Source: Acidobacteriota bacterium (lineage in GTDB: Bacteria; Acidobacteriota; Vicinamibacteria; Vicinamibacterales; UBA823). Taken from it: a stretch of 64,000 nt of DNA. The notes below the pieces were generated by a model, which had not been told where the DNA came from, searched no databases, and saw only the letters and a program-made list of their open reading frames with translations. The DNA lies in NCBI GenBank assembly GCA_002730525.1, contig PCAK01000012.1:1-64000 (forward strand), read 5' to 3'. A program made the translations under genes and the position numbers. This document shows positions 1 to 64,000 of the stretch, piece by piece (positions within the stretch are counted from its first letter, which is position 1; every line of letters begins with the position of its first letter).

Positions 1-273
1 GCAGGAGACCGCAGACCGGGCTGGCTGATGAGAGGGGAAATCTAACCCGATCTCTCTCATAATAAGTGGACCATCATTGGGGGCAGGTCACCCGGACCCT
101 GACGGCACCGGGGCGAAAATGCCGGCTGTTTGGCGTCAAATGAATGGGGACCAAGTGAGGCGGCCGGTTAGCGCTCGTTTGCCGAAGCAGTGTTTGGCGT
201 CATCGGAGTCCGACATAGCCGAAGAAGCCTACGCCTCAGACCTCGGGTGAAGGACCGCACCCATAGACAGAGC
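1..273. other. non-coding edge with short direct repeat
   Basis: No gene is visible between the window edge and the stop codon of the GNAT gene at 274. The stretch contains a perfect 12-base direct repeat, TGTTTGGCGTCA, at 127-138 and 191-202. After the first copy the sequence reads AAATGAATGGGGACC. Repeated motifs of that style resemble what I remember from the ends of IS21-family elements, but no transposase is present here, so the link is only a suggestion. A short open frame at 190-402 has no recognisable protein character and overlaps the end of a better gene. Confidence 0.4.
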
Positions 274-1371
274 CTAGTAGAGATCAAGATCCGAGTCAGC
301 GGAAGTCAGGTGCCAGCTCTGTTCGCTTTGACCCGATCGGCCAAGAAGATGGACCAAGAATCTAGCGGTAGGCTTTGCTCTCATGAACCCGCCCTTTCTT
401 AGCACATGCCCTACATGAGGGGACAATGTGTCACATCTCAGCAGATCGACGCGGTCACGAAAGTACTGAGATGCAGCTCGAAGCAGCGCTGCTCCGGTAT
501 CGGAATCATCCAGGTCGAACAGTAGATCTGAGATGATTCCAACCCTGAGTCCCTGAAACCTTCCTGACTTCAAAGAACTCTCCTTAAGAACAATGTAGCC
601 CTGGACTCTGCCGCTGCGTCTCGCGACGAATATCTTGTAGCCAAAAGTAGGCTGATAGACGAATCGCCAAAGTAGTTTGTCTCGGTCTCGGACAAAACTC
701 GCTCCCAACGAGTTCGCGATGTTTCGCCAGAACCGATCAAAATCCTCCCCGAAAGACTCGATCTCTTGAATGTCGTGTCGTGCGGACTTCCCAAATCCGT
801 AGAACAAGTGCCGCCCGTGTTCAAATAGGTGCAAGAAAGTGCTCGAAATGCTCTGTAAGACGAAGCTATCACTCAACTTAGAGGAAATGGCTCTGGGGTT
901 CGTGGGTAGGACATACTTGGACAAATACTCGACATGCTCGAATCCCAAGCTCGCAAAGGCTGAATACGATCGTTCATCCGTCACAAACGCACACATCACC
1001 TTGAAGACACTCCGGAGATGGCCAAAGGCATGATCCAATAATCGCGTTCCTAGGCCCCGACCTCGGAATGAAGGCAAGATGATGAAGTCCTGAAACCAAC
1101 ACGCCAAGACCTCTTCATCATGCATATGGAGTCTGTCAGGTAACAAGGACACTTGGCCTACATACTCCCCGTCACTCTTACAGACGTAGACCAATGGTTT
1201 GTTGTCCGCTGGCGCTGGGTTCTGTCTATACTCCCAGTCGAAGAAATCCCTTGACTGTTCCAAGCTTCGATACCGGTCTGCGTTGAATGAGCCTCGATAT
1301 GCCTCCATCAAGAACTGAATATATGCATCATCAGGACGCCCGACCTTTTCGAACTGGATGTCAGGGGTCAT
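274..1371 (-). CDS. GNAT-family N-acyltransferase
   Basis: Likely transfers an acetyl or other acyl group to an amino sugar or lipid-linked glycan in the cytoplasm. The N-terminal half (about residues 50-150) carries the GNAT acyl-CoA loop, ILPSFRGRGLGTRLL, with the R-G-x-G-x-G core; the C-terminal half looks like a second, degenerate GNAT-like domain. I chose the ATG at 1371 because it overlaps the stop of the upstream deacetylase as ATGA; an in-frame start at 1407 would add 12 residues and lengthen the overlap. Pairing with a deacetylase suggests removal and replacement of an N-acyl group on the same sugar (inference). A 60-base sample here (961-1020) is 48 % G+C, lower than the about 60 % in the main cluster, which hints at separate acquisition. 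The same deacetylase-then-GNAT order recurs at 60186-58143. Confidence 0.8.
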   Translation of the reverse strand: MTPDIQFEKVGRPDDAYIQFLMEAYRGSFNADRYRSLEQSRDFFDWEYRQNPAPADNKPLVYVCKSDGEYVGQVSLLPDRLHMHDEEVLACWFQDFIILPSFRGRGLGTRLLDHAFGHLRSVFKVMCAFVTDERSYSAFASLGFEHVEYLSKYVLPTNPRAISSKLSDSFVLQSISSTFLHLFEHGRHLFYGFGKSARHDIQEIESFGEDFDRFWRNIANSLGASFVRDRDKLLWRFVYQPTFGYKIFVARRSGRVQGYIVLKESSLKSGRFQGLRVGIISDLLFDLDDSDTGAALLRAASQYFRDRVDLLRCDTLSPHVGHVLRKGGFMRAKPTARFLVHLLGRSGQSEQSWHLTSADSDLDLY

Positions 1372-2174
1372 AGGCTTTTGCTCATCTTTTGCCACCACCT
1401 GTACCAATCGTAATACCCCGATAACTGGTCGGGGAAGGTCGTCATATCGTCGAACCAGGAGATACGCGTTCTCCTGAGCGCAAAGAGATCGGAACGATGT
1501 GAATTCACTCCAGCGATAGTTGAAAAGGCAGCGACGAAGCCCGCGCTCTGCAGGAGCCGGCGCGTCCTCCCGTCGAAAGCCCCATAACTTCCAAAGGGGA
1601 TCGCAAAATACTCTATGGGCTCTTGAAGCCTCTCCTCTAGTTTTTGCTTCGAAACGAAGATCTCATCTCTCACGTCAGGCTCATCGAGCCGCTTGAGATT
1701 TCGATGACTCACCGAATGAGAGCCGATAGAGAACCGACTTGAATGTGCAAGCCTCTCGGCCTCACTCCAGCTCAGATAGTCGGCTTCTCCATCCAACGCA
1801 TGGGTGCTGAGGAAAAACATCGCCGGAAACCCGTATTCTTCTAAGACGGGGAGGGTGCTCAGATTATTCCGGAAGCCATCATCAAAGGTAATGACGACCG
1901 AACGGAGAGGTATCGGTTGCTTATTGGCCAGGAGGTCCGTCATCGTTCTGCAGGAAATAACATTGAAGCGATGCTCGGACAAATACGCCATCTGCCGCTT
2001 GAAGAGTTCAAAGGGAGTCGTCATCTGCCCGGCATCCTGGAGATCGTCCGTGGCGGGAATGGAGTGATACATGAGGACCCTTATCGTGTTCTGTTCAGGA
2101 GCTATGGGCAGAAGTCCCTTCCCATGACGGACCCTCTGTGCGATCCATTTCTTCAGAATTAACTTCTTTGTCAC
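1368..2174 (-). CDS. polysaccharide deacetylase (NodB/CE4-type)
   Basis: A CE4 carbohydrate esterase predicted to remove N- or O-acetyl groups from a glycan or glycolipid. The NodB core is clear: TFDDG at residues 96-100, supplying the catalytic base and a metal ligand Asp, and the metal-binding H-x3-H as HSVSH (His153, His157). At 268 residues the length is normal for a stand-alone NodB domain. I see no convincing signal peptide, only a basic N-terminus (MTKKLILKKW), so it may act in the cytoplasm or at the inner membrane. It is translationally coupled to the GNAT gene by a 4-base ATGA overlap. Substrate cannot be read from sequence. Confidence 0.88.
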   Translation of the reverse strand: MTKKLILKKWIAQRVRHGKGLLPIAPEQNTIRVLMYHSIPATDDLQDAGQMTTPFELFKRQMAYLSEHRFNVISCRTMTDLLANKQPIPLRSVVITFDDGFRNNLSTLPVLEEYGFPAMFFLSTHALDGEADYLSWSEAERLAHSSRFSIGSHSVSHRNLKRLDEPDVRDEIFVSKQKLEERLQEPIEYFAIPFGSYGAFDGRTRRLLQSAGFVAAFSTIAGVNSHRSDLFALRRTRISWFDDMTTFPDQLSGYYDWYRWWQKMSKSL

Positions 2175-2613
2175 GATTCTCCCAAGTGAGCCAGACGCCG
2201 CGACTGGAGAAGGTGCACACCTACCTCCATGACGATGAAGGTTGGGCTCTCATTCTCACGGACCTCGCGCACCATCCCCGCCGCCAATCTCCTCGAAGAC
2301 GCGATACGGGCCGAGACTGGTGCCGCGTTCTAGGACCGGTTCGAACTGTTGGCAACACTCCAAATTGTAAGCACTGCGGCCACGAGTGACAACGCTGCGG
2401 GAGTCTGAGAAGACCAGCCAGGACGTCGTCGTCGGCCACGCGCCGCATTACAAGACCGTAAGAGCAGATTCAGAATCGTGATCGGTCTCGGGGAAACGAC
2501 TGTCATCGATCGCCTTAGTGCGGGCCTGACTTTGGCTGGGTATCGGCAGTTGCGAAGGGGCTCTGCTCTGTGGCACCGTCTTTGCGAGTGCAGGCGTTCG
2601 AGTCATGTTCCGG
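2175..2613. other. 439-base stretch without an intact gene
   Basis: No intact coding region. The part at 2222-2345 contains a minus-strand remnant resembling the N-terminus of a bacterial Ser/Thr protein kinase (annotated separately). The rest (2346-2613) has only short frames without recognisable motifs, and I see no clear terminator with a T-run. It separates the lower-G+C deacetylase/GNAT pair from the duplicated membrane module. Confidence 0.5.
2222..2345 (-). pseudogene. decayed Ser/Thr protein kinase fragment
   Basis: Reading the minus strand from about 2340, one frame gives LERGTSLGPYRVFEEIGGG. This matches the usual opening of PknB-like kinases in Acidobacteria-type genomes (G-T-x-L-G-P-Y-x-hydrophobic, then the glycine-rich loop). 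That frame stops soon after, and the neighbouring frame continues as MVREVRENESPTFIVMEV, reminiscent of the hinge region (PFIVMEL). Everything between, including the ATP-binding Lys and the alphaC helix, is absent, and so is the catalytic loop. I read it as a small scrap with deletion and frameshift. It is short, so chance resemblance cannot be excluded. Confidence 0.33.
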
Positions 2614-3702
2614 TCATGGCCGGATGTCGACGATCTGCCCTCGAAGGACATAGGACGTGGTTTCGAAGGTGTAGTTGGCGCCGACCTTCAGCGTCTGGCC
2701 CAGGTGGTCCCATCCCGAAGAACTCTCCGTCGCCGGAATGCGCAACTGCACCAAGGCGAGGTTCAACCGGCCGGTCTGACGATCCGCCAGGGTCGATCGC
2801 CCCGCGAGCTCTTCCACAACTTCAAACGACAGGAGGGACGGTTCGTGTGCGCCAAGCGCAGGAAAGGCCTCCCTATCGCCGGCTCCCTGTGTCATCGCGA
2901 CCGCGACCTCTGGTCGGATTACGGTCCGAAGCACGATCTCGAGAGGAACTGTCTCGGGAGGGAGCACTCCACGGATGATGAAATTCACCTCCGTACCCAT
3001 TAGCGACAACGCCAGACTCGTACCCGCCACGATTTCCGTGTTGCCGATCACGCATTGGAGACTGCCAGCGCCTCTGAGAGCGCATGGGAGGCTGAGCATC
3101 GCCGTGATCCCAAATTGCCCCGACATCCCCATCTTTTCCGCCGGCTGGAAGCCAAGTATCGTGCCCCACGCCTCCGGTTCATCGTTGCGAGTATTGAGCG
3201 CCGCCACCAGCCCCAGGGCGGCGGCCTGGTCCAGCGGGTAGAACATTCCGCGGACGGTGACTTCCGCGTCGGGTATCGGCGGCGGTGGAACCGGGGGTGG
3301 CGGTGGCGTTGCCTCGATGGTTATCCCATCGGGCAGACGCGCGACTTCCTGAGCCACATCGAAGAGCACAAGATCGTACGTGCCCGCCTCGAGACGCGGA
3401 AGCCGCAACATCGCTTCTTGAGGCGTTTGAAACAGGAATCTCACTGGCTGCTGTCCGACGGTGGCGAGGAAATACGGACGCATGTTCTGGCCATGAAGCC
3501 GTACCACTTCCCCGGGGCCTTCGTGCAATACCCCGGTGAACGACTCGACCGCGACGAGAATGGGCGGTGGCGTCCGGAAGAGAGCGTAGGCACCGTAGCC
3601 GAGAATCAAGAGAAACAGTACCCCGACGCCGACGATCGCGTCGATCAAGTTCAGCCGGCCAAACAGCATTCCGCGATTGTCGATGACGGGCATAATCCTC
3701 AT
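2614..3702 (-). CDS. DUF4330-like single-span envelope protein, copy 1
   Basis: Predicted bitopic protein: a short cytoplasmic head with the signature IDNRGMLFGRLNLIDAIV, one membrane span at about residues 19-43, then an extracytoplasmic part. Residues 50-130 have an IPT/TIG-like beta pattern (GQNMRPYFLATVG). A proline-rich linker follows at 133-144. The C-terminal domain ends in KVGANYTFETTSYVLRGQI, the style of DUF4330 C-termini. Its function is not known. It overlaps the upstream GT-C gene by 4 bases (ATGA); an alternative start at Met4 (3693) aligns better with its paralogue at 5681-6814. The fixed pairing with a GT-C-like protein suggests that the two proteins form a unit in the envelope (inference). 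Confidence 0.7.
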   Translation of the reverse strand: MRIMPVIDNRGMLFGRLNLIDAIVGVGVLFLLILGYGAYALFRTPPPILVAVESFTGVLHEGPGEVVRLHGQNMRPYFLATVGQQPVRFLFQTPQEAMLRLPRLEAGTYDLVLFDVAQEVARLPDGITIEATPPPPPVPPPPIPDAEVTVRGMFYPLDQAAALGLVAALNTRNDEPEAWGTILGFQPAEKMGMSGQFGITAMLSLPCALRGAGSLQCVIGNTEIVAGTSLALSLMGTEVNFIIRGVLPPETVPLEIVLRTVIRPEVAVAMTQGAGDREAFPALGAHEPSLLSFEVVEELAGRSTLADRQTGRLNLALVQLRIPATESSSGWDHLGQTLKVGANYTFETTSYVLRGQIVDIRP

Positions 3703-5138
3703 TGCTCTACGGCTGCCGGCTTCTGGCGATGCGGACCACCGCCCTTGAACAGTGCCAACTGCTCCACGACGGCGCAGCCGCCCAGACCGCTCAACCAGGC
3801 GATCAGCGGCACGACCATATCTCGAAACCGGACGAGCGTACCCACGTTACCGGTGATGAGGGCCACGGCGGCCGCGCCGGAGACAATGGTCCCCGCCAGG
3901 AGACACGTGAGAAGCCGATCTCGCCAGAATCCGACGTAGCAGCCGATGACCGCGAGTCCGACCAAGAGATACCAGAACATCTGCTGCGGAATGTAGGCGA
4001 CCGCCGCAGGGCTTGCGGAGTTCCATGGAATCGGGGTCGACACGAAACTGACCGTCGCCCGAATGACGAACCGTGCCAGTTCGGCGGCGCTCATGCGGTC
4101 GATCAACCTCCGCGCTCGCAAGTGGTCAATCGCGTAGATGTGGGAATCGAGAAGTTTGTAGTTCACCCCCGGGGTGTTTGTGAATCCGTAGTGAAAGGCA
4201 CCGGCGCGCCGGAGCTGACCCATGACGCGCTGCTGGGCCGCTGGGGTCACGGCCACGAACGACGTGGCCACGACGAACAACACGGCACACGCTCCCATGG
4301 CCCGCGTATTCAAGACGATGAAACGAAAGATCAATCCGGTCAACAATCCGCCACCCAATATGACCAGGCCAGCCTGCCTCAAGGTCGCGGCGAAAGTTAT
4401 AGCCAAGGCGCACGCTACGAATGCCAAGATGCGTCCGGACCAGGACTTCGTTCGCACGCCGGTGAATGCGCTAGTCAGGCAGACTGCGGTCAGGAAAAAG
4501 AAGAGCGGATCCTTTAGAGCCGATATGGACCAGATGAACAGGCTGGGCAGGAACAAGATGATCGCGAAGCCAATCAGCGCCGGCACGCCGCCGAATGCGG
4601 AGCGCGCAGTTCGATAGAGCATGACCGCCCCGCTGACGAAGAAGGCAACGTTCAGCAGATGAATGCCATAGGTCATCGGTCCAAGTGCGAGCTGAAAGGC
4701 CGCCAGGAGGTAGTGGGATCCGGATCGACCGTAGGCGTGGAAGGCTTCGACATTGTCCCACCAGTAGATCGGAATGCCGAGGGCCACGTTGCGGATCCAG
4801 AGCGAGCGCAGCTTCAGGTATCGCCCGTCCGGCAGAATCGAGCCGACAGGCTCCAGGTCTGAACTCGACAGGAGAAATAATGCGGCCACGCCGAGCAGTC
4901 TCAGAGCGAGCGCCAATCCGAGTATCCCCAAGACCCATCGGCGTTCTCGAGGCGTCAGGTCGTGCCCAGCCCACACCAGAAGTAACCCGACAAGAATCGC
5001 GAACCATACGGTCGCCGGCGAGGCGGTGTACAGCACGCCAAGGAGGATCCCCGAAAGCGCGGTCCAGCGTAGTAGAGGATGGGGCAGACCTAGCCAGCAT
5101 AGTTCACTGCCCACGTCGACGGCACGTGGCGTGTTCAT
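3699..5138 (-). CDS. multi-pass GT-C-like membrane protein, copy 1
   Basis: About ten hydrophobic segments with short loops, as in lipid-phosphate-sugar-dependent glycosyltransferases (GT39/GT83-like superfamily). After the second or third span an extracytoplasmic loop holds ILPDGRYLKLRSLW, whose Pro-Asp is shared with the paralogues (IPDGQSFKLRSLW at 6801-8225; APDSRTYHL at 43711-45165). A second shared motif is WSISALKDPLFFFL. I chose ATG 5138 because the 32 residues encoded by the longer frame (to 5234) are not membrane-like and run into the previous gene. No proven catalytic residue is recognised, so transferase activity is inference; it could also be a polymerase-like protein. Confidence 0.65.
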   Translation of the reverse strand: MNTPRAVDVGSELCWLGLPHPLLRWTALSGILLGVLYTASPATVWFAILVGLLLVWAGHDLTPRERRWVLGILGLALALRLLGVAALFLLSSSDLEPVGSILPDGRYLKLRSLWIRNVALGIPIYWWDNVEAFHAYGRSGSHYLLAAFQLALGPMTYGIHLLNVAFFVSGAVMLYRTARSAFGGVPALIGFAIILFLPSLFIWSISALKDPLFFFLTAVCLTSAFTGVRTKSWSGRILAFVACALAITFAATLRQAGLVILGGGLLTGLIFRFIVLNTRAMGACAVLFVVATSFVAVTPAAQQRVMGQLRRAGAFHYGFTNTPGVNYKLLDSHIYAIDHLRARRLIDRMSAAELARFVIRATVSFVSTPIPWNSASPAAVAYIPQQMFWYLLVGLAVIGCYVGFWRDRLLTCLLAGTIVSGAAAVALITGNVGTLVRFRDMVVPLIAWLSGLGGCAVVEQLALFKGGGPHRQKPAAVEQ

Positions 5139-5157
5139 GGTTGAGTGGCGATAGGCC

Positions 5158-5700
5158 TCATTCGGACCCGGGCCTGCCGATGCGGCGCTGATCCCACGCG
5201 CTTGCGAGCGTCCGGGATCCCCAAAGGAGCCCAATCGCTACTATGAGGGCGCCCGCTGGAAGAACCAGCAGCGTGCCTTTACTGGCCACGATGTCCCCGC
5301 GGGCAAGCAGAACGTGCGTGAGAACCGCGATCGCGAGCATCCAACCTAGGAGCCGTACGCGCTGCCATCGTGCCAGGGCCCGTATCGCGCTCAGGCCCTC
5401 GTTGCAGACTCGGAAGACCGTTGCCTCGCGGACGATGACAGCCAACAGCGCGATCACGCTTGCTAGGCCGGCCATGAGCCGACTACTCGTCACCAGCTCT
5501 GCGACGAGCGCAAAACTAGACTCAGCCGCGCGTGGCGCCAGCCGGCCGGCGAAACCATTCGTTTCGGATGGCGCCCACCATCCAACCACTCGTCTGGCTT
5601 TTCTGAGACCGCTCACGAGGCGGCTCGTGCTCTCAGCTTGCAGCAGCCGCGCGGCGATCGAGCCGATAGGACGGAACTCCTCAGGGTCGTGATGGGGCAT
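5158..5700 (-). CDS. small three-span membrane protein, unknown
   Basis: A 180-residue protein with a soluble N-terminal part (about residues 1-70) followed by three hydrophobic segments near 74-92, 116-131 and 143-160. I do not recognise the family. It starts 20 bases inside the end of the DUF4330-like gene upstream and ends 19 bases before the GT-C-like gene, so it is surely in the same transcript. It is the only gene of this block without a second copy, and it sits exactly between the two copies of the duplicated module. A role as an accessory or scaffold membrane protein is speculation. Confidence 0.55.
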   Translation of the reverse strand: MPHHDPEEFRPIGSIAARLLQAESTSRLVSGLRKARRVVGWWAPSETNGFAGRLAPRAAESSFALVAELVTSSRLMAGLASVIALLAVIVREATVFRVCNEGLSAIRALARWQRVRLLGWMLAIAVLTHVLLARGDIVASKGTLLVLPAGALIVAIGLLWGSRTLASAWDQRRIGRPGSE

Positions 5701-6814
5701 CGGGTGTGGGCGTCTCTTCGACGTGCATCTCCAGGATATCCCCCTCTAGTTCGTAGTAGCCAGTTTCGAATGTATAACTGGCGCCCACTTTCAACAGCTG
5801 CTCCAGATGGCTCCATCCGATCGAACTCTTGGTTGCCGGCACACGCAAACGCATCGAGGCGACGCTTACTCGGCCCGCCTGGCGCTCCGAGAGCGTGGCG
5901 GCTCCGGTGAACTCCTCCACAACGTCAAAGGAGAGCATGGTGCCTCGAACCTCGGCGAGTGCCGGAAAGCGTTCCTCTTCGGACGTTCGCTGCACTACGG
6001 CTGCAACCTCGGGACGGGTTACGATCCTGAGCAGAATCTCAACCGGAGTCGTTTCGCCCGGGAGTATCTCGTCGATTCGGAACGGGAGCCCGCTGTCGAT
6101 CAGAGGCAGGGTGATGCTCCGTCCGGGGCGGACGACGGCGTCACCGACCTTACACTGGAGATCCTTGGGCAAAGCGTCGAGCGACGAATCGACAAGCAAA
6201 CAGCGGGCCCTGACGACCGCCTTGATCTGGTAGCGCCCTGAACCTGCCTGTTGTGCCGGCTGAAAGCCGAGGACGTCGCCCCACGCTTCAGGCTGGGCAT
6301 CACGAGCGTTGAGTCTCGCCGCCAGGGCCAGCGCCGCGGACTGGCCCAGGGGATGGAATGCCCCGCGGACCGTCACCTCCGCGTTGGGCTCCGGCGTCGG
6401 TGGAGCCGGCTCCGGTTCTGCCTCTGGCAGGACGGTGACGGCATTGGCCAGCCGAGCGATTTCCTGAGCCACATCGTATAGGATGAGGTCGTAGGTGCCC
6501 GGCTCGGGTATTCCCGACAGGACAACAGCATACTCAGGTGTCTCGACGAAGTACTGCGCCTCCGCCTCTCTCGTGCCCTCCGGGCCGATGGTTGCGCGGA
6601 GATACGGGGTAAGGTTCTGGCCTTCCACCTCGAGCCACAGCTGGCCTCTTACCACCTGGTACGGATCGGCCCCAGTGACGATAGGGCCCGGCGCTCGGAA
6701 GAGAACGTACGTCCCGTAGCCCAGGAACAGAAGGCACAACACCCCAAGGCCCACGATCGCATCGATCAGATTCACCTTGCCCAGCAGCGTTCCGCGTTCA
6801 TCAACCAGCGGCAT
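5681..6814 (-). CDS. DUF4330-like single-span envelope protein, copy 2
   Basis: Same architecture as the protein at 2614-3702: N-terminal signature VDERGTLLGKVNLIDAIVG, a membrane span at about residues 16-39, an IPT/TIG-like section (EGQNLTPYLRATIG), a Pro/Glu-rich linker at 129-143, and a C-terminal domain ending KVGASYTFETGYYELEGDIL. The two copies align over nearly their full length, with stretches such as DVAQE(I/V)ARL and AEVTVRG almost unchanged, so they are paralogues from a tandem duplication. This copy is 377 residues. It overlaps the upstream GT-C gene by 14 bases and the downstream small membrane gene by 20. The function of the family is unknown. Confidence 0.7.
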   Translation of the reverse strand: MPLVDERGTLLGKVNLIDAIVGLGVLCLLFLGYGTYVLFRAPGPIVTGADPYQVVRGQLWLEVEGQNLTPYLRATIGPEGTREAEAQYFVETPEYAVVLSGIPEPGTYDLILYDVAQEIARLANAVTVLPEAEPEPAPPTPEPNAEVTVRGAFHPLGQSAALALAARLNARDAQPEAWGDVLGFQPAQQAGSGRYQIKAVVRARCLLVDSSLDALPKDLQCKVGDAVVRPGRSITLPLIDSGLPFRIDEILPGETTPVEILLRIVTRPEVAAVVQRTSEEERFPALAEVRGTMLSFDVVEEFTGAATLSERQAGRVSVASMRLRVPATKSSIGWSHLEQLLKVGASYTFETGYYELEGDILEMHVEETPTPDAPSRP

Positions 6815-8225
6815 AAGTCTGATGCCCCTTTGGGGCCACGTTCTCCAAGCCTAGTTGGGAGCCTTCCGCGCGCGCCAAGCGTTCGATGACGGTACATCCA
6901 CCCAGGCCGCTCAACCAGACGACCAGCGGGACGACCATGTCTCGAAACCTGATCAGCGTACCCACATTGCCGGTGTTCAGGGTCACTGCCCCCGCACCGG
7001 CAACGATGACTCCCAGAAGGATACACGTGAAAAGCGGATCCCGCCAGAACCCGACATAGCCCCCGATGAGCGCAAGCCCGACCAACAGGTACCAGAACAT
7101 CTGTTGTGGAATGTAGGCCACGGCTGAGGGGCTTGTGGCGTTCCACGGTAGCGGGGTCGACACGAAGCTCGTCGCAGCCCTGAAGAGGAAACGGGCCGCT
7201 TCCGAAGGGGTCATGTTCAAGACCAAGGCCTGTACCTCGTGGGGCTGATACGCATAGAAACGTGAATCGAGGAGCTTGTAGGTGTTGCCGGGAGTATTCA
7301 CGTAGCCGTAGTGGGAACTCGCACTCAGCCGCAAGCGGTCCATGACCCGCTCCCGGATGGCTGGGTTCGCCACCGCGTACGTCCCAGCGAGCAGGAACAA
7401 CACCGTGCAGGCCACGAACTGGCGGGTGTTCCACGTGGCGAATCTCATCGTCAGGCCTGCCATCAGGCCACCGCCGAGGATGAACAGCCCGGGTTGCCGC
7501 AGGCTCGCGGCCATCGATATCGCGCCGACGCAGATTGCGATTGCGACGGTCCGGTGGAGCCATGCCCGTGTCCGGCATGCTGCAACAGCGCTCGCGAGGC
7601 AGAGCGCTGTGGAGAGAAAGAAGAGCGGTTCCTTCAGTGCTGAGATGGACCAAGTGAACAGGCTGGGCAGGAACAGGATTACGGCCAGGCCGGCCAGCGC
7701 CGGTACACCACCGAAGGCGGGACGCGCCGTCCGATAGAGGATGATGGCGCCGGTGATGAAGAAGGTCGTGTTCAAGAGATGGATGCCATAAGGCATCGGT
7801 CCCAGCGCGATCTGAAACGCGGCGAACAAGTAGAGGTACCCAGTTTCGCCATAGCCCATGAAGGCCCTGGCGGTGTTATCGGGATGTAGTGGAATGCCGA
7901 GCAGTTCACTACGGATCCAGAGCGAGCGCAGCTTGAAGGACTGCCCGTCAGGGATGAGTGCGGCAAACAGCGGGGCGTCCTGATCCGTCTGGAGAAAGAA
8001 CACCACTATGGCCATCACTCTGACGGCCAGCGCCAACCCGACCAGGCCCCAGGCCCACCGGCGTTCTCGAGGTGTCAGGCCTCGTCCCGCCCATACGAGA
8101 AGCGCCGCGACAGCAACCGCCAGCCATACGCTCGCCGGCGAGATGGTGTACATCACTCCGAGAAGGATCCCGGCGAGCGCTGTCCACCGAAGCAAAGGGA
8201 GGGGCAGGTGTAGTCGACGCTCCAT
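6801..8225 (-). CDS. multi-pass GT-C-like membrane protein, copy 2
   Basis: Paralogue of the protein at 3699-5138. Long identical or near-identical blocks include HLLN, the WSISALK motif followed by E-P-L, GGVPAL and SAVAYIPQQMFWYLL. It has about ten predicted spans and a large extracytoplasmic loop with IPDGQSFKLRS. I chose ATG 8225 (474 residues): the longer frame begins with TTG at 8267 and adds 14 polar residues, while ATG 8225 aligns with the start of the other copy. It is the first gene of the minus-strand block 8225-2614, so any promoter must lie in 8226-8341, shared with the divergent GT2 gene. Predicted role: sugar transfer or polymerisation at the outer face of the inner membrane (inference). 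Confidence 0.65.
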   Translation of the reverse strand: MERRLHLPLPLLRWTALAGILLGVMYTISPASVWLAVAVAALLVWAGRGLTPRERRWAWGLVGLALAVRVMAIVVFFLQTDQDAPLFAALIPDGQSFKLRSLWIRSELLGIPLHPDNTARAFMGYGETGYLYLFAAFQIALGPMPYGIHLLNTTFFITGAIILYRTARPAFGGVPALAGLAVILFLPSLFTWSISALKEPLFFLSTALCLASAVAACRTRAWLHRTVAIAICVGAISMAASLRQPGLFILGGGLMAGLTMRFATWNTRQFVACTVLFLLAGTYAVANPAIRERVMDRLRLSASSHYGYVNTPGNTYKLLDSRFYAYQPHEVQALVLNMTPSEAARFLFRAATSFVSTPLPWNATSPSAVAYIPQQMFWYLLVGLALIGGYVGFWRDPLFTCILLGVIVAGAGAVTLNTGNVGTLIRFRDMVVPLVVWLSGLGGCTVIERLARAEGSQLGLENVAPKGHQTYAAG

Positions 8226-8288
8226 CGAACAACGCTGATTCTGTGCAGATTCAGATAGGACAATCAAGCATCAAGGGACCGTTCAAAT

Positions 8289-8317
8289 TTGACCGGCCTC
8301 CCCGAATCTTCTAGAAT
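8289..8317 (+). promoter_or_regulatory. sigma70-type promoter for the GT2 gene
   Basis: TTGACC at 8289-8294, a 17-base spacer, then TAGAAT at 8312-8317: 5 of 6 matches to each consensus hexamer. The expected start site is about 18 bases upstream of the ATG at 8342. It would drive the GT2/methyltransferase/GT39/methyltransferase-kinase group. No operator is obvious. Confidence 0.6.
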
Positions 8318-8341
8318 CCGTGCTACTTAGCGCGCAAGCCC

Positions 8342-9547
8342 ATGGGTGGTCCGGCCCCTTCTCCAGCACACAATCCAAACCACGAGTCGCCGGCGTGTGA
8401 AGTCTCCGTTGTCATGCCCTGTCTGAACGAGGCTGACACGCTCGAAACCTGCATCCGAAAGGCTCAGCGCGCCTTCCGTGAACATCAGATCGCCGGCGAA
8501 GTGGTCGTCGCCGACAACGGCAGTACAGACGGCTCGCAGGAGATCGCTCAACGCGCCGGTGCCCGTCTGGTGTCCGTTCCGCGAAGAGGCTACGGCAGCT
8601 GTCTCATGGGGGGCATCGACAGCGCCCGCGGCAAGTACGTCGTGATGGCCGATGCCGACGACAGCTACGACTTCCTCGAAACACCCAAGTTCGTCGAGGC
8701 CCTAACCCAGGGCCATGACCTCGTCCAAGGATGCCGTCTACCCTCGGGAGGCGGCCGGGTCAAGCCAGGCGCCATGCCGTTCACGCACCGGTGGATAGGG
8801 AATCCGGTGCTGACCTTTGTCGCCCGCTTGATGTTCGGCATCCCGGTCAGAGACATCTACTGCGGGTTCCGAGGATTCACCAAGACGCTCTACAAACGAT
8901 TGGACCTCCGGTGCGGCGGGATGGAGTTCGCGACGGAGATGATCATCAAGTCCGCGCTCTTCGGTGCGAAGATAGCCGAGATCCCGATCACGCTCCATCC
9001 CGACGGGCGGAAGGTGCACGGACCGCACCTCAAGACGCTGCGTGACGGATGGCGAACCGTTCGGTTTTTTCTCTTGAGCTCACCGCGCTGGCTATTCTTG
9101 TTTCCTGGCGTGTTGCTCATCGGATTGGGGGGTGTCGGGTACTACACCACGCTTCCAGGGCTGGTGATCGAGGGAGCGAGGTTCGACGCGCACATCTTGC
9201 TCCTGGCCAGCCTGGGTATCTTGTGCGGGTACGCTTCGATCCTGTTCGCCCTGTTCGCCAAGACGTTCGCCGTGACCGAGGGACTCCTTCCGCCTGACAG
9301 GCAACTGCAACAGTTCTTCAGATTTGCCACCCTGGAAGTAGGCTTGGTTATTTCGTTTGTGGCCGTGGCCGTGGGCGGCGGGCTACTCCTCTTCGGGGTC
9401 GACGAATGGAGATCCGGAGGACTTACCACCCTCAACGATTCGCGAAGCATGCGCCTGTCCATCCTAGGTTTCACCCTCGTGTTCTTGGGCTTTCAGACCG
9501 TCCTGAGCAGCTTCTTTGTCAGTATTCTCGGCATGAATCGGAAATGA
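8342..9547 (+). CDS. GT2 glycosyltransferase, DPM1/DPG-synthase-like, membrane-anchored
   Basis: Likely makes a polyprenyl-phosphate sugar on the cytoplasmic face, the donor type used by GT-C enzymes. The GT-A domain (about residues 20-245) starts EVSVVMPCLNEADTLETC, has the nucleotide-binding DNGSTDGS and the metal-binding acidic cluster in VMADADDSYDF. Four C-terminal hydrophobic segments (about 250-395) anchor it, as in bacterial dolichyl-phosphate-glucose-synthase-like proteins. Placement beside several GT-C-like genes (2614-8225 and 10174-11463) fits a donor/acceptor partnership (inference). It has its own promoter and is coupled to the following methyltransferase by an ATGA overlap. Confidence 0.82.
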   Translation: MGGPAPSPAHNPNHESPACEVSVVMPCLNEADTLETCIRKAQRAFREHQIAGEVVVADNGSTDGSQEIAQRAGARLVSVPRRGYGSCLMGGIDSARGKYVVMADADDSYDFLETPKFVEALTQGHDLVQGCRLPSGGGRVKPGAMPFTHRWIGNPVLTFVARLMFGIPVRDIYCGFRGFTKTLYKRLDLRCGGMEFATEMIIKSALFGAKIAEIPITLHPDGRKVHGPHLKTLRDGWRTVRFFLLSSPRWLFLFPGVLLIGLGGVGYYTTLPGLVIEGARFDAHILLLASLGILCGYASILFALFAKTFAVTEGLLPPDRQLQQFFRFATLEVGLVISFVAVAVGGGLLLFGVDEWRSGGLTTLNDSRSMRLSILGFTLVFLGFQTVLSSFFVSILGMNRK

Positions 9548-10155
9548 AGCTGCTCGACGCCCTCCATGGGTCGTACGTGCACCCCAGGCGCGTGCGATTA
9601 CTCAGTCGGGCACTGGCCGAGCTCATCCCGGAGGACGCCCTTGTTCTCGACGTCGGTTGCGGCGACGGCTCACTGGCCGAGGCGATTCACGAGCAGCGCA
9701 GCGATGTCCGTATTCACGGCATCGATGTCTTGGCCCGAAGCCAGACGCGCATCCTGGTTACGCCTTTTGACGGGCTCAGATTCCCGTTCTTCGACAACAG
9801 CTTCGACGTCGTGACGTTTGTTGATGTCCTGCACCATGCGACCGACCCGCTTCGACTGCTGAAGGAAGCGAAACGGGTCGTCCGGGGAACCATTCTCGTC
9901 AAGGACCATCTTCTCGATGGGCTCGGGGCCAACGTCACACTTCGTCTCATGGATCAAGTCGGGAACCGACGATTCGGCGTCGACATTCCGCACAACTACT
10001 GGACGCCTCGGCGATGGCAGGAGACCTTCGATTCCTTGGGCCTCCGAATCGACACCTGGAAGCCACGCCTGGCTTTGTATCCCAGGCCGGCGACGTGGCT
10101 GTTCGACCGGTCACTGCACTTCGTGGCCAGACTGAATCCGCGCGTCACGGAGTGA
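9544..10155 (+). CDS. class I SAM-dependent methyltransferase
   Basis: A Methyltransf_11-like enzyme of 203 residues. Motif I is LVLDVGCGDGSLAEAI near residue 33, followed by an acidic residue in HGIDV at the end of the next strand. FDVVTFVDVLHHATDP gives the motif IV/V region. The ATG at 9544 overlaps the GT2 stop as ATGA; an in-frame upstream start at 9406 would lie inside the GT2 gene and gives non-family sequence. It probably methylates a sugar or a lipid-linked glycan. The acceptor is unknown. Confidence 0.78.
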   Translation: MKLLDALHGSYVHPRRVRLLSRALAELIPEDALVLDVGCGDGSLAEAIHEQRSDVRIHGIDVLARSQTRILVTPFDGLRFPFFDNSFDVVTFVDVLHHATDPLRLLKEAKRVVRGTILVKDHLLDGLGANVTLRLMDQVGNRRFGVDIPHNYWTPRRWQETFDSLGLRIDTWKPRLALYPRPATWLFDRSLHFVARLNPRVTE

Positions 10156-10173
10156 TCGCGTCAGGAGATCGCG

Positions 10174-11463
10174 GTGGAAAGGCTCAGATCGATATGGGTG
10201 GCGCTAGGTCTGGCTGTCGTTCTGAGACTGATGTTCATCGTGGTTCCCGGGTGGGAATCGGTCGATGCCGACGAATCGAAATATCACAGTCTTGCGACCT
10301 CGATTCTTGAGGGGCAGGGGTACTCCTGGGGAGGCGCGCCGGATGCTGACTGGCCGCCGCTGTACCCGATCTTTCTTTCGGCTATCTACTTTGTCTTCGG
10401 GCGCGGCGCTACTGCGGTGTATTGCTTCCAGGCGCTGCTCGGGGCAGCGACGGCCTATGGCGTATACCGGCTGAGTCTCTCGATCTTCGAAGACGAGCGC
10501 GGTGCCGCGCTTTCGGCGTTCGTGATTGCCGGTTACCCTCTTCTGATCTTCCTCAATAAGTCGCTACTGTCCGAAAATCTTTACGTTCCACTGCTGATCT
10601 GGCATCTGTACTTTCTGCACCAGGGCCTCGCCCGAAATAGCCCTCGTCACCTCACGACATCGGCGGCACTCCTGGGCCTGACGGCCCTGACTCGAAGCTT
10701 CATCGCTCCAATAGTCGTGACGTATGGCGTCATGTTTCTCGTGATCCTTCCTGGTCGCTTCGCGTCACGATTGAGGGCGGGGCTGAGCTATGCCATGGTT
10801 TTCGGACTCATGCTCCTGCCGTGGACGATTCGAAACTATATCGTTTTCGAGGAACTGGTTCCGCTCACGACCTCAATGGGATCGACGTTGTACGCCGGCT
10901 ACAGCATGTCCGACTATACATACGGGAACAGTCCGCATGACGAGGTAGCGCGCGTGGCGGGCCAAGTCCAGCAGCTCGAAGGTCGTGTCGCGGCGAACCG
11001 ATATCTCATGCAAGAGAGCTTACGGATCATTGCCGAACACCCGTCTCGAGTGCCGGCGCTGGTGGCGAAGAAGGCCGCGTACTTCATGATGCCATTCGAC
11101 TACGACATTCTGCCGAGATTTCCGGACGGGAGTAATCCGGGTTTCAACTCACCTTACGTATTCTTTTTTCCCTTTTTTCTGGTGGGTGTTTGGCAGGCGT
11201 ACCGAGCACGGTGCCTGATCTCCCCGCTTCTTGTTGTGATGGGCTACACGTTGGTGATGTGCATGTTGATCCTGGGTCTGCCCAGGTATCGCCTGCCTGT
11301 CGAGCCGATCATGGTTCTGTTCGCTTGCTTCGCGCTTGTATCGTATTGGCGGCATCCGAATCGGCGCCTGGTCGGTGGGTTGGCCGGCGCCTATGGTGTC
11401 TGCGCCCTGCTTCTCGGGTTCTATCGCGCCGAAATGAAAGAGTGGCTGGCATCCTTCCTCTAA
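10174..11463 (+). CDS. GT39-family (ArnT/PMT-like) glycosyltransferase
   Basis: An integral membrane transferase predicted to move a sugar from a polyprenyl-phosphate donor to a glycan or protein on the outer face. The first extracytoplasmic loop carries the Asp-Glu pair typical of GT39 in SVDADESKYHSLA, then WPPLYPIFLS. About ten spans follow, and near the C-terminus the family's LPRYRLPVEP motif is present. Its 429 residues are normal for bacterial members. It follows the DPM1-like GT2 that could supply its donor. The start codon at 10174 is a GTG preceded by AGGAGATC, a good ribosome binding site. Confidence 0.82.
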   Translation: MERLRSIWVALGLAVVLRLMFIVVPGWESVDADESKYHSLATSILEGQGYSWGGAPDADWPPLYPIFLSAIYFVFGRGATAVYCFQALLGAATAYGVYRLSLSIFEDERGAALSAFVIAGYPLLIFLNKSLLSENLYVPLLIWHLYFLHQGLARNSPRHLTTSAALLGLTALTRSFIAPIVVTYGVMFLVILPGRFASRLRAGLSYAMVFGLMLLPWTIRNYIVFEELVPLTTSMGSTLYAGYSMSDYTYGNSPHDEVARVAGQVQQLEGRVAANRYLMQESLRIIAEHPSRVPALVAKKAAYFMMPFDYDILPRFPDGSNPGFNSPYVFFFPFFLVGVWQAYRARCLISPLLVVMGYTLVMCMLILGLPRYRLPVEPIMVLFACFALVSYWRHPNRRLVGGLAGAYGVCALLLGFYRAEMKEWLASFL

Positions 11464-11485
11464 GCAAGACGCAGCCTGAACCTTT

Positions 11486-13561
11486 GTGAACCGATTTGGC
11501 AATCCTGGATGCGTTGGACCGGCTCCTACTCGCCCACCCGTGACCATTGCTGATTCGCGGCCGGCCACTCCGTGCCTGGTCTGCCCTCGGTGCCGCGGAG
11601 AGCTTGAACACGCCGCTGACAGCGTGCGTTGCCTCGAGTGCCAGCGGTACTATGCAGTTCGAGACGGCGCGGTTGATTTTCTTGGCCTAGATGGTCTCTT
11701 CAGAGCGGCCGAACTTCCGAAGGAGGAGATTCGAGCCATCGCGCACGAGGTGGAACGTGATGGGCTCGACGAGCAGTTGCCGAGCCTCATCGCGCGTCAT
11801 GCGGAATTGGGTGCGATCCTTGCCGGTGCGCGCCGCGTGGACTGGCTCTTTCATTGCTATGATCCCGACCACGCGAGCTGCTGCATCGATCTGGGCAGCG
11901 GCTGGGGGAGCTTGGCGTTTCTCTTGCGCGAGTTCTACAGGGACGTCTGGTCCGTCGAGGTGGCGCCCGAACGGGTGGCTTTCCAGAAAGCTCGAATTCA
12001 TGGAGAAGACGTCACGAACCTCCATGTCATCCGTGCTGATGGCCTGGCCCTGCCCTTCGCAAGCGCAAGCGCCGATCTGGTCGTGCTCAATGGGATGCTC
12101 GACGGGGTCGTCCGATCCGATTCAGCACGCTCCGCAGAGGAAATTCGGATCGCCCTGCTGACGGAGATCCGGCGAGTCCTCAAGCCCGCTGGCGTGCTGT
12201 ATCTGGGTCTGAGAAATCGGCATGCCGGCTGGTACAGGCTCGCCGAATGGGGTCGGAATCGTCTCTGGCCAGGCAGTTCTCGCTCGACACACCTGCCCTC
12301 GCCGTCTGCGGGGCAGTTGGCCGGACCACCCGTTCCCGTGGCTGATGGGTACGGAGACTCTCTGGCGCTCCTGCAACACGCCGGCTTCACCAGCGTGAGC
12401 GCATACTGGACCAACGACCATCGACGGCCCTGGGTTTCGGGGCGGCTAGCGGACATGGACGGTATCGCCGCGTTCTTGAGACTCTATCTGCGGCTTCGGA
12501 GCGCTCACCCGGCAGCGGCTGCTGTTGATCGTGTGAAGATCGGGATCGCGCGAATCGCGGCCAGCGCCCCGATGCGACGGTGCGTTGGATGGGCGATGGC
12601 ACGTTGGCCACAGTCGTTTCTCATCTTTGCCAGCGCCACTGAGTTTCGACCGCTCGAACAACGTCTATTCGCTGGCTTGGGTCAGCCGCTCTTCCGGATG
12701 AGTGGAAATGATCAGGCGGGAAAGAATCTGTTCTTCGTCCAAGGCGCTGCCGAACGTCGAGTCGTCAAGATGGTTCGGTTTCCAGACCAACGAGGCGCCC
12801 TCGAGCGTGCTGAATCGATGTGGGCCAGTGTCAACGATCGGCAGGTGACCCAGCACCACTGGAGCCCCTTGACAGGTTTCGTCGAGCCGTACGTGGCTGG
12901 TCGCCCGTTTCAGATCTTCGGGAAGACAGACAACCATCTCGCACTCCACTGGCTCCTGGAGTTTCAACAGAAGCGCGGTCAGGGCTCATGGCCGGCCGAG
13001 CACTGGCTCCGAATGCTTCGGAAGTACGAAGCGCTGGCGTCTCCTCTCATCGCAGGCGCTGCCCGCCGCCAGATCGAGAGCGCGTGCGCCGCGTTCGCGC
13101 AAACGAGGGAGGCGTTCGTGCCACAACGGGTCCCCGAGCACGGTGATTTGTGCGCCGTGAATCTCTTCTTCGAGGGGGCGGGTCGTCTGCACGTCATGGA
13201 CTGGGAGCACTGCGTGGAGGCTGGCGACAATCTTTTCGATCTTTGTCACTTCCTGACCCTCAACTCGATCGCTGAAGGGAAGGACGCCGCGACTTCGCTG
13301 CAGAAGAATTGGTCAGGATCGGGCCGCTATAGCAGCGTCCTATCAGGTGTGATCCGTGACTGGTCCGAACGCACGGCGACGGCCCCTGATGTCATCGTGA
13401 GCTATGTGCCGATTATGTTCGCACGCGTCATCGTTCGCTCCAGGCCGAGGAGCCGATTCTGGGCGGACCACTACTTGACGTTCCAGAAACTGCTGCACGC
13501 ATGGGCGGAGGCCTCCCAACAGATCCGCTCGCATCTCACGAGACCGGCGTCTATCCCTTAG
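11486..13561 (+). CDS. fusion: zinc ribbon, methyltransferase and APH-type kinase
   Basis: Three parts in one 691-residue protein. Residues 30-65: a Trm112-like zinc ribbon with Cys33, Cys36, Cys49, Cys52 and the usual YYAVRDGAVDFL tail. Residues 125-330: a class I methyltransferase with CIDLGSGWGSLAF as motif I. Residues about 400-670: an aminoglycoside-phosphotransferase/choline-kinase-like domain with HGDLCAVN (His552, Asp554, Asn559) and MDWEH (Asp572), so the catalytic and metal-binding residues are intact. The kinase may phosphorylate a sugar or lipid glycan and the methyltransferase cap it, as in O-antigen chain terminators (inference). GTG start at 11486 is uncertain. The TAG stop abuts, tail to tail, the stop of the convergent gene without a single spacer base. 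Confidence 0.75.
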   Translation: MNRFGNPGCVGPAPTRPPVTIADSRPATPCLVCPRCRGELEHAADSVRCLECQRYYAVRDGAVDFLGLDGLFRAAELPKEEIRAIAHEVERDGLDEQLPSLIARHAELGAILAGARRVDWLFHCYDPDHASCCIDLGSGWGSLAFLLREFYRDVWSVEVAPERVAFQKARIHGEDVTNLHVIRADGLALPFASASADLVVLNGMLDGVVRSDSARSAEEIRIALLTEIRRVLKPAGVLYLGLRNRHAGWYRLAEWGRNRLWPGSSRSTHLPSPSAGQLAGPPVPVADGYGDSLALLQHAGFTSVSAYWTNDHRRPWVSGRLADMDGIAAFLRLYLRLRSAHPAAAAVDRVKIGIARIAASAPMRRCVGWAMARWPQSFLIFASATEFRPLEQRLFAGLGQPLFRMSGNDQAGKNLFFVQGAAERRVVKMVRFPDQRGALERAESMWASVNDRQVTQHHWSPLTGFVEPYVAGRPFQIFGKTDNHLALHWLLEFQQKRGQGSWPAEHWLRMLRKYEALASPLIAGAARRQIESACAAFAQTREAFVPQRVPEHGDLCAVNLFFEGAGRLHVMDWEHCVEAGDNLFDLCHFLTLNSIAEGKDAATSLQKNWSGSGRYSSVLSGVIRDWSERTATAPDVIVSYVPIMFARVIVRSRPRSRFWADHYLTFQKLLHAWAEASQQIRSHLTRPASIP

Positions 13562-15859
13562 TCAGTGATCCGGACTTGACGGGGGCGCGGCCAGCCGATC
13601 TCCTGCGCTGGCTGGTGCCTCGGTCGGCCAAAGGATCCGCCTGGCGGCGAGTTGAGTCACGAGAAAGACCTCGTTGTGCTCCAGCCGATCGGTTCGTACG
13701 GGGAGCAGCTGCAAGCGGTCGATCACGCCTGGCAGGGCATCGTACGCCCGCTGGGCGTCCGCGAGATCCTGGCTGGAATACTGACGCGAATTCTTCCGCT
13801 CCAGCAGAATCTCTGGGTCGTGATGCAGGTGGAACATCACGGTTGGTCGAGGGATGCGATTCAGACACCATCGTACGACGCGACCACGTGCGATCAACAG
13901 CAAGTCGTAGAAAAATCGGTCGGCGAGCACGACTCTTCCCGAGCGCCCCTTGATAGCCACGAGAAAGCCATACAGGACACTGTCCAGCACGGCCAGCGGG
14001 AGCAGCAGTCGCTCGAGGAGGCTCAGCGATCGGTTAAACCAGTCCGGCACGTCATACCAGTCACGGGGACCTTGTTGCGGCGGAGAGCGTGACTCTGGCT
14101 CTTCAGTTCCGCGACGCGGTGGATCGATCAGCCGCGTATAGATGAGTTTCGCGAGGCCGACGGGTTTCCCGTACGGGATCAGGTACGGGTTCACGCGTCG
14201 GCTACGCAGATTCAACCCGCCCAGGTACAGCGTCAGACAGGGCAGGCCATTCGAACGCAGCACATCCTGCAGCCGCCGGATCATGGTGCTTTTGCCGGCA
14301 CCGTCAGCGCCCACGAACGCCACCAGACGATTGCGTCTTCCCCTCGCCGTCAGCCGTCGGACCGCCCATCGAGCTATCCAAACGAGCGGCCGTGCGGCTG
14401 GATGCAGGACGCCGCGGCGCTCGGCACTGTTCACCCGATACCAGGCATGTCGGAGTCGCTCGCCGGCAGCTGGTGGTCTGCCGGCAAGCCTGGTGACGAG
14501 GCTGGTACGCATCGCGCACACGCTGTCCGGTGTGCCGGTCGCGACGTGGCCGAGCAGAGTCGTCGACGCTTCGGGGCCAACGAGATCGTCCAGCTCAGTC
14601 TTCACTCGACCGATCAGGTCGGCATCGCGGGATCGATCTTGCAGGTGGGTCCAGTACTGCGGTTTGTAGTCGCTCTTGCGAAAGACCGGCTGGAGCAACA
14701 TGAACAGGAAGGTGTCTCGTTGGTTCGGCACGGGGAACCCGTGCTTCCAGGTGCGGTTGGCGACAATCCGACCTAGGTCCAGATACGCGCTCCCCGCCAC
14801 GCTCAGCGCTCCACTGTGGAGCTCGACATAGACAAGTCGGCGATCGGGTGCGCAGTACTTGAAATACTCGCTCGCGGACAGTGCACTGAACCCTTGTCGC
14901 CAGAGGGCAGCGCGCACACGGTCCAGATCTTCCCGACGAATGAAGAGGTCCAGGTCCTTCGGGCGAAACGTGCCGTTCGCCGTCTCCAGGTCGTACTCGC
15001 GACCGAGTGTAAACGCCGCTTCCGATCGCTGCAATTCATCGAGAAACACTCGTACCGTAGCCTGGGATCCGAGGGGCCCGGGCGAGCGGTTCTGCCGCTG
15101 CGACAAGATCGTGGATTCTGCGCAGTGCTGGAGGAATGTCACCTCGTCGTCGACCGGGCTAAGAGAGCTGCTTCGGAAGTCGAGGTCGAGCGTGTGCAGC
15201 GCAGCCTCCGTCACTGTCTCAGACGTGCACCCCGACGAGAACTCTTCGAGGACCCGGTCCAATACGCCTGCTTCGAACGGCACGAGCGCAATGAGGCCGG
15301 CCAGGCACCGCCCGCAATTGAAGCCCAGCGCCCAATCGCTTCTCCATCGCCAGAAGCCAGAGGCGAAACCAATCTGAGCAAGGGTGCCGTCGGCCCTGAG
15401 GATGAGGTGATCCAGTGTCGGAGCGACGGCTGCTGCCCGGGCGGGCTGGCCAGCGACCGCTGTGATGCGACAGAGGAATGCCACCGTTGTGGAAAGAAGC
15501 AGAAGCTGCTCCGCAGGCGCCAGGCCTGCGAGGTGGGGTCCTAGCGGACGGCCGGAGACAAACTCCCGAAGGTAGTACGCGTCACCGCTGGCGACCGGTC
15601 GGGGGGCCAGGTCAGCGGCATGCAACAACCCGATGCCCTCAAACTCTCGCGCCAGCGCATTCCGCACGTCCGAATGTGGTTCCTCTGCGACGAGGGCGGT
15701 GTCGTTTGCAGCCTTCAAGTAGTACTGGCGGCTCGAAGCGTGCAGCTCGGCGGTCAGAAGATCCGCTGCTGCAGCGTGGTTCACCCAGGTGATTTCGAAG
15801 GGACCAATCGTGTTCTCCACGGAGAGCCGTATGGACTTCGGCAGGTCGCGCGGCGACAT
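13562..15859 (-). CDS. fusion: pseudokinase, nucleotidyltransferase-like and NMP-kinase-like domains
   Basis: 765 residues in three parts. Residues 40-225 follow the APH/kinase fold, but where H-G-D and I-D-F are expected the sequence reads APTLDHLILRADG and AQIGFASG, so catalytic His/Asp and metal Asp are missing: a pseudokinase. Residues 275-395 resemble the NTP_transf_5-type nucleotidyltransferases, with PKDLDLFI (Asp302, Asp304) and YVELHSG. Residues 510-740 form a thymidylate-kinase-like P-loop domain with VGADGAGKST (517-525) and LADRFFYD. Substrates are unknown. It lies 6 bases after an ABC exporter gene, so the two are one unit and may prepare or gate a nucleotide- or phosphate-linked substrate for export (inference). 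Confidence 0.72.
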   Translation of the reverse strand: MSPRDLPKSIRLSVENTIGPFEITWVNHAAAADLLTAELHASSRQYYLKAANDTALVAEEPHSDVRNALAREFEGIGLLHAADLAPRPVASGDAYYLREFVSGRPLGPHLAGLAPAEQLLLLSTTVAFLCRITAVAGQPARAAAVAPTLDHLILRADGTLAQIGFASGFWRWRSDWALGFNCGRCLAGLIALVPFEAGVLDRVLEEFSSGCTSETVTEAALHTLDLDFRSSSLSPVDDEVTFLQHCAESTILSQRQNRSPGPLGSQATVRVFLDELQRSEAAFTLGREYDLETANGTFRPKDLDLFIRREDLDRVRAALWRQGFSALSASEYFKYCAPDRRLVYVELHSGALSVAGSAYLDLGRIVANRTWKHGFPVPNQRDTFLFMLLQPVFRKSDYKPQYWTHLQDRSRDADLIGRVKTELDDLVGPEASTTLLGHVATGTPDSVCAMRTSLVTRLAGRPPAAGERLRHAWYRVNSAERRGVLHPAARPLVWIARWAVRRLTARGRRNRLVAFVGADGAGKSTMIRRLQDVLRSNGLPCLTLYLGGLNLRSRRVNPYLIPYGKPVGLAKLIYTRLIDPPRRGTEEPESRSPPQQGPRDWYDVPDWFNRSLSLLERLLLPLAVLDSVLYGFLVAIKGRSGRVVLADRFFYDLLLIARGRVVRWCLNRIPRPTVMFHLHHDPEILLERKNSRQYSSQDLADAQRAYDALPGVIDRLQLLPVRTDRLEHNEVFLVTQLAARRILWPTEAPASAGDRLAAPPSSPDH

Positions 15860-15865
15860 GGGTGG

Positions 15866-17629
15866 CTAGATGGTCTTGCAGTTCTCGAGACGAACAATGT
15901 GATCGGTGGCCGCGATCACCGCCGGATCGTGGGTCGCCACGACCACCGTGCGACCTTCGGAGGCGATCTGACTGAGCGTGTCAATCAGTTTGCTGCCAGT
16001 TTCCTCATCAAGCGCGCTGGTGGGTTCGTCGAGAAGAATAATGGCCGGCTCTCGTACCAATGCTCTCGCCAAGAGGAGCCGCTGCGTTTGACCAACCGAG
16101 AGCCCTTGATGGCCATCTCCAACGGGGGTGTCGACCTGTTGGGGCAGTCGATCGACGAATTCGGCGGCCTGGGCGGCTACTAGTGCACGATGCAGGCGGT
16201 CCGGTTCGCCGCTGGGGCAGCCGTACAGGACGTTCTCTCGCACAGTCCCGCGAAACAGTGCGGCCTGCTGCGACACGTAGGCCGTTCGGTGACGAAGTGA
16301 CGCCGCGCGGAACTGACTGAGCGGAATGCCGTCGAAGAGCACACGTCCGCGCGTCGGCACCCGAAGGCCGATCAGTAAGTCGAGGAGTGTCGTCTTGCCG
16401 GAGCCAGACGGCCCGGCGACGGCATTCAGGCGTCCAGCCAGGATGTCACCGCTCAAACGCTTGAAAATGGGTCCTCCTCCGCCCTCGTAGCTGAACCAGA
16501 CATCTTCGAGACCGATCCCTTTCTCGAGCCCACGAAACACGACATCTGCGCCCTCGTCCTCACGGGCCGCTTCGACCATGGCCAGCGTATCGACGATATT
16601 GCGGAAGCTTCCTGAAAACACCCGTACGTTCTGGACGGCGCCGAGAAACTGATTCGACACGGGCACTAGCCTGACGAGTAGAAATGCGATCACGGCGACC
16701 GAGGAGATGCTGACGCCGGCAGCGAATATCGCGACGATGAGAATGGCCGTGAGCATGACGAGCGCAAAGAGTTCGATCTTGACCTGCGCCGTTGCGTTGA
16801 GGCGATTGAGATCCTTGGCGACATCGCCGACCCGATCAGCCAGCCCCACCAGCCGACGGGCTTCGGTGGATTCCGTTCCGTTGATTTTCACGGACCGGAG
16901 ATCGGCGATTCGGTCCAACAACATGCCGGTAAACTTCTGGTTGCGATCAACGATGTCTCCGCCCAACGCCCTGGACTGCGAGATCTGCGCCCGATTTACG
17001 GCATAAAACCCGCCGAAGGCTACCAGGGCCAGCAGCGTCACGGAAGGCGAGATCATGAAGCTCATCAAGCTGAAGATGATCAGCATCATGCCCTGCCCCA
17101 GCATGTTGGTCACCGAAAAGACGAGATTGCCGACGTGCTCAGCTTCGGCTGTCAGGCTGCTCACCAACGGTCCACGACCTGAACCCTCCACGAACGACAA
17201 TCTCGCACGCAGCAAACCGTCGAAGAGCTTGGTGCGAAGCGTCAACTCGGCTCGCTTCTTCAGTTCGGCTCTGTAGAACATCCGAAGGTAGGTCATCCCG
17301 ATGCGAAGGACATTCAAGCCAACGAGAAGGGTCAACACGGTCCGTAGACTCGAACCTAGACCCATCGAACTCACCCAGGACAGGAACAGTTGCAGCAGCC
17401 TCGGCAGTCCCTCACTGACAAGCTGGTCGGTTCCCTGTTCGATCGCGCGCAGCAACGGCAACAGCAGGGTGATCGCGAAACCTTCCAAGGCGACGGCCAG
17501 GAACGTGATGGCGGTGACCGAACAGACTTCGGCGACGGTGATGCCGGTCGTGTCCAGATACTGTCGAAGTGTGTGGGTCAGCGTCGTTGGGAGAGAGTCC
17601 CCGTGGGAGTCGCGCACGACCATGGTCAA
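15866..17629 (-). CDS. ABC exporter, fused permease and ATPase
   Basis: A half-transporter of the MsbA/PglK type that would dimerise to flip or export a lipid-linked glycan or other amphipathic molecule. Six spans lie in residues 1-325. The nucleotide-binding domain has Walker A GPSGSGKTT (from residue 406), a Q-loop in YVSQQAALF, signature LSVGQTQ (510-516), Walker B IILLDEP (530-536) and the H-loop His567, so the ATPase looks functional. Length (587) is normal. It is divergent from the flippase gene, with 135 bases between them that include the AT-rich TTATATTGAA at 17691-17700, a possible promoter element for either side. Confidence 0.88.
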   Translation of the reverse strand: MTMVVRDSHGDSLPTTLTHTLRQYLDTTGITVAEVCSVTAITFLAVALEGFAITLLLPLLRAIEQGTDQLVSEGLPRLLQLFLSWVSSMGLGSSLRTVLTLLVGLNVLRIGMTYLRMFYRAELKKRAELTLRTKLFDGLLRARLSFVEGSGRGPLVSSLTAEAEHVGNLVFSVTNMLGQGMMLIIFSLMSFMISPSVTLLALVAFGGFYAVNRAQISQSRALGGDIVDRNQKFTGMLLDRIADLRSVKINGTESTEARRLVGLADRVGDVAKDLNRLNATAQVKIELFALVMLTAILIVAIFAAGVSISSVAVIAFLLVRLVPVSNQFLGAVQNVRVFSGSFRNIVDTLAMVEAAREDEGADVVFRGLEKGIGLEDVWFSYEGGGGPIFKRLSGDILAGRLNAVAGPSGSGKTTLLDLLIGLRVPTRGRVLFDGIPLSQFRAASLRHRTAYVSQQAALFRGTVRENVLYGCPSGEPDRLHRALVAAQAAEFVDRLPQQVDTPVGDGHQGLSVGQTQRLLLARALVREPAIILLDEPTSALDEETGSKLIDTLSQIASEGRTVVVATHDPAVIAATDHIVRLENCKTI

Positions 17630-17764
17630 TCACGGTCCGTGACCGAGTGGGGCCGGCGTCGTCGGCGATGCCACGTCATCTACCCGAATGTTATATTGAA
17701 TGCCGACGAGACGGTAGCTGTGGCGCTTCGACGCGCGCCGCGACGAGGACGCTACGAACACCCG

Positions 17765-19291
17765 GTGAACCTTCTGACCTCACAGCACAGCGACCGATCG
17801 CCCTTGCATTCGAAGCAGGCGTTGCTCGGTGACGTGGCGGCGCTCGGGCTGAGCCGGTATGCGGCATTCGGCGTCAGCTTTCTTGTCAGTATCGTTCAGA
17901 AGGGGCTTCTCGGACCGTACCTGGTCGGGGTCTGGCAGTTACTCTCGATCGCCCGTCAGTATCTCGGGTACAGCGATCTCGGCGTCGCACGGGGAGCGGA
18001 ACAGAAGCTCCCGCCACTCTACGCCCAAGTCAGTGAGCAACTGGACTCCGTCAAGCGGACCGCCTACACATTTACGCTGGCACCCGTCCTCGTCATCAAC
18101 TGCCTGGTCATCGTGGGGACGTTCGTCTGGCCCGTACAGGTCGACCCGGTCATCCTGTGGGGGTTCCGGGGGATGGCTGTCGTCGCTATCCTCGAGAGTG
18201 CTGCCAACATTTTCGAAGTCTCGGTCCTCAGATCGCCCGTACGGTTCCGCCTGGTCAGCCTTCAAGTCCTCGGTTCGGAGCTGCTGTTCGCGGCCATGTC
18301 AATCCCGAGCATTCTCTTGTGGGGGATCTACGGGCTGATTGGCGCGGCGGCCCTGAGCGTGCTTTTCAAGCTCGCGTTCATGCGAGTGGCCACTGGCGAG
18401 TGGTTTCACTTCAAAGTGGACATTCGTCAGGGGACCGCCCTGTGGCGGGTCGGGTTCCCCGTGACGCTGTACGTCATCTTGTTCAAGACGTTCGAGCTTC
18501 TCGATCGCCTCCTCCTGCTCCATGCGGGTGAGTTGGAACTGCTGGGTTATTACTCCATCGCCACCATGGCGACCGTCTTGCTGGGTCACCTCCCACTGGT
18601 CATCTCACAGGCGTTCTTTCCTCGGACCATGGCCTGGGTCGAGACCAGGGATGATGTCGAACTATCCAGGTATTTTCGGCAGGCGCAGCTGTGCATCGTC
18701 GTCGTGATGGGGGCCGCCGTTGGAGCGTGCTATTTCGTCCTCCCCGTCGGCGTGATCTACGCGCTCCCGGCGTTCACTCCGGGCATCGACGCCATGAAGA
18801 TCGCTGTCTTCAGCGCCGTGTTTGTCGGTCTGGTTCACGTTCCCATTCAGTACCAGATTGGCTGGAACCGCCAGTGGCTGCTCGTCACCCTGATGGCGGT
18901 TGCGACCGCGATCTACTACGGCCTCGGTCTGCTCGGGGTCCAGTCACTGGGTTCGTCGGAGGCGACGCTCGTGTTGGTGGCCTGGAGTCGCGTGATCGGT
19001 TTCGGCGTGCTGAGCGTGACCCTCGTGTGGTGGACCTTACGGCGGCTCCGAGGTGATTCGACTCGGGTGGCGGTCGCAGAACTCGCCGGTGCGGCCGCCT
19101 ACGTGACGATCCTGATCGTCGGAATCGATTTTCTGGTGGTGACCGACGAGATCGGCCTGGGGAGGCAGGTGCTCGGGGTGGGTGTGTCACTCGTGTTGTT
19201 CGGGTTCGGACTCTGGCCGGTCGTCCGGTTCGTGGATCGACGAACCGGCGTGCTCACCCTAATCCGACGCCTTCTCAAGAGGAAGGCTTGA
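17765..19291 (+). CDS. Wzx-like oligosaccharide flippase (MATE/MOP superfamily)
   Basis: About twelve hydrophobic segments, 508 residues, in the pattern of polysaccharide-transporter flippases that move undecaprenyl-linked repeat units outward. The start is uncertain: the frame is open from 17390, but sequence before about 17765 is polar and overlaps the divergent ABC gene. GTG 17765 begins just before the first helix, KQALLGDVAALGLSRYAAFG. I cannot name a specific substrate. A second flippase lies at 61083-62573, so two different repeat units or two systems may be present. Confidence 0.75.
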   Translation: MNLLTSQHSDRSPLHSKQALLGDVAALGLSRYAAFGVSFLVSIVQKGLLGPYLVGVWQLLSIARQYLGYSDLGVARGAEQKLPPLYAQVSEQLDSVKRTAYTFTLAPVLVINCLVIVGTFVWPVQVDPVILWGFRGMAVVAILESAANIFEVSVLRSPVRFRLVSLQVLGSELLFAAMSIPSILLWGIYGLIGAAALSVLFKLAFMRVATGEWFHFKVDIRQGTALWRVGFPVTLYVILFKTFELLDRLLLLHAGELELLGYYSIATMATVLLGHLPLVISQAFFPRTMAWVETRDDVELSRYFRQAQLCIVVVMGAAVGACYFVLPVGVIYALPAFTPGIDAMKIAVFSAVFVGLVHVPIQYQIGWNRQWLLVTLMAVATAIYYGLGLLGVQSLGSSEATLVLVAWSRVIGFGVLSVTLVWWTLRRLRGDSTRVAVAELAGAAAYVTILIVGIDFLVVTDEIGLGRQVLGVGVSLVLFGFGLWPVVRFVDRRTGVLTLIRRLLKRKA

Positions 19292-19346
19292 CCGGAGGAG
19301 GGTCGTGAACCGCTCCCAGGGAAGAGACGCCGACGCCGAGTCTCGT

Positions 19347-19375
19347 TTGACGTGTGTTCTGGAAACTTGTAGAGT
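19347..19375 (+). promoter_or_regulatory. sigma70-type promoter for gmd
   Basis: TTGACG at 19347-19352, a 17-base spacer and TAGAGT at 19370-19375 (5/6 and 4/6 matches). It lies 30 bases upstream of the gmd ATG. Geometry matches the promoter candidates at 8289 and 24258. Confidence 0.45.
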
Positions 19376-19405
19376 CAGAAGGACTTACGCGCCACAGCAT
19401 TGCTT

Positions 19406-20407
19406 ATGCCCAAGTCCAAGCGCGCCATCATCACGGGAATCACGGGGCAGGACGGCTCCTACCTCGCCGAGTTGCTGCTCGACAAGGGCTATGAAGTCGT
19501 CGGCATCGTTCGGCGCGCAAGCACACCGAACACCTGGCGGATCGAGCATCTACTCAATCGGATCGAGCTTCGCCCCGCCGACCTGCTCGACCAGCTGTCT
19601 CTCATTCGCGTGATCGGGGACGTTCGTCCTCACGAATTCTACAATTTGGCTGCCATGTCGTTCGTCCCCGCGTCGTGGGACCAGCCCTTCTTGACGGGTG
19701 AGTTCAATGCGCTGGGCGTAACGCGAGTACTCGAGGCTATTCGTCAGGTGGATACATCGATCCGCCTGTACCAGGCCTCCTCGAGTGAGATGTATGGGAA
19801 GGTGCGTGAGATTCCGCAGACCGAGTTGACGCCCTTCTACCCGCGGAGTCCGTACGGCGTAGCCAAAGTGTACGGTCACTACATCACCGTGAACTACCGA
19901 GAGAGTTACGATCTCTTCGCATGCGCCGGCATTCTCTTCAACCATGAATCGCCCCGACGTGGGCTCGAGTTCGTGACGCGGAAGATCAGTGATGGCGTGG
20001 CGAGAATCAAGCTCGGCCTCACTGACTCGCTGTCGCTGGGGAACCTGGAAGCACAGCGTGACTGGGGATTCGCGGGAGACTATGTTCGCGCGATGTGGCT
20101 CATGCTGCAGCAGAAGCGGCCCGACGACTACGTCATCGCCACCGGGGTGAGTCATTCAGTTCGAGATGTCGTCGAGACGGCATTTGCACACGTTGGTCTC
20201 GACTGGCAGCCCTATGTGCGCCACGATCCGGGCCTCATGCGGCCGGCCGAAGTCGATCATCTCGTCGGCGAGGCATCGAAGGCGCGCGCCGAGCTTGGCT
20301 GGAGTGAGACCGTCTCGTTTCAGCGGCTCGTCGAGATGATGGTCGATGCCGACGTTGAGTGTCTGACGGCGGCACAGCGGGCGCCCGAGTCGGTTTCCAC
20401 ACGATAG
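19406..20407 (+). CDS. gmd: GDP-mannose 4,6-dehydratase
   Basis: Converts GDP-D-mannose to GDP-4-dehydro-6-deoxy-D-mannose, the branch point to GDP-fucose, GDP-rhamnose and GDP-perosamine. The extended-SDR features are complete: NAD(P)-binding [15 protein letters not shown] near the N-terminus, QASSSEMYG with the Ser/Glu/Tyr region, [10 protein letters not shown] with the Y-x3-K pair, and the Gmd-specific NHESPRRG. The ATG at 19406 is preferred over an in-frame TTG at 19400. No GDP-fucose synthase, Rmd reductase or perosamine aminotransferase is adjacent. The second step may be done by one of the SDRs at 35105-38066 or by a gene outside the window (inference). Confidence 0.93.
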
Positions 20408-20445
20408 AGCATCGGCAAGGACACGTCGGGATTATCCTTGCAGCG

Positions 20446-21651
20446 GTGATCGCGTTGACACGGCTCGAGAGACGCTGGACCACGAAGTTCTTGCTCGCCA
20501 TCGGCGGCTTCGTGAGCGCGATCGTGGTTCTCGAAGTCGGTTTGCGTGTGTCAGCATTTTCCTACCCGTCCCTGTACACCTACGATGACAATCGCGGCGT
20601 GGCCCACCGGCCAGAAGCTGAAGGCTGGTGGCGGCGTGAGGGCAATGCCTACGTACGGATCAATAAGGATGGACTCCGAGACAGAGCGCATGTCAAAACC
20701 AAGTCAGGTTCCACCCTGCGTATCGCCGTGCTCGGTGATTCCTTTGCTCAGGCGTTGCAGGTGCCACTCGAAGAGACGTTCTGGGCGGTCATGGAGCGCG
20801 CGCTGAATACGTGTGACGCCCTGGCTGGGCGCGAGGTCGAGGCCATCAACTTTGGGGTATCCAACTACGGGACAGCGGAAGAGCTTCTCACGCTGCGTCA
20901 CCACGTCTGGGGTTACTCGCCTGATGTCGTCCTCCTGACCTTCTTCGCCAACGACGTTCGCAACAACTCACAGGCACTGGAGCCGGACCAGGCGCGGCCG
21001 TTCTTCCACTTCGAGCGGGATGAGTTGGTCCTCGACGCCTCTTTTCGGAATCATCCCCGATCTCTGAGGACGCAGTCGTCGTGGTGGAGCGGGCTGAAGG
21101 CGCTCAGTGACTATGTCCGGGTGGTGCAGTTTGCCGTGTACGCGAAAGACCTACTCGCTTCCATGGGCAGGGAAGGAGGCGGTGAAGAGTACCGTGTCGG
21201 CGATTCGGCGTACAGAGAATCCGATGATCCGGACTGGCAGGAAGCCTGGAGGATTACCGAAGAGCTCATAGCTGAGATGCACCGAGAGGTCGTGCAACAT
21301 GGCGCGGAGTTCCTCGTCCTCAATGCCAGTAGTGCAGGCCAGGTCCACCCCGACCCGGCCGTCCGGCAACAGCTCATGCAGGAGCATCGCGTCACGGATC
21401 TCACCTACACCGGCCGACGCCTCGACGCCTTGGGGGAACAGCAGCACTTTCCGGTGCTGGATGTCGTCCCGCGATTACAGGCGTATGTGGACCGTACCGG
21501 CGTGTGTGTGCACGGTTCTGAGAATGACGCGGAGTGCGAGGGACACTGGAATACGGTCGGACATCGGCAAGCCGGGCGGTTCATCGCAGAGACGCTCTGT
21601 CAGGCCTACGCCGGGTCCGAGTTCGAGTTGTCCAGCGTCAGCTCACGGTAG
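20446..21651 (+). CDS. SGNH/GDSL-like hydrolase or acyltransferase, membrane-anchored
   Basis: An N-terminal hydrophobic segment (FLLAIGGFVSAIVVLEVGL) anchors a periplasmic SGNH domain. Block I is IAVLGDSFAQALQVPLEET with the nucleophile Ser; an Asn occurs in TFFANDVR (block III-like); a C-terminal GHWNTVGHRQAG supplies the His. The block V Asp is not placed with certainty. Such proteins in glycan clusters act as O-acetyl-esterases or acyltransferases (family knowledge). GTG 20446 is chosen because an in-frame start at 20359 would overlap gmd by 49 bases. The 3' end overlaps the convergent GT4 gene by 46 bases. Related proteins are at 39290 and 42741. Confidence 0.7.
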   Translation: MIALTRLERRWTTKFLLAIGGFVSAIVVLEVGLRVSAFSYPSLYTYDDNRGVAHRPEAEGWWRREGNAYVRINKDGLRDRAHVKTKSGSTLRIAVLGDSFAQALQVPLEETFWAVMERALNTCDALAGREVEAINFGVSNYGTAEELLTLRHHVWGYSPDVVLLTFFANDVRNNSQALEPDQARPFFHFERDELVLDASFRNHPRSLRTQSSWWSGLKALSDYVRVVQFAVYAKDLLASMGREGGGEEYRVGDSAYRESDDPDWQEAWRITEELIAEMHREVVQHGAEFLVLNASSAGQVHPDPAVRQQLMQEHRVTDLTYTGRRLDALGEQQHFPVLDVVPRLQAYVDRTGVCVHGSENDAECEGHWNTVGHRQAGRFIAETLCQAYAGSEFELSSVSSR

Positions 21652-22835
21652 AGCCCGGCCACGTCGGCCAGGAGGCGATCGAGACTGAATCGGGCGAGAA
21701 CCGACTCGCGACCGTAGGCGGCCATTTGCTGACGTCGATCCGAGGCATCCAGCAACGAGCACACGGCGTTCGTGAGCGCCGACGCCGCGCCGGCAGGTAC
21801 GAGTAGACCTGCGTCGGGTCGCCTGATGACATCCCGGACGCCGCCCACATCCGTGCTCACGCTCGAGACCCCCGCCGCCATCGCTTCGATGAGCGCCACG
21901 GGCGTTCCCTCATTCCGCGAACTGATCACGAACACGTCAGTCGCGCCATAGATCGTCGCCAGATCTCGACGCCACCCCAAGAAGCGAACCCGGCCCGTGA
22001 GATCCCAGGCGGCGGCCGTTGCTTCGAGTTCCGTTCGCAATTCCCCGTCGCCCACAATCAGAAACACGCTCGTCGGATGGCGCTGGGCGACCTGGCAGGC
22101 CATTTCAAGGAACGACTGGTGGTCCTTGATCGGAGTCAGCCGGCCGATGGTAGTCACGACCGAGTCGTTTGGGGTCAGGCGGAGCTGTTCGCGGGCGCGC
22201 TGGCGATTGCTCGCGTCGATGGCGGCAAAAGGTGTCAGGTCGAATCCCAGAGGGATCGTTCGGACCTGATCGCCTCGTCCGATCCGGTACGTGTCGAGCA
22301 GGTCGTGCCGGATCCGGTCGGAAATCGCGACGACCGCGTCGGTACGGCGCGCCAGCCAGCGTTCGATCGCTAGGAACGTGCTCGTGGATCGGTCACGAAA
22401 ATATCCTTCGAATACATGGCCGTGATACGTGTGCACAAGACGCGCTGGAGATCGGCGACCAACCGTACGATTGTACGCGATGCCGGCCAGTCGCCCCAGT
22501 GCGCCGGCCTTGGCCATGTGGGTATGCACGATGTGGGGCCGAGTACTGCACAGCAGGCGAAAGATCTGCCACACGGCCCGCGTATCGTCCAAGGGCTTGA
22601 TCGGGCGCCGAAGTGCCGGAAGATACGCCGTGGCCATGCCTCCCACGGGAAGCAGGTACGTCATATCACCTTCGCGCGGGCCGAGCCGCCCATGGATGAG
22701 CGTCGTGTGATAGCCAGCGTGTTGCAGGCGATCAGACAGTGTGATGGCCTGAATCGACGGGCCGCCAATGTTCAGGCGGGTGATGATACGCACGACGCGA
22801 CCTGTTGTCGCACGGTCGGACGAAGCGGTGGACAT
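21606..22835 (-). CDS. GT4 glycosyltransferase
   Basis: A retaining GT-B enzyme adding a sugar to the lipid-linked glycan in the cytoplasm. N-terminal acceptor domain with the glycine loop ITRLNIGGPSIQAITLS; C-terminal donor domain with TTIGRLTPIKDHQSFLE and the E-x7-E motif in NEGTPVALIEAMAAG. 409 residues, full length. It resembles the WcaL/PimB-like GT4 branch but donor and linkage cannot be read. It is a lone minus-strand gene, divergent from the next GT4 gene, with 128 bases between the assigned starts. Confidence 0.85.
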   Translation of the reverse strand: MSTASSDRATTGRVVRIITRLNIGGPSIQAITLSDRLQHAGYHTTLIHGRLGPREGDMTYLLPVGGMATAYLPALRRPIKPLDDTRAVWQIFRLLCSTRPHIVHTHMAKAGALGRLAGIAYNRTVGRRSPARLVHTYHGHVFEGYFRDRSTSTFLAIERWLARRTDAVVAISDRIRHDLLDTYRIGRGDQVRTIPLGFDLTPFAAIDASNRQRAREQLRLTPNDSVVTTIGRLTPIKDHQSFLEMACQVAQRHPTSVFLIVGDGELRTELEATAAAWDLTGRVRFLGWRRDLATIYGATDVFVISSRNEGTPVALIEAMAAGVSSVSTDVGGVRDVIRRPDAGLLVPAGAASALTNAVCSLLDASDRRQQMAAYGRESVLARFSLDRLLADVAGLYRELTLDNSNSDPA

Positions 22836-22963
22836 AGAGGGCGGTAGGACGTTCCAGCGCGTCTGCTACACTACCTGAAGAAGTCGCGCGAGGCTAGTGC
22901 CCTCACGTGCTAGCTGCGCTACGCTGTCCCCTACGCGGCACGAGCGACCGGGAGCTCCAAGGG

Positions 22964-24193
22964 TTGAGCGAGATCCTCTATGTTTCGTATGACGGCCTCC
23001 TCGAACCTCTCGGAGAGTCACAGGTCGTCAGTTACCTCGAAAGTCTTTCACCTTCCCACCAGTTGACCGTCGTCTCCTTCGAGAAGGCGCAGGACCTGCG
23101 CGACCGACGTCGAGTCTCGCAGATGGAGACGAGGCTGCTTGCCGCCGGGATCTCTTGGACGCCGCTCACGTATCACAGATGGCCGCCAGTGCTGTCGACC
23201 GCCTACGATATCTTGCGGGGAATCTGGAGCGGCGCCCGGTGGGCTCACACGCGGTCGGAATGGTTGGTCCACGCTCGAGGTTACGTGGCCGCGGCGATCG
23301 CCCTCGTGTTGAGCCGGCGGCGCGGCGGCGCTTTTCTCTTCGACATGCGCGGTTTCTGGGTCGACGAGAAGGTCGACGCTGGCCACTGGCCGCGCAACGG
23401 TGCGCTCTATGTCGTCGGGAAGTGGTTCGAGCGCCGCTTCTTCCAGTCAGCCGACGGAATCGTCTCCTTGACGGATGCCGGCGTGAGATGTTTTCCATCG
23501 CTCGGGTATGAGCTTGGTCCTCACGTGGCGATCGAGGTGATTCCAACCTGCGTCGATCTCCAACGATTCCAATCAGCTCCGAAGGATCCCGATCTCCTTC
23601 TGAGATTCGACTTGCGCGGACACCTTGTGGCGGGTTGCGTCGGAACCCTCAGTAATTGGTATCTTCGGCGGGAGACGCTGGAGTATCTGGCGTTCCTTTC
23701 GGGCCAACTCGAACACCTCAAAGTGCTGCTCGTGACCCGAGACGACCACCAGCGGCTGCGAGCGGATGCGGAACACTGCGGTGTGCCGGCTGACCGACTG
23801 GTCCTGGCCCGGGCAGATTTTCGCGAGATGCCCGGCATGATCAGCCTCATCGATGTCGGCGTCTTTTTCATCAAGGCGTGCTTTTCGAAAAAGGCGTCCG
23901 CCGCCACGAAACTTGGGGAGTTCCTGGCCTGTGGCGTGCCGGTCGTGATCAACGATGGGATCGGAGATTCCGGCTCGATCGTGCGGGATCAGACGGCTGG
24001 TGTTGTGCTGGCGGAGCCAACCGCCGAAGCTTTCACGGCATCGATCGGACCGCTACGCCTGCTCTTGCGAGATCCAGAGACTCCGAGTCGGTGCCGTGGT
24101 GCCGCCAAGCAGCATTTCGACCTCAACCACGGGGTTGCCGCGTACGACAGGCTCTACCGCACGCTGCTGGCCGGTCGCCACGATCGCCCCTAG
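22964..24193 (+). CDS. GT4-like glycosyltransferase
   Basis: GT-B fold glycosyltransferase of about 409 residues. The N-terminus ILYVSYDGLLEPLGESQVV is typical of a subgroup in EPS clusters. The donor domain has AGCVGTLSNWY and, in place of a perfect E-x7-E, KLGEFLACGVPVVIN. A TTG start at 22964 preceded by GGAGCTCC is chosen; an in-frame ATG at 22907 adds 19 residues without family similarity. A weak hairpin follows the stop, and the regulator promoter lies beyond it. Confidence 0.8.
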   Translation: MSEILYVSYDGLLEPLGESQVVSYLESLSPSHQLTVVSFEKAQDLRDRRRVSQMETRLLAAGISWTPLTYHRWPPVLSTAYDILRGIWSGARWAHTRSEWLVHARGYVAAAIALVLSRRRGGAFLFDMRGFWVDEKVDAGHWPRNGALYVVGKWFERRFFQSADGIVSLTDAGVRCFPSLGYELGPHVAIEVIPTCVDLQRFQSAPKDPDLLLRFDLRGHLVAGCVGTLSNWYLRRETLEYLAFLSGQLEHLKVLLVTRDDHQRLRADAEHCGVPADRLVLARADFREMPGMISLIDVGVFFIKACFSKKASAATKLGEFLACGVPVVINDGIGDSGSIVRDQTAGVVLAEPTAEAFTASIGPLRLLLRDPETPSRCRGAAKQHFDLNHGVAAYDRLYRTLLAGRHDRP

Positions 24194-24205
24194 GTCCAGA
24201 GGCCG

Positions 24206-24221
24206 GCCGGATCCTTCCGGC
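24206..24221 (+). terminator. weak terminator-like hairpin
   Basis: GCCGGA-TCCT-TCCGGC, a 6-bp stem just after the GT4 stop at 24193. There is no clear U-run after it, so termination would be weak or factor-assisted. It sits before the TTGACA promoter and could insulate the two units. Confidence 0.25.
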
Positions 24222-24257
24222 GGTCCACGCGCGCTCCGTTTCATACCCAGAAAACGC

Positions 24258-24294
24258 TTGACAGCGGCGCCAGGCAGGTGTTCAATTTATGAAC
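24258..24294 (+). promoter_or_regulatory. promoter with overlapping palindrome upstream of the regulator operon
   Basis: TTGACA (24258-24263, perfect -35), a 17-base spacer and TTCAAT (24281-24286, 4/6). Overlapping the -10 is the palindrome GTTCA-ATTTA-TGAAC (24280-24294). A symmetric site over a -10 box next to a winged-helix regulator gene suggests an autoregulatory operator (inference). The leader to the ATG at 24387 is about 95 bases and holds no recognised riboswitch. Confidence 0.5.
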
Positions 24295-24386
24295 GTACGC
24301 GAGCCTATTCCTTAGTTCCTGAGGGTTTGCGGCAGTGGCTTTCTGTAAGTGAGAGGGCGGGAGCGCGTCTAGACCACTCTGAGGCG

Positions 24387-24983
24387 ATGGAGAAGCCCGA
24401 TCGGGAGATCGTCGTCCGTCGAGACCTGCGGGTGCTGGAGGCGGTTGCCGAGAACCAGCGGATCACCCAGCGCGGGCTGGCCAATCAGCTCGGCATCGCG
24501 CTGGGATTGGCGAACCTGTATCTCAAGCGGCTCGTGCGCAAGGGGTACATCAAGTGCATCAACGTTCGACCGAATCGGATCCGGTATCTTCTCACCCCGA
24601 AGGGGGTCTCCGAGAAAGCGCGCCTGACCTGCGAGTACATGGAGCATTCGCTGTCCCTCTACCGCGGGGTCCGGCAGTATCTCAGCATCGTGCTTCAGCC
24701 ATACGTTGAAGCCGGCCCCAAGGCGATTGCCCTCTACGGCGTCGGCGAGGCGGCGGAACTCGCCTATCTGTCGCTCAAGGAGTTGGGTCTCGAGCCGGCC
24801 GCGATTTTTTCCGACGAGGGGGACCGAGAGTTTCTTGGGATGCCCGTCCAGGACGTCCGGCAGCACACCCGCGTCGACTTCGACTTGATGCTGGTGGCGA
24901 CCCTCGAGCACGCCGAGCCGCTGCTTGAGAAGCTCATCAACCACGGGATCCCGGAAGTGAAGCTCCTTCCTCTGCGCCGGTAG
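24387..24983 (+). CDS. EPS-associated MarR/winged-helix regulator with C-terminal Rossmann-like domain
   Basis: Residues 1-95 match the EPS-associated MarR-type family: a helix-turn-helix (TQRGLANQLGIALGLANLYL), the wing VRKGYIKCINVRPNRIRYLL, then LTPKGVSEKARLT. Residues 100-198 are an extra domain that begins IALYGVGEAAELAYLSL, like a nucleotide- or sugar-binding Rossmann fold, and that the short family members lack. It may sense a nucleotide sugar (inference). ATG 24387 is chosen because upstream sequence in the open frame is not protein-like. It is the first gene of the 27-kb plus-strand run, 8 bases before the cytidylyltransferase gene. Confidence 0.78.
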   Translation: MEKPDREIVVRRDLRVLEAVAENQRITQRGLANQLGIALGLANLYLKRLVRKGYIKCINVRPNRIRYLLTPKGVSEKARLTCEYMEHSLSLYRGVRQYLSIVLQPYVEAGPKAIALYGVGEAAELAYLSLKELGLEPAAIFSDEGDREFLGMPVQDVRQHTRVDFDLMLVATLEHAEPLLEKLINHGIPEVKLLPLRR

Positions 24984-24991
24984 CCGTCACG

Positions 24992-25735
24992 ATGGCGTCT
25001 GATCGGATTCTGGCTGTAACGCTTGCCCGCGGAGGATCGAAGAGCGTGCCAAACAAGAACATCAGGCCGATCTTCGGCGTGCCGCTGCTCGGCTACACGA
25101 TCGCCGAGGCGAAGCGGAGTCGCTACATTACGCGGTATCTCGTGTCTACGGACTCGGAGGACATTCGTCGGATCGCGATTCGGTACGAGGCGGAAGTCCC
25201 ATTCTTGCGGCCGGCCGATCTCGCCAGTGACACGGCCAGCTCCGTCGCGGCGCTGCAGCACGCGGTCGGGTGGGCAGAGGCCGATGAGGGACAGCGCTAC
25301 GACTACGTCGTGGAATTGATGTGCACGAATCCGATGAAGACCGTCGACGACATCGATGCGGCGATCGACAAGCTTGTGTCGACTGGGGCGGATTCCGTCA
25401 TCGGGATGTGCCGGTTGGCGGATCATCACCCGATCCGGATCAAGAAAATCGTCGACGACCGGATCGTCGATTTTGCGCTTCCGGAGACGCCGGAATCGCG
25501 GCGACAGGATCTGAAACCCGACGCCTACATCCGCAACGGGTCGATCTACGCGCTGCGCCGCGACGTGCTGATGGTGCAAGGCCGACGGTACGGGACCCCG
25601 CACAGTCGCCCGCACATCATGCCGCTGGATCGTTCGATCAACGTGGACTCGCCCGTGGACTTCGTCGTGGCCGAGGCCCTCTTCAAGGCACACCCTCGGC
25701 CGTATGTGGCGCGTTTGGCTGATCTCGAGGCATGA
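24992..25735 (+). CDS. acylneuraminate cytidylyltransferase-like enzyme
   Basis: Predicted to activate a nonulosonic or related 2-keto acid sugar with CTP. The signature LARGGSKSVPNKNI binds the nucleotide, and VSTDSEDI, RPADLASDTASS and the late acidic motif are in place. At 247 residues it is the usual NeuA/PseF/LegF size. CMP-sialate, pseudaminate, legionaminate and KDN enzymes cannot be told apart by eye. It is followed 3 bases later by a 2-hydroxyacid dehydrogenase, then a second cytidylyltransferase-like gene and a NeuB-like synthase. Confidence 0.82.
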   Translation: MASDRILAVTLARGGSKSVPNKNIRPIFGVPLLGYTIAEAKRSRYITRYLVSTDSEDIRRIAIRYEAEVPFLRPADLASDTASSVAALQHAVGWAEADEGQRYDYVVELMCTNPMKTVDDIDAAIDKLVSTGADSVIGMCRLADHHPIRIKKIVDDRIVDFALPETPESRRQDLKPDAYIRNGSIYALRRDVLMVQGRRYGTPHSRPHIMPLDRSINVDSPVDFVVAEALFKAHPRPYVARLADLEA

Positions 25736-25738
25736 CGG

Positions 25739-26749
25739 ATGACGGAGCAGTCGGTCAACCCGTCGACGCGGCCGAAGATCCTGGTCATCACGCCGGTGCA
25801 TCACATCGAGGGGGTCGCCGCGCTCCTCGAGAGCTTCGCTGAGGTGACGTACTTGCCGGATCCTACGCCTCAGGATGTGATGTGCGACGTGACCGATCAG
25901 GACGCCGTGTTCACGAATCCGAACAGATCGGACGTGTTCATCGGCCGAGACGTGATGGACGCTGGACACGCCCTGAAGGCGGTTTGCACCGCGTCCACCG
26001 GCACAAATCACATCGACGCCGGCTGTGCGGCTGAGCGAGGTATCCGCATCCTGTCGCTCACGGAACAGCGAGACGTCATCACCAAGATTTCATCGACCGC
26101 CGAGCACGCACTGGCCCTGATGCTGGCGGCCCTCCGGCACCTGCCACAGGCGGCGGAATCTGTGAAACGCGGCGAATGGGACTACACACGCTTCATCGGG
26201 CGACAGGTCGACCATTTGACCGTTGGGGTGGTCGGGTACGGACGGCTCGGCACCTACTTCGCTCGCTATGTGAACGCGCTCGGCAGTCGCGTCCTTGTCT
26301 ATGATCCGTATGTCACTGTTGAGGATGCGTCTTTGGCACAGGTCGAGCTTGATCAACTGCTCGGCGAGGCCGACATCATTAGCCTGCATGTGCATGTCAC
26401 GCCGGAGACGACGCGGATGGTGGACAAGAGTTGGTTCGAGCGGATGAAGCCGTCGATGGTGCTGGTGAATACGTCGCGTGGCGAGATTATTGACGAAGTC
26501 GATCTCATCGCGTTCCTCGACGCGACGCCTGGCGCCATGCTGGCGGCCGATGTCGTCTCGGGAGAGGTCAGCGCCAAGCGGTCCAGTCCACTGATTGACT
26601 ACGCTCGCTCGGCCTCGAACGTGATTCTGACCCCGCATCTGGGCGGGATGACGGTCGAGGGCCAGCAGATGGCGTACATGCATGCGGGGCGGCAACTTCA
26701 ACGCTTTTTCGCTGAGTCTGATTCGAGGCCACCGGCGCCAGAACGATGA
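25739..26749 (+). CDS. D-2-hydroxyacid dehydrogenase (SerA-like)
   Basis: NAD-dependent oxidoreductase of 2-keto/2-hydroxy acids. Residues 155-170 carry the nucleotide site GVVGYGRLGTYFARY; NTSRGEIIDE holds the catalytic Arg and TPHLGGMT the catalytic His. Length 336 is normal, without the C-terminal ACT domain of regulated SerA. It lies between two cytidylyltransferase-like genes and overlaps the second by 4 bases, which is unusual for housekeeping serine synthesis. It may act on a keto-acid sugar or its precursor (inference). Confidence 0.82.
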   Translation: MTEQSVNPSTRPKILVITPVHHIEGVAALLESFAEVTYLPDPTPQDVMCDVTDQDAVFTNPNRSDVFIGRDVMDAGHALKAVCTASTGTNHIDAGCAAERGIRILSLTEQRDVITKISSTAEHALALMLAALRHLPQAAESVKRGEWDYTRFIGRQVDHLTVGVVGYGRLGTYFARYVNALGSRVLVYDPYVTVEDASLAQVELDQLLGEADIISLHVHVTPETTRMVDKSWFERMKPSMVLVNTSRGEIIDEVDLIAFLDATPGAMLAADVVSGEVSAKRSSPLIDYARSASNVILTPHLGGMTVEGQQMAYMHAGRQLQRFFAESDSRPPAPER

Positions 26750-27459
26750 GTTTTCTGAGCCAATCGGTCGTTGCGGTCATCCCGATCTCGGAGGCGGATA
26801 CCGATTTCGCGGGTGGTCAGATGCCGCAGTTGGGCGGTCGAGCACTGTTGGAATACACGTTCCGCGCCGCCCGAGAATCGCGATTGGTGGATCGGCTGAT
26901 CGTGTCAACCGACAGCGCCAGAATCGCGGAAACGTGCAAGGCAAGTGGCATCGACGCACCGTTCGTCCGCCCGCCCGAACTGGCCAACCCGAACGTTCCG
27001 ATCACCGAGGTGCTGCGCTACACCCTGGAATGGCTGCGCGAACACGAACACACCGAGCCCGACTGGGTGGCGATGTTGTCGGTCACCTATCCCTTTCGGC
27101 CGAAGGGCTTCGTCGATGCGTTCATTCAGACCGTGTTGCCGGAGGATCTCGATTCAGCATTCGCCGCGATCGAGGAACGGCACTCGCACTGGGTGCTGCG
27201 CGAGGGCGAGCAGCCAGAACTCGTGTCGTTCGGTGCCGATGTCGCCAAGGCCCACAGGCGGCCCTTGTTTCGAGAACTGAGCGGACTGATGTCGATGGCC
27301 AAACGCGAGACGATTCTCGCTGGAAATTTGTACGGACAGAAGTTGGCCATTATTCCGGCGCATGATGCCCGGTCCACCGTCAACGTCCACGACCCGATCG
27401 GCCATCAATTTGCGGAGTTACTTGCCCCTCGGTTTCTCGAGAATGATCGGGTGGAGTGA
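26746..27459 (+). CDS. divergent cytidylyltransferase-like protein lacking the N-terminal signature
   Basis: Aligns along its length with NeuA-type enzymes: IVSTDSARIAE, RPPELANPNVPITEVL and VTYPFRPKGFVDAF. But where ARGGSK-x-x-P-x-K-N should stand it reads VVAVIPISEADTDFAGGQM, so the Arg/Lys that bind the nucleotide phosphates are lost. It may be inactive, regulatory, or specific for another nucleotide. It overlaps its neighbours by 4 bases on both sides (ATGA each), so it is maintained in the operon. Confidence 0.68.
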   Translation: MSFLSQSVVAVIPISEADTDFAGGQMPQLGGRALLEYTFRAARESRLVDRLIVSTDSARIAETCKASGIDAPFVRPPELANPNVPITEVLRYTLEWLREHEHTEPDWVAMLSVTYPFRPKGFVDAFIQTVLPEDLDSAFAAIEERHSHWVLREGEQPELVSFGADVAKAHRRPLFRELSGLMSMAKRETILAGNLYGQKLAIIPAHDARSTVNVHDPIGHQFAELLAPRFLENDRVE

Positions 27460-28511
27460 TGTCGACGCCATTTGAGATCAGCGGCACTGGGATCGGGCCC
27501 GGGTGTCCCTGTTTCGTCATCGCGGAAGCGGGTTTGAACCACAACGGGAATCTGGAGTGGGCCAAGCGTCTCGTCGACGTGGCGGCCACGGCGGGCGCCG
27601 ACGCGGTCAAGTTTCAGAAACGGACCGTCGAGGACCTGGCGACGAGGTCGGTACTGGATGCAGTGGACGATCGGTTCCCGGCGTTCGGGCAGACGTATCG
27701 CGAAATCCGAGAGCACCTGGAATTCGGCTGGGATGAGTATGTGGAGCTCAAGAGCCACTGCGACCAACGGCAGATCACTTTCTTGTGCACGGCGTTCGAC
27801 ATTCCCGCGGCGAGCTTCCTGGAACGGCTCGAAGTGCCGGGTTACAAAGTCGCCAGTCACAGCCTGACCAACCTTCCACTGCTCGAATACCTCGCGGCTC
27901 GAGGGCGACCCGTCGTCATGTCGACCGGCATGTGCACGCTCGAGGAGATCGATGACGCTGTCGGCATGTTCCGAGACAGCGACACCCGTTTGGCGCTCAT
28001 GCACTGTGTGTCGTCGTACCCCCAGCCGGCAGAAGAGTCGAATCTAGGGATGGTCGCGGAACTGCGCGACCGGTACGGCCTGCCGGTCGGCTATTCCGGG
28101 CACGAGTTGGGCTATCTGCCGACGCTCGCCAGTGTGGCGCTGGGCGCCGATCTCGTCGAGCGCCATGTGACGCTTGATCGTTCCGCGGCCGGTTTCGACC
28201 ATCGCCTTTCGTTGGAGCCCGATGAATTGTCGGAGATGATCCAGTCGATTCGAACGGTTGAGCTCGCCACGCGCCCAGCGGCGAAATCCATCTCCGAGAC
28301 GGAAATGATTACGCGCAGAAAATACCAGGCCTCCATCGTGGCTGCGCGTGACATCGGTGCCGGGGAGACGATTACAGAAGCCATGTTGACCCTCAAGAAT
28401 CCGGGCACCGGTCTTCCGGCGCGCCGAATGACCGAGGTGGCCGGAAATAAGGCCAAGGTCTTCATCCCCGCGGACACGCTACTCGACCTCCAGATGGTGG
28501 AGCGCGATTGA
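27456..28511 (+). CDS. neuB: N-acetylneuraminate synthase-like (NeuB family) with SAF domain
   Basis: Condenses phosphoenolpyruvate with a hexose-derived aldehyde to make a 2-keto-3-deoxy sugar acid. TIM-barrel features: FVIAEAGLNHNG at the start, DAVKFQKR, CVSSYPQPAEESN, GYSGHELGYLP and ERHVTLDRSAAGFDHRLSL. A C-terminal SAF (antifreeze-like) domain spans about residues 285-351 (SIVAARDIGAGETIT). 351 residues, complete. No UDP-GlcNAc 2-epimerase or other precursor enzyme of the known sialic, legionaminic or pseudaminic routes lies next to it, so the substrate is uncertain. Confidence 0.87.
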   Translation: MMSTPFEISGTGIGPGCPCFVIAEAGLNHNGNLEWAKRLVDVAATAGADAVKFQKRTVEDLATRSVLDAVDDRFPAFGQTYREIREHLEFGWDEYVELKSHCDQRQITFLCTAFDIPAASFLERLEVPGYKVASHSLTNLPLLEYLAARGRPVVMSTGMCTLEEIDDAVGMFRDSDTRLALMHCVSSYPQPAEESNLGMVAELRDRYGLPVGYSGHELGYLPTLASVALGADLVERHVTLDRSAAGFDHRLSLEPDELSEMIQSIRTVELATRPAAKSISETEMITRRKYQASIVAARDIGAGETITEAMLTLKNPGTGLPARRMTEVAGNKAKVFIPADTLLDLQMVERD

Positions 28512-28521
28512 CACGAGGCTG

Positions 28522-29310
28522 ATGCCAGACCGAGTCAGTGACATCAAGCCGTGGCTCTTTCTCGATTCAGCGCCGCAGGCCCCCCCAACTGTCTCATCGT
28601 GGACCGAGTTTGCGGATGATCTTGCGGGCTGGGTCTGCTCTGAACGCGTGGGCGAGCACCTTCCCAGCGATGCTCACTGGGTCTGCAGTGCCAGCACCGA
28701 GACCGAACTACGCGATTGGCTCCTGCACGATCGTGACGTCTTCGTTCCCGCTGACTTGGCGGAAGGTCTTGGGTTGCTGAGCGACAGGGCTGGGGCCTTC
28801 CGTGGCTCGCTGTGGCTCGAAGACAGCTATGTGGCTCGGTACCTGGTGGCGAATCAGCCCACGGCTCCCATCGGTCTGGTCGGGACGACTCCCGATCGAG
28901 GCCGGCTGGTGTCGCACGTTCGCTATGCCTTCATGTTCGCCGAAGGCACCGAGGCGGCGACCCTGTCAGCGGCACTCCAGCTCGGTGCGGAGAGCGTCTG
29001 GCTGCGCGCGTCAAGCACCTTGGACCTTCAACAGCACCTTCGACGGATCGCAGATGTGGCAGAGGCGGCGGACCTGGCGTCGCTGTTCGGCGCTCTGCCG
29101 GCTGAGTTGGAGCGGACCTGGCAGCGGCGGTTGTGCCTCGCGGCGGCCCGCGCGCTGCCGGCCGGTCATCAACTCAGCGAGACCGACCTGATTCACTTGC
29201 CGGCTTCGGGCGCCCTGTCAGCCGAACTAAGGCACAAGGTCATCGGAAGACGCCTGAGGTACCCGCTTGCACCCGACGCGGTCCTGACGTTCGGGGTGCT
29301 CGAATGCTAG
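28522..29310 (+). CDS. unknown protein with C-terminal SAF-like domain, possible degenerate NeuB paralogue
   Basis: 262 residues, family not recognised. The C-terminus (about 195-262) reads like a SAF domain: RRLCLAAARALPAGHQLSE, then ELRHKVIGRRLRYPLAPDAV. The part before it (LSAALQLGAESVWLRAS, then DLQQHLRRIADV) aligns loosely with the end of the neighbouring NeuB barrel (LASVALGADLVERHVT, DELSEMIQSIRTV). The rest of the barrel, including the PEP and metal-binding residues, is not visible. It may have arisen by duplication and shrinkage of NeuB (inference). It starts 10 bases after NeuB and overlaps the next gene by 7. Confidence 0.6.
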   Translation: MPDRVSDIKPWLFLDSAPQAPPTVSSWTEFADDLAGWVCSERVGEHLPSDAHWVCSASTETELRDWLLHDRDVFVPADLAEGLGLLSDRAGAFRGSLWLEDSYVARYLVANQPTAPIGLVGTTPDRGRLVSHVRYAFMFAEGTEAATLSAALQLGAESVWLRASSTLDLQQHLRRIADVAEAADLASLFGALPAELERTWQRRLCLAAARALPAGHQLSETDLIHLPASGALSAELRHKVIGRRLRYPLAPDAVLTFGVLEC

Positions 29311-29984
29311 TCTCCGTCGTCATCCGCACGAGAAATGAAGCCGAGTGGATCGGCCGCTGTCTGTTCGCCGTAGCGAACCAGTCCTTGGCCGATTTTGAAA
29401 TCGTGCTCGTCGACAATCAAAGTACGGACGAGACCCTCCAGATCGCGAGCTCGCATGACCTGAAGGTGGTGACGGTTCCAACGCGGGAGTTTACGTTCGG
29501 CCGAGCGCTCAATGCCGGTATCGAACGTGCGTCAGGCCGCTACGTCGCGATTGTGTCGGGCCACTGCGTGCCGCGCGACAACTACTGGCTGGCCAAGCTG
29601 CTCGGTAACTTTCAGGATCCCTCGGTTGCCGGCGTCTACGGTCGGCAGGAGCCGCTTCCGGATAGCAGCGATCTTGACAAGCGTGATCTGTGGACCACGT
29701 TCGGCATCGAACGTCGCGTTCAGTCCAGGGATTACTTCTTTCACAACGCGAACAGCATGATCCGAAGAAGTGTCTGGGCCCGACATCCATTCAACGAAGA
29801 GTTGAATGGTCTCGAAGACCGGATGTGGGCGAAGCAGGTCGTCGCAGAAGGACAGGTCATCGTGTACGAGCCGCTGGCCTCGGTCTTTCATCATCACGGT
29901 ATCCACCAGGGTCGCGACGAAAAGCGGGCTGAACGCGTTGTCCGAGTGATCGAAATGAAGCTCAACAGCGACCAGCGAATCTGA
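29304..29984 (+). CDS. GT2 glycosyltransferase
   Basis: A compact GT-A enzyme of 226 residues: VSVVIRTRNEAEWIGRCL, then VDNQSTDETL, then a GRYVAIVSGHCVP region where the usual DxD is replaced by S-G-H. Later DRMWAKQVV supplies acidic residues. The ATG at 29304 overlaps the preceding stop (ATGCTAG); a longer frame from 29133 lies inside the previous gene. It probably adds one sugar to the growing unit. It has no membrane anchor. Confidence 0.78.
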   Translation: MLVSVVIRTRNEAEWIGRCLFAVANQSLADFEIVLVDNQSTDETLQIASSHDLKVVTVPTREFTFGRALNAGIERASGRYVAIVSGHCVPRDNYWLAKLLGNFQDPSVAGVYGRQEPLPDSSDLDKRDLWTTFGIERRVQSRDYFFHNANSMIRRSVWARHPFNEELNGLEDRMWAKQVVAEGQVIVYEPLASVFHHHGIHQGRDEKRAERVVRVIEMKLNSDQRI

Positions 29985-31879
29985 TGCAGGCCGACGCCAG
30001 AGCCAGTGTATTCATCTACCGGGGGATCCTGCCCGACGGGGACTTGCCTGGCGCTATGGGCCGCGAGCACCGGCAGGTCGTTGTCAATTTCTCTCAAGAC
30101 ATCTTCGCCGACGAGCTTTTTGGGCCAGGGATGTCGGTCACTCTCTACGGCCACTACCTGCCCGTCCACGAAGGTGAGCAACTGCTCGACCAAGCCCGCA
30201 CTCTTGGTCACCAGTGGTTTGAGGGGTTGCCGGAAGACTCTTACGTCTACGACGGAGTTTCGCTCGGTGAGGTCACGGCATACGATTTCGTCATCGTCCT
30301 GGTGGAGGTACTCAAGAGTTTGCGGTTGGCCGAGCGGATCATCGAGGCGGAGCAGCCGGTTCGGATCGTTCTCGTAGACGATGGCAGCGTCGTGATTCGA
30401 GCGTTTCGGGCGGTTTGTCGTGCCAAGGGCATCGAATTCCTCACTCTACCAGCGGAGTTGCCTAGTGGCCGCCTGCTGGTCGAGCAGCCTGCGCTGCTGA
30501 CCTGGACGAAGATCGCGCTCGGCAAGTGTTTCGTCGAGGTGTGTCGCTTGATCGAGGCGTGCCGTCCGGGTTCGCGCGCGCGCCTACGTGTTCTGCTCCC
30601 TCAATACTTCCGGTTCAAGGTGCTTGTCAGGGGCCTTGCGGCCGATCCGAAGTTCGAGGTCAACGTGGTCGGAGGGTCCCACAAGTCTATCTTTGGGAGC
30701 TTCGTTCGGAGAGGCTCCGTTCGGTATCTCCCCTCGCTGGGTTACTTGCGCCTCAAACAGGCGGTGGCCGTCGCACGCTATCGGCGCAGACTACAGGGAT
30801 GCTTGGATGACCTCGACGCTGTAGCGAGTCAGGGGCCGCACTTCGATGGCTACCCACTCCTTGAGATCTGTCGCCACCTTGTCGACGAACATTTGCGTCG
30901 CAGGTTCGTCAATTACGCGGCCTTCGTCGAAATCTCGAAGGCCGTCCTGATCCGTGAACGGATCACCCATGTGATCGTCAATCAGGACATTCAGGGCTAT
31001 CAGCGGATCCTCTGCCTGGTCGCGAACGCACTTGGCGTGAAGACGATCTGCTACCAGCATGGCTTGTCGCCGAAGATTCCCACGATCGCCACACACATCT
31101 CGGAGACTGTTGCGGTCTGGGGCGAACGTGAGCGCGACCTGTATCTGGAGATCGGTCACGCCTCTGCCGACCAGATACAGGTCATTGGCGACCCCTTCCT
31201 CGCGAACCTCAGCCGGCAGCAGTTCGACCGCGAATCGATTTGCCGTCGTTTGGGGCTTGATCCGGCGCGGCCCGTGATTCTGATGCCGTGCGAGCGGTAC
31301 GTGAATTTTCATGCCCCGTGGGAGCGCGAGACGACGGCGAATGAACGACTGGCCGAGGCATGTGAAGCGCTTAGCCGGCGGCCCGAGGCACAGCTCCTCG
31401 TACGGTTCAAGGCGGACTTTCTCTACGCGGAGTTTGGCGGCAGTGTGGCCACGCAACACCGAATCATCGAGCGATTCGATCGTGGCAACATCCACCTCGA
31501 TTCTGGAGGTGATATCTACGAGCGGTTGTATATCGCCGACATTGTTGTGGTGACGATCTCGACCATCGGGCTGGAGGCGATGATGTTCGGCAAGCCAGTC
31601 ATCGTGTTCGCGGACGGCGCAGATCCTGACCTCGTCGGATACGTTGAGGCCGGCGCCGCGGTGCTTGCCAGAACGAGCACCGAGTTTCAGACGGCCGTGA
31701 ACGAGTGCCTGGAGAGCGAAGCACTTCGCGCGAGGCTGCGACCAGCTCAACAACGGTTTGTGGAATTCAACTTCGCCAACCTGAACGATCCGGATCCGTT
31801 GGCGCCTTTGCGCGACCTTCTCACGCAAGGGCAGGCGGCGCGGCATGACAGCCCTCACCAGGCGACGAGGGCATCGTGA
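29984..31879 (+). CDS. GT-B capsule-type glycosyltransferase (CDP-glycerol/polysialyl-transferase-like)
   Basis: 631 residues, GT-B-like. The second half has VKTICYQHGLSPKIPTIATH (a His-containing acceptor-facing motif), WGERERDLYL, then IGDPFLANL, RPVILMPCER and the donor-binding stretch ADIVVVTISTIGLEAMMFGKP. This layout resembles CDP-glycerol glycerophosphotransferases and other capsule transferases that use CDP- or CMP-linked donors. With CMP-sugar genes just upstream, it is my best candidate for the enzyme that transfers the NeuB-derived sugar (inference). TGATG overlap with the preceding gene. Confidence 0.62.
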   Translation: MQADARASVFIYRGILPDGDLPGAMGREHRQVVVNFSQDIFADELFGPGMSVTLYGHYLPVHEGEQLLDQARTLGHQWFEGLPEDSYVYDGVSLGEVTAYDFVIVLVEVLKSLRLAERIIEAEQPVRIVLVDDGSVVIRAFRAVCRAKGIEFLTLPAELPSGRLLVEQPALLTWTKIALGKCFVEVCRLIEACRPGSRARLRVLLPQYFRFKVLVRGLAADPKFEVNVVGGSHKSIFGSFVRRGSVRYLPSLGYLRLKQAVAVARYRRRLQGCLDDLDAVASQGPHFDGYPLLEICRHLVDEHLRRRFVNYAAFVEISKAVLIRERITHVIVNQDIQGYQRILCLVANALGVKTICYQHGLSPKIPTIATHISETVAVWGERERDLYLEIGHASADQIQVIGDPFLANLSRQQFDRESICRRLGLDPARPVILMPCERYVNFHAPWERETTANERLAEACEALSRRPEAQLLVRFKADFLYAEFGGSVATQHRIIERFDRGNIHLDSGGDIYERLYIADIVVVTISTIGLEAMMFGKPVIVFADGADPDLVGYVEAGAAVLARTSTEFQTAVNECLESEALRARLRPAQQRFVEFNFANLNDPDPLAPLRDLLTQGQAARHDSPHQATRAS

Positions 31880-32949
31880 CTGTTGGCGGCAGCGCCCCGG
31901 CCACCACGGCGCGCACGTCCAGCGGTCCTGACGGGCCCGGCACACGGACACCGTTCGTTTTTCGCCTGCGCTGCCCGAATTGCCGGCAGGGCGCCTGCAT
32001 CTCGGACGCGGACTACGTGTGTGACCGGTGCGACTTTCGGGTCGTCGTTCACGACGGCATTCCGTCGTTGGCCGCACCCAACGAGTTGTACGAGAACCAG
32101 TGTACGAACACGCTCGAGTTGCCGCTGATCGACCGCCCGTGCGGGCCGCTGAAGTATCTCGTCTATCTGGATTTCCTGTGCAATGAGCGGCATCGCCGCA
32201 ACCGGTTCTTCCGTCACGTGGTGAATCGACTGCCTCGGCGCGAATCGGTGCTCGATATTGGGTGCGGTGGTGGAATGAAGATCTGGACCCGGTTGGGAGC
32301 GGTTGTGGGCCTGAGCAATTCGTTGACGGGGTTGCGCCAGGCGAGTCTGACGTACTCCGGGTGCGTGCATGCCGATCTCCACCAGGGGATACCATTTCCG
32401 GACGAGTCATTTGACTACATCGTCGCGTGCGATGTCGTCGGTCATTTCGAAGAATCTGTGCGGGATCTGCTGTTGGCCGAGATTCATCGCTGCCTCAAAC
32501 CGGGCGGGCGATTCATTGGAGTCATTGAAACGATTGGGAAACTGTACGACGTCAATCCCGAACTGGGATCGGCATACATCGACGCCGGTATCAAGCGTGC
32601 GGGTCACATCGGCCTAGAGCAGAGCACGCGCGCGCTTCAGCGTTTGGCCGAGCATGATCTGGTGTGTGATCGGCTGGAACTGCTCGGGCCCTATCCAGGA
32701 TCGGTGGAGGGGTTCTTCACGCAGTATTTCGAAGAGCTCCCTGCCCGAACTCGCCTCCTAGGTCTCGCGAAACTCGTCGCCAGAGTGGTTCGCCACAATC
32801 GAATTGCCGCCCGCCTGACCGACAGCGTGTTCGGCGTCATCAATTCGGCGGCGTTGTGGTACCTGGGAGTGGAATGGGCAGAAGGCATCATGGTCTCGTG
32901 TCAAAGGTCGACCTCCGATCGCACGAGTCAGCGTGTCCAGTGTGAGTGA
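31876..32949 (+). CDS. SAM-dependent methyltransferase with N-terminal zinc ribbon
   Basis: 357 residues. Residues 30-60 hold two C-x2-C pairs (LRCPNCRQ and YVCDRCDF) followed by HDGIPSL, a Trm112-like ribbon. A class I methyltransferase follows: SVLDIGCGGGMKIWTR, DYIVACDVVGHFEES and LKPGGRF. It starts with GTG overlapping the upstream stop (GTGA). Acceptor unknown; sugar O-methylation is likely from context. Confidence 0.75.
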   Translation: MTVGGSAPATTARTSSGPDGPGTRTPFVFRLRCPNCRQGACISDADYVCDRCDFRVVVHDGIPSLAAPNELYENQCTNTLELPLIDRPCGPLKYLVYLDFLCNERHRRNRFFRHVVNRLPRRESVLDIGCGGGMKIWTRLGAVVGLSNSLTGLRQASLTYSGCVHADLHQGIPFPDESFDYIVACDVVGHFEESVRDLLLAEIHRCLKPGGRFIGVIETIGKLYDVNPELGSAYIDAGIKRAGHIGLEQSTRALQRLAEHDLVCDRLELLGPYPGSVEGFFTQYFEELPARTRLLGLAKLVARVVRHNRIAARLTDSVFGVINSAALWYLGVEWAEGIMVSCQRSTSDRTSQRVQCE

Positions 32950-33832
32950 CGTGCCGCAGACGCGGCGTCCGGAGCTGGTGGAGAGATCGGTGGATGTCAG
33001 CGTCGTCATCGTGAATTTCAACACGCGGGATCCGCTGGAGCGCTGCATCCGGGCCATTCAGGACGCCATCAAGGGCGTCGACGACGAAGTCATCGTGGTC
33101 GACAACGCCTCAGAAGATGGAAGCGTGGAGATGGTACGACAGAAGTTTCCGAACGTGGGCGTGATCTGCAACGAGCGCAATCTGTTCTACACGCGAGCGA
33201 CCAATCAGGGGATCCGGCTCGCCCGGGGACGCTACGTCTTGATCGTCAATCCCGATGTCACCTTTCTGGATGGGTCGTTCGAACGCATGTATGCGTATCT
33301 TGAACGTCACTCCGAGGTTGGCGCCGTCAGCCCTCGGCTGGTCGATGCCGATGGTGAGGCCGAGGACTGCTTCTGTCGCGAGCGCACCTTCGAGTCGTGC
33401 ATCTTCAACTTCACGTTGTTGAAGCATATCTTCCCGGGCAGGACGGCTCGGATCAACCATGTCCACGCGATGCGTGGAATCGGCCGGGAAACGGTTCGCG
33501 ACGTCGAGATGGTGGTCGACATGAGCCTGTTGGTCCGCCGCGACGTGCTGGAGCAGATCGGCATGCTCGATGAATCGTTCAAGTTGTATTTTTGCGATGA
33601 CGATCTGAGTCTCCGGTTGCGCCAGGCCGGGTGGCGACTCGTATTTCTCGGAGATGTACGGAACCGCCACCATCGGCACCTGAGCGTGAGTCAACAACCG
33701 CCGTCCTGGTTGATCTCGATGTTTCGGCAGGACGCGCTCGTGTATTCCCGTAAGCACTTCGGCGCGGTCCGAACGGCCGTGTTGCGCCCGCTGATGGGCG
33801 TGACGGCCGCGCTGCATGCGGTCCGATCGTGA
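32933..33832 (+). CDS. GT2 rhamnosyltransferase-like glycosyltransferase
   Basis: 299-residue GT-A enzyme: VSVVIVNFNTRDPLERC, VVDNASEDGSVEM, GRYVLIVNPDVTF with the N-P-D metal site, then VVDMSLLVRRDVLEQIGMLDESF and DDDLSLRLRQAGW, the acidic base region typical of WbbL-type rhamnosyltransferases. It begins inside the preceding gene; GTG codons at 32933 and 32942 are both possible. The 55 bases after its stop are the largest gap for several genes. Confidence 0.82.
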   Translation: MSSVSDVPQTRRPELVERSVDVSVVIVNFNTRDPLERCIRAIQDAIKGVDDEVIVVDNASEDGSVEMVRQKFPNVGVICNERNLFYTRATNQGIRLARGRYVLIVNPDVTFLDGSFERMYAYLERHSEVGAVSPRLVDADGEAEDCFCRERTFESCIFNFTLLKHIFPGRTARINHVHAMRGIGRETVRDVEMVVDMSLLVRRDVLEQIGMLDESFKLYFCDDDLSLRLRQAGWRLVFLGDVRNRHHRHLSVSQQPPSWLISMFRQDALVYSRKHFGAVRTAVLRPLMGVTAALHAVRS

Positions 33833-33887
33833 CTGCATGCGGCTCCGGTTGTGGCATGAGCCGATGACCTGTAGGAAAGGGTGACCA

Positions 33888-35108
33888 GTGGCAGAGTGTC
33901 TGGCGTGTAGCGCCCCGGTAGAGCCGTTCATGTCGTTCGGGAAGATGCCGATTGCGAACGGGTTCTTGCGCGAAGAAGACTTCGCGGATGAGTGTTTCTT
34001 CGAGCTCCGTGTTGGTTCTTGCCAGCGGTGCACGATGGTGCAGCTCACGAATGTGATCGAGCCCGACAAACTGTTTCATGGTGGATATGCGTATCTGTCG
34101 TCGCTCTCCGTCAGGATGGCCGATCATTTTCGGCGATTTGCGGGGGAGGTCCGCCAGACGCATCTCGGCGGCGACAACGCGTTCGTCGTTGAAATCGGGA
34201 GTAATGACGGCGTCATGCTGCATCACTTCGCGAATTCCGGGATCCGCCATCTTGGGGTCGAACCGTCGTCGAACGTCGCCGAAGTGGCCCGTCAGAAGGG
34301 CATCAATACGCTGTGTGAATTCTTCAGTGAAGCCACCGCCCAGGCGATCGTGAGCAAGCACGGGCAGGCGGACGTCATCCTTGGGGCCAACGTCGTATGC
34401 CATCTGCCGAACATTCGCTCGGTGCTGTGCGGCGTCGATCTGCTGTTGAAGAAAGACGGTGTGTTCATCTTCGAGGAACCGTATCTAGGTGACATTCTCG
34501 ACAAGGTCGCCTACGACCAGATCTACGATGAGCACGTGTTCTATTTTTCGGCGACGTCACTCCAGAATCTCCTGGCACAGTACGGAATGGAGGTCGTCGA
34601 CGTCATGCCGCAGACGGTCCACGGCGGATCGATGCGCTATGTGGTCGCGCGGGTTGGTGAGATCCCGCCGAGCTCGGCCCTGATCGCGCGATTGGCCAAT
34701 GAAGACGACGCGGGATTCGGTCGGCAGGAGACATTCACCAGATTCCGCGATCGTGTCGTGGAATCTCGCGATCAGCTGAGAGCGCTCTTGAAGCAGCTGC
34801 GACAAGACGGCAAAGTCATTGCGGGATACGGAGCAACCTCGAAAAGCACCACGGTCACGAATTTCTGTGGGATCGGCCCCGAAGAGGTCGCCTACATCAG
34901 TGATACCTCGCCCACCAAGCAGGGGCGCTACAGTCCCGGCGTCCATATTCCGATCGCTCCGTACGAGCAGTTCTGTGCCGCATACCCCGACTATGCGGTG
35001 TTGTTCGCGTGGAATCACGCTGCCGAAATCCTCCCGAAGGAAGAGTCGTTCCGAGCGGGCGGTGGGCAGTTCATCCTGTATGTGCCGTCTGTGCACGTGA
35101 TGGCATGA
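33888..35108 (+). CDS. NDP-sugar C-methyltransferase (Methyltransf_13/14 type)
   Basis: 406 residues in three parts: an N-terminal zinc domain (C-L-A-C near residues 4-7 and CQRC near 45), a central SAM domain with FVVEIGSNDGVMLHHF, and a C-terminal domain with IAGYGATSKSTTVTNF. This matches TylC3/EvaC-type enzymes that add a methyl carbon to 4-keto-2,6- or related deoxy sugars in NDP-linked form. The HGGSMRYVVAR region is also typical. GTG start at 33888 with AGGAAAGG upstream. Four-base ATGA overlap to the next SDR suggests they modify the same sugar nucleotide. Confidence 0.85.
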   Translation: MAECLACSAPVEPFMSFGKMPIANGFLREEDFADECFFELRVGSCQRCTMVQLTNVIEPDKLFHGGYAYLSSLSVRMADHFRRFAGEVRQTHLGGDNAFVVEIGSNDGVMLHHFANSGIRHLGVEPSSNVAEVARQKGINTLCEFFSEATAQAIVSKHGQADVILGANVVCHLPNIRSVLCGVDLLLKKDGVFIFEEPYLGDILDKVAYDQIYDEHVFYFSATSLQNLLAQYGMEVVDVMPQTVHGGSMRYVVARVGEIPPSSALIARLANEDDAGFGRQETFTRFRDRVVESRDQLRALLKQLRQDGKVIAGYGATSKSTTVTNFCGIGPEEVAYISDTSPTKQGRYSPGVHIPIAPYEQFCAAYPDYAVLFAWNHAAEILPKEESFRAGGGQFILYVPSVHVMA

Positions 35109-36148
35109 GTGCCGTGACCGGCCGGGATCGTGTGAACGGGGACCGTGAGCCTTGGGGCTTTTGCTACGAGGGAAAAACCCTCATCGTGACCGGTGGCAGC
35201 GGGCAGATCGGATCCGCACTGATCCGTGCGCTGAGCGACCTACGTTGCAGGATTATCTCGGTGAGTCGGAGCACAGCTGGAGGCGAGCGGCCGGTCACAT
35301 CGCGGGCAGATCTGACGGAGATTCAAGGTGACATTCGCGATCGGACCTTGTGGGCCAAACTCCTGCAGGATGCCGATTTCGTCTTTCACTTTGCCGCGCA
35401 GACGAGTGCGTATCGGGCCAATGCCGATCCGAGCGCTGACTTCGAGGTCAACGCCTTGCCGGTCTTGCGCTTGCTCGAGTTCTGCCAAGCCCAGAGCAAA
35501 TCACTAGGCGTGCTGTTTGCGGGGACATCGACGGAGATCGGTCTCCCCCCACGCGTACCGGTCGACGAAAGCTTCGCCGAGTGCCCGATCACCATCTACG
35601 ACGTCCATAAGTTGCTTGCGGAGAAATACCTCATGCTCGGGGCGTCGACCGGCGTCATGCAGGCGACGGTGCTTCGGCTCACGAACGTGTACGGGCCTGG
35701 CCCGCGCGCGCGTGATACTGGGCGCGGCATCCTGAATCTCATGATTCAGCGAGCGATCCACGGCGAGTCGCTGACCGTCTACGGCGACGGAACGTTCGTG
35801 CGCGACTACGTGTTCATTGATGATGTGGCGCGCGCCTTTTTGCTGGCGGGCGCCCGGATGGACGCGGTGAGCGGGAAGTTCTTCGTCATTGGCAGCGGAC
35901 GCGGACGGCCGATCGGTGAGGCGGTGAAATTGATCGCCGAGCGAACAGCCCGAAAAATCGGCAGGCCAGCCACAGTCACGCATCTGCCGCCACCAGAAGG
36001 GTTACTGGCCATCGAGCAGCGAAATTTCGTTGCAGACACGACCCGTTTTCGTGAGGCGACTGGCTGGAAGCCGGAGGTATCGCTGGAGGAGGGCATCGAC
36101 CGCACGATCGACCACTACTGGGATCGAGAGCAAGCAGGGCAACTGTAG
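35105..36148 (+). CDS. extended SDR, NAD-dependent sugar epimerase/dehydratase 1
   Basis: A 347-residue nucleotide-sugar SDR. Cofactor site LIVTGGSGQIGSALIRAL, FHFAAQTS, Thr/Ser site AGTSTEIG and the catalytic Y-x3-K in TIYDVHKLLAEK. C-terminal VYGDGTFVRDYVFIDD is typical of epimerases. Whether it epimerises, reduces or dehydrates cannot be told. ATG 35105 overlaps the methyltransferase stop as ATGA. First of three consecutive SDR genes, all overlapping. Confidence 0.82.
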   Translation: MSAVTGRDRVNGDREPWGFCYEGKTLIVTGGSGQIGSALIRALSDLRCRIISVSRSTAGGERPVTSRADLTEIQGDIRDRTLWAKLLQDADFVFHFAAQTSAYRANADPSADFEVNALPVLRLLEFCQAQSKSLGVLFAGTSTEIGLPPRVPVDESFAECPITIYDVHKLLAEKYLMLGASTGVMQATVLRLTNVYGPGPRARDTGRGILNLMIQRAIHGESLTVYGDGTFVRDYVFIDDVARAFLLAGARMDAVSGKFFVIGSGRGRPIGEAVKLIAERTARKIGRPATVTHLPPPEGLLAIEQRNFVADTTRFREATGWKPEVSLEEGIDRTIDHYWDREQAGQL

Positions 36149-37116
36149 TGTCGCCAAAGATTCTGGTGCTCGGCGGGCTCGGCTTCTTGGGCAGCAACCT
36201 CATCAGGCATTGCGTTGGCCAGGGCCACACGGACCTGCTGACGATCGATAGCGCTGAGCCGGACCTCGGCGGACGGCTTCGACCGCTGGCCGAAGTCTGG
36301 GACTCGGTGCAATTTCTCCGTGGGGATATTCGTGATCCTGACCTGCTCCGTCAGATCGTGGAAGGCCGAGACGTCATATTCAATTGCGCCGCCCAGACCT
36401 CACATACACTCTCGTTCGCCGACCCTTTTTTTGATGCCGACGTCAACGGCGGGGCGTGCTTGCGGCTCCTCGAAGCGGTCAAGACACACAACACGACTGC
36501 CGTGGTCGTCTATCCGTCCAGCAGCACGGTCATCGGGCGAGCAACCGGTGAAATGATCGACGAGACCCACAGCGAGAGGCCGCTGGACCTCTACTCGGCC
36601 CACAAGAGCATCGCGGAAAAGTACCACTACATCTACGGCAAGGTGCACGATCTGAAGACCGTGATTCTTCGGTTTCCCAACCTGTACGGTCCGTGCGGCA
36701 GGACGACGCCGGACTATGGTTTCGTGAATTACTTCATCAGTCTCGCCAGCGAAGGAAAACAGATCACCGTCTACGGCGCTGGAGACCAGAGGCGGAATCT
36801 GCTGTTCGTCGATGACGCGGTGAGCGTGATGTACCGAAGCGCGTTCGACGAGCGTCTCTACGGCGACATCTTCTTCGTGGCCCACGACGAGCATCTGAGC
36901 GTTATCGAAATTGCCGAGCGCATCGTTGCCGAGTTCGGCAGGAGCACGGTCGTGAGCGTCGAGTGGCCCGAGACCCGTCGTCGGATCGAAGTCGACAGTG
37001 TCGCGTTGTCGTCCGAGAAGTTCCGGGCGGTCACCGGATGGAGCCCGACATTCGGGATCGACCAAGGCCTCAGACGTACGCGGCAGATCATGGAGAGAGG
37101 GCAGTCGGCCGAATGA
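36148..37116 (+). CDS. extended SDR, NAD-dependent sugar epimerase/dehydratase 2
   Basis: 322 residues: ILVLGGLGFLGSNLIRH, FNCAAQTSHTL, YPSSSTVIGR and LYSAHKSIAEKYH (Y-x3-K), then RFPNLYGPCGRTTPDYGFV and the usual VYGAGDQRRNLLFVDD. It shares one base with the previous gene (TAGTG) and starts with GTG. Product unknown; it resembles sugar-nucleotide 4-epimerases and reductases of deoxysugar pathways. The neighbour pattern suggests a multi-step route to a branched or unusual deoxysugar (inference). Confidence 0.82.
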   Translation: MSPKILVLGGLGFLGSNLIRHCVGQGHTDLLTIDSAEPDLGGRLRPLAEVWDSVQFLRGDIRDPDLLRQIVEGRDVIFNCAAQTSHTLSFADPFFDADVNGGACLRLLEAVKTHNTTAVVVYPSSSTVIGRATGEMIDETHSERPLDLYSAHKSIAEKYHYIYGKVHDLKTVILRFPNLYGPCGRTTPDYGFVNYFISLASEGKQITVYGAGDQRRNLLFVDDAVSVMYRSAFDERLYGDIFFVAHDEHLSVIEIAERIVAEFGRSTVVSVEWPETRRRIEVDSVALSSEKFRAVTGWSPTFGIDQGLRRTRQIMERGQSAE

Positions 37117-38066
37117 CGAAGCTTCTCGTGACGGGCGCGCTGGGACATATCGGCTCGCGGTTTGTTCGGCAACTCGAGCCCGCGGTCTTCGAGGCAGTGT
37201 CCCTGCTGGACAATCTATCGACGCAGCGCTACGGGTCGTTGTTCGATCTGCCGACTGGAACCGGATTCCGCTTCTTCGAAGAGGATGTTTGCACGGCGAA
37301 CCTCGATGACTACCTGGACGGTGTGGATGTTGTCGTGCACCTGGCCGCCATCACGGACGCAGAATCCAGCGTCTCGATTCCCGAAGCGACCGAGCGCACG
37401 AACTTCGGTGGAACAGAGCGTGTGGCTCGAGCGTGCGCCCGCTCTGGGTCGAGATTGATCTTCTTGTCGACGACCAGCGTGTATGGGCCGCAGGGAGGCA
37501 TGGTCGACGAGGGGAGCGGACCGGACGTGTTGCGCCCACAGAGTCCATATGCCGAGAGCAAGCTGCGAGCCGAGCGGCTGCTGCAGGAGATCGGCGAGAC
37601 GCAGGGGCTCCGCTTCGTGATTTGCCGGTTCGGTACGATTTTCGGGACCTCTCCTGGCATGAGGTTCCACACGGCCATCAACAAGTTCGTCTGGCAGGCG
37701 TGCACCGGGAAACCCTTGACGATTTGGAGAACGGCCGTCGATCAGATGCGACCGTATCTGGACCTGGGTGACGCGGTGGCAGCGTTGAACTTCATCCTTC
37801 GCGAACAGTTGTTCGATGGCCAGGTGTACAACGTGCTGACATTGAATGCGACGATTGGACAGATCGTGGGCACCATCTCATCGTATTTGCCCGACGTTGC
37901 GGTCGAGTACGTCGATTCGCCCATCATGAACCAGTTGTCCTACGAGGTGTCGAACCGCCGGTTCATGGAGCTGGGTTTCGAATTCAAAGGTGACCTCGAC
38001 TGCGGGATACGAGAGACGGTGCAGCTGCTCGCGGGGCTTGGGGCGATGGAAGAACTCTCGTCGTGA
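37113..38066 (+). CDS. extended SDR, NAD-dependent sugar epimerase/reductase 3
   Basis: 317 residues: LLVTGALGHIGSRFV, VHLAAITDAESS, STTSVYGPQGG and SPYAESKLRAERL (Y-x3-K). The C-terminal LSYEVSNRRFMELGFEF fits the substrate lobe of epimerases. ATG 37113 overlaps the preceding stop (ATGA); the longer open frame from 36963 runs inside the previous gene. Substrate not known. Confidence 0.82.
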   Translation: MTKLLVTGALGHIGSRFVRQLEPAVFEAVSLLDNLSTQRYGSLFDLPTGTGFRFFEEDVCTANLDDYLDGVDVVVHLAAITDAESSVSIPEATERTNFGGTERVARACARSGSRLIFLSTTSVYGPQGGMVDEGSGPDVLRPQSPYAESKLRAERLLQEIGETQGLRFVICRFGTIFGTSPGMRFHTAINKFVWQACTGKPLTIWRTAVDQMRPYLDLGDAVAALNFILREQLFDGQVYNVLTLNATIGQIVGTISSYLPDVAVEYVDSPIMNQLSYEVSNRRFMELGFEFKGDLDCGIRETVQLLAGLGAMEELSS

Positions 38067-39247
38067 CCGACACCATCAAGGTTGCCCACATCATCGAATC
38101 CCTGGGTCGGGGTGGCGCTGAACGTGTACTGGTGACGAACCTGGCTCACATCGACCGGCGTCGGTTCGAGAACCACGTGATCTATCTCTTCGACGGAGAG
38201 GATTTTCTTCCAGACCTCGAGGCGCTCGGGATCCAAAGCTACTCTCTGGGCATGCGCGACTTCTACGATTGGAGAGGATTCTGGAGGCTGCGGCGGACGC
38301 TCAAGACCATCGCTCCGGATATCGTGCATACGGTGCTCCAGAAAGCCGATATCTACGGGCGAGTCGCGGCCGCGAGTGCGGGGCTCCGGCCGATTCTGTC
38401 CACGTTGCACGAGTGCCCATACAATCCTGAAGTGTTCATCGACAACCCCGCACTCAACCGCTTCAAGTATGGCGTGTTCAAACGGCTCGACCGCTCGTCG
38501 GCACGTTGGTGCAGCGACGGCTTCCTCGTAGCCTCCAAGAACACTCAGAATACCCTTCGCCAGTACTTTGGAGTGAACGACAGTCGTGTGCGGCTCCTGT
38601 ACAATTCAATCGATCTGGATCGCTTTGACGGTGGAGGCGAAGCCGAAGTCGACCGCATCAAGCGAGAGCTCGGAATCACGAAGGACGACGTCGTGCTCTT
38701 GAATATCGCTCGATTGGCGCCGCAGAAGGGGCAGAGGTATCTGATTCAAGCGATGGTTGATGTCTGTCGAGCGCTGCCCAACGCCAAGCTGATCATTCGG
38801 GGAGAGGGACCGCTACGGTCCGACTTGAACGCGTTGGTTCACTCACTGGGCCTCGAGGGTAAGGTCCTCGTACCGAACCAGTACGGCTCGCCCGAAGAAG
38901 TAATCGCCCTGCTTCGTCTCTGCGATCTCTTCGTGTTTCCGTCTCTGTACGAAGGCTTCGGTGTGGTGCTGGCGGAGGCGATGGCCCTTGGAAAGCCTTG
39001 CATCGCCTCGAACACCGGACCGATTCCGGAGGTCGTACAAGACGGAGGCAGCGGGGTGCTCGTTGAGCCGATGGATCCCGGGGCGCTCGCCAGAGCGATC
39101 CTGGGGCTGGTTGCCGATCCAGCCGCGATGCGGGCGATGGGTCGAGCAGGGCGGAAGATCGTGGAGCAAACGTTTGATATTCTCCAGACCGTCAAGCAAC
39201 TCGAAGCGATATACGAAGAGTTCGCGGTACGCGCGGCCGAGCACTGA
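38063..39247 (+). CDS. GT4 glycosyltransferase
   Basis: 394-residue GT-B enzyme with the classical GT4 set: HIIESLGRGGAERVLVTNL, the donor-domain opening LLNIARLAPQKGQRYLIQAM, and YEGFGVVLAEAMALGKP containing E-x7-E. GTG start overlaps the SDR stop as GTGA. It ends a chain of five coupled genes (33888-39247) that makes and probably transfers one sugar (inference). Confidence 0.88.
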   Translation: MTDTIKVAHIIESLGRGGAERVLVTNLAHIDRRRFENHVIYLFDGEDFLPDLEALGIQSYSLGMRDFYDWRGFWRLRRTLKTIAPDIVHTVLQKADIYGRVAAASAGLRPILSTLHECPYNPEVFIDNPALNRFKYGVFKRLDRSSARWCSDGFLVASKNTQNTLRQYFGVNDSRVRLLYNSIDLDRFDGGGEAEVDRIKRELGITKDDVVLLNIARLAPQKGQRYLIQAMVDVCRALPNAKLIIRGEGPLRSDLNALVHSLGLEGKVLVPNQYGSPEEVIALLRLCDLFVFPSLYEGFGVVLAEAMALGKPCIASNTGPIPEVVQDGGSGVLVEPMDPGALARAILGLVADPAAMRAMGRAGRKIVEQTFDILQTVKQLEAIYEEFAVRAAEH

Positions 39248-39289
39248 TCTCTCCTTGGCGCCTATTCCCATGTGGTATCGCCAACGCTC

Positions 39290-40453
39290 ATGAACGCGAC
39301 GCTCTCGAAGTTGTTGCGCGTCACGCTTCCAGCTTTGGGGCTCAGCCGTCTGGCCGCCGAAGGCCTGGCAAGGTTGACCTGGGACGGAAGACAGGGGACG
39401 CTGGGTCTGGTCCTTGCGCATCCGACGAGGGTCGAAGTGCTGGCTCCCAACTACGACGGATTCTTTGCCGGGCAGCCGCTCAGCATCAACAACCTGGGTT
39501 TCCGAGACGATGAGGATTATCAACTCGCGAAGCACGACAAGACCTTCCGAATACTTGTGTTGGGAGACTCGGTCACGTTTGGCCACGGGGTACGGTTCGA
39601 AGACACTTGGCCGTACCTGTTGCGGCAACGGCTGTAAGGGTGGAACAGCGACGTGGACTGGCAGGTCTGGAATCTGGGTGTGCCCGGCCACGACATGATC
39701 CTGAGCTTGAGAACCTTGGAAGAACTCGGCCCGAAGTACGATCCGGACCTTGTGATTGTGGGATTTTACGAGAACGATCTCGGTGCATGGATGTTTGACG
39801 TGCCATCGAGACCGGCTTGGATATTGCGCATGCAGGCTTTTCTCAAGTAGCACTCGTATCTCTATGAGCGACTGCGATACGGATATCGCGCCCTCAGGTA
39901 TGTCCTGCTCGATGACGGCCTTCCCTGGCACACCATGCAGCAAGAGTGGCAATATCTCGCGGAACCGATCGCGGAGACCCAGGCGTTTGACTACTCGAGC
40001 GTCGAGCTCAGACACCGGCGAGACACTGCGCCCGTCCCTCCAGAGACTGACAGAACCTTCGAATACGATTCCGCATCGCTCGAGACCATGACCCGAGCCG
40101 TTCGGACCTTCCAGGAATACCACGCCGAGAACAGGTATCGCGTCGTGTTCTTCGTCAACATTGCGCCGGACGTCGACATCGCCAGCGGTGCGGATCGCTT
40201 CGTGGATGGCCGTCACAACGAGATGAACGACTATTTCATGCAGCTGTGCGGGCAGGACACTCCAGTTGTCAGCAGCTACGACGCCTTCTGGGCGTATACG
40301 CCCTCTGAGGTTCCTGGAGCTGGCTTCCATTCGTTGGCCGCCGCAAACAATGTCAAGACAGACGTGCTGTTCGAGTACTTAACGCAGTTCGTGATCGACG
40401 ATCTGCGAGGACCGGCCCCGGCGGAGGCACCCGGCCCGGGCGGAGCTCTCTAG
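39290..40453 (+). pseudogene. SGNH/GDSL-like hydrolase gene interrupted by two in-frame stops
   Basis: One continuous frame encodes a plausible full-length SGNH protein (block I FRILVLGDSVTFGHGVRFED; VIVGFYENDLGAW; a late GFHSLAAANNVKTD) but contains TAA at 39635-39637 and TAG at 39848-39850. Both stops fit single C-to-T changes of Gln codons: protein-like sequence continues directly on each side (LLRQRL/GWNSDVDWQVW and MQAFLK/HSYLYERL) with no frameshift. I call it a recent pseudogene; readthrough or sequencing error are alternatives. The final TAG shares a base with the next start (TAGTG), which reflects an intact ancestor. A GTG at 39272 is an alternative start. Confidence 0.75.
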
Positions 40454-41499
40454 TGGGACGATACGTCATCGTTGGTGGAGCCGGGTTCATTGGGTGCAAT
40501 CTGGTCAGCCGGCTGCTCCGGGACGGCAAGGACGTCCTGGTTGTCGACGACCTCTCGCGAGCGGGCGCCGATGAGAATCTTCGCTGGCTCCGTCAACAGG
40601 GTCGCGTCGAGTTCGTGCGCTGCGATATTCGAGACACAAACGCCGTCGAGGCGATCTTCAAGGGCACCGGTGATATCGAAGTGGTGTTTCACCTGGCGGC
40701 CCAAGTGGCCGTGACGCGTTCGATCGTCGATCCGAGGCATGATTTTGAAGTCAACGTTCTGGGCACGATAAACGTGCTCGAGGCCATTCGACACAGCGAT
40801 TCGGACCCTTTGCTCGTCTATTCATCGACGAATAAAGTGTACGGTGAGATGGACGGATACGACGTGGTCGAGTCGGCCACGCGATACGAGTTGCCGGCGC
40901 TGCCGCGGGGCGTGTCGGAGGCGATTCCCCTCGACCTGCACTCGCCGTATGGTTGTTCGAAAGGTGCCGCGGACCAGTACGTCCGGGACTACGCACGCAT
41001 CTTTGGCCTCCGGTCGGTCGTCTTGCGGCAGTCGTGTATCTACGGTCAGAGACAGTTCGGTGTGGAAGATCAAGCATGGGTCGCGTGGTTCATCATCGCC
41101 AGCGTTCTCGAGAAGCCCCTCACGCTCTTCGGGACCGGTAAGCAGGTGAGGGATCTCTTGTTTATCGATGATCTCATTGAGCTGTATCTACGGTGCGTGG
41201 AATGTGGTTCCGAGGTGAGTGGAGAGATCTACAATGTCGGTGGAGGACCGAACAACGCCGTGTCGCTGCTGGAATCGATAGAATGCTTGGAAGCGATTTC
41301 GGGTAGGCGTACTCATTACTCGTTCGCTGACTGGCGGCTTGGCGATCAGCGTATCTATGTCAGCGATGTAGCCAAAGCTGAGCGAGATCTGGGATGGCGG
41401 CCACAGGTCACGGTTGCCGAGGGTATCAAGCGGATCTACGAGTGGGTCGTAGAGAATCGGTCTCTGATTACGTCGGTAATGGACGGTCATGACTCTTGA
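40453..41499 (+). CDS. CDP-paratose 2-epimerase-like SDR (RfbE/tyvelose-type)
   Basis: 348-residue extended SDR. NAD site YVIVGGAGFIGCNLVSRLL, then SSTNKVYGEMDGY, LHSPYGCSKGAADQYVRDYA (Y-x3-K), RQSCIYGQRQFGVEDQAWVA and YNVGGGPNNAVSLLE. The TNKVYG, SKGAADQYVRDYA and FGVEDQ.WVAWF blocks are characteristic of the CDP-tyvelose-epimerase branch. The other CDP-dideoxyhexose genes (RfbF/G/H-like) are not in the window, so the true substrate may differ. GTG start. Confidence 0.82.
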   Translation: MGRYVIVGGAGFIGCNLVSRLLRDGKDVLVVDDLSRAGADENLRWLRQQGRVEFVRCDIRDTNAVEAIFKGTGDIEVVFHLAAQVAVTRSIVDPRHDFEVNVLGTINVLEAIRHSDSDPLLVYSSTNKVYGEMDGYDVVESATRYELPALPRGVSEAIPLDLHSPYGCSKGAADQYVRDYARIFGLRSVVLRQSCIYGQRQFGVEDQAWVAWFIIASVLEKPLTLFGTGKQVRDLLFIDDLIELYLRCVECGSEVSGEIYNVGGGPNNAVSLLESIECLEAISGRRTHYSFADWRLGDQRIYVSDVAKAERDLGWRPQVTVAEGIKRIYEWVVENRSLITSVMDGHDS

Positions 41500-42682
41500 C
41501 ATGCTGAGACGCCGAAAGAAACTTCTGGCGAGTGCCGCCGCGGTCGTTGCTATCGTGGCGCTGGTGTCGAGCCCGGTCTTGCTCAGCGCGTCGGTTCGGT
41601 CCTACCTGTACCGGGAGATGAGTTTTCAGCTTCTGGCTGACCGGATCGTGGGGGACGATAACGCGTCGCCTGAAGAGATCACGATTCGCATTGCGGAGTA
41701 TGTCGAAGAGGGCTTGTATCCGGGAGGTGGCCCGGTCCTGGACACCAATGCGTGGAACGACCTCGTCAGAGGAATCGCCTGGTGCGACCAGCACGTCTGG
41801 CTTATGAGCACGCTCCTGGCGAAGAAGAACATCCCCGGACGAATGGTCTATCTCCTGGACGAAGGGCGGCACGTGATCGGTGAAGTCTTGGTGGAGGACG
41901 AATGGCGGGCGATCGATCCGCTCTACGGATTCGTGTTTCGCAGGGCAGAGGACCACGCGCTGCCGACCGTAGCGAATCTGTCGGAAGATCCTGCAATCGT
42001 GTTCGACAACGAACGGATGCAGGCCTTGCCGGTTGAGGCGAGGCGCAAGGTCGCGGAGTTCTTCTCTCTGATGTTTCCGGTTGCCACGGAGCCCTCGCGC
42101 TGGAGCTCGTTGCTGGAAATACGGAATGCGAGCTTGCCGCGTCGGATCGTCGACAGAACCATTCGCTTGATGCTCTCGACGTTCGGCGAGTGGCCCGCAT
42201 ATCGGTTCCAGGATCTGTACCTGGGCCTGCTGCCCGACCGGCTGGTCGCGCTCGACAGCAGTCAGCCGGACTCGAACATGCCGGTCTTTCACGACAAGTC
42301 GGAGGACCCGGCACTGTTTCTCTACTACAAGGCCCGAAACTACCATTTGTACGAGCGGGGCGTCCGCGCCGAGCAACTGTATGAAGAACTACTCACCCGG
42401 TATCCGGACTCGCCATACGGAGAAAAGGGTGAGTTCTTTCTGGGGAGCCTCAGTCTGCAGGTGCACCATGATCCTGCAGCCGCCGTGGATCGGTTGTCTC
42501 GCTTCCTGGAGCGTAATCCGGACACGGGCTGGAGTGCGCCGACCCACTACTTGATGGGCAGGGCCTACGAGGAACTGGGCAACGTGGCGATGGCCGAACG
42601 GCACTATCGGCTGGCCAGTTCGGATCCTTTCGTCGGAGCGGCTTCACGATTGTCTCAGCTTGCGCTCCAGCCCGGATCCTGA
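41489..42682 (+). CDS. transglutaminase-like protein with TPR-type C-terminus, membrane-anchored
   Basis: 397 residues. An N-terminal hydrophobic segment (about 11-30) anchors or exports it. Residues 60-150 show a transglutaminase-like core: Cys99 in GIAWCDQHVWLM, His128 in GRHVIGEVLVEDEW and Asp143 in RAIDPLYG give the expected Cys-His-Asp order and spacing. Residues 280-397 contain TPR-like helices (ARNYHLYERGVRAEQLYEEL, HYLMGRAYEELGNVAMAERH). The role in glycan assembly is unknown; cross-linking, protease-like or purely binding roles are possible. Overlaps the upstream gene by 11 bases. Confidence 0.62.
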   Translation: MTLDMLRRRKKLLASAAAVVAIVALVSSPVLLSASVRSYLYREMSFQLLADRIVGDDNASPEEITIRIAEYVEEGLYPGGGPVLDTNAWNDLVRGIAWCDQHVWLMSTLLAKKNIPGRMVYLLDEGRHVIGEVLVEDEWRAIDPLYGFVFRRAEDHALPTVANLSEDPAIVFDNERMQALPVEARRKVAEFFSLMFPVATEPSRWSSLLEIRNASLPRRIVDRTIRLMLSTFGEWPAYRFQDLYLGLLPDRLVALDSSQPDSNMPVFHDKSEDPALFLYYKARNYHLYERGVRAEQLYEELLTRYPDSPYGEKGEFFLGSLSLQVHHDPAAAVDRLSRFLERNPDTGWSAPTHYLMGRAYEELGNVAMAERHYRLASSDPFVGAASRLSQLALQPGS

Positions 42683-42740
42683 TCGAGGTGGCGGCCGGCT
42701 TGTTGATCAGGTGGCGAATCGCCTTGCACTGGAGTGGCGT

Positions 42741-43763
42741 GTGGAACGACGGAAACTGATATTCGCTGTTGCGGCGATGGCTCTCTCTGCGGTGTTCGCA
42801 GGCACGCTGGTTCTAGCTGTCGACGTGTACTTTCACAGGAAGTACGAGAACGTTGCCGGATTGAATATCTGGGGCTATCGTGGCCGCACCGTCGGGGAAA
42901 AACAGCCCGGGGAACAGCGCGTCGTCGTTCTGGGAGGCAGTACCGCGTTCGGGTACGGCGTGACTCCAGACGAATCGATGACGGCGTCTCTGGAACGTCA
43001 GCTGAATAACCGTCGCGGCGACGGCGGTGAGGTCAGCGTCGTGAACCTCGCCTACAATAATGAAGGGGCCTACTCTTTCATCTTCACCCTGCAGGACTAC
43101 GAGTATCTCGACTACGACATTGTGCTCCTCTATACTGGCTACAACGACCTCGGACGAGAGAACACCCAGGTGTACCGTCATGAGTCGCCGGTGTTCAGGT
43201 TGACGGGCTACAGCTTGATCTTCCCACTCATCTTCCGAGAGAAGGCGTTGACGCTTCGCTACGGCGATGTCGAGGCGGGGTATCGTGCTGGTTCCCCCGG
43301 CGAACAGACCACGTTTAAGCCGAACCTCGCTGCGCAGGCGACCAGTTCCGCCCTGGATGCCGCCACCCAGATCAGTAGCGCCCTCGAGCGTCAGCTCGGC
43401 CGACTGACGGACGAGCCCGCTCCGCTGATCCCCACGCCGAGTGCGGAAGGGTGCGGGGAATGGTGGCGCCACTATTGCCAAGGACTGGACGATGCGGTGA
43501 GTTACGTCCTAGCTTCCGAGCGGCACGTCTTCGTCGTGACCCAACCCTATATCTCCGACGAGCACGTCGAGCAGCAGCGGCTTGTGGCCGGAATGCTCGC
43601 GGAGCGGTTCGGAGATGAGCCGCTCTTCCATTTCGTCGGTCTCGGGTCAGTGATCGATCTGGAGGATCGCACGCTCGCGCCGGACGGGATGCACCTCTCC
43701 GCACTGGGCAATGAGCAGATCGCCCAGGAGCTGGTGCCCCACCTACTTTCCGCTCTTCAGTAA
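42741..43763 (+). CDS. SGNH/GDSL-like hydrolase or acyltransferase, membrane-anchored
   Basis: Signal-anchor near the N-terminus (LIFAVAAMALSAVFAGTLVL) then a periplasmic SGNH domain: VVLGGSTAFGYGV (GxST variant of block I), LLYTGYNDLG with the block III Asn, and a block V DGMHLSALGNEQIA with Asp and His. All key residues seem present. GTG 42741 has GGAG seven bases upstream; an in-frame GTG at 42711 is possible. Likely O-acetyl editing of the exported glycan (inference). It overlaps the next gene by 53 bases. Confidence 0.7.
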   Translation: MERRKLIFAVAAMALSAVFAGTLVLAVDVYFHRKYENVAGLNIWGYRGRTVGEKQPGEQRVVVLGGSTAFGYGVTPDESMTASLERQLNNRRGDGGEVSVVNLAYNNEGAYSFIFTLQDYEYLDYDIVLLYTGYNDLGRENTQVYRHESPVFRLTGYSLIFPLIFREKALTLRYGDVEAGYRAGSPGEQTTFKPNLAAQATSSALDAATQISSALERQLGRLTDEPAPLIPTPSAEGCGEWWRHYCQGLDDAVSYVLASERHVFVVTQPYISDEHVEQQRLVAGMLAERFGDEPLFHFVGLGSVIDLEDRTLAPDGMHLSALGNEQIAQELVPHLLSALQ

Positions 43764-45165
43764 CGCCGCACTCCGAGAGTTTCGACTGGCAGGCAAACTT
43801 GGAGATGCCCAGCTGACCGTCACGGCCGTCTTCCTGGCCGGCCTCCTTGCGAGCTGGCTCCTGTGCCGTGCGGCGAGGGGTGGCGTCGTCCTGTCGACAG
43901 CGATCTTGACGGCCTATGGCCTCCGCACCGCTCTCGCCATTCTCCTCTTCAGCGTGTCAGCCTATCAGCTACCCGTTTTCCAAGATCTTCAACTCGGCCA
44001 AGGTTTCTGGGCGTTCGCCCCGGATTCGCGCACGTACCACCTCCACGCGGTGGAGATTGTTGATGCACTTCAGGCAGGAACAGAGATTCCTCAGCTCTAC
44101 GACACGTCCGGGGCGCCCGTTCCGGGTCCGAGAGACTTCTTCCTGTTCACGGCCTTTCTGTATCGAGTGCTCGGAGCGCACCCCCTCTACGTGCCTCTGC
44201 TCAATGCGGCGTTCTGGTCGGCCGTCGCGATTCTCGCATACAGCCTTGCCAGACGGCTAAACGGCCACGAGGGTGGCCTGATCGCTGCGCTGCTGGTCAG
44301 CTTCTGGCCGTCCACGTACATCTGGTCTTCGCAGCTCTTGAGGGACAGTCTGGTCATCCTTCTACTGTTGTCAGCCTTTGCGCTCTTCGCGAGATTCTGG
44401 AATGAACGACGGAGGCGCGCGGTCGCGGCCCTCGTCGCTCTCGTGTTGGTGGCGTTCGTTTTGGCTCGGCTGCGTTTCTATGTGGAACTGATCTTCACCA
44501 TCGCGATCGGCGGCGCAGTGCTGGCGGCTGCCTGTCGGCGGCAAGGTGCACAGGTCGCGAGAGGCTGCATCGTGACGGCACTGCTTGTGGGTGTGTTCGT
44601 CTTGGCTCGAAGTGTGGACCCGATTTCGTTCTTCTCACCCCCGCGGTCCAACATTGGCGATTCGATCGACGCAGGACGCCCTCTGGAGGCGGGAACTGAT
44701 TTTCTGGCGGATATTCTGACCCTGGATCAGCTTACGCGGCGGGATGACATCCAACGACTGGGCCTCGACAGCTTCAGGAATATCGTCGCGTTCGTTCCCC
44801 GGGGTGTCGCGCGCGCGATGTTCGCGCCGTTGCCCTGGGACTGGCTCTCCCCGCCGGGCGACACCGGTCTGTTCAGGAAGCTGGCGGGGATCGAAATCGT
44901 GCTGCTCATCGCGCTGACACCTTTTCTTGCCGTTGGCTTGGTTAACGCAGCGAGGTCCGTGAACTCGGAAGCCTGGCTGTTCGTGGCGTATGTCATCGTG
45001 GCGGCTACGGCGCTCGGCATTGCCGTGACCATTGATGGGACACTGTTCCGTCTCCGCCTCCAGTTCATCGTGCCGATGTTCATCCTTCTCGGAGCGTACG
45101 CTCCAACGGCGCTGATGGACGCTCTACGCAGGTTACTCCCGCACGCTCAGTCAGCTCACTCATGA
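43711..45165 (+). CDS. multi-pass GT-C-like membrane protein, third paralogue
   Basis: 484 residues with about ten spans. It shares with the proteins at 3699-5138 and 6801-8225 a Pro-Asp loop (FAPDSRTYHLHAV), the motif IWSSQLLRDSLVIL (compare WSISALKDPLFF) and PLPWDWLSPP (compare PIPWNSASPA). Probable lipid-donor glycosyltransferase or polymerase. Unlike the duplicated block it has no DUF4330-like partner next to it. The ATG at 43711 lies inside the SGNH gene; no better start is evident before the first span at about residue 37. Confidence 0.65.
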   Translation: MSRSPRSWCPTYFPLFSNAALREFRLAGKLGDAQLTVTAVFLAGLLASWLLCRAARGGVVLSTAILTAYGLRTALAILLFSVSAYQLPVFQDLQLGQGFWAFAPDSRTYHLHAVEIVDALQAGTEIPQLYDTSGAPVPGPRDFFLFTAFLYRVLGAHPLYVPLLNAAFWSAVAILAYSLARRLNGHEGGLIAALLVSFWPSTYIWSSQLLRDSLVILLLLSAFALFARFWNERRRRAVAALVALVLVAFVLARLRFYVELIFTIAIGGAVLAAACRRQGAQVARGCIVTALLVGVFVLARSVDPISFFSPPRSNIGDSIDAGRPLEAGTDFLADILTLDQLTRRDDIQRLGLDSFRNIVAFVPRGVARAMFAPLPWDWLSPPGDTGLFRKLAGIEIVLLIALTPFLAVGLVNAARSVNSEAWLFVAYVIVAATALGIAVTIDGTLFRLRLQFIVPMFILLGAYAPTALMDALRRLLPHAQSAHS

Positions 45166-45193
45166 ACACGCCCGTCTCGCGTTCCAGTGGCTC

Positions 45194-46312
45194 ATGAACA
45201 AAGGTGCACCCGGGACCCGTCCGACGCGCATCCTGGCGCTGACGACGAATCCAGCTGACGGCGCAAGCACGCGCTTCAGGGTGCTTCAGTGGCAGCCTTT
45301 TCTGGAGGGGGCGGGATTCAGTCTCCAGGTCGAGCCGTTCTACCCGCAGACGGCGTCGCGCGTTCTGTACCGCAAAGGAAAGTCGGCGGCCAAGCTCGCA
45401 CACTTCGTCGTCGCGGCCATGCGGCGGCTCCGGGTTCTCGGGAGCTTGAATCGCTCCGCCGATCTGCTCTTGATTCACCGGGAGGCCTTTCCGCTAGGCT
45501 GGCGGGTCTGGTTCAGCCGGCTGCGGAGATTCGACGGGCCGGTTGTCTACGACTACGACGATGCGATGTTCCTGCCCCAGCGGCTGGAGCGCAAGATTCT
45601 GGCGCGCGTGGAGCGAGTGGACACGCCTGCCAGGGTCATGGGACGGAGCGATTTGGTGCTGGCGGGTAATTCGTTCCTTGCCGACTACGCCCGAGCACAT
45701 GCCTCGCGCGTCCTCACCCTTCCGACGTGCATTGACACCTCGAAATTTCGGCCGCGCGCCCAGAACGGATCCGGTACATCACCTGTCATCGGCTGGATCG
45801 GCAGCCATACGACGTCAAAATACTTGAGGCGTTGTCTGCCGATGCTTCAGCAGGTCGCTGCGGAGCACCGCTTCGAGATGTACGTCGTGGGCAGCTCTGA
45901 ACCCCTTTCGTCCGGACGGGTGGAGATGACACAGGTGGACTGGAGTCTCGAACGAGAGGTGGAAGATTTCCAGCGGTGCGATATTGGCATCTACCCGCTG
46001 TCGGACGACGAATGGAGTCTCGGCAAGTGTGGTTTCAAGGCCATTCAGTTCATGGCATGTGGCGTCCCGGTTGTGGCCGAGGCCGTCGGCGTCAATCGTG
46101 ACATCGTGGACGATGGCGTGAACGGGTTTCTGGTGTCGACTGAGGATGAGTGGAAACGGAAGCTCGGCCTTCTTGTGGCCGATCCGGCGCTGCGAACACG
46201 GCTCGGCGCGGCGGGTCGCCAGACCGTCGAGCAGCGCTTCTCGGTCACGGCGAATGCGCCTCGGCTGATCGCCGCGCTCGAGGCAGTGAGAGACCGCGTG
46301 CGCGCGAGTTAG
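45194..46312 (+). CDS. GT4-like glycosyltransferase
   Basis: 372 residues, GT-B. N-terminal TTNPADGASTRFRVLQW is typical of a GT4 subgroup found in EPS loci. Donor domain: VIGWIGSHTTSKYLRR and KCGFKAIQFMACGVPVVAEAVG, where Gln stands in place of the last Glu of E-x7-E, a known variant in this subgroup as I recall it. Coupled loosely (14 bases) to the asparagine-synthase-like gene. Confidence 0.8.
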   Translation: MNKGAPGTRPTRILALTTNPADGASTRFRVLQWQPFLEGAGFSLQVEPFYPQTASRVLYRKGKSAAKLAHFVVAAMRRLRVLGSLNRSADLLLIHREAFPLGWRVWFSRLRRFDGPVVYDYDDAMFLPQRLERKILARVERVDTPARVMGRSDLVLAGNSFLADYARAHASRVLTLPTCIDTSKFRPRAQNGSGTSPVIGWIGSHTTSKYLRRCLPMLQQVAAEHRFEMYVVGSSEPLSSGRVEMTQVDWSLEREVEDFQRCDIGIYPLSDDEWSLGKCGFKAIQFMACGVPVVAEAVGVNRDIVDDGVNGFLVSTEDEWKRKLGLLVADPALRTRLGAAGRQTVEQRFSVTANAPRLIAALEAVRDRVRAS

Positions 46313-46326
46313 CGGTTTTCGATCTT

Positions 46327-48261
46327 ATGTGTGGCATTTGTGGTGAGATTCGGTTCGCGCGTGAAGGACGCGTGAACTCCGATCTGATCAAGGCGATGCG
46401 CGAACAACTCGTCCATCGAGGTCCCGATGATTCCGGGCTCTTTGTGTCCGCGGACGGTCAGGTTGGTTTGGGTTTCCGCCGCCTGCGGATCGTCGACCTG
46501 AGCGCAAGCGCCAACCAACCGCTCACCAACGAAGATGGCTCGATCCAGCTCGTGTTCAACGGCGAGGTCTACAATTTCCAGGCTCTGCGCCGACAACTCC
46601 TCGCTCATGGGCATCAATTCCGGTCACACTCGGACGCCGAGGTCATCGTCCACCTGTACGAGGAGCAGGGCACCGATTGTCTCCGCGACTTGGAAGGGAT
46701 GTTCGCGTTCGCGATTTGGGATCAACGCACCGAACGGTTGATCCTGGCTCGCGATCGGGCCGGCAAGAAGCCGCTCTTCTACTATCGGTCAGCGGATCGG
46801 CTGGTCTTTGCGTCAGAGATCAAGTCGTTCTTCGCGCACCCGGAGATTCCCACGGAGATCGACCCTGGGGCGATTCCGTATTACTTCCTCTATGGCTACG
46901 TTCCCTGCCCCGACACGTTCTATCGCGGCGTCAAGCAGTTGGAGCCCGCGACGGTGCTCGCCTTCGAACGCGACGGGACGGTGCACTCGGAGGCGTACTG
47001 GCAGCTACAGTATCCGGCACGAAATCGCGTGGCGCCGTCACCGACGATCGGGAGCCAGGAAGCGAGTGGGCGGATCCGCTCGCTCCTCACGGAGGCCGTC
47101 GAGCGTCGCCTGGTCAGTGACGTGCCCATCGGAGCGTTTCTGAGCGGAGGAGTCGATTCGACCATCGTCGTGGGGTTGATGAGCCGCCTGATGAGCGAAC
47201 CGGTGAAAACCTTCAGTATCGGCTTCGAGGGCGATCCCGCGTACGACGAGACGAGGTATGCGCGGCTGGTTGCCGAACGGTTTGGCACCGACCACACGGA
47301 GTTCATCGTCAAGCCGTCGGCCGTCGATCTAGTCGAGAAGCTGATCTGGCATCATGATGGGCCGTTCGGCGACGCGTCGGCCGTGCCGACTTACATCGTC
47401 TCGCAACTGACCCGGCAGCATGTGACCGTCGTGCTGAACGGCGACGGTGGCGATGAAGTGTTCGCGGGCTACAAGCGATTCTATGCCAGTGTGGTGTCGG
47501 AGAAGATTCCGCCGACGGTTGGCCGGGGCCTCGATGCGGTGCTGTCACGCATCCCGCCCCCTGCCAGCGATAGGCATTGGGTGGCCCTCGCCCAACGGTT
47601 CGCCTCAGCCATGAACCTGCCCTTCTACGAGCGGATCACCCGCTGGATCAGCCTGTTCTATGAAGATCTGGAACACCTGATCGCTCCCGAACTCTTTCAT
47701 GCTGGCTTCGACCGCTTGCGCTACCTGGACGCTGAACGCGAACAAATGGAGGGCCTCTCCACGCTGGGCAAAGTGTTGCACGCGAATTTCAAGTTCTATT
47801 TGCTCAACGACCTACTGGTCAAGATGGATCGCTGCGCGATGGCGAACTCCCTTGAAGCGAGGTCCCCGTTCTTGGACACGGCGCTCGTAGACTATGTGGC
47901 GACGTTGCCGGACGCCATGAAATTGAGGGCAGGGAAGACGAAAGTGATCCTGCGGGAGGCGTTCGCGGATCTGCTTCCTTCCGAGGTCTCTCGCCGAGGG
48001 AAGATGGGCTTCGGCGTTCCCCTGGGCACCTGGTTTCGGCATGAGCTGCGCGATTATTTGGCGGATCTCTTGTTGTCGAGCAACGCGCGCTATAGAACGT
48101 ATCTGTCTGCGCCATACGTCCACGCCCTCGTGAAACGCCATCAGGCGGGCACGACCAACGCTGGTCTCCAGCTGTGGAGTCTGCTGTGCTTCGAGCTCTG
48201 GCTGCAGGCGTTGCCCGGCTGGACGCGTCCCAACGTGGCTCCGGTCGTCGGGTCGCGGTGA
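46327..48261 (+). CDS. asnB: asparagine synthase (glutamine-hydrolysing)-like amidotransferase
   Basis: 644 residues with complete AsnB architecture. N-terminal glutaminase domain begins MCGICG with Cys2 as the nucleophile, followed by HRGPDDSGLF and FNGEVYNF; the synthetase domain has the ATP PP-loop SGGVDSTIVVGL and NGDGGDEVFAGY. ATG 46327 exposes Cys2 after Met removal, so the longer frame (46150) is rejected. In EPS clusters these enzymes usually amidate uronic acids or other carboxylates of the glycan rather than make free asparagine (family knowledge). Confidence 0.88.
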   Translation: MCGICGEIRFAREGRVNSDLIKAMREQLVHRGPDDSGLFVSADGQVGLGFRRLRIVDLSASANQPLTNEDGSIQLVFNGEVYNFQALRRQLLAHGHQFRSHSDAEVIVHLYEEQGTDCLRDLEGMFAFAIWDQRTERLILARDRAGKKPLFYYRSADRLVFASEIKSFFAHPEIPTEIDPGAIPYYFLYGYVPCPDTFYRGVKQLEPATVLAFERDGTVHSEAYWQLQYPARNRVAPSPTIGSQEASGRIRSLLTEAVERRLVSDVPIGAFLSGGVDSTIVVGLMSRLMSEPVKTFSIGFEGDPAYDETRYARLVAERFGTDHTEFIVKPSAVDLVEKLIWHHDGPFGDASAVPTYIVSQLTRQHVTVVLNGDGGDEVFAGYKRFYASVVSEKIPPTVGRGLDAVLSRIPPPASDRHWVALAQRFASAMNLPFYERITRWISLFYEDLEHLIAPELFHAGFDRLRYLDAEREQMEGLSTLGKVLHANFKFYLLNDLLVKMDRCAMANSLEARSPFLDTALVDYVATLPDAMKLRAGKTKVILREAFADLLPSEVSRRGKMGFGVPLGTWFRHELRDYLADLLLSSNARYRTYLSAPYVHALVKRHQAGTTNAGLQLWSLLCFELWLQALPGWTRPNVAPVVGSR

Positions 48262-48309
48262 GTCCCGCCTCGGAAGTGTAGGTTCGTTTCGATTGGAGCC
48301 GTTGCTGGC

Positions 48310-50112
48310 ATGGTGCCGTATCCGACCATCGCTGCTCATTTTTTGACCGCATCCGCGACGTCGCTGGTGCTGGTCTGGCTCTGTCGCACGGTTGCGCTCA
48401 GACTAGGCTGCGTCGCCCAGCCGGGCGAGGACCGTTGGCATAGCCAGCCAACGGCGCTGTTCGGCGGCGTCGCGATCGGGGTGACCGTCTTCGGGTGCCT
48501 CGCGCTCGTGGGCGACGCCTGGCAACCTGCGGCCCTGCTCGTCTGTGCGGCTTCGATTTTCATCGTGGGCTTGGTCGACGATGTTCAACCGCTCAAGCCG
48601 TTTACCAAGCTCATCATTGAGATCGCGCTCGCATCCGTTCTTCTGTTCTTCGACTATCGACTCGACTGGACGGGTTCGCTGACCGTCGACAGTCTGTTGA
48701 CGGTCGCTTGGATCGTTGGCATCACGAATGCGTTCAATCTGCTCGACAACATGGACGGGTTGTGTGCGGGCGTCGCATTGATCGCCGGAGTGACGTTGTT
48801 GACGGCGCTCCGGGGTGACCCTGAAGCGAGCTCGGAGGCGGTCTATCTCACACTCCTGCTCGGGGCCATCGCCGGGTTCCTGGTGTACAATTTTCATCCC
48901 GCATCCATCTTCATGGGCGATAGCGGCAGCCTGTTCATCGGCCTCAGTCTTGCTGCGCTGACGTTGTCAGCCGAAGGTGGGGCGGGGGACGGGTCGAACG
49001 TGCTGACGATCGTGCTGGCTCCAGCACTTGTGCTCCTGGTCCCGATCTTCGACACGACGCTGGTCACGCTGTCACGGCTCCGCTCCGGGCGCAGTGCGGC
49101 CGAGGGTGGGCGAGATCACTCGTCCCATCGACTCGTCGCGATTGGCTTGTCCGAGCGGGTTGCGGTCGCGGTCCTCTGGACACTCGCGGCGCTGGCCGGT
49201 CTGATCGGATTGGCGGTTCGGGCTGTCAGCCCAGACTGGGCCGGGCTCCTCGCGGCGATATTCGTCCTGGCGATGGTGATTTTCGCGGTCTACCTCGCTC
49301 AGGTTCGGGTCTATGAGGATGTGGATGAGACGACCATCAGGAGCGGAGCGATCACCCCCTTCGTCGTGAACTTCGTGTACAAGCGCCGGATCGCCGAGGT
49401 GCTGCTCGACGTCTGCCTCGTCTCCATCGCGTACTACGCGGCGTATCGGCTCCGCTTCGAAGGTCTGGAGTATTTAGAGTATTTCCCGAGCTTCTTGGAA
49501 TCGTTGCCTGTGGTGCTGGGCGTGCAGATGGTTACGCTCTATCTCGTCGGTGGATACAGAGGCGTCTGGCGCTATTTCGGCCTGATGGACGGCGTTGTCT
49601 TTGCCAAGAGCGTGATGTTCGGGACGCTGAGCAGCGTGTTCATCATCGTCTTCGTCTACCGGTTCGAGAGCTACTCACGGGGCGTGTTCGTGGTTTACGC
49701 GGCACTGTTGATGCTCTCGCTGATCGGATCGCGAGCCTCGTTCAGGCTCATCAGCGAGTTCGTGCAACGCCGCCGACACACGGGAGAACGGCTGGTCATC
49801 TATGGCGCGGGCGATGGAGGGGCGGTCGCTGTCCGGGAGCTGCTCAGCCGGCCCGGCCTCTCTTACAAGATGGTCGGGTTCATCGATGATGACTCGGCGA
49901 AGCAGCAAGCGCGGATCCAGGGGTACCCGGTGGTGGGAGACTACGAAGCGTTGGCCGCGCTGGTGTCAGCCGCTGCGGTCGATCGGATAGTGATCAGCAC
50001 AAGAGCGATCGACTCGGCGCGGTTGCAGAAGCTGGAGGCCTTGTGCGGCGAGCACGGCGTCGGGCTATCACGGTTTCATTTTGATTTCGAAGATGTCGTC
50101 ACCGTGTCGTAG
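48310..50112 (+). CDS. fusion: WecA/TagO-type initiating transferase with FlaA1/CapD-type N-terminal domain
   Basis: Residues 1-335: polyprenyl-phosphate GlcNAc/HexNAc-1-phosphate transferase with the family's Asp-Asp (VGLVDD, 90-91), FNLLDNMDGL (142-151), FMGDSGS (201-207) and the H-x2-H-R loop (270-274). This starts repeat-unit assembly on undecaprenyl phosphate. Residues 355-600: four spans ending with RGVWRYFGL, and a Rossmann half-domain (VIYGAGDGG, 496-504) like the N-terminal part of FlaA1/CapD/WbpM dehydratases. The catalytic SDR domain that should follow is absent; the protein stops after 600 residues. The appended part may be regulatory or localising (inference). Confidence 0.85.
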   Translation: MVPYPTIAAHFLTASATSLVLVWLCRTVALRLGCVAQPGEDRWHSQPTALFGGVAIGVTVFGCLALVGDAWQPAALLVCAASIFIVGLVDDVQPLKPFTKLIIEIALASVLLFFDYRLDWTGSLTVDSLLTVAWIVGITNAFNLLDNMDGLCAGVALIAGVTLLTALRGDPEASSEAVYLTLLLGAIAGFLVYNFHPASIFMGDSGSLFIGLSLAALTLSAEGGAGDGSNVLTIVLAPALVLLVPIFDTTLVTLSRLRSGRSAAEGGRDHSSHRLVAIGLSERVAVAVLWTLAALAGLIGLAVRAVSPDWAGLLAAIFVLAMVIFAVYLAQVRVYEDVDETTIRSGAITPFVVNFVYKRRIAEVLLDVCLVSIAYYAAYRLRFEGLEYLEYFPSFLESLPVVLGVQMVTLYLVGGYRGVWRYFGLMDGVVFAKSVMFGTLSSVFIIVFVYRFESYSRGVFVVYAALLMLSLIGSRASFRLISEFVQRRRHTGERLVIYGAGDGGAVAVRELLSRPGLSYKMVGFIDDDSAKQQARIQGYPVVGDYEALAALVSAAAVDRIVISTRAIDSARLQKLEALCGEHGVGLSRFHFDFEDVVTVS

Positions 50113-50145
50113 CGGGGCGGACTTCAGCCAAACAGGTCGAATCTG

Positions 50146-51987
50146 ATGAGTGTATCGAGGCTCCGCGGGCGCGACATCATCTGCATCTCATCGATCGATT
50201 GGGATTTCAACTGGCAGGGCCATCAGGAAATCATGGCAACCCTGGCGCTGCAGGGAAATCGCGTCCTCTTCGTCGAGAACACGGGTGTCCGCGCGCCCAA
50301 GCTGCGCGATCTTCCTCGTCTGAGGCAGCGCTTCTTGAACTGGTGGCGCAGTACGAAAGGGTTCCGTCAGGAACGCGAGAACCTGTTTGTGTATTCGTCC
50401 TTGCTGCTGCCGTTTCCCTACTCGTGGGTCGCCCGCTGGTTGAACCGGACGCTGCTCGTTCGCTCGCTCCGCCGTTGGATGTGGGCGACCGGGTTCCGGC
50501 GCCCGATTATCTGGACGTTCCTTCCCACTCCGCTCGTGGTCGATCTCATTGACCGGCTCGATCCCGAGCTGGTCGTCTACTACTGCATCGCCGATTTCGA
50601 GCAACTCAGCGTTCGTCCACAGAGGATCGTCAAGAGTGAGCGTAGACTCCTCGGGCGAAGCGATCTCGTGTTCGTGCAGGGTGAGACGCTCCGCCAGCGC
50701 TGCGGCCAGCATCCCAACGTCCACATCTTTCCGTTCGGTGTGAGCATGACGACGTTCCGGCGAGACACCGACGTCGCGCCTGAGTTGAAGTCGTTGAAGA
50801 GACCGGTGATCGGGTACATCGGCGGGATCCACCGCCACGTGGACTTCGATCTCGCCAGGCGCGTCGCTCAGGAGTTGGACGCCACCGTCGTCTTTGTCGG
50901 CCCGGTACAGGCCGAGGCCGACACGTTGAGGCAACTGCATAACGTCGTCTTCATAGGGTCCCAGCCTCACACGAGGATGCCCGAGTTCATCCGTGGATTC
51001 GACGTGGGGATGATTCCGTACCGGCGAACGGCGTACACCGAATCGGTCTACCCCACCAAGCTCAATGAGTACCTGGCGATGGGCATTCCGGTCGTGGCCA
51101 CGGATCTGCCAGAGGTCAGCCGTTTCGCCGCCGAACACCCGGGCGTTGTCACTGTCGCCGGCGATGCCGACACATTTATCGAAGGCACACGGCGGGCCTT
51201 CGAGGAGCCATCGGCCGAGAATGTGGACAAACGCGTAGCGGTTGCCCGGCAGAACAGCTGGGAAGCCCGCATAGCCCAGATGTCAACGTTGGTCGGGGAG
51301 GCGCTGGCAAGCCGTGCGGCGGCTGGTACGCACTGGGAGAACACGCTCCGACGCCTCTACCGGTCAGCCCGTTGCCACGTCGCCTGGGCCGTTCTGAGTG
51401 TGGCGATCGGCTATCTTGCTGTCTTCCACACGACCTTGCCGTGGACGGTCGCCGAGCCGCTGCGAATCGTCGAAGAGGCGAGAGCGGCCGACGCGATCGT
51501 GGTCTTCGCCGGCGGCGTCGGTGAATCCGGTCAGGCCGGAGGCGGCTACCAGGAGCGCGTCGCAATTGCGGCCGCTCTCTATCGGGAAGGACACGCCCCG
51601 AACGTGGTCTTTTCGTCTGGGTTCGCGTTCTTCCTGAAGGAAGCCGAGGTCATGAGGACTCTGGCGGTTTCTCTCGGCGTTTCTCCGAGTGCGATCACTC
51701 TGGAGCAAGAGGCCGCCAGTACGAACGAGAACGTCACCTACGTCCGCGAAATCTTGGATCGGCGCGGATGGCAGCGAATCCTTCTGGTCAGCTCTCCCTA
51801 CCATATGCGACGCGCAACGCTGACCTGGCGGAAGCTCGCGCCCGAGGTGGAAGTGGTTTCGGTGCCGGTACCCCAGAGCCGGTTCTACCGACACTCCAGC
51901 GGGGGTGGCGCCAGCCTGGAACAGATCCGAGGAATCCTTCACGAGTACGCCGCGATCGCCTTTTACTGGTGGAAAGGTTGGATCTAG
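50146..51987 (+). CDS. fusion: GT4 glycosyltransferase and DUF218/YdcF-like domain
   Basis: 613 residues. The first part (1-395) is a GT-B transferase of the kind with DIICISSIDWDFNWQGHQE, VIGYIGGIHRHVDFDL and YPTKLNEYLAMGIPVVATDLP. Residues 411-427 form one membrane span. Residues 447-600 are a DUF218/YdcF-like domain (ADAIVVFAGG, STNENV, LLVSSPYHMRRA), normally found as stand-alone SanA/ElyC-type envelope proteins. Topology would put the two halves on opposite sides of the membrane if only this span exists. It ends 4 bases inside the convergent ligase gene. Confidence 0.8.
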   Translation: MSVSRLRGRDIICISSIDWDFNWQGHQEIMATLALQGNRVLFVENTGVRAPKLRDLPRLRQRFLNWWRSTKGFRQERENLFVYSSLLLPFPYSWVARWLNRTLLVRSLRRWMWATGFRRPIIWTFLPTPLVVDLIDRLDPELVVYYCIADFEQLSVRPQRIVKSERRLLGRSDLVFVQGETLRQRCGQHPNVHIFPFGVSMTTFRRDTDVAPELKSLKRPVIGYIGGIHRHVDFDLARRVAQELDATVVFVGPVQAEADTLRQLHNVVFIGSQPHTRMPEFIRGFDVGMIPYRRTAYTESVYPTKLNEYLAMGIPVVATDLPEVSRFAAEHPGVVTVAGDADTFIEGTRRAFEEPSAENVDKRVAVARQNSWEARIAQMSTLVGEALASRAAAGTHWENTLRRLYRSARCHVAWAVLSVAIGYLAVFHTTLPWTVAEPLRIVEEARAADAIVVFAGGVGESGQAGGGYQERVAIAAALYREGHAPNVVFSSGFAFFLKEAEVMRTLAVSLGVSPSAITLEQEAASTNENVTYVREILDRRGWQRILLVSSPYHMRRATLTWRKLAPEVEVVSVPVPQSRFYRHSSGGGASLEQIRGILHEYAAIAFYWWKGWI

Positions 51988-54101
51988 TCTCCCTCGAACG
52001 TCTGAATCTCGCCTAGCTTCACCCCGAGTTCCCGTGTGTCGGCGCTGCCTGGCAGTTCATCGGAGGGGTGCCATGCTGGACCGATGCCGAGGTCGACCCG
52101 CCCATGGCGCGGGGACTCTCGCACGGGCACGTCAAGCCTCACCTCGTGCCACAGATCGTTCTCCAATCGAACCTGTTCCACGAGTTGGCCATCGAGCGAA
52201 ATATCGACAGTGAACGACCATCCAGGCTGCGGCAGGAGCGCCCGGAGGGGGATCCGGATGCGCCGAACCGCTGGACGAACGAAGAATCTCGCACGCCGGG
52301 ATGTCCACCGGACGCGACGTTCGTTGCCTTCCAGTTCCCAGTTGTGAAGGCCGTACGACACGCGTGACAGATCGATCGCCGCTCGTTCCCGGCTCGCGCG
52401 GAGCGGTACCGAGCCGATGACGATGATCAGCGTGGCGATGACGAGTAGCGAGTGCGAGGGCCAGAGGGAGCGATCAGGCTCGAGTGTGGGGTGTAGCGGG
52501 TGCGGGGGACGGGCCGCCACGGCGCCGAGCCCCACGACGATCCAGAACGTAGATGCCACTTCTGCGTACACGAGAGAATGATTGGCCAGCAGCGTGACGA
52601 GGCAGGCGAGTAGTCCGACACCGATCGCTCGGCCGAGGAGCGCCGGCGATCGAGCCGGAGTGTCAGGAGCCCGCCAGAGCGGTTTCAAGGAAGCCACGAG
52701 GAGCCACCCGAAGAAGAACAAGCCGATCAGGCCAAGTTCCGCCACGACCAGGAGAAACTGGTTGTGCGGGTTCTCACGTGGGGTGCCAGAGCTTCTGCTG
52801 ATGAGGGTGAGCAACTCCTCCGAACCGAAAAACTCGGACGAAAAGAGAAAATGTCCTACGCCGATGCCCAACATCGGACGGGTCGCCAGCATCTTCAGGG
52901 TGGTTTCCAGGAACAGCCAGCGGAAGCGAAGCGATTCGGGTATCGCGGAGCCCGTGGACTCGAGGATCCGATATCCGAAGATCGCACAGACGCCGACGAA
53001 CGCGAGCACGAGCGCGATCCCGATCGGCCGGCGGATGACCGTTAAGGGAAGTCGCGCACGTGCCAGCCAGACGCCGCCGGTCAAGAGCATCAGAAATACC
53101 AGGAGCAGAACCGTCCGGGAACCTGACAGCCAGAGCCCGATGCCGATGACGAGCACTGCTCCTACCCACGTGAATCGCCGGATGCCCGGTCTAGCCGACG
53201 CCGCGAGCCACACCGCAATCGGCAGTACGAGTACGAAATACGAGCCAGCCGTGTTGACCTTGGTGACGAAGGTCGCCCAACGCTGATCCAAGAGTTGCGG
53301 CAGTGTCTCCGGCATGTCGCCGCTGGCGACCGCTATCGTCGCGACCTGGACGATGCTCAGTAGCGCGGCACCGACTGCGCCGACCACGACCATGTGGGCC
53401 AACCGACGCACCAGCGCTGAATCGTTTCCAGTAAGTGTGACGACAGCCAGCAGCAACGCCAGACCTTCGAGCATGACCGCAGCGGAGACGATGAACGCAT
53501 ACCCGGAGAGGATCCCGGCCCAGGGTCTGGGGTCGGGGATCGGCGCGGTCAGGTATCCCGTAGTCAGGTACTTCACGAAAAACTGCGCAAACTCCCACGG
53601 ATAATCCTTCCAGACCTGCAACACAGTTAGATGCACCACGCACGACGCGGCCACGGTCACCCCTAGCAGCAAGGCGGGCGTTCGGATCGCGGCCGGCACC
53701 GGAGGGGTGTGGTCGGTAGGGCGGAGCGTGCGGAGCAGCCAACCCGAAAGGAACGCCAACACGATCGCTTCGGTGACGCGCGCCGGAAACGCCTCCGTGA
53801 AGATCCTCGTGCCAAACATCCGGGCCAGCGGCGTCACCCCGGCGACAACCAGCAACGCCTCGGCCGGACGCACGAACGCCAGACAGCCGACGGCGCCGAC
53901 GCCAAGTTTCAGGACGAGTGGCACGTGGTCAGCCCAGAAAAATGACTGGGCGACGGCGAAGACAAGCAGCGTCAGCACGATGTGACCCAGGCGGCCACAC
54001 GCGCCCATCCCGCGCATGGCGAAGCTGGGTTGAGCGAGCGAAACGGCTGACGCCGGTCCTGGATCGTCCGGCTGGGCGGATCCACACTCGATCGCGTCCA
54101 T
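51984..54101 (-). CDS. O-antigen ligase/polymerase-like membrane protein with C-terminal beta domain
   Basis: 705 residues. About twelve spans (35-560) with the Wzy_C-type periplasmic loop holding SGTPRENPHNQFLLVVAELGL; His and Asn in this loop are typical. Residues about 580-705 form a soluble domain of beta character (RIRIPLRALLPQPGWSFTVD) unlike short ligases. It would join or polymerise glycan units in the periplasm. Last gene of the minus-strand run; it meets the plus-strand run tail to tail with a 4-base overlap. Confidence 0.83.
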   Translation of the reverse strand: MDAIECGSAQPDDPGPASAVSLAQPSFAMRGMGACGRLGHIVLTLLVFAVAQSFFWADHVPLVLKLGVGAVGCLAFVRPAEALLVVAGVTPLARMFGTRIFTEAFPARVTEAIVLAFLSGWLLRTLRPTDHTPPVPAAIRTPALLLGVTVAASCVVHLTVLQVWKDYPWEFAQFFVKYLTTGYLTAPIPDPRPWAGILSGYAFIVSAAVMLEGLALLLAVVTLTGNDSALVRRLAHMVVVGAVGAALLSIVQVATIAVASGDMPETLPQLLDQRWATFVTKVNTAGSYFVLVLPIAVWLAASARPGIRRFTWVGAVLVIGIGLWLSGSRTVLLLVFLMLLTGGVWLARARLPLTVIRRPIGIALVLAFVGVCAIFGYRILESTGSAIPESLRFRWLFLETTLKMLATRPMLGIGVGHFLFSSEFFGSEELLTLISRSSGTPRENPHNQFLLVVAELGLIGLFFFGWLLVASLKPLWRAPDTPARSPALLGRAIGVGLLACLVTLLANHSLVYAEVASTFWIVVGLGAVAARPPHPLHPTLEPDRSLWPSHSLLVIATLIIVIGSVPLRASRERAAIDLSRVSYGLHNWELEGNERRVRWTSRRARFFVRPAVRRIRIPLRALLPQPGWSFTVDISLDGQLVEQVRLENDLWHEVRLDVPVRESPRHGRVDLGIGPAWHPSDELPGSADTRELGVKLGEIQTFEGD

Positions 54102-54120
54102 CCGTCCTGCCTCTGACTCT

Positions 54121-55635
54121 CTACAGCCGCTCGCCGATCGCTGCGTAGTCGAGGTGGGTGAACAAGAGCTCGTTGAGTTTCGATGCGTTCTCGTTCACCG
54201 TCGAGATCACCGCGCCGATGTCAGCCGTTGGCTCACCACCCGTCGCGGCCAGCGGCTTTGGCACCGGCTGGAGCTTCGAGTCGTCGGGGAACGGGGCGCT
54301 GTAGCGAATGTCGACCTTCTGGAAGCCGCTCGAGATCATCAGATACTTCAGCGTATCGGGATGCAGCGGTCTGACGTGCGTCACGTCCCGGATGTAGCTC
54401 TCGAAGAACGCATACCAGCAGGCCGGATTGATCGTTTCCAGGATGATTTTCGATCCGGGACGCAGTTTGTGGTACGCCGCGTCGAGGGTCTGCATCAGGT
54501 AGCCTGGATCGAGGTGTTCGACGACCTGCGCCGCGACGATACCGCCGAGCGAGCCGTCGGGTAGCCCCTCGAGATAGCCTAGCGCGTCACCCTCATCGGC
54601 CGTCAGGCCGCGGCTCCGACAGACCTCGACCATCTCGTGGTTCAGGTCGAGGCCACGTCCGCCGATTCCGCGCTCGCGCAGGAGATCGAGGAACTCTCCG
54701 CGGCCACATCCGATGTCGAGTACATCCGACGCCCCCTCGAAGTCGGGAAGGTAGGCTTCGAGTCGGATCCGGATCTGCTCGGGCGACCCGCGGAACTGAT
54801 CCTCGAAGCCGACGTACTTATAGGAATCGATCGTTGTGGAGGCATTCGTGTGGACCGCGACGTCGGCCGCCTTCCCACCGGGCGGCGCGTCCGGCCGCTG
54901 CTTGAGCCATCGTTCCAGTTCACGTTTGAGCGTGAGTGACGATTGCTGCAGCGTGCTGAGGGTCGTCCGCACTTCATGCACCTGGGCCTCGTAGCGCCGC
55001 TCGCGGGCCACCATCGACTCCCACCGTTTTTGCAGTTCGTCGCTCACGCCACCGATCCCGCCGGCGAGGCCAACCGTCCGCTGTTCCAGCCTCACGATCG
55101 CTTCGGCTCGGTCCTCGTTGGTCCGTTTCAAGAGCCCGCCGAGTTCGAGATCCTTCGAGTCAACGTACGGCGTGATCTGCTGTACGAACAGGATCAGGCG
55201 GCTTTCGAAGCCGGCGACTGCTCCGAGTTGCTCACGCAGGATGCTCAGCACCTCCCGCACGACCTGATTCCGTTCTCGGTCGAGGCTGAGATTCCGGTTG
55301 ACGTGATCGATCAACGCACCGTTGAACTCGTGCTGTTGCTGAAGGGCGGGTGCGACCAGCTTCCAGACGAACCGCTTGACCCAGGCGCGGATGCCGCTAC
55401 CGAAGTCCGGCTGGTGGTCGGGGAAAAGACGCCAGCGGGCGTTGATCGCGTCGACCTGGGTCTCGTCGGGCGGCGGCGGCGGGTCGGGCAGTGGAGGAAG
55501 CGGCTGGACAGCTCGGTCGAGCGCCGTCAGCGCATCGTTGTAGCGGCGGTCGATCTCCTCGCGGTCCCGTTTGAGCCGCGTCAGGTCTTCTGGGCTGACG
55601 GTTCGCGTGAACGTCGGTTCGTCGTTGGTGGGCAT
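54121..55635 (-). CDS. coiled-coil/SAM methyltransferase, O-antigen chain-end type
   Basis: 504 residues. An N-terminal section with a Pro-rich patch (PPLPDPPPPPD, near 49-59) and helical, coiled-coil-like residues 100-240, then a methyltransferase (285-460): YVGFEDQFRGSPEQIRIR, DVLDIGCGRGEFLDLL and AAQVVEHLDPGYL. The FRGS and GCGRGEF blocks match a family found at the ends of O-antigen loci (WbdD-like methyltransferases, here without a kinase). A coiled coil of this kind could measure or tether chain length (inference by analogy to WbdD). Confidence 0.8.
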   Translation of the reverse strand: MPTNDEPTFTRTVSPEDLTRLKRDREEIDRRYNDALTALDRAVQPLPPLPDPPPPPDETQVDAINARWRLFPDHQPDFGSGIRAWVKRFVWKLVAPALQQQHEFNGALIDHVNRNLSLDRERNQVVREVLSILREQLGAVAGFESRLILFVQQITPYVDSKDLELGGLLKRTNEDRAEAIVRLEQRTVGLAGGIGGVSDELQKRWESMVARERRYEAQVHEVRTTLSTLQQSSLTLKRELERWLKQRPDAPPGGKAADVAVHTNASTTIDSYKYVGFEDQFRGSPEQIRIRLEAYLPDFEGASDVLDIGCGRGEFLDLLRERGIGGRGLDLNHEMVEVCRSRGLTADEGDALGYLEGLPDGSLGGIVAAQVVEHLDPGYLMQTLDAAYHKLRPGSKIILETINPACWYAFFESYIRDVTHVRPLHPDTLKYLMISSGFQKVDIRYSAPFPDDSKLQPVPKPLAATGGEPTADIGAVISTVNENASKLNELLFTHLDYAAIGERL

Positions 55636-55677
55636 GCGAATCGTTGTCGCCAGGTCTCAACGAACCGAGCGGGTCGG

Positions 55678-56457
55678 CTACCGGCCGACCACACCTTCCA
55701 GCGGGCTACTAGCCGACGCGTATCGCTTCTTCGGAATTCGTCCCGCGAGATACGCCAGTCGACCCGACTGGACGGCCAGGCACATCGCCTCGGCCATGGC
55801 TGGCGGGTCGCTGGCTTCGGCAATGGCGGTGTTCATGAGGACGCCGTCCACCCCGAGCTCCATGGCGAACGCGGCATCCGAGGCAGTGCCCACGCCGGCG
55901 TCCACGATGACCGGCACCCCGGCCGCCTCCCGGATGATCTCGATGTTATTCGGGTTCTGGATGCCCAGGCCGGATCCGATGGGAGCCCCGAGTGGCATCA
56001 CCGCGGCCGCACCTGCTTCCTCGAGCTTCCGGCAGGCGACGGGGTCGTCGTTCGTATAGGGCAGGACGACGAAGCCGTCCCTGACGAGTTCACGCGTGGC
56101 CGCGATCAGTGCTTCGTTGTCCGGAAACAGGGTGCGCTCGTCCCCGATGACCTCGAGCTTGACCCAGTTGGACAGCCCGGCTTCCCGTCCCAGCCGCGCC
56201 GTCCGAATGGCGTCCTCCGCGGTGTAGCAGCCCGCCGTGTTCGGGAGCAGGCTGTACTTCGACGTATCGATGTGATCCAGCAGCGAGTCCTTGCTGCGAT
56301 CGCTGATGTTGACCCGGCGAACGGCGACGGTGATGAGTTCGGCGCCGGACGCTTCGTGGGCTCGGACCATGACGTCGTTCGAGGGGTACTTTCCCGTGCC
56401 GACGAGCAGACGAGAGCGGAACTCTCGGCCGGCGATAGCCAGAGGCGTGTCGGTCAT
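55678..56457 (-). CDS. thiG: thiazole synthase
   Basis: Forms the thiazole phosphate of thiamine from 1-deoxyxylulose-5-phosphate, dehydroglycine and ThiS-thiocarboxylate. 259 residues; [10 protein letters not shown], the Schiff-base Lys in [10 protein letters not shown] (Lys100), [11 protein letters not shown] and [12 protein letters not shown] are all canonical. ATG overlaps the thiS stop (ATGA). It is a housekeeping gene set inside a glycan cluster; thiC, thiE, thiF and thiH/O are not in the window. Confidence 0.94.
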
Positions 56458-56660
56458 CGCGTACCTCCGCCGACGAAATTCACGATCTCGATCTGATCCC
56501 CTGCGTTGACCTCGGTGGAATCGAAGGCCGGGCGCTTCAAGACGATGAGATTGTGCTCGACCGCCACGCGCCGAGGGTCGATGTCTAGGTGTTCGAGCAA
56601 CTGGGTGACGTTCATGGGTGCGTCGAGTTCGAATGGTTCGCCATTGAGCGTGATGGTCAA
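56454..56660 (-). CDS. thiS: sulfur carrier protein ThiS with two-residue C-terminal extension
   Basis: 68-residue ubiquitin-like carrier: [32 protein letters not shown] and [11 protein letters not shown]. Normal ThiS proteins end in Gly-Gly, whose carboxylate becomes the thiocarboxylate. Here Thr-Arg follow because the stop is placed in the ThiG overlap, so processing or a tolerant partner would be needed. I saw no TPP-riboswitch core in the roughly 100 bases upstream (56661-56760). Confidence 0.85.
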
Positions 56661-56729
56661 CCGTCTGAGCCTACTTTTTGCGACGGTGCAAAGTCAAGGC
56701 TAACCTATTGGTAGCAATGAAGTTACCGT

Positions 56730-58091
56730 CTACCGAGTGTGCGGGTCGAGCGGATTCTCCGGGTATCCGGCCTCGGCGGCGAGGGCCCTTGCGTGTTCGA
56801 GACCATCCGGACGGAGGTGCCGTGGGAGAGGTCGAACGGGTGGCTGGGTGTCGAGTGCCCGCTCGATCAGCGATCGGTATTCGGACACCATCCTATCGAG
56901 CGTGTGATGACGTAGCCAATACTCATGGGCTTGGTGACCCAATTGCGAGCGCAGTGCGGCATCCTGCGCCAGTCGCCTCATCGCCAGCCGGAGAGAATGG
57001 TCCTCGTCGAGGATGTCGAGGCTCACGCAGATCGGTTCGACAGGGTGGCCGTCCGGTGCGCCTTCACCGATCGCCGGCGCATGCTGGAGCTTCCACGATC
57101 TGGGATCGAGTGAGGGCACCTCGACCGTGTGGGCCAGGTCGGTGACGATCGTGGCTCTGCCGGCCGCCAAGCATCGTAGCCAGGAAGCCGACGTTTCCCG
57201 GGTGGACGGCCACCTCAGGCAGAGACAGATTTCCGCGGACTCGAGATAGTCGGCAAGGTCGGCCTCGTCGACAAATCCGGTGAGCGTTACCCGGTCCGAG
57301 ACACCGAGCGATCGCGCATCGGCAACCGGATCATAGTACGAGGCCGATGCGCCGACCAGCAGCAAGTGTATCGGAGTCTCGCCTCCGCCGATCGCAGCCA
57401 GCGCCTGAAGGATCTGCTTAATGCGCTTCTCCGGCGTGATCCGTCCGAAAGCCGCGAAGACCACGGCATTCTCGGGAATCGCATGGCGGGCTCGAATTGT
57501 GCCGGAGCTGGCGCCCGGAGTTCCCGCGGCGACGCCCATTCCCAGGTCGGCAATCGTGGCCTCTGGAAATTCTGCTCGAAGGTCCGCCGCTAGCCCTGGG
57601 CTGTGGACGGCGACGCATCGTGACGCTTCGACCACGGTGCGGAGCATCGGCCAGAGATAATGCAGGGAACCCAACAGACCCGCGATGCCCAGGTCGGCAA
57701 CTTCCTGCTTGACGTCTGGATGGTTGAACCGAAGCTCGGTGCGGTAGTGCGAACGGCGCTTCTGTTGCAGCAGCAGCCTCGCCCTCGCAAGGTGCAACTG
57801 GCCGTCGTGGAGGACGACCAGCCCGGGGAATCGGAAGAGGTAGGGCCACATGTAGTCATGACAGGTGGCGTTGCCCAGCTGGTAGACCGCGAGGTCGTAG
57901 GGGTGCTGCTGATGCTTCCAGACGAAATCATGCGCATTGAACCGCTCCGCGCGTGCAGGCACCGACGACGTTGGTGATTCGGTGAAGATGTCGATCGAGT
58001 AATGGGTCGCAAGCTCAGGGAGAAGCTCCGCGCTGTAGGCTGAGATGCCGGAAAGCTCGGGCGGGAGCGGGGTAAACCAAGCCAGGCGCAT
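56730..58091 (-). CDS. GT4-like glycosyltransferase
   Basis: 453-residue GT-B protein: LAWFTPLPPELSGISAYSAE at the N-terminus, LGMGV, FAAFGRITPEKRIKQILQAL, GFVDEADLADYLESAEICL and TRETSASWLRCLAAGRATIV. The acidic pair of GT4 is partly replaced in this subgroup, which occurs often with the coiled-coil methyltransferase family next door (recollection, not checked). The C-terminal 50 residues are rich in Pro, Arg and His. Confidence 0.8.
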   Translation of the reverse strand: MRLAWFTPLPPELSGISAYSAELLPELATHYSIDIFTESPTSSVPARAERFNAHDFVWKHQQHPYDLAVYQLGNATCHDYMWPYLFRFPGLVVLHDGQLHLARARLLLQQKRRSHYRTELRFNHPDVKQEVADLGIAGLLGSLHYLWPMLRTVVEASRCVAVHSPGLAADLRAEFPEATIADLGMGVAAGTPGASSGTIRARHAIPENAVVFAAFGRITPEKRIKQILQALAAIGGGETPIHLLLVGASASYYDPVADARSLGVSDRVTLTGFVDEADLADYLESAEICLCLRWPSTRETSASWLRCLAAGRATIVTDLAHTVEVPSLDPRSWKLQHAPAIGEGAPDGHPVEPICVSLDILDEDHSLRLAMRRLAQDAALRSQLGHQAHEYWLRHHTLDRMVSEYRSLIERALDTQPPVRPLPRHLRPDGLEHARALAAEAGYPENPLDPHTR

Positions 58092-58102
58092 CTCGCTACT
58101 CG

Positions 58103-58138
58103 TCCCTCACCCCAGCCTCTCCCCCCAAGGGAGAGGGA
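58103..58138. repeat. REP-like palindromic repeat between genes
   Basis: Between GT4 and GNAT genes lies CCCTCACCCCAGCCTCTCCC (58104-58123) followed by CCCAA and GGGAGAGG. The perfect stem is CCTCTCCC (58116-58123) with GGGAGAGG (58129-58136). This CCCTCACCCC-CTCTCCC style is the common intergenic repeat of many high-G+C bacteria. It may act as a transcript stabiliser or weak terminator. Single copy in the window. Confidence 0.6.
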
Positions 58139-58142
58139 GCCT

Positions 58143-59132
58143 TCACCGATCCGAGTCGGAATCGCCGGCAAAGAAGCACCACGCGCGTTCGCTCAGCCGG
58201 CGGTGCAGCGCCGGGTCGTTCGATTTTCCCATGAGTTGCCCCCCGGCTCGAAATGTCAGCCATCCCTCCCTCCGGAACATCCGGTCGAGGGGGCTGCCGA
58301 CGAACACGCCAGTGATGAGGCCCCGAAATCTGTCGGCGATTCCTCGCAGCACGAGGGGTAGGTTGGCAGGCTTCCCGTACAGGTCGACCAGAACTGTCGC
58401 GGCTTGGCACTTCCGCACGACGGCAAAGCCCAGTCGATTCTCTCCATCGAAGACGCTGGCGAATTGGTGGGTGAAGTACGGGTGTCGCTCGTACCGCCAC
58501 ACGACGTGACTACGCTCCCAACGGGGCCCAACCGCGAGGCCGTCGAAGCGCGGGCCGTACAGCGTGGGGTCGTCCGGCGGGGCGCGGCGCTCGACCTCGA
58601 CCCGAACCGCGCGGCCGGCGCGAGCACGACGGCGCGCCCAGAACCGCCAGAACAGCCAGGACCTCCACTCGCTCAACGTCTGGGCCCGAAAGCGGAACGT
58701 CGGCAGCGTCGTCTGGACGAAGACCCGACGATAGTCGCCGCACACGACGAAGCCAAGCTGCTCGTACAGCCGGCGGTTGTCGGCTGACTGGCCCGACGAC
58801 AGCGCGCAGTCATAGTCGCGGAGCCGCGTTTCGTGGAGCGCCCGCCCCAGCCCCTGTCGCCGGTAGGGCGGTGCCACCACTGTGTTCGTCGAAAAGGCGC
58901 CGGTTCGGACGACACCGTCGATTTCGAGCCGGCACGGAATGAAGCCGGAGATGCCAGCGATCGAGTCGCCGTCCCGGCAGACCCGCACGTCGAACCCATC
59001 CGGATTGCCGACATACTGCCAGGCGAACCAACCCCGCGGCCTCGGCGTGCGCTGGTGGGCATGCGCTTTCAGGAATCGCTCGGCCGATTCGGTTTCCCGC
59101 CGCTCCATGCTGTGCCATTGGTCCGGTGACAT
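58143..59132 (-). CDS. GNAT-family N-acyltransferase
   Basis: 329 residues with a GNAT domain near 40-140: STNTVVAPPYRRQGLGRALHE holds the acyl-CoA loop (R-R-Q-G-L-G), then SADNRRLYEQLGFVV. The C-terminal half seems a second GNAT-like fold without the loop, as in the protein at 274-1371, to which it is similar in layout. It follows a WalW-like deacetylase gene by 25 bases, repeating the deacetylase/acyltransferase pairing seen at 1368-2174. Acceptor unknown. Confidence 0.78.
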   Translation of the reverse strand: MSPDQWHSMERRETESAERFLKAHAHQRTPRPRGWFAWQYVGNPDGFDVRVCRDGDSIAGISGFIPCRLEIDGVVRTGAFSTNTVVAPPYRRQGLGRALHETRLRDYDCALSSGQSADNRRLYEQLGFVVCGDYRRVFVQTTLPTFRFRAQTLSEWRSWLFWRFWARRRARAGRAVRVEVERRAPPDDPTLYGPRFDGLAVGPRWERSHVVWRYERHPYFTHQFASVFDGENRLGFAVVRKCQAATVLVDLYGKPANLPLVLRGIADRFRGLITGVFVGSPLDRMFRREGWLTFRAGGQLMGKSNDPALHRRLSERAWCFFAGDSDSDR

Positions 59133-59157
59133 TAAAGCCTAGAGTCTCACGGAATCG

Positions 59158-60186
59158 CTACGACCGAGCGATGTACGCCTCGACACTGCGCCTCGACGTC
59201 GTGCCGCTGGTCGCCGTGCGCGGGCGAGCGAACTCGGTCAGGGTCATGCCCTCGACGCCGCGCGAGGCGAGGTGCGCAAAAGTACGCTCGAGCCGACGGA
59301 ACAGGTCGTCCACCGCGGCATGCGTGCGGTTGTACGGCGATCCACCCGGCATGAGTTCCGAGGAATGCAGCATCATCTCGACGGCTGGAACTCCCAGCGC
59401 ACTCGCTGTCTCGTAGACGGCGATCAATCGTTCCGCCGACATCTGCGGATACGGCCGAAACCACTGAGGCGCGAGGCGAAAGAACCGGTCTCCGGCGCGC
59501 GCTGTCCAGGAGCGTTGGTGGCGGCGAAACCAGCGTCGGAACCGGCGCGATCGTCGCATCAGGCTGCTCGTGTGGACGATCGTGACCGGTATCTCGAGCA
59601 ACTCAGACGATCCGGCGCGACAGACGTTGCGCCTGGACAGAGAGTAGGGCGCGAGCGGCGCACGCGTGAAGTCGGGGCCGCCGTCGCGCAGTCCGCGGTC
59701 TCTTGCCCAGGACACGAGCGGTGTTACGGAGCAATCGGCTGCGTATCCCAGGTCGGAGAGCACCTTGACTTGGCTAGGCGAAAAACCCCAACGGCCGGCA
59801 CGATAACTCGTGGGCCGGTGTCCGAGTCGGTCGCCAATCGCGTCGGTCAGCGTGGTCAACTTGGCATGGAGCAGGTCATCCGGGAGCTCCGACGGATAGG
59901 TGCGCGCTCGTCCGCCCTCGTCCCACGCGGCGTCGAACGGCGGCGTGGACCAGGGGTGCAGATGCGCACCGATCTCGGCCCGACCGGCACGCATCGAACG
60001 CCGTAGCGTGTCATCAAAGTCGGCGCTCGTGACGACTTCGTGGGTGCAGAGGTAGGTCGGCGGAAATTCGAAGCGCTCACAGAGCGCCTGAAACCTCGGC
60101 ACGTGCGCGATGTTGTTCGTCGTCAACGTCGCGCCTGGCTCCCACTGGTTGTCAGCTTCGGTGTCGACCGTGATGATCAACTTCAT
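59158..60186 (-). CDS. polysaccharide deacetylase-like protein (WalW type)
   Basis: 342 residues. The N-terminus LIITVDTEADNQWEPGA has the D-T-E of WalW-type CE4 relatives; AEIGAHLHPWSTPPF supplies the H-x-H metal site and YRAGRWGFS the loop with Arg. EMMLHSSELMPGG near residue 290 gives the last His motif. No signal peptide. Probably deacetylates a lipid-linked sugar or is a binding relative (inference). Confidence 0.8.
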   Translation of the reverse strand: MKLIITVDTEADNQWEPGATLTTNNIAHVPRFQALCERFEFPPTYLCTHEVVTSADFDDTLRRSMRAGRAEIGAHLHPWSTPPFDAAWDEGGRARTYPSELPDDLLHAKLTTLTDAIGDRLGHRPTSYRAGRWGFSPSQVKVLSDLGYAADCSVTPLVSWARDRGLRDGGPDFTRAPLAPYSLSRRNVCRAGSSELLEIPVTIVHTSSLMRRSRRFRRWFRRHQRSWTARAGDRFFRLAPQWFRPYPQMSAERLIAVYETASALGVPAVEMMLHSSELMPGGSPYNRTHAAVDDLFRRLERTFAHLASRGVEGMTLTEFARPRTATSGTTSRRSVEAYIARS

Positions 60187-60200
60187 GGCGACCCCGAGCG

Positions 60201-61037
60201 TCAGCAGCTCAGGAGATATTCCATGTTGGTGATGAGGACGTCGCGACCGATGGGCAGGTGCGGAATCCGATCAACGAGCCACTGTGGCAAGGTCCGGCGT
60301 GCGAGCCGACTGATCTCGAGATCCTCTCTCAACATCGTGAAGCCCGCGGCGGCGATGTGTTCGCGAAGATTACGCAAGGTGACCAGATAATACAGGTCGT
60401 CGACCTTCGTCTCACCCCGCGCGGCCTGAGCCAAGAAGGAAGATCCGTCCACTCGCGCGCGGAAGGTCCCAGGCGCATGGCGCGCGAGCCACCACGCCAG
60501 CCGGAACGCAAGCGGTCGCCCGATGAGCAGGTGTGGTGGGACCGGAAACCGGAGCCGTGGCAGGTGTACACCGCTGGGGGAAAGATAGGGTGCGGTTTCG
60601 AGGAAGAGCCGTCCACTGGGTCGCAGCACCCGCCGCGCCTCCCGCAGGTACGCCCCAGGGTCCTTCACGTGCTCGATGACGGCATGCGAGACGACGAGAT
60701 CGAAACTCGCGTCACGAAACGGTAGCGCAGCCCCATCAGCCTCCGCGAACCGCGGGCTCGGCCCAGGGCGCTCCTCGGCCAAGCGGGTGCCAGCGTCACG
60801 AAATCTGTCAGCGAGATCGATCGCTGTGACCGAGGCGGCTTCCTCCGCGAGGGAGACGCTCATTCCGCCGCCGCCGCACCCGTCGTCCAGCACCAGACCG
60901 AGGGAGGTGACCCCCGATTCGGTCAGGTAGCGCAGCATCTTGGCCGAGCGCCAATACTCGAACACGGCGTAGTGGTACTCCGACCGAAACCGCTCGGCGC
61001 CGTGTCGCGCAATGGCCTCCTTGTCGATCACGCGCAT
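60201..61037 (-). CDS. class I SAM-dependent methyltransferase
   Basis: 278 residues, Methyltransf_11-like: LVLDDGCGGGGMSVSLAEE as motif I, VTAIDLADRF, FDLVVSHAVIEHVKDPGAYL and LRPSGRLFLETAPY. It lies 14 bases upstream of the deacetylase and 45 bases after the flippase. Likely methylates a glycan intermediate. Confidence 0.8.
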   Translation of the reverse strand: MRVIDKEAIARHGAERFRSEYHYAVFEYWRSAKMLRYLTESGVTSLGLVLDDGCGGGGMSVSLAEEAASVTAIDLADRFRDAGTRLAEERPGPSPRFAEADGAALPFRDASFDLVVSHAVIEHVKDPGAYLREARRVLRPSGRLFLETAPYLSPSGVHLPRLRFPVPPHLLIGRPLAFRLAWWLARHAPGTFRARVDGSSFLAQAARGETKVDDLYYLVTLRNLREHIAAAGFTMLREDLEISRLARRTLPQWLVDRIPHLPIGRDVLITNMEYLLSC

Positions 61038-61082
61038 CGTGTCAGTCGTACGAAATCATCGCGCTGATCCGTGGCGCGTAGG

Positions 61083-62573
61083 CTATGCCGAGTCTGTCGA
61101 GTTCGTGCCATTGAAGAGCCGCCCGAGTCGAAGCGTTGTCAGGAAGACTCGGATTTCCCGCAGCTCACTCGCCCGAAAGAAACCCAAACTCCACAGGGTG
61201 AGCGGGTAGGCGGCCAATACGACGGCGGTCCAGGCCAGCGCCGCGCCCGCCGTCGCCGGCGACAGTGCGGTCATTATCGCATAGAGCGATCCGGTGCTGA
61301 GCGTCACCTTACCCAGTCTCAGCCACTCGTACTTGATGGCGAAGTACCGTTGCGCGAAGTGGCCGAGGGTCGCGACCAGCACCACCTGTCCGGCCACGAC
61401 GGCGCCGGCGGCGCCGAAAAGGCCCCAACGCGGGATGAGCATGAGGTAGCCCGCAACGCTCACCGCGGCGGCGATGGCCGTGGCGATCGGGTAGGCGTGG
61501 GTGCGCTTCGCCACGTTGATCGAGGTCGAGAGAAAGGTGGAGGTCGACTGAATCGCCATGCCGAGGGCCAAAAGCGGCACGACGCGCGCCGCGCCGTGGA
61601 ACGCGAGCGGGGTCATCAGTGCCACGACCGGTTCGGCCAGGCAGGCCAGCGCCAGAGTGAGAAAGGCCAGCGCGGCGAAGGCGTAGCTGGCCAGTCGACC
61701 GAAGAGCTGAGGGGCGTCTTCGCGCTTCATCGAGTCGAAAGCGAACGGCATCCAGGCCGTCGCAAAGGCGACCGGATAGAGCTTCACCAGCGACGCGATG
61801 CTCGTGCCGATCAGATACAGGCCAACCTGCTCGAGGGGGAGATAGAGGCCAAGGAAGAACCGATCGCTCATGGTCATGCCCTGATGCAGCAGGCCCTGAG
61901 GGACGCGCGGCAGGCCGAATTGCAGCATCTCCCTGGCCACCGGACGGGAGAAGCGCCAGGTGGTCATCGAATGAATCATCGGGATGAGGCCGGCGACGAG
62001 GACCGTCGACACGACGACGTCGGCGAGGACGATGCCGGTGACGCTCCAGCGGAAGCCGACGACGAAGAGCAGCCTGACAATCACCATACCGAGGGAGCGT
62101 GCGAACGTCAGCGCGGCATACGGGCGCGATCGCTCCTGAATCCGGAGTCGGGTCATCGGCAGAAAGATGAAGCCTGCGATGAATCCGTTGAGGAACAGCA
62201 ACGACAACGTCAACGCGTGCTCACCAGAATCGAAGAGCAGCAGGCTGAACACTGGCGCGACGACGAGCAGGAGCCCCGTCAGGGCACCGTTGGCGCCCAG
62301 CAGGAAGATTATCATCGTGCCGGCAAGCGTCTTCCGCTCTTCGTTGTCACGGCAGTCGTAGTAGAGCCGTAGAAACGACGTATCCAGGCCCCATCGATAC
62401 AGAGGCTTCAGGACGGCTTCGAGTACAAGGACGAGCGCAAGCACTCCGTACTCCCCCGGTGAGAGCACTCGGGTGTAGACCGGCAGGAGGAGGAAGTTGA
62501 TGGCGAGAATCGCGACGTCCGCCGAGCCGTAGACCAGCAGATGGCCGGAGATTCGACGGACGTTGTCGAACAT
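61083..62573 (-). CDS. Wzx-like oligosaccharide flippase, second copy
   Basis: 496 residues with about fourteen hydrophobic segments; FLLLPVYTRVLSPGEYGVLAL near the start is the standard opening of polysaccharide-transporter/MurJ-like flippases. It is only distantly like the flippase at 17765-19291, so they are not recent duplicates. First gene of the minus run 62573-51984, which also contains the ligase, so flippase and ligase may serve one glycan (inference). Confidence 0.87.
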   Translation of the reverse strand: MFDNVRRISGHLLVYGSADVAILAINFLLLPVYTRVLSPGEYGVLALVLVLEAVLKPLYRWGLDTSFLRLYYDCRDNEERKTLAGTMIIFLLGANGALTGLLLVVAPVFSLLLFDSGEHALTLSLLFLNGFIAGFIFLPMTRLRIQERSRPYAALTFARSLGMVIVRLLFVVGFRWSVTGIVLADVVVSTVLVAGLIPMIHSMTTWRFSRPVAREMLQFGLPRVPQGLLHQGMTMSDRFFLGLYLPLEQVGLYLIGTSIASLVKLYPVAFATAWMPFAFDSMKREDAPQLFGRLASYAFAALAFLTLALACLAEPVVALMTPLAFHGAARVVPLLALGMAIQSTSTFLSTSINVAKRTHAYPIATAIAAAVSVAGYLMLIPRWGLFGAAGAVVAGQVVLVATLGHFAQRYFAIKYEWLRLGKVTLSTGSLYAIMTALSPATAGAALAWTAVVLAAYPLTLWSLGFFRASELREIRVFLTTLRLGRLFNGTNSTDSA

Positions 62574-62581
62574 GTGGGCGG

Positions 62582-62587
62582 ATTATA
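62582..62587 (-). promoter_or_regulatory. perfect -10 box just upstream of the flippase
   Basis: On the minus strand TATAAT lies 8 bases before the ATG of the flippase. No good -35 is 16-18 bases away. If used, the transcript would start almost at the ATG and be leaderless. AT-rich DNA here contrasts with its surroundings. Confidence 0.35.
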
Positions 62588-62635
62588 CTGATATATTTCC
62601 CGCGCGCCCGAATCAGCCGCCGGGCCCTGATCGAC

Positions 62636-63672
62636 ATGGCGCTTCCGCACTCCGCACCCGCTGACAACCCCCATGCCCACGCGGCGCAGTCGCCCATGGG
62701 CCGCCGACTCGAGCTCCTGCTCGCCGGTTCGGCTCTGGTCGTCGTGCTCCTGTCGGGAGCGCGAGCGGAGTGGCGGCTGCGTGTCTTTGGTTGTGGCTCT
62801 CAGGACGCTCACGGCCTGGGCTTTGGCTGCTTGTTTTCACGGCAGCCGGCATGAGTCTGGTAGTCCTCGGGTTGTACGTGGCAAGCGAGGGACGGGCGTT
62901 CGAGGCGCTCTTGGCCAACGAGGCCAGCACGATGCAGCTTGGGCGGATCATCATGGCCCCACTCCAGATGTTCCGCGTGGTTCGCCAAGTACCCGAGACG
63001 CTGGTGTTCATCGAGCTGGGTATTGCGGTGGGGATCGTGCTGGTGGCCAAGCCGGAGACGAGATTCTCACTGCCCGTGCTGATGCTGCTGATGGTGCTCG
63101 GACCGACGACGGCGATCTTCAGCGCTCAAGGCTCGGACATCAATCATCTCATCGACCTGCACGCGCTGACGCTGGTCGTTGTCGGTTCGTGGTTGGCGAT
63201 GCGTGACGGCGGCTCACGGAATGTCGCGGTCGCCGTTCTGTCGGTGGCGGCGCTGGCGGCGTCGCTGTCACTGGCGTCTGGGCTCGTCAATCGCGGCAGC
63301 GAGCAGCGTCGCGGGCGTTTCGTCGAGGCACTCAGCCTGGTACCTGACCGTACACAGCCGATTCTCGCCGAGAACTCGTTTCTGCCTGTCGTCGCCGGGC
63401 AACGTCCGTACCTGCTCGATTCGTACATGTTCCGGATCATCCGCGACGATGACTCCAGCTTTGGTGATCGTCTCTGGCGTGATCTCCGCGCCAGGAGCTT
63501 CTCAGCGGTGATTCTCGAACGGGACCCTCACACAGAGCGAGGCCGCGAATGGTACCGATCGGGTTTTTTCGGTCGAGGGTTCATCGACGAGCTGGAGCGG
63601 CACTATCAAGAGGTGGGCCGCGTGGGCGAGCGCGTCGTGTATCTTCCGAAGCCGCCGGTCCTCGATGAGTGA
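62636..63672 (+). pseudogene. deleted and frameshifted GT39-like membrane protein gene
   Basis: An N-terminal frame (62636-62854) gives MALPHSAPADNPHAHAAQSP and one span (LELLLAGSALVVVLLSGARAEW), then becomes non-sense near 62765. From there another frame continues with membrane and soluble sequence of a GT39-like C-terminal half (about 62770-63672: LWLSGRSRPGLWLLVFTAAG, MLMVLGPTTAIF, HLIDLHALTLVVVGSW). The catalytic N-terminal loop and several spans, perhaps 200 residues, are missing. I read an internal deletion plus frame change. Assembly error is possible. If translated, the second part would start at an internal codon (ATG at 62851, LVVLGLYVAS onward). Confidence 0.68.
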
Positions 63673-64000
63673 GCAAGGCTCGACAGCACCGAGAGACCGG
63701 ACGGCAGGCGGCCCGACGACGCGCCTCCTGATCGTGACGCCGAGTCTCGGGGCGGGTGGTGCCGAGCGGCACTTGCTGCGCATTCTGCCAGCGTTGACCG
63801 CGCGTTTCGAGACGCACCTGGCCACGCTCAAGAGTGGCGGTGTCTTCGAGTCCGGGCTGTCGCCGGATGTCGCGCTTCATCGGATCGGATCTCGGCGCTG
63901 GACTGTCGCGGCCATGCGCCTGAGGCGCGTGCTCTCGACAGAGCGGCCAGCGATTGCGCTGAGCTTCCAGGAGGCCTCCAACGTACCCTTGCTGCTGGCC
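63665..64000 (+). CDS. GT4 glycosyltransferase, N-terminal part (cut by window end)
   Basis: The ATG at 63665 overlaps the preceding stop by 8 bases, and the frame is open to the last base. The 112 residues include LLIVTPSLGAGGAERHLLRI, the glycine-rich acceptor-domain start of GT4 enzymes, then RRVLSTERPAIALSFQEASN. The donor domain is outside the window. Confidence 0.8.
   Translation, partial: MSEQGSTAPRDRTAGGPTTRLLIVTPSLGAGGAERHLLRILPALTARFETHLATLKSGGVFESGLSPDVALHRIGSRRWTVAAMRLRRVLSTERPAIALSFQEASNVPLLLA

Follow-up and report, generated by a model that had tools for sequence, protein, structure and literature searches.

Layout and genomic context of the operon

The window, which is the whole stretch of 64,000 nucleotides that was analysed, carries five open reading frames on the plus strand at 24992-29310 that are coupled via short overlaps or gaps. 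In order, they encode a canonical CMP-ulosonate synthetase (NeuA1, gene 1, 24992..25735), a D-2-hydroxyacid dehydrogenase (gene 2, 25739..26749), a NeuA paralogue without the P-loop that is a separate gene here (NeuA2, gene 3, 26746..27459), a NeuB with a SAF domain and intact catalytic residues (gene 4, 27456..28511), and a pseudo-NeuB reduced to a SAF-only remnant (gene 5, 28522..29310). The same order had been proposed by a sequence-only reading of this DNA and was confirmed by the open reading frames, Pfam and NCBIfam matches, and individual residues. The unit should be extended to a plus-strand gene for a GT2 glycosyltransferase at 29304..29984, which lies outside the range of the original finding and is the hub of the module. 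Directly upstream of NeuA1 lies a gene for a MarR_EPS-like winged-helix regulator on the plus strand (24405..24983, start uncertain), which is 60% identical to the regulator heading a related locus (L058/L040).

The sequence-only reading had also pointed out that precursor genes are absent, and this stood: the scanned proteins of the 8.3-46.3 kb region included no 2-epimerase, aminotransferase, acetyltransferase, or hydrolase. A UDP-GlcNAc 2-epimerase of the NeuC type (Epimerase_2) gave no match above the cut-off across the whole genome, which is 99% complete. DegT-type aminotransferases are present in the genome. The nearest strong match shares the contig with the operon but lies beyond the window at 72.3 kb, some 43 kb further downstream, where it adjoins an SDR gene. 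Precursor genes just beyond the locus were consequently rejected as an explanation, because the genome has no 2-epimerase match above the cut-off and nothing ties the DegT gene at 72.3 kb to the operon.

The intact enzymes

NeuA1 matches CTP_transf_3 with an E-value of 2.3e-18 (Pfam/NCBIfam) and is PseF-like, though at 130.9 of 205.7 bits it falls below the equivalog cut-off. Its A-R-G-G-S-K..K21-N22 loop is intact and Arg-71, Arg-165, and Asp-211 are kept; Asp-209 is replaced by Asn and Gln-104 by Met. The predicted dehydrogenase matches 2-Hacid_dh_C (PF02826, 4.4e-47, Pfam/NCBIfam) and contains a GYGRLG Rossmann motif as well as SRGE and HLGG motifs. Gene 4 matches NeuB (PF03102, 1.5e-78) and SAF (5.6e-10), and keeps Glu-25, Asn-29, Lys-53, Lys-129, His-215, His-236, and Asp-247 of the reference enzyme from Neisseria meningitidis, with Asn instead of Arg at position 314. 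Its scores are below the equivalog cut-offs for both NeuB_NnaB (324.7 of 399.7 bits) and PseI (250.4 of 340.3 bits).

A search for the gene order elsewhere, as the sequence-only reading had suggested, recovered the NeuA-dehydrogenase-NeuB trio in 10 further loci from four to five phyla. Identities to the proteins of these NeuB plus dehydrogenase loci are 60-70% for NeuA1, 52-63% for the dehydrogenase, and 53-58% for NeuB. The dehydrogenase thus belongs consistently to one variant of the pathway. The earlier suggestion that it would reduce a keto acid is plausible.

NeuA2 is a conserved domain that has lost its catalytic loop

Gene 3 matches CTP_transf_3 (PF02348) with an E-value of 1.3e-8 over residues 26-77 only. 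At the position of the triphosphate loop it reads I-S-E-A-D-T..G-Q, and the loop with Arg-12, Lys-16, and Lys-21 is absent. In the alignment it keeps Arg-71, which in CMP-sialate synthetase touches the cytosine while the loop touches the phosphates (PMC6580227).

In 64 of 81 related loci, NeuA2 is not a separate gene but makes up the C-terminal half of the GT2 protein. All 62 fused NeuA2 domains lack columns 14-21 of the alignment, which hold the phosphate loop, whereas the canonical NeuA proteins keep A-R-x-G-S and Lys-21 without exception (79/79). Arg-71 is kept in 61 of the 62 fused domains and Arg-165, which docking and mutation have linked to the sugar carboxylate (PMC2901514), in 48. The metal-site aspartates are mostly lost, Asp-209 remaining in three. 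NeuA2 has a conserved motif of its own, E-x-T-[YH]-P-F/V-R, where the enzymes have Q-P-T-S-P-L-R. Several Alphaproteobacteria carry a NeuA2 without Arg-71, so cytidine binding by this domain cannot be universal.

A NeuA phylogeny, one of the checks that the sequence-only reading had named, placed all NeuA2 sequences on one side of a branch with 95% SH-aLRT support and all fused NeuA2 sequences on one side of a branch with 97%. With dN/dS values of about 0.03-0.35 for the pseudo-enzymes, NeuA2 and degenerate NeuB, NeuA2 is under purifying selection.

Gene 5 and NeuB remnants at other loci

Gene 5 has a SAF match of 7e-4 and 20.5 bits, slightly below the 21-bit cut-off. Among the positions that can be aligned to the N. 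meningitidis enzyme, no NeuB metal ligand or catalytic residue is kept. In the structure model the last 60 residues are confident (pLDDT 93-98) and the rest is mostly below 60; a well-formed C-terminal SAF domain at about residues 200-262 is preceded by a degenerate remainder, for which a NeuB origin was not demonstrable by sequence or model. A search for relatives with gene 5 alone gave weak SAF matches only, and the useful search handles were the loop-less NeuA and the GT2.

Gene 5 occupies a position that has counterparts at other unfused loci: in most of them, a gene for a NeuB remnant or a SAF protein lies directly before the GT2 gene. These remnants are graded, from a full-length barrel that has lost His-215 and His-236 to a bare SAF domain, and at locus L065 a degenerate NeuB is fused to the N terminus of the GT2. 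Fused loci of the NeuB variant have the intact NeuB alone and mostly lack a degenerate one, so the transferase can, in general, do without the remnant.

The GT2 glycosyltransferase and its recurrence across phyla

The window GT2 matches PF00535, the N-terminal nucleotide-binding domain of the GT-A fold, with an E-value of 2.7e-27, and is 51-61% identical to its closest relatives in other phyla. At the DxD position it has SGH, aligned with DCD of K4 chondroitin polymerase (K4CP). This replacement was considered as a signature of a CMP donor and dropped: in the wider GT2 group without NeuA2, the outgroup L148 has SGH and L147 has SAH, so SGH is no specific evidence for such a donor. The model of a fused GT2-NeuA2 homologue (L112) has a pLDDT of 93.6 and a pTM of 0.89, and a structure search matched its C-terminal half to CMP-sialate, Kdn, and pseudaminate synthetases with TM scores of 0.73-0.85; the search found no solved structure of a GT2-NeuA fusion.

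Close relatives of the GT2 span about 15 phyla. They are accompanied by NeuA2 in 79 of the 81 loci and by a canonical NeuA at most 6.5 kb away in 68. The GT2 tree tracks the type of pathway, with 6 changes compared to 28 in shuffles. Besides the NeuB-type trio, the variants found next to GT2-NeuA2 have either a DAHP synthase with a shikimate dehydrogenase or a dehydrogenase of the Ldh_2 type. Most Ldh_2-type loci have no PEP-aldol synthase adjoining the module, so that their sugar may be a different one or have another source. In the window, the NeuB-type trio occurs together with the unfused transfer set. An archaeal locus, L061, has an intact NeuB, the GT2, and an intact NeuA in exactly matching positions, as an ancestral layout would. 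A scan of viral contigs returned nothing. The operon arrangement is more than chance, since the arrangements recur across phyla.

A proposed CMP-ulosonate transferase complex

On balance, the operon most likely encodes a CMP-ulosonate transferase complex together with its donor pathway. It would make a CMP-activated 3-deoxy-2-ulosonic acid, an acidic sugar resembling sialic acid or Kdo, which would then be transferred to a cell-surface polysaccharide. NeuB would condense phosphoenolpyruvate with an aldose that is probably a central metabolite, because no precursor genes travel with NeuB. The dehydrogenase would oxidise or reduce a 2-hydroxy or 2-keto group on the precursor or the product, NeuA1 would form the CMP ester, and the GT2 would be the transferase, with NeuA2 and gene 5 as non-catalytic subunits. 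A point against this role of the GT2 is that, to our knowledge, no GT2 enzyme is known to use CMP sugars. The CMP-sugar is the product of the ancestor of NeuA2; with the loop for the beta- and gamma-phosphates lost and the cytosine arginine mostly kept, NeuA2 seems best suited to hold it for the GT2. The SAF domain of NeuB caps the sugar site, and the SAF remnant of gene 5 may add a sugar contact or act as a scaffold. The parts, which are separate proteins in the window, would assemble into this complex.

The degenerate copies are conserved pseudo-enzymes that probably partner the GT2 rather than their intact paralogues: they travel with the GT2 in about 15 phyla, often fused to it, which makes these worn-down copies probable working parts of the transfer machine. 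The sequence-only reading had instead paired each with its intact paralogue. NeuA2 and gene 5 would then heteromerise with NeuA1 and NeuB, with a regulatory or stabilising effect on these. Such pairing is structurally possible, because CMP-sialate synthetase (PMC6580227) and NeuB (PMC6795526) are both dimers in which the partner subunit completes the active site, and intact and degenerate copies share the operon. However, the fusions join the degenerate copies to the GT2 (NeuA2 in the 64 loci, the NeuB remnant in L065), no fusion to an intact paralogue was seen, and three DAHP-synthase loci (L058, L041, L064) have a NeuB remnant in a stretch that lacks an intact NeuB as partner. The location of the fusions thus disfavours this pairing, which we regard as rather improbable. 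Random decay, which would make NeuA2 and gene 5 duplication-derived pseudogenes, would account for the lost catalytic residues and for the identity of only 13-29% between gene 5 and any aligned relative. It is scarcely credible and was rejected, in line with the earlier reading, on the grounds of the open frames, the single NeuA2 clade across phyla, dN/dS well below 1, the recurrent position next to, or fusion with, the same GT2, and the high-confidence SAF fold of gene 5.

Two further alternatives concern the ligand and the chemistry. The sugar transferred by the GT2 could be a different one, with the ulosonic acid as acceptor; NeuA2 and the SAF protein would bind this acid and so serve to recognise the acceptor. 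Nucleotide diphosphate sugars are the substrates of relatives of the GT2 fold, and Arg-165, the residue assigned to the carboxylate, is kept in most fused NeuA2 domains; yet the cytosine-reading Arg-71 is the stricter of the two, pointing to a CMP ligand, and in L061 the GT2 lies between NeuB and NeuA with no other recognised transferase directly beside it. We consider this acceptor role unlikely. It is very unlikely that NeuA2 itself has become catalytic anew, for example in sugar transfer from CMP-ulosonate, with the GT2 serving a second transfer or as scaffold. The NeuA and GT-A folds are related and the motif specific to NeuA2 would fit, but fused NeuA2 has mostly lost its metal-site aspartates, and conservation is much stronger in the GT2 half than in NeuA2.

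More tentatively, the transferase complex proposed here may represent a widespread class. Its GT2 would pair with a pseudo-CMP-ulosonate synthetase, to which it is usually fused, and one branch would add a pseudo-ulosonate synthase. The donor would be held by a one-time biosynthetic enzyme that retained product binding after losing catalysis, and the transferase would thereby have turned copies of its own pathway enzymes into specificity subunits. As far as we know, it would be the first GT2 with a CMP-activated ulosonic acid as donor. It would also show cleanly how nature can convert enzymes into binding subunits for the following step of the pathway they come from, with intermediate stages still to be seen: an intact enzyme in the archaeon, a barrel with lost ligands, a bare SAF domain, and fusions. 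It is still difficult to identify bacterial ulosonic acid transferases by sequence. GT2-NeuA2 could mark, at the sequence level, a large set of surface glycans with ulosonates that have so far gone unrecognised. Loci with this module include those of abundant marine bacteria such as Pelagibacter and Prochlorococcus. A vague remark on degenerate paralogues has become a directly testable complex.

Comparison with known systems

As in the sialic, legionaminic, and pseudaminic acid pathways (NeuB/LegI/PseI and NeuA/LegF/PseF), an intact NeuB with a SAF domain and an intact CMP-transferase share one operon within a surface-polysaccharide locus. In contrast to these pathways, the window locus lacks a 2-epimerase, aminotransferase, N-acetyltransferase, and hydrolase; it has a fixed 2-hydroxyacid dehydrogenase, an extra loop-less NeuA, and a SAF-only NeuB, and both intact enzymes stay below the Neu and Pse equivalog cut-offs. 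NeuA2 resembles CMP-ulosonate synthetases (PF02348; 1eyr, 6ifd, 9t4z, 9ftc) in the fold, judged by the fused homologue, and in the cytosine-binding arginine, but differs in the missing triphosphate loop, the usually missing metal-site residues, and the tie to the GT2. The Cj1143 type of Campylobacter jejuni also joins a glycosyltransferase and a NeuA domain in one protein. It is a GalNAc-transferase/CMP-Neu5Ac synthetase fusion with a transferase of another family; its NeuA domain is active, whereas that of GT2-NeuA2 has lost the catalytic loop.

The window GT2 shares the GT-A fold and N-terminal motifs with SpsA, K4 chondroitin polymerase, and WrtF, and differs from them in SGH replacing DxD and in having a pseudo-NeuA as a near-constant companion. 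The open-access literature searched yielded no account of GT2-NeuA fusions, pseudo-cytidylyltransferases, ulosonate clusters with a dehydrogenase, or the DAHP-synthase variant. The clusters of DAHP synthase, shikimate dehydrogenase, and Gfo-Idh proteins in Pelagibacter, Prochlorococcus, Marinomonas, and others have the same GT2-NeuA2 unit and a canonical NeuA, but use another PEP-aldol synthase and other oxidoreductases.

Composition of the operon

The module is surrounded by a long surface-polysaccharide locus in an Acidobacteriota genome of 3.3 Mb and 99% completeness (contig 12 of 45), and all genes from 24992 to 31879 lie on the plus strand with short overlaps or gaps. The five-gene set at 24992-29310 described in the sequence-only reading was confirmed in full. 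Two of the genes encode NeuA proteins, gene 1 with every loop residue kept (NeuA1) and gene 3 with the loop missing (NeuA2), and gene 2 encodes a D-2-hydroxyacid dehydrogenase. The ligands are intact in the NeuB of gene 4, and in the gene 5 protein (pseudo-NeuB) a SAF domain is the sole recognisable part. That reading left out the directly following glycosyltransferase gene at 29304-29984 (GT2), which is a member of the same unit.

Distribution of GT2 and NeuA2

When about 85,000 species genomes were scanned with a GT2 profile, 170 relatives emerged. The best 80 of these were retrieved; they represent 14 named phyla, and a further four loci have no phylum. With the window they form a set of 81 loci, in which counts are not unbiased frequencies because selection was on GT2 similarity. 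A loop-less NeuA is located near GT2 in 79 of the 81, fused to it in 64 and as a separate gene in 15, and a canonical NeuA lies within 6.5 kb in 68. The two loci lacking a nearby loop-less NeuA are L120 and the archaeal L061. In the latter, which belongs to a MAG deposited under the name Euryarchaeota SM23-78, GT2 lies directly between an intact NeuB and an intact NeuA (8842-11409), an arrangement that may be ancestral for the module.

Within the order, GT2 is present in 6 of 161 genomes, and strong matches (at least 53% identity) besides the window were limited to G009, G012, G043 and G113. Close relatives of gene 3 occur in the first three, where GT2 adjoins the gene 3 relative and is preceded by a NeuB-like protein; in G113, GT2 and NeuA2 form a single 462-residue protein. 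The congener G001 is without the GT2 module. In the phylum, only 8 of 396 genomes passed the GT2 search; scores fell from about 385 to 188 bits with nothing in between. The module is sporadic and was probably acquired by transfer.

Degenerate partners of GT2

In an alignment with Neisseria meningitidis NeuA, all 62 fused NeuA2 domains lack columns 14-21, and the loop is also absent from the separate NeuA2 genes. A-R-x-G-S and K21 are kept in 79/79 canonical NeuA proteins; A-R and S were also among the criteria used to sort these rows as canonical. The fused domains retain R71 (61/62) and R165 (48/62); R71 is absent from several alphaproteobacterial separate NeuA2 proteins. The NeuA phylogeny proposed in the earlier reading (147 rows, quick search, SH-aLRT support only) set the fused domains off by a branch with 97% support, and a branch with 95% support separated all NeuA2, fused and separate (72 rows), from canonical NeuA. 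By sequence, NeuA2 is one family of pseudo-enzymes, with dN/dS of 0.03-0.20 in the pairs tested. In published structures R71 contacts cytosine, N22 ribose and residues 12-21 the phosphates (PMC6580227), and docking and mutation linked R165 to the sialate carboxylate (PMC2901514). Given these roles and the residue pattern, NeuA2 would seem able to bind CMP or CMP-sugar but unable to use CTP.

In 15 of the 17 loci where GT2 is not fused to NeuA2, a NeuB relative or SAF protein is encoded by the gene just before GT2 or, in L065, forms the N-terminus of the GT2 protein itself. This relative is intact in L061, and full length with lost metal ligands (H215N, H236S, K129A) in L059 and L060. Decay is further advanced in L041 and in L058 and L064, two loci from the order of the window deposited as Acidobacteria and Vicinamibacterales, and little is left in L062 and gene 5. 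Nisaea and relatives have a SAF protein of 167-190 residues at this position. The Pfam SAF match is 6e-6 for L062 and slightly below cut-off for L066 and gene 5. The dN/dS was 0.085 for the L059/L060 pseudo-NeuB pair, 0.17 for the L066/L067 SAF pair and 0.35 for L041/L064. Because the SAF domain of NeuB caps the active site of the partner subunit (PMC6795526), its persistence as the barrel degenerates would at least fit a retained role in binding or docking.

The predicted structure of a fused homologue (L112; pLDDT 93.6, pTM 0.89) matches GT2 enzymes in its N-terminal half and CMP-Kdn, CMP-sialate and CMP-pseudaminate synthetases in its C-terminal half (TM 0.73-0.85 on target, rmsd about 2-4); no solved structure among the matches listed has the GT2-NeuA combination. 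A conserved partnership between the degenerate genes and GT2 is well supported and very probable. The best reading, held at somewhat better than even confidence, is that the GT2 assembly transfers a CMP-activated ulosonic acid.

Pathway variants and origin of the module

Families assigned by Pfam divided the 81 loci into variant A (NeuB and 2-hydroxyacid dehydrogenase; 11 loci, window included), variant B (DAHP synthase; 37), variant C (Ldh_2 dehydrogenase; 18) and 15 unassigned loci. In variant B a shikimate-dehydrogenase relative is found in 27 of 37 loci, usually with a Gfo/Idh protein, and a LarA-type lactate-racemase relative occurs inside this variant (L129, 3730-5058; also L043). The occurrence of 2-Hacid_dh and Ldh_2, unrelated 2-hydroxyacid dehydrogenase families, and of LarA around the same transferase points to a genuine 2-hydroxy/2-keto acid step as likely. 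The replacement of NeuB by DAHP synthase hints that the aldose substrate may come from central metabolism, and this would account for the absent precursor genes.

Several fusions were also observed. A protein of about 730 residues with Gfo/Idh/MocA-like and shikimate-dehydrogenase-like parts adjoins the module in L041 (4305-6494) and L042 (10485-12677). Pelagibacteraceae have a fusion of canonical NeuA with a SAM methyltransferase (L100, 8236-9978; L134, 2145-3893), and this methyltransferase family is also present in the related Acidobacteria locus L040/L058. In L057 (3463-7286), a more distant GT2 that is fused to a zinc alcohol dehydrogenase is accompanied by a KdsB-like cytidylyltransferase and a 2-hydroxyacid dehydrogenase.

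Compared with variant A loci from Magnetococcales, Gallionellales, Nitrospira, Bacteroidetes and Thermodesulfobacteriota, the window proteins are 60-70% (NeuA1), 52-63% (dehydrogenase) and 53-58% (NeuB) identical; beyond these loci, identity falls to about 32-43%. By these identities, the variant A proteins form a coherent set. The GT2 tree consists of an unfused (18 rows, 99%) and a fused block (64 rows, 99%), and variant labels change 6 times on it versus 28 in shuffles, so that transferase and pathway type go together as a rule. The window departs from this rule: it has a variant A trio, but its GT2, NeuA2 and gene 5 group with the unfused block, whereas all other variant A GT2s are in the fused block. 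The window is thus a mosaic of variant A biosynthesis and an unfused transfer set.

A more distant GT2 with an SGH motif is encoded on Thalassovita plasmid pAge77 (L148, 4001-8636), followed by cytidylyltransferase, phosphoglycerate-dehydrogenase-like, GalE and MptE-like (possibly Maf-type) proteins; NeuA2 and NeuB are absent from the stretch examined.

Other genes in the window

A single open reading frame at 48310-50112 combines matches to two phosphoglycosyl transferase types: residues 16-333 match a WecA-like polyprenyl-phosphate GlcNAc-1-P transferase, and residues 365-585 a WcaJ-like sugar transferase. The asparagine-synthase-like amidotransferase at 46150-48261 has an XrtA/PEP-CTERM model as its nearest, under cut-off (580.9 of 816.9 bits). 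On the minus strand, 13562-15859 encodes a protein of 765 residues that contains an NTP_transf_5 domain and weakly matches a thymidylate-kinase-like P-loop.
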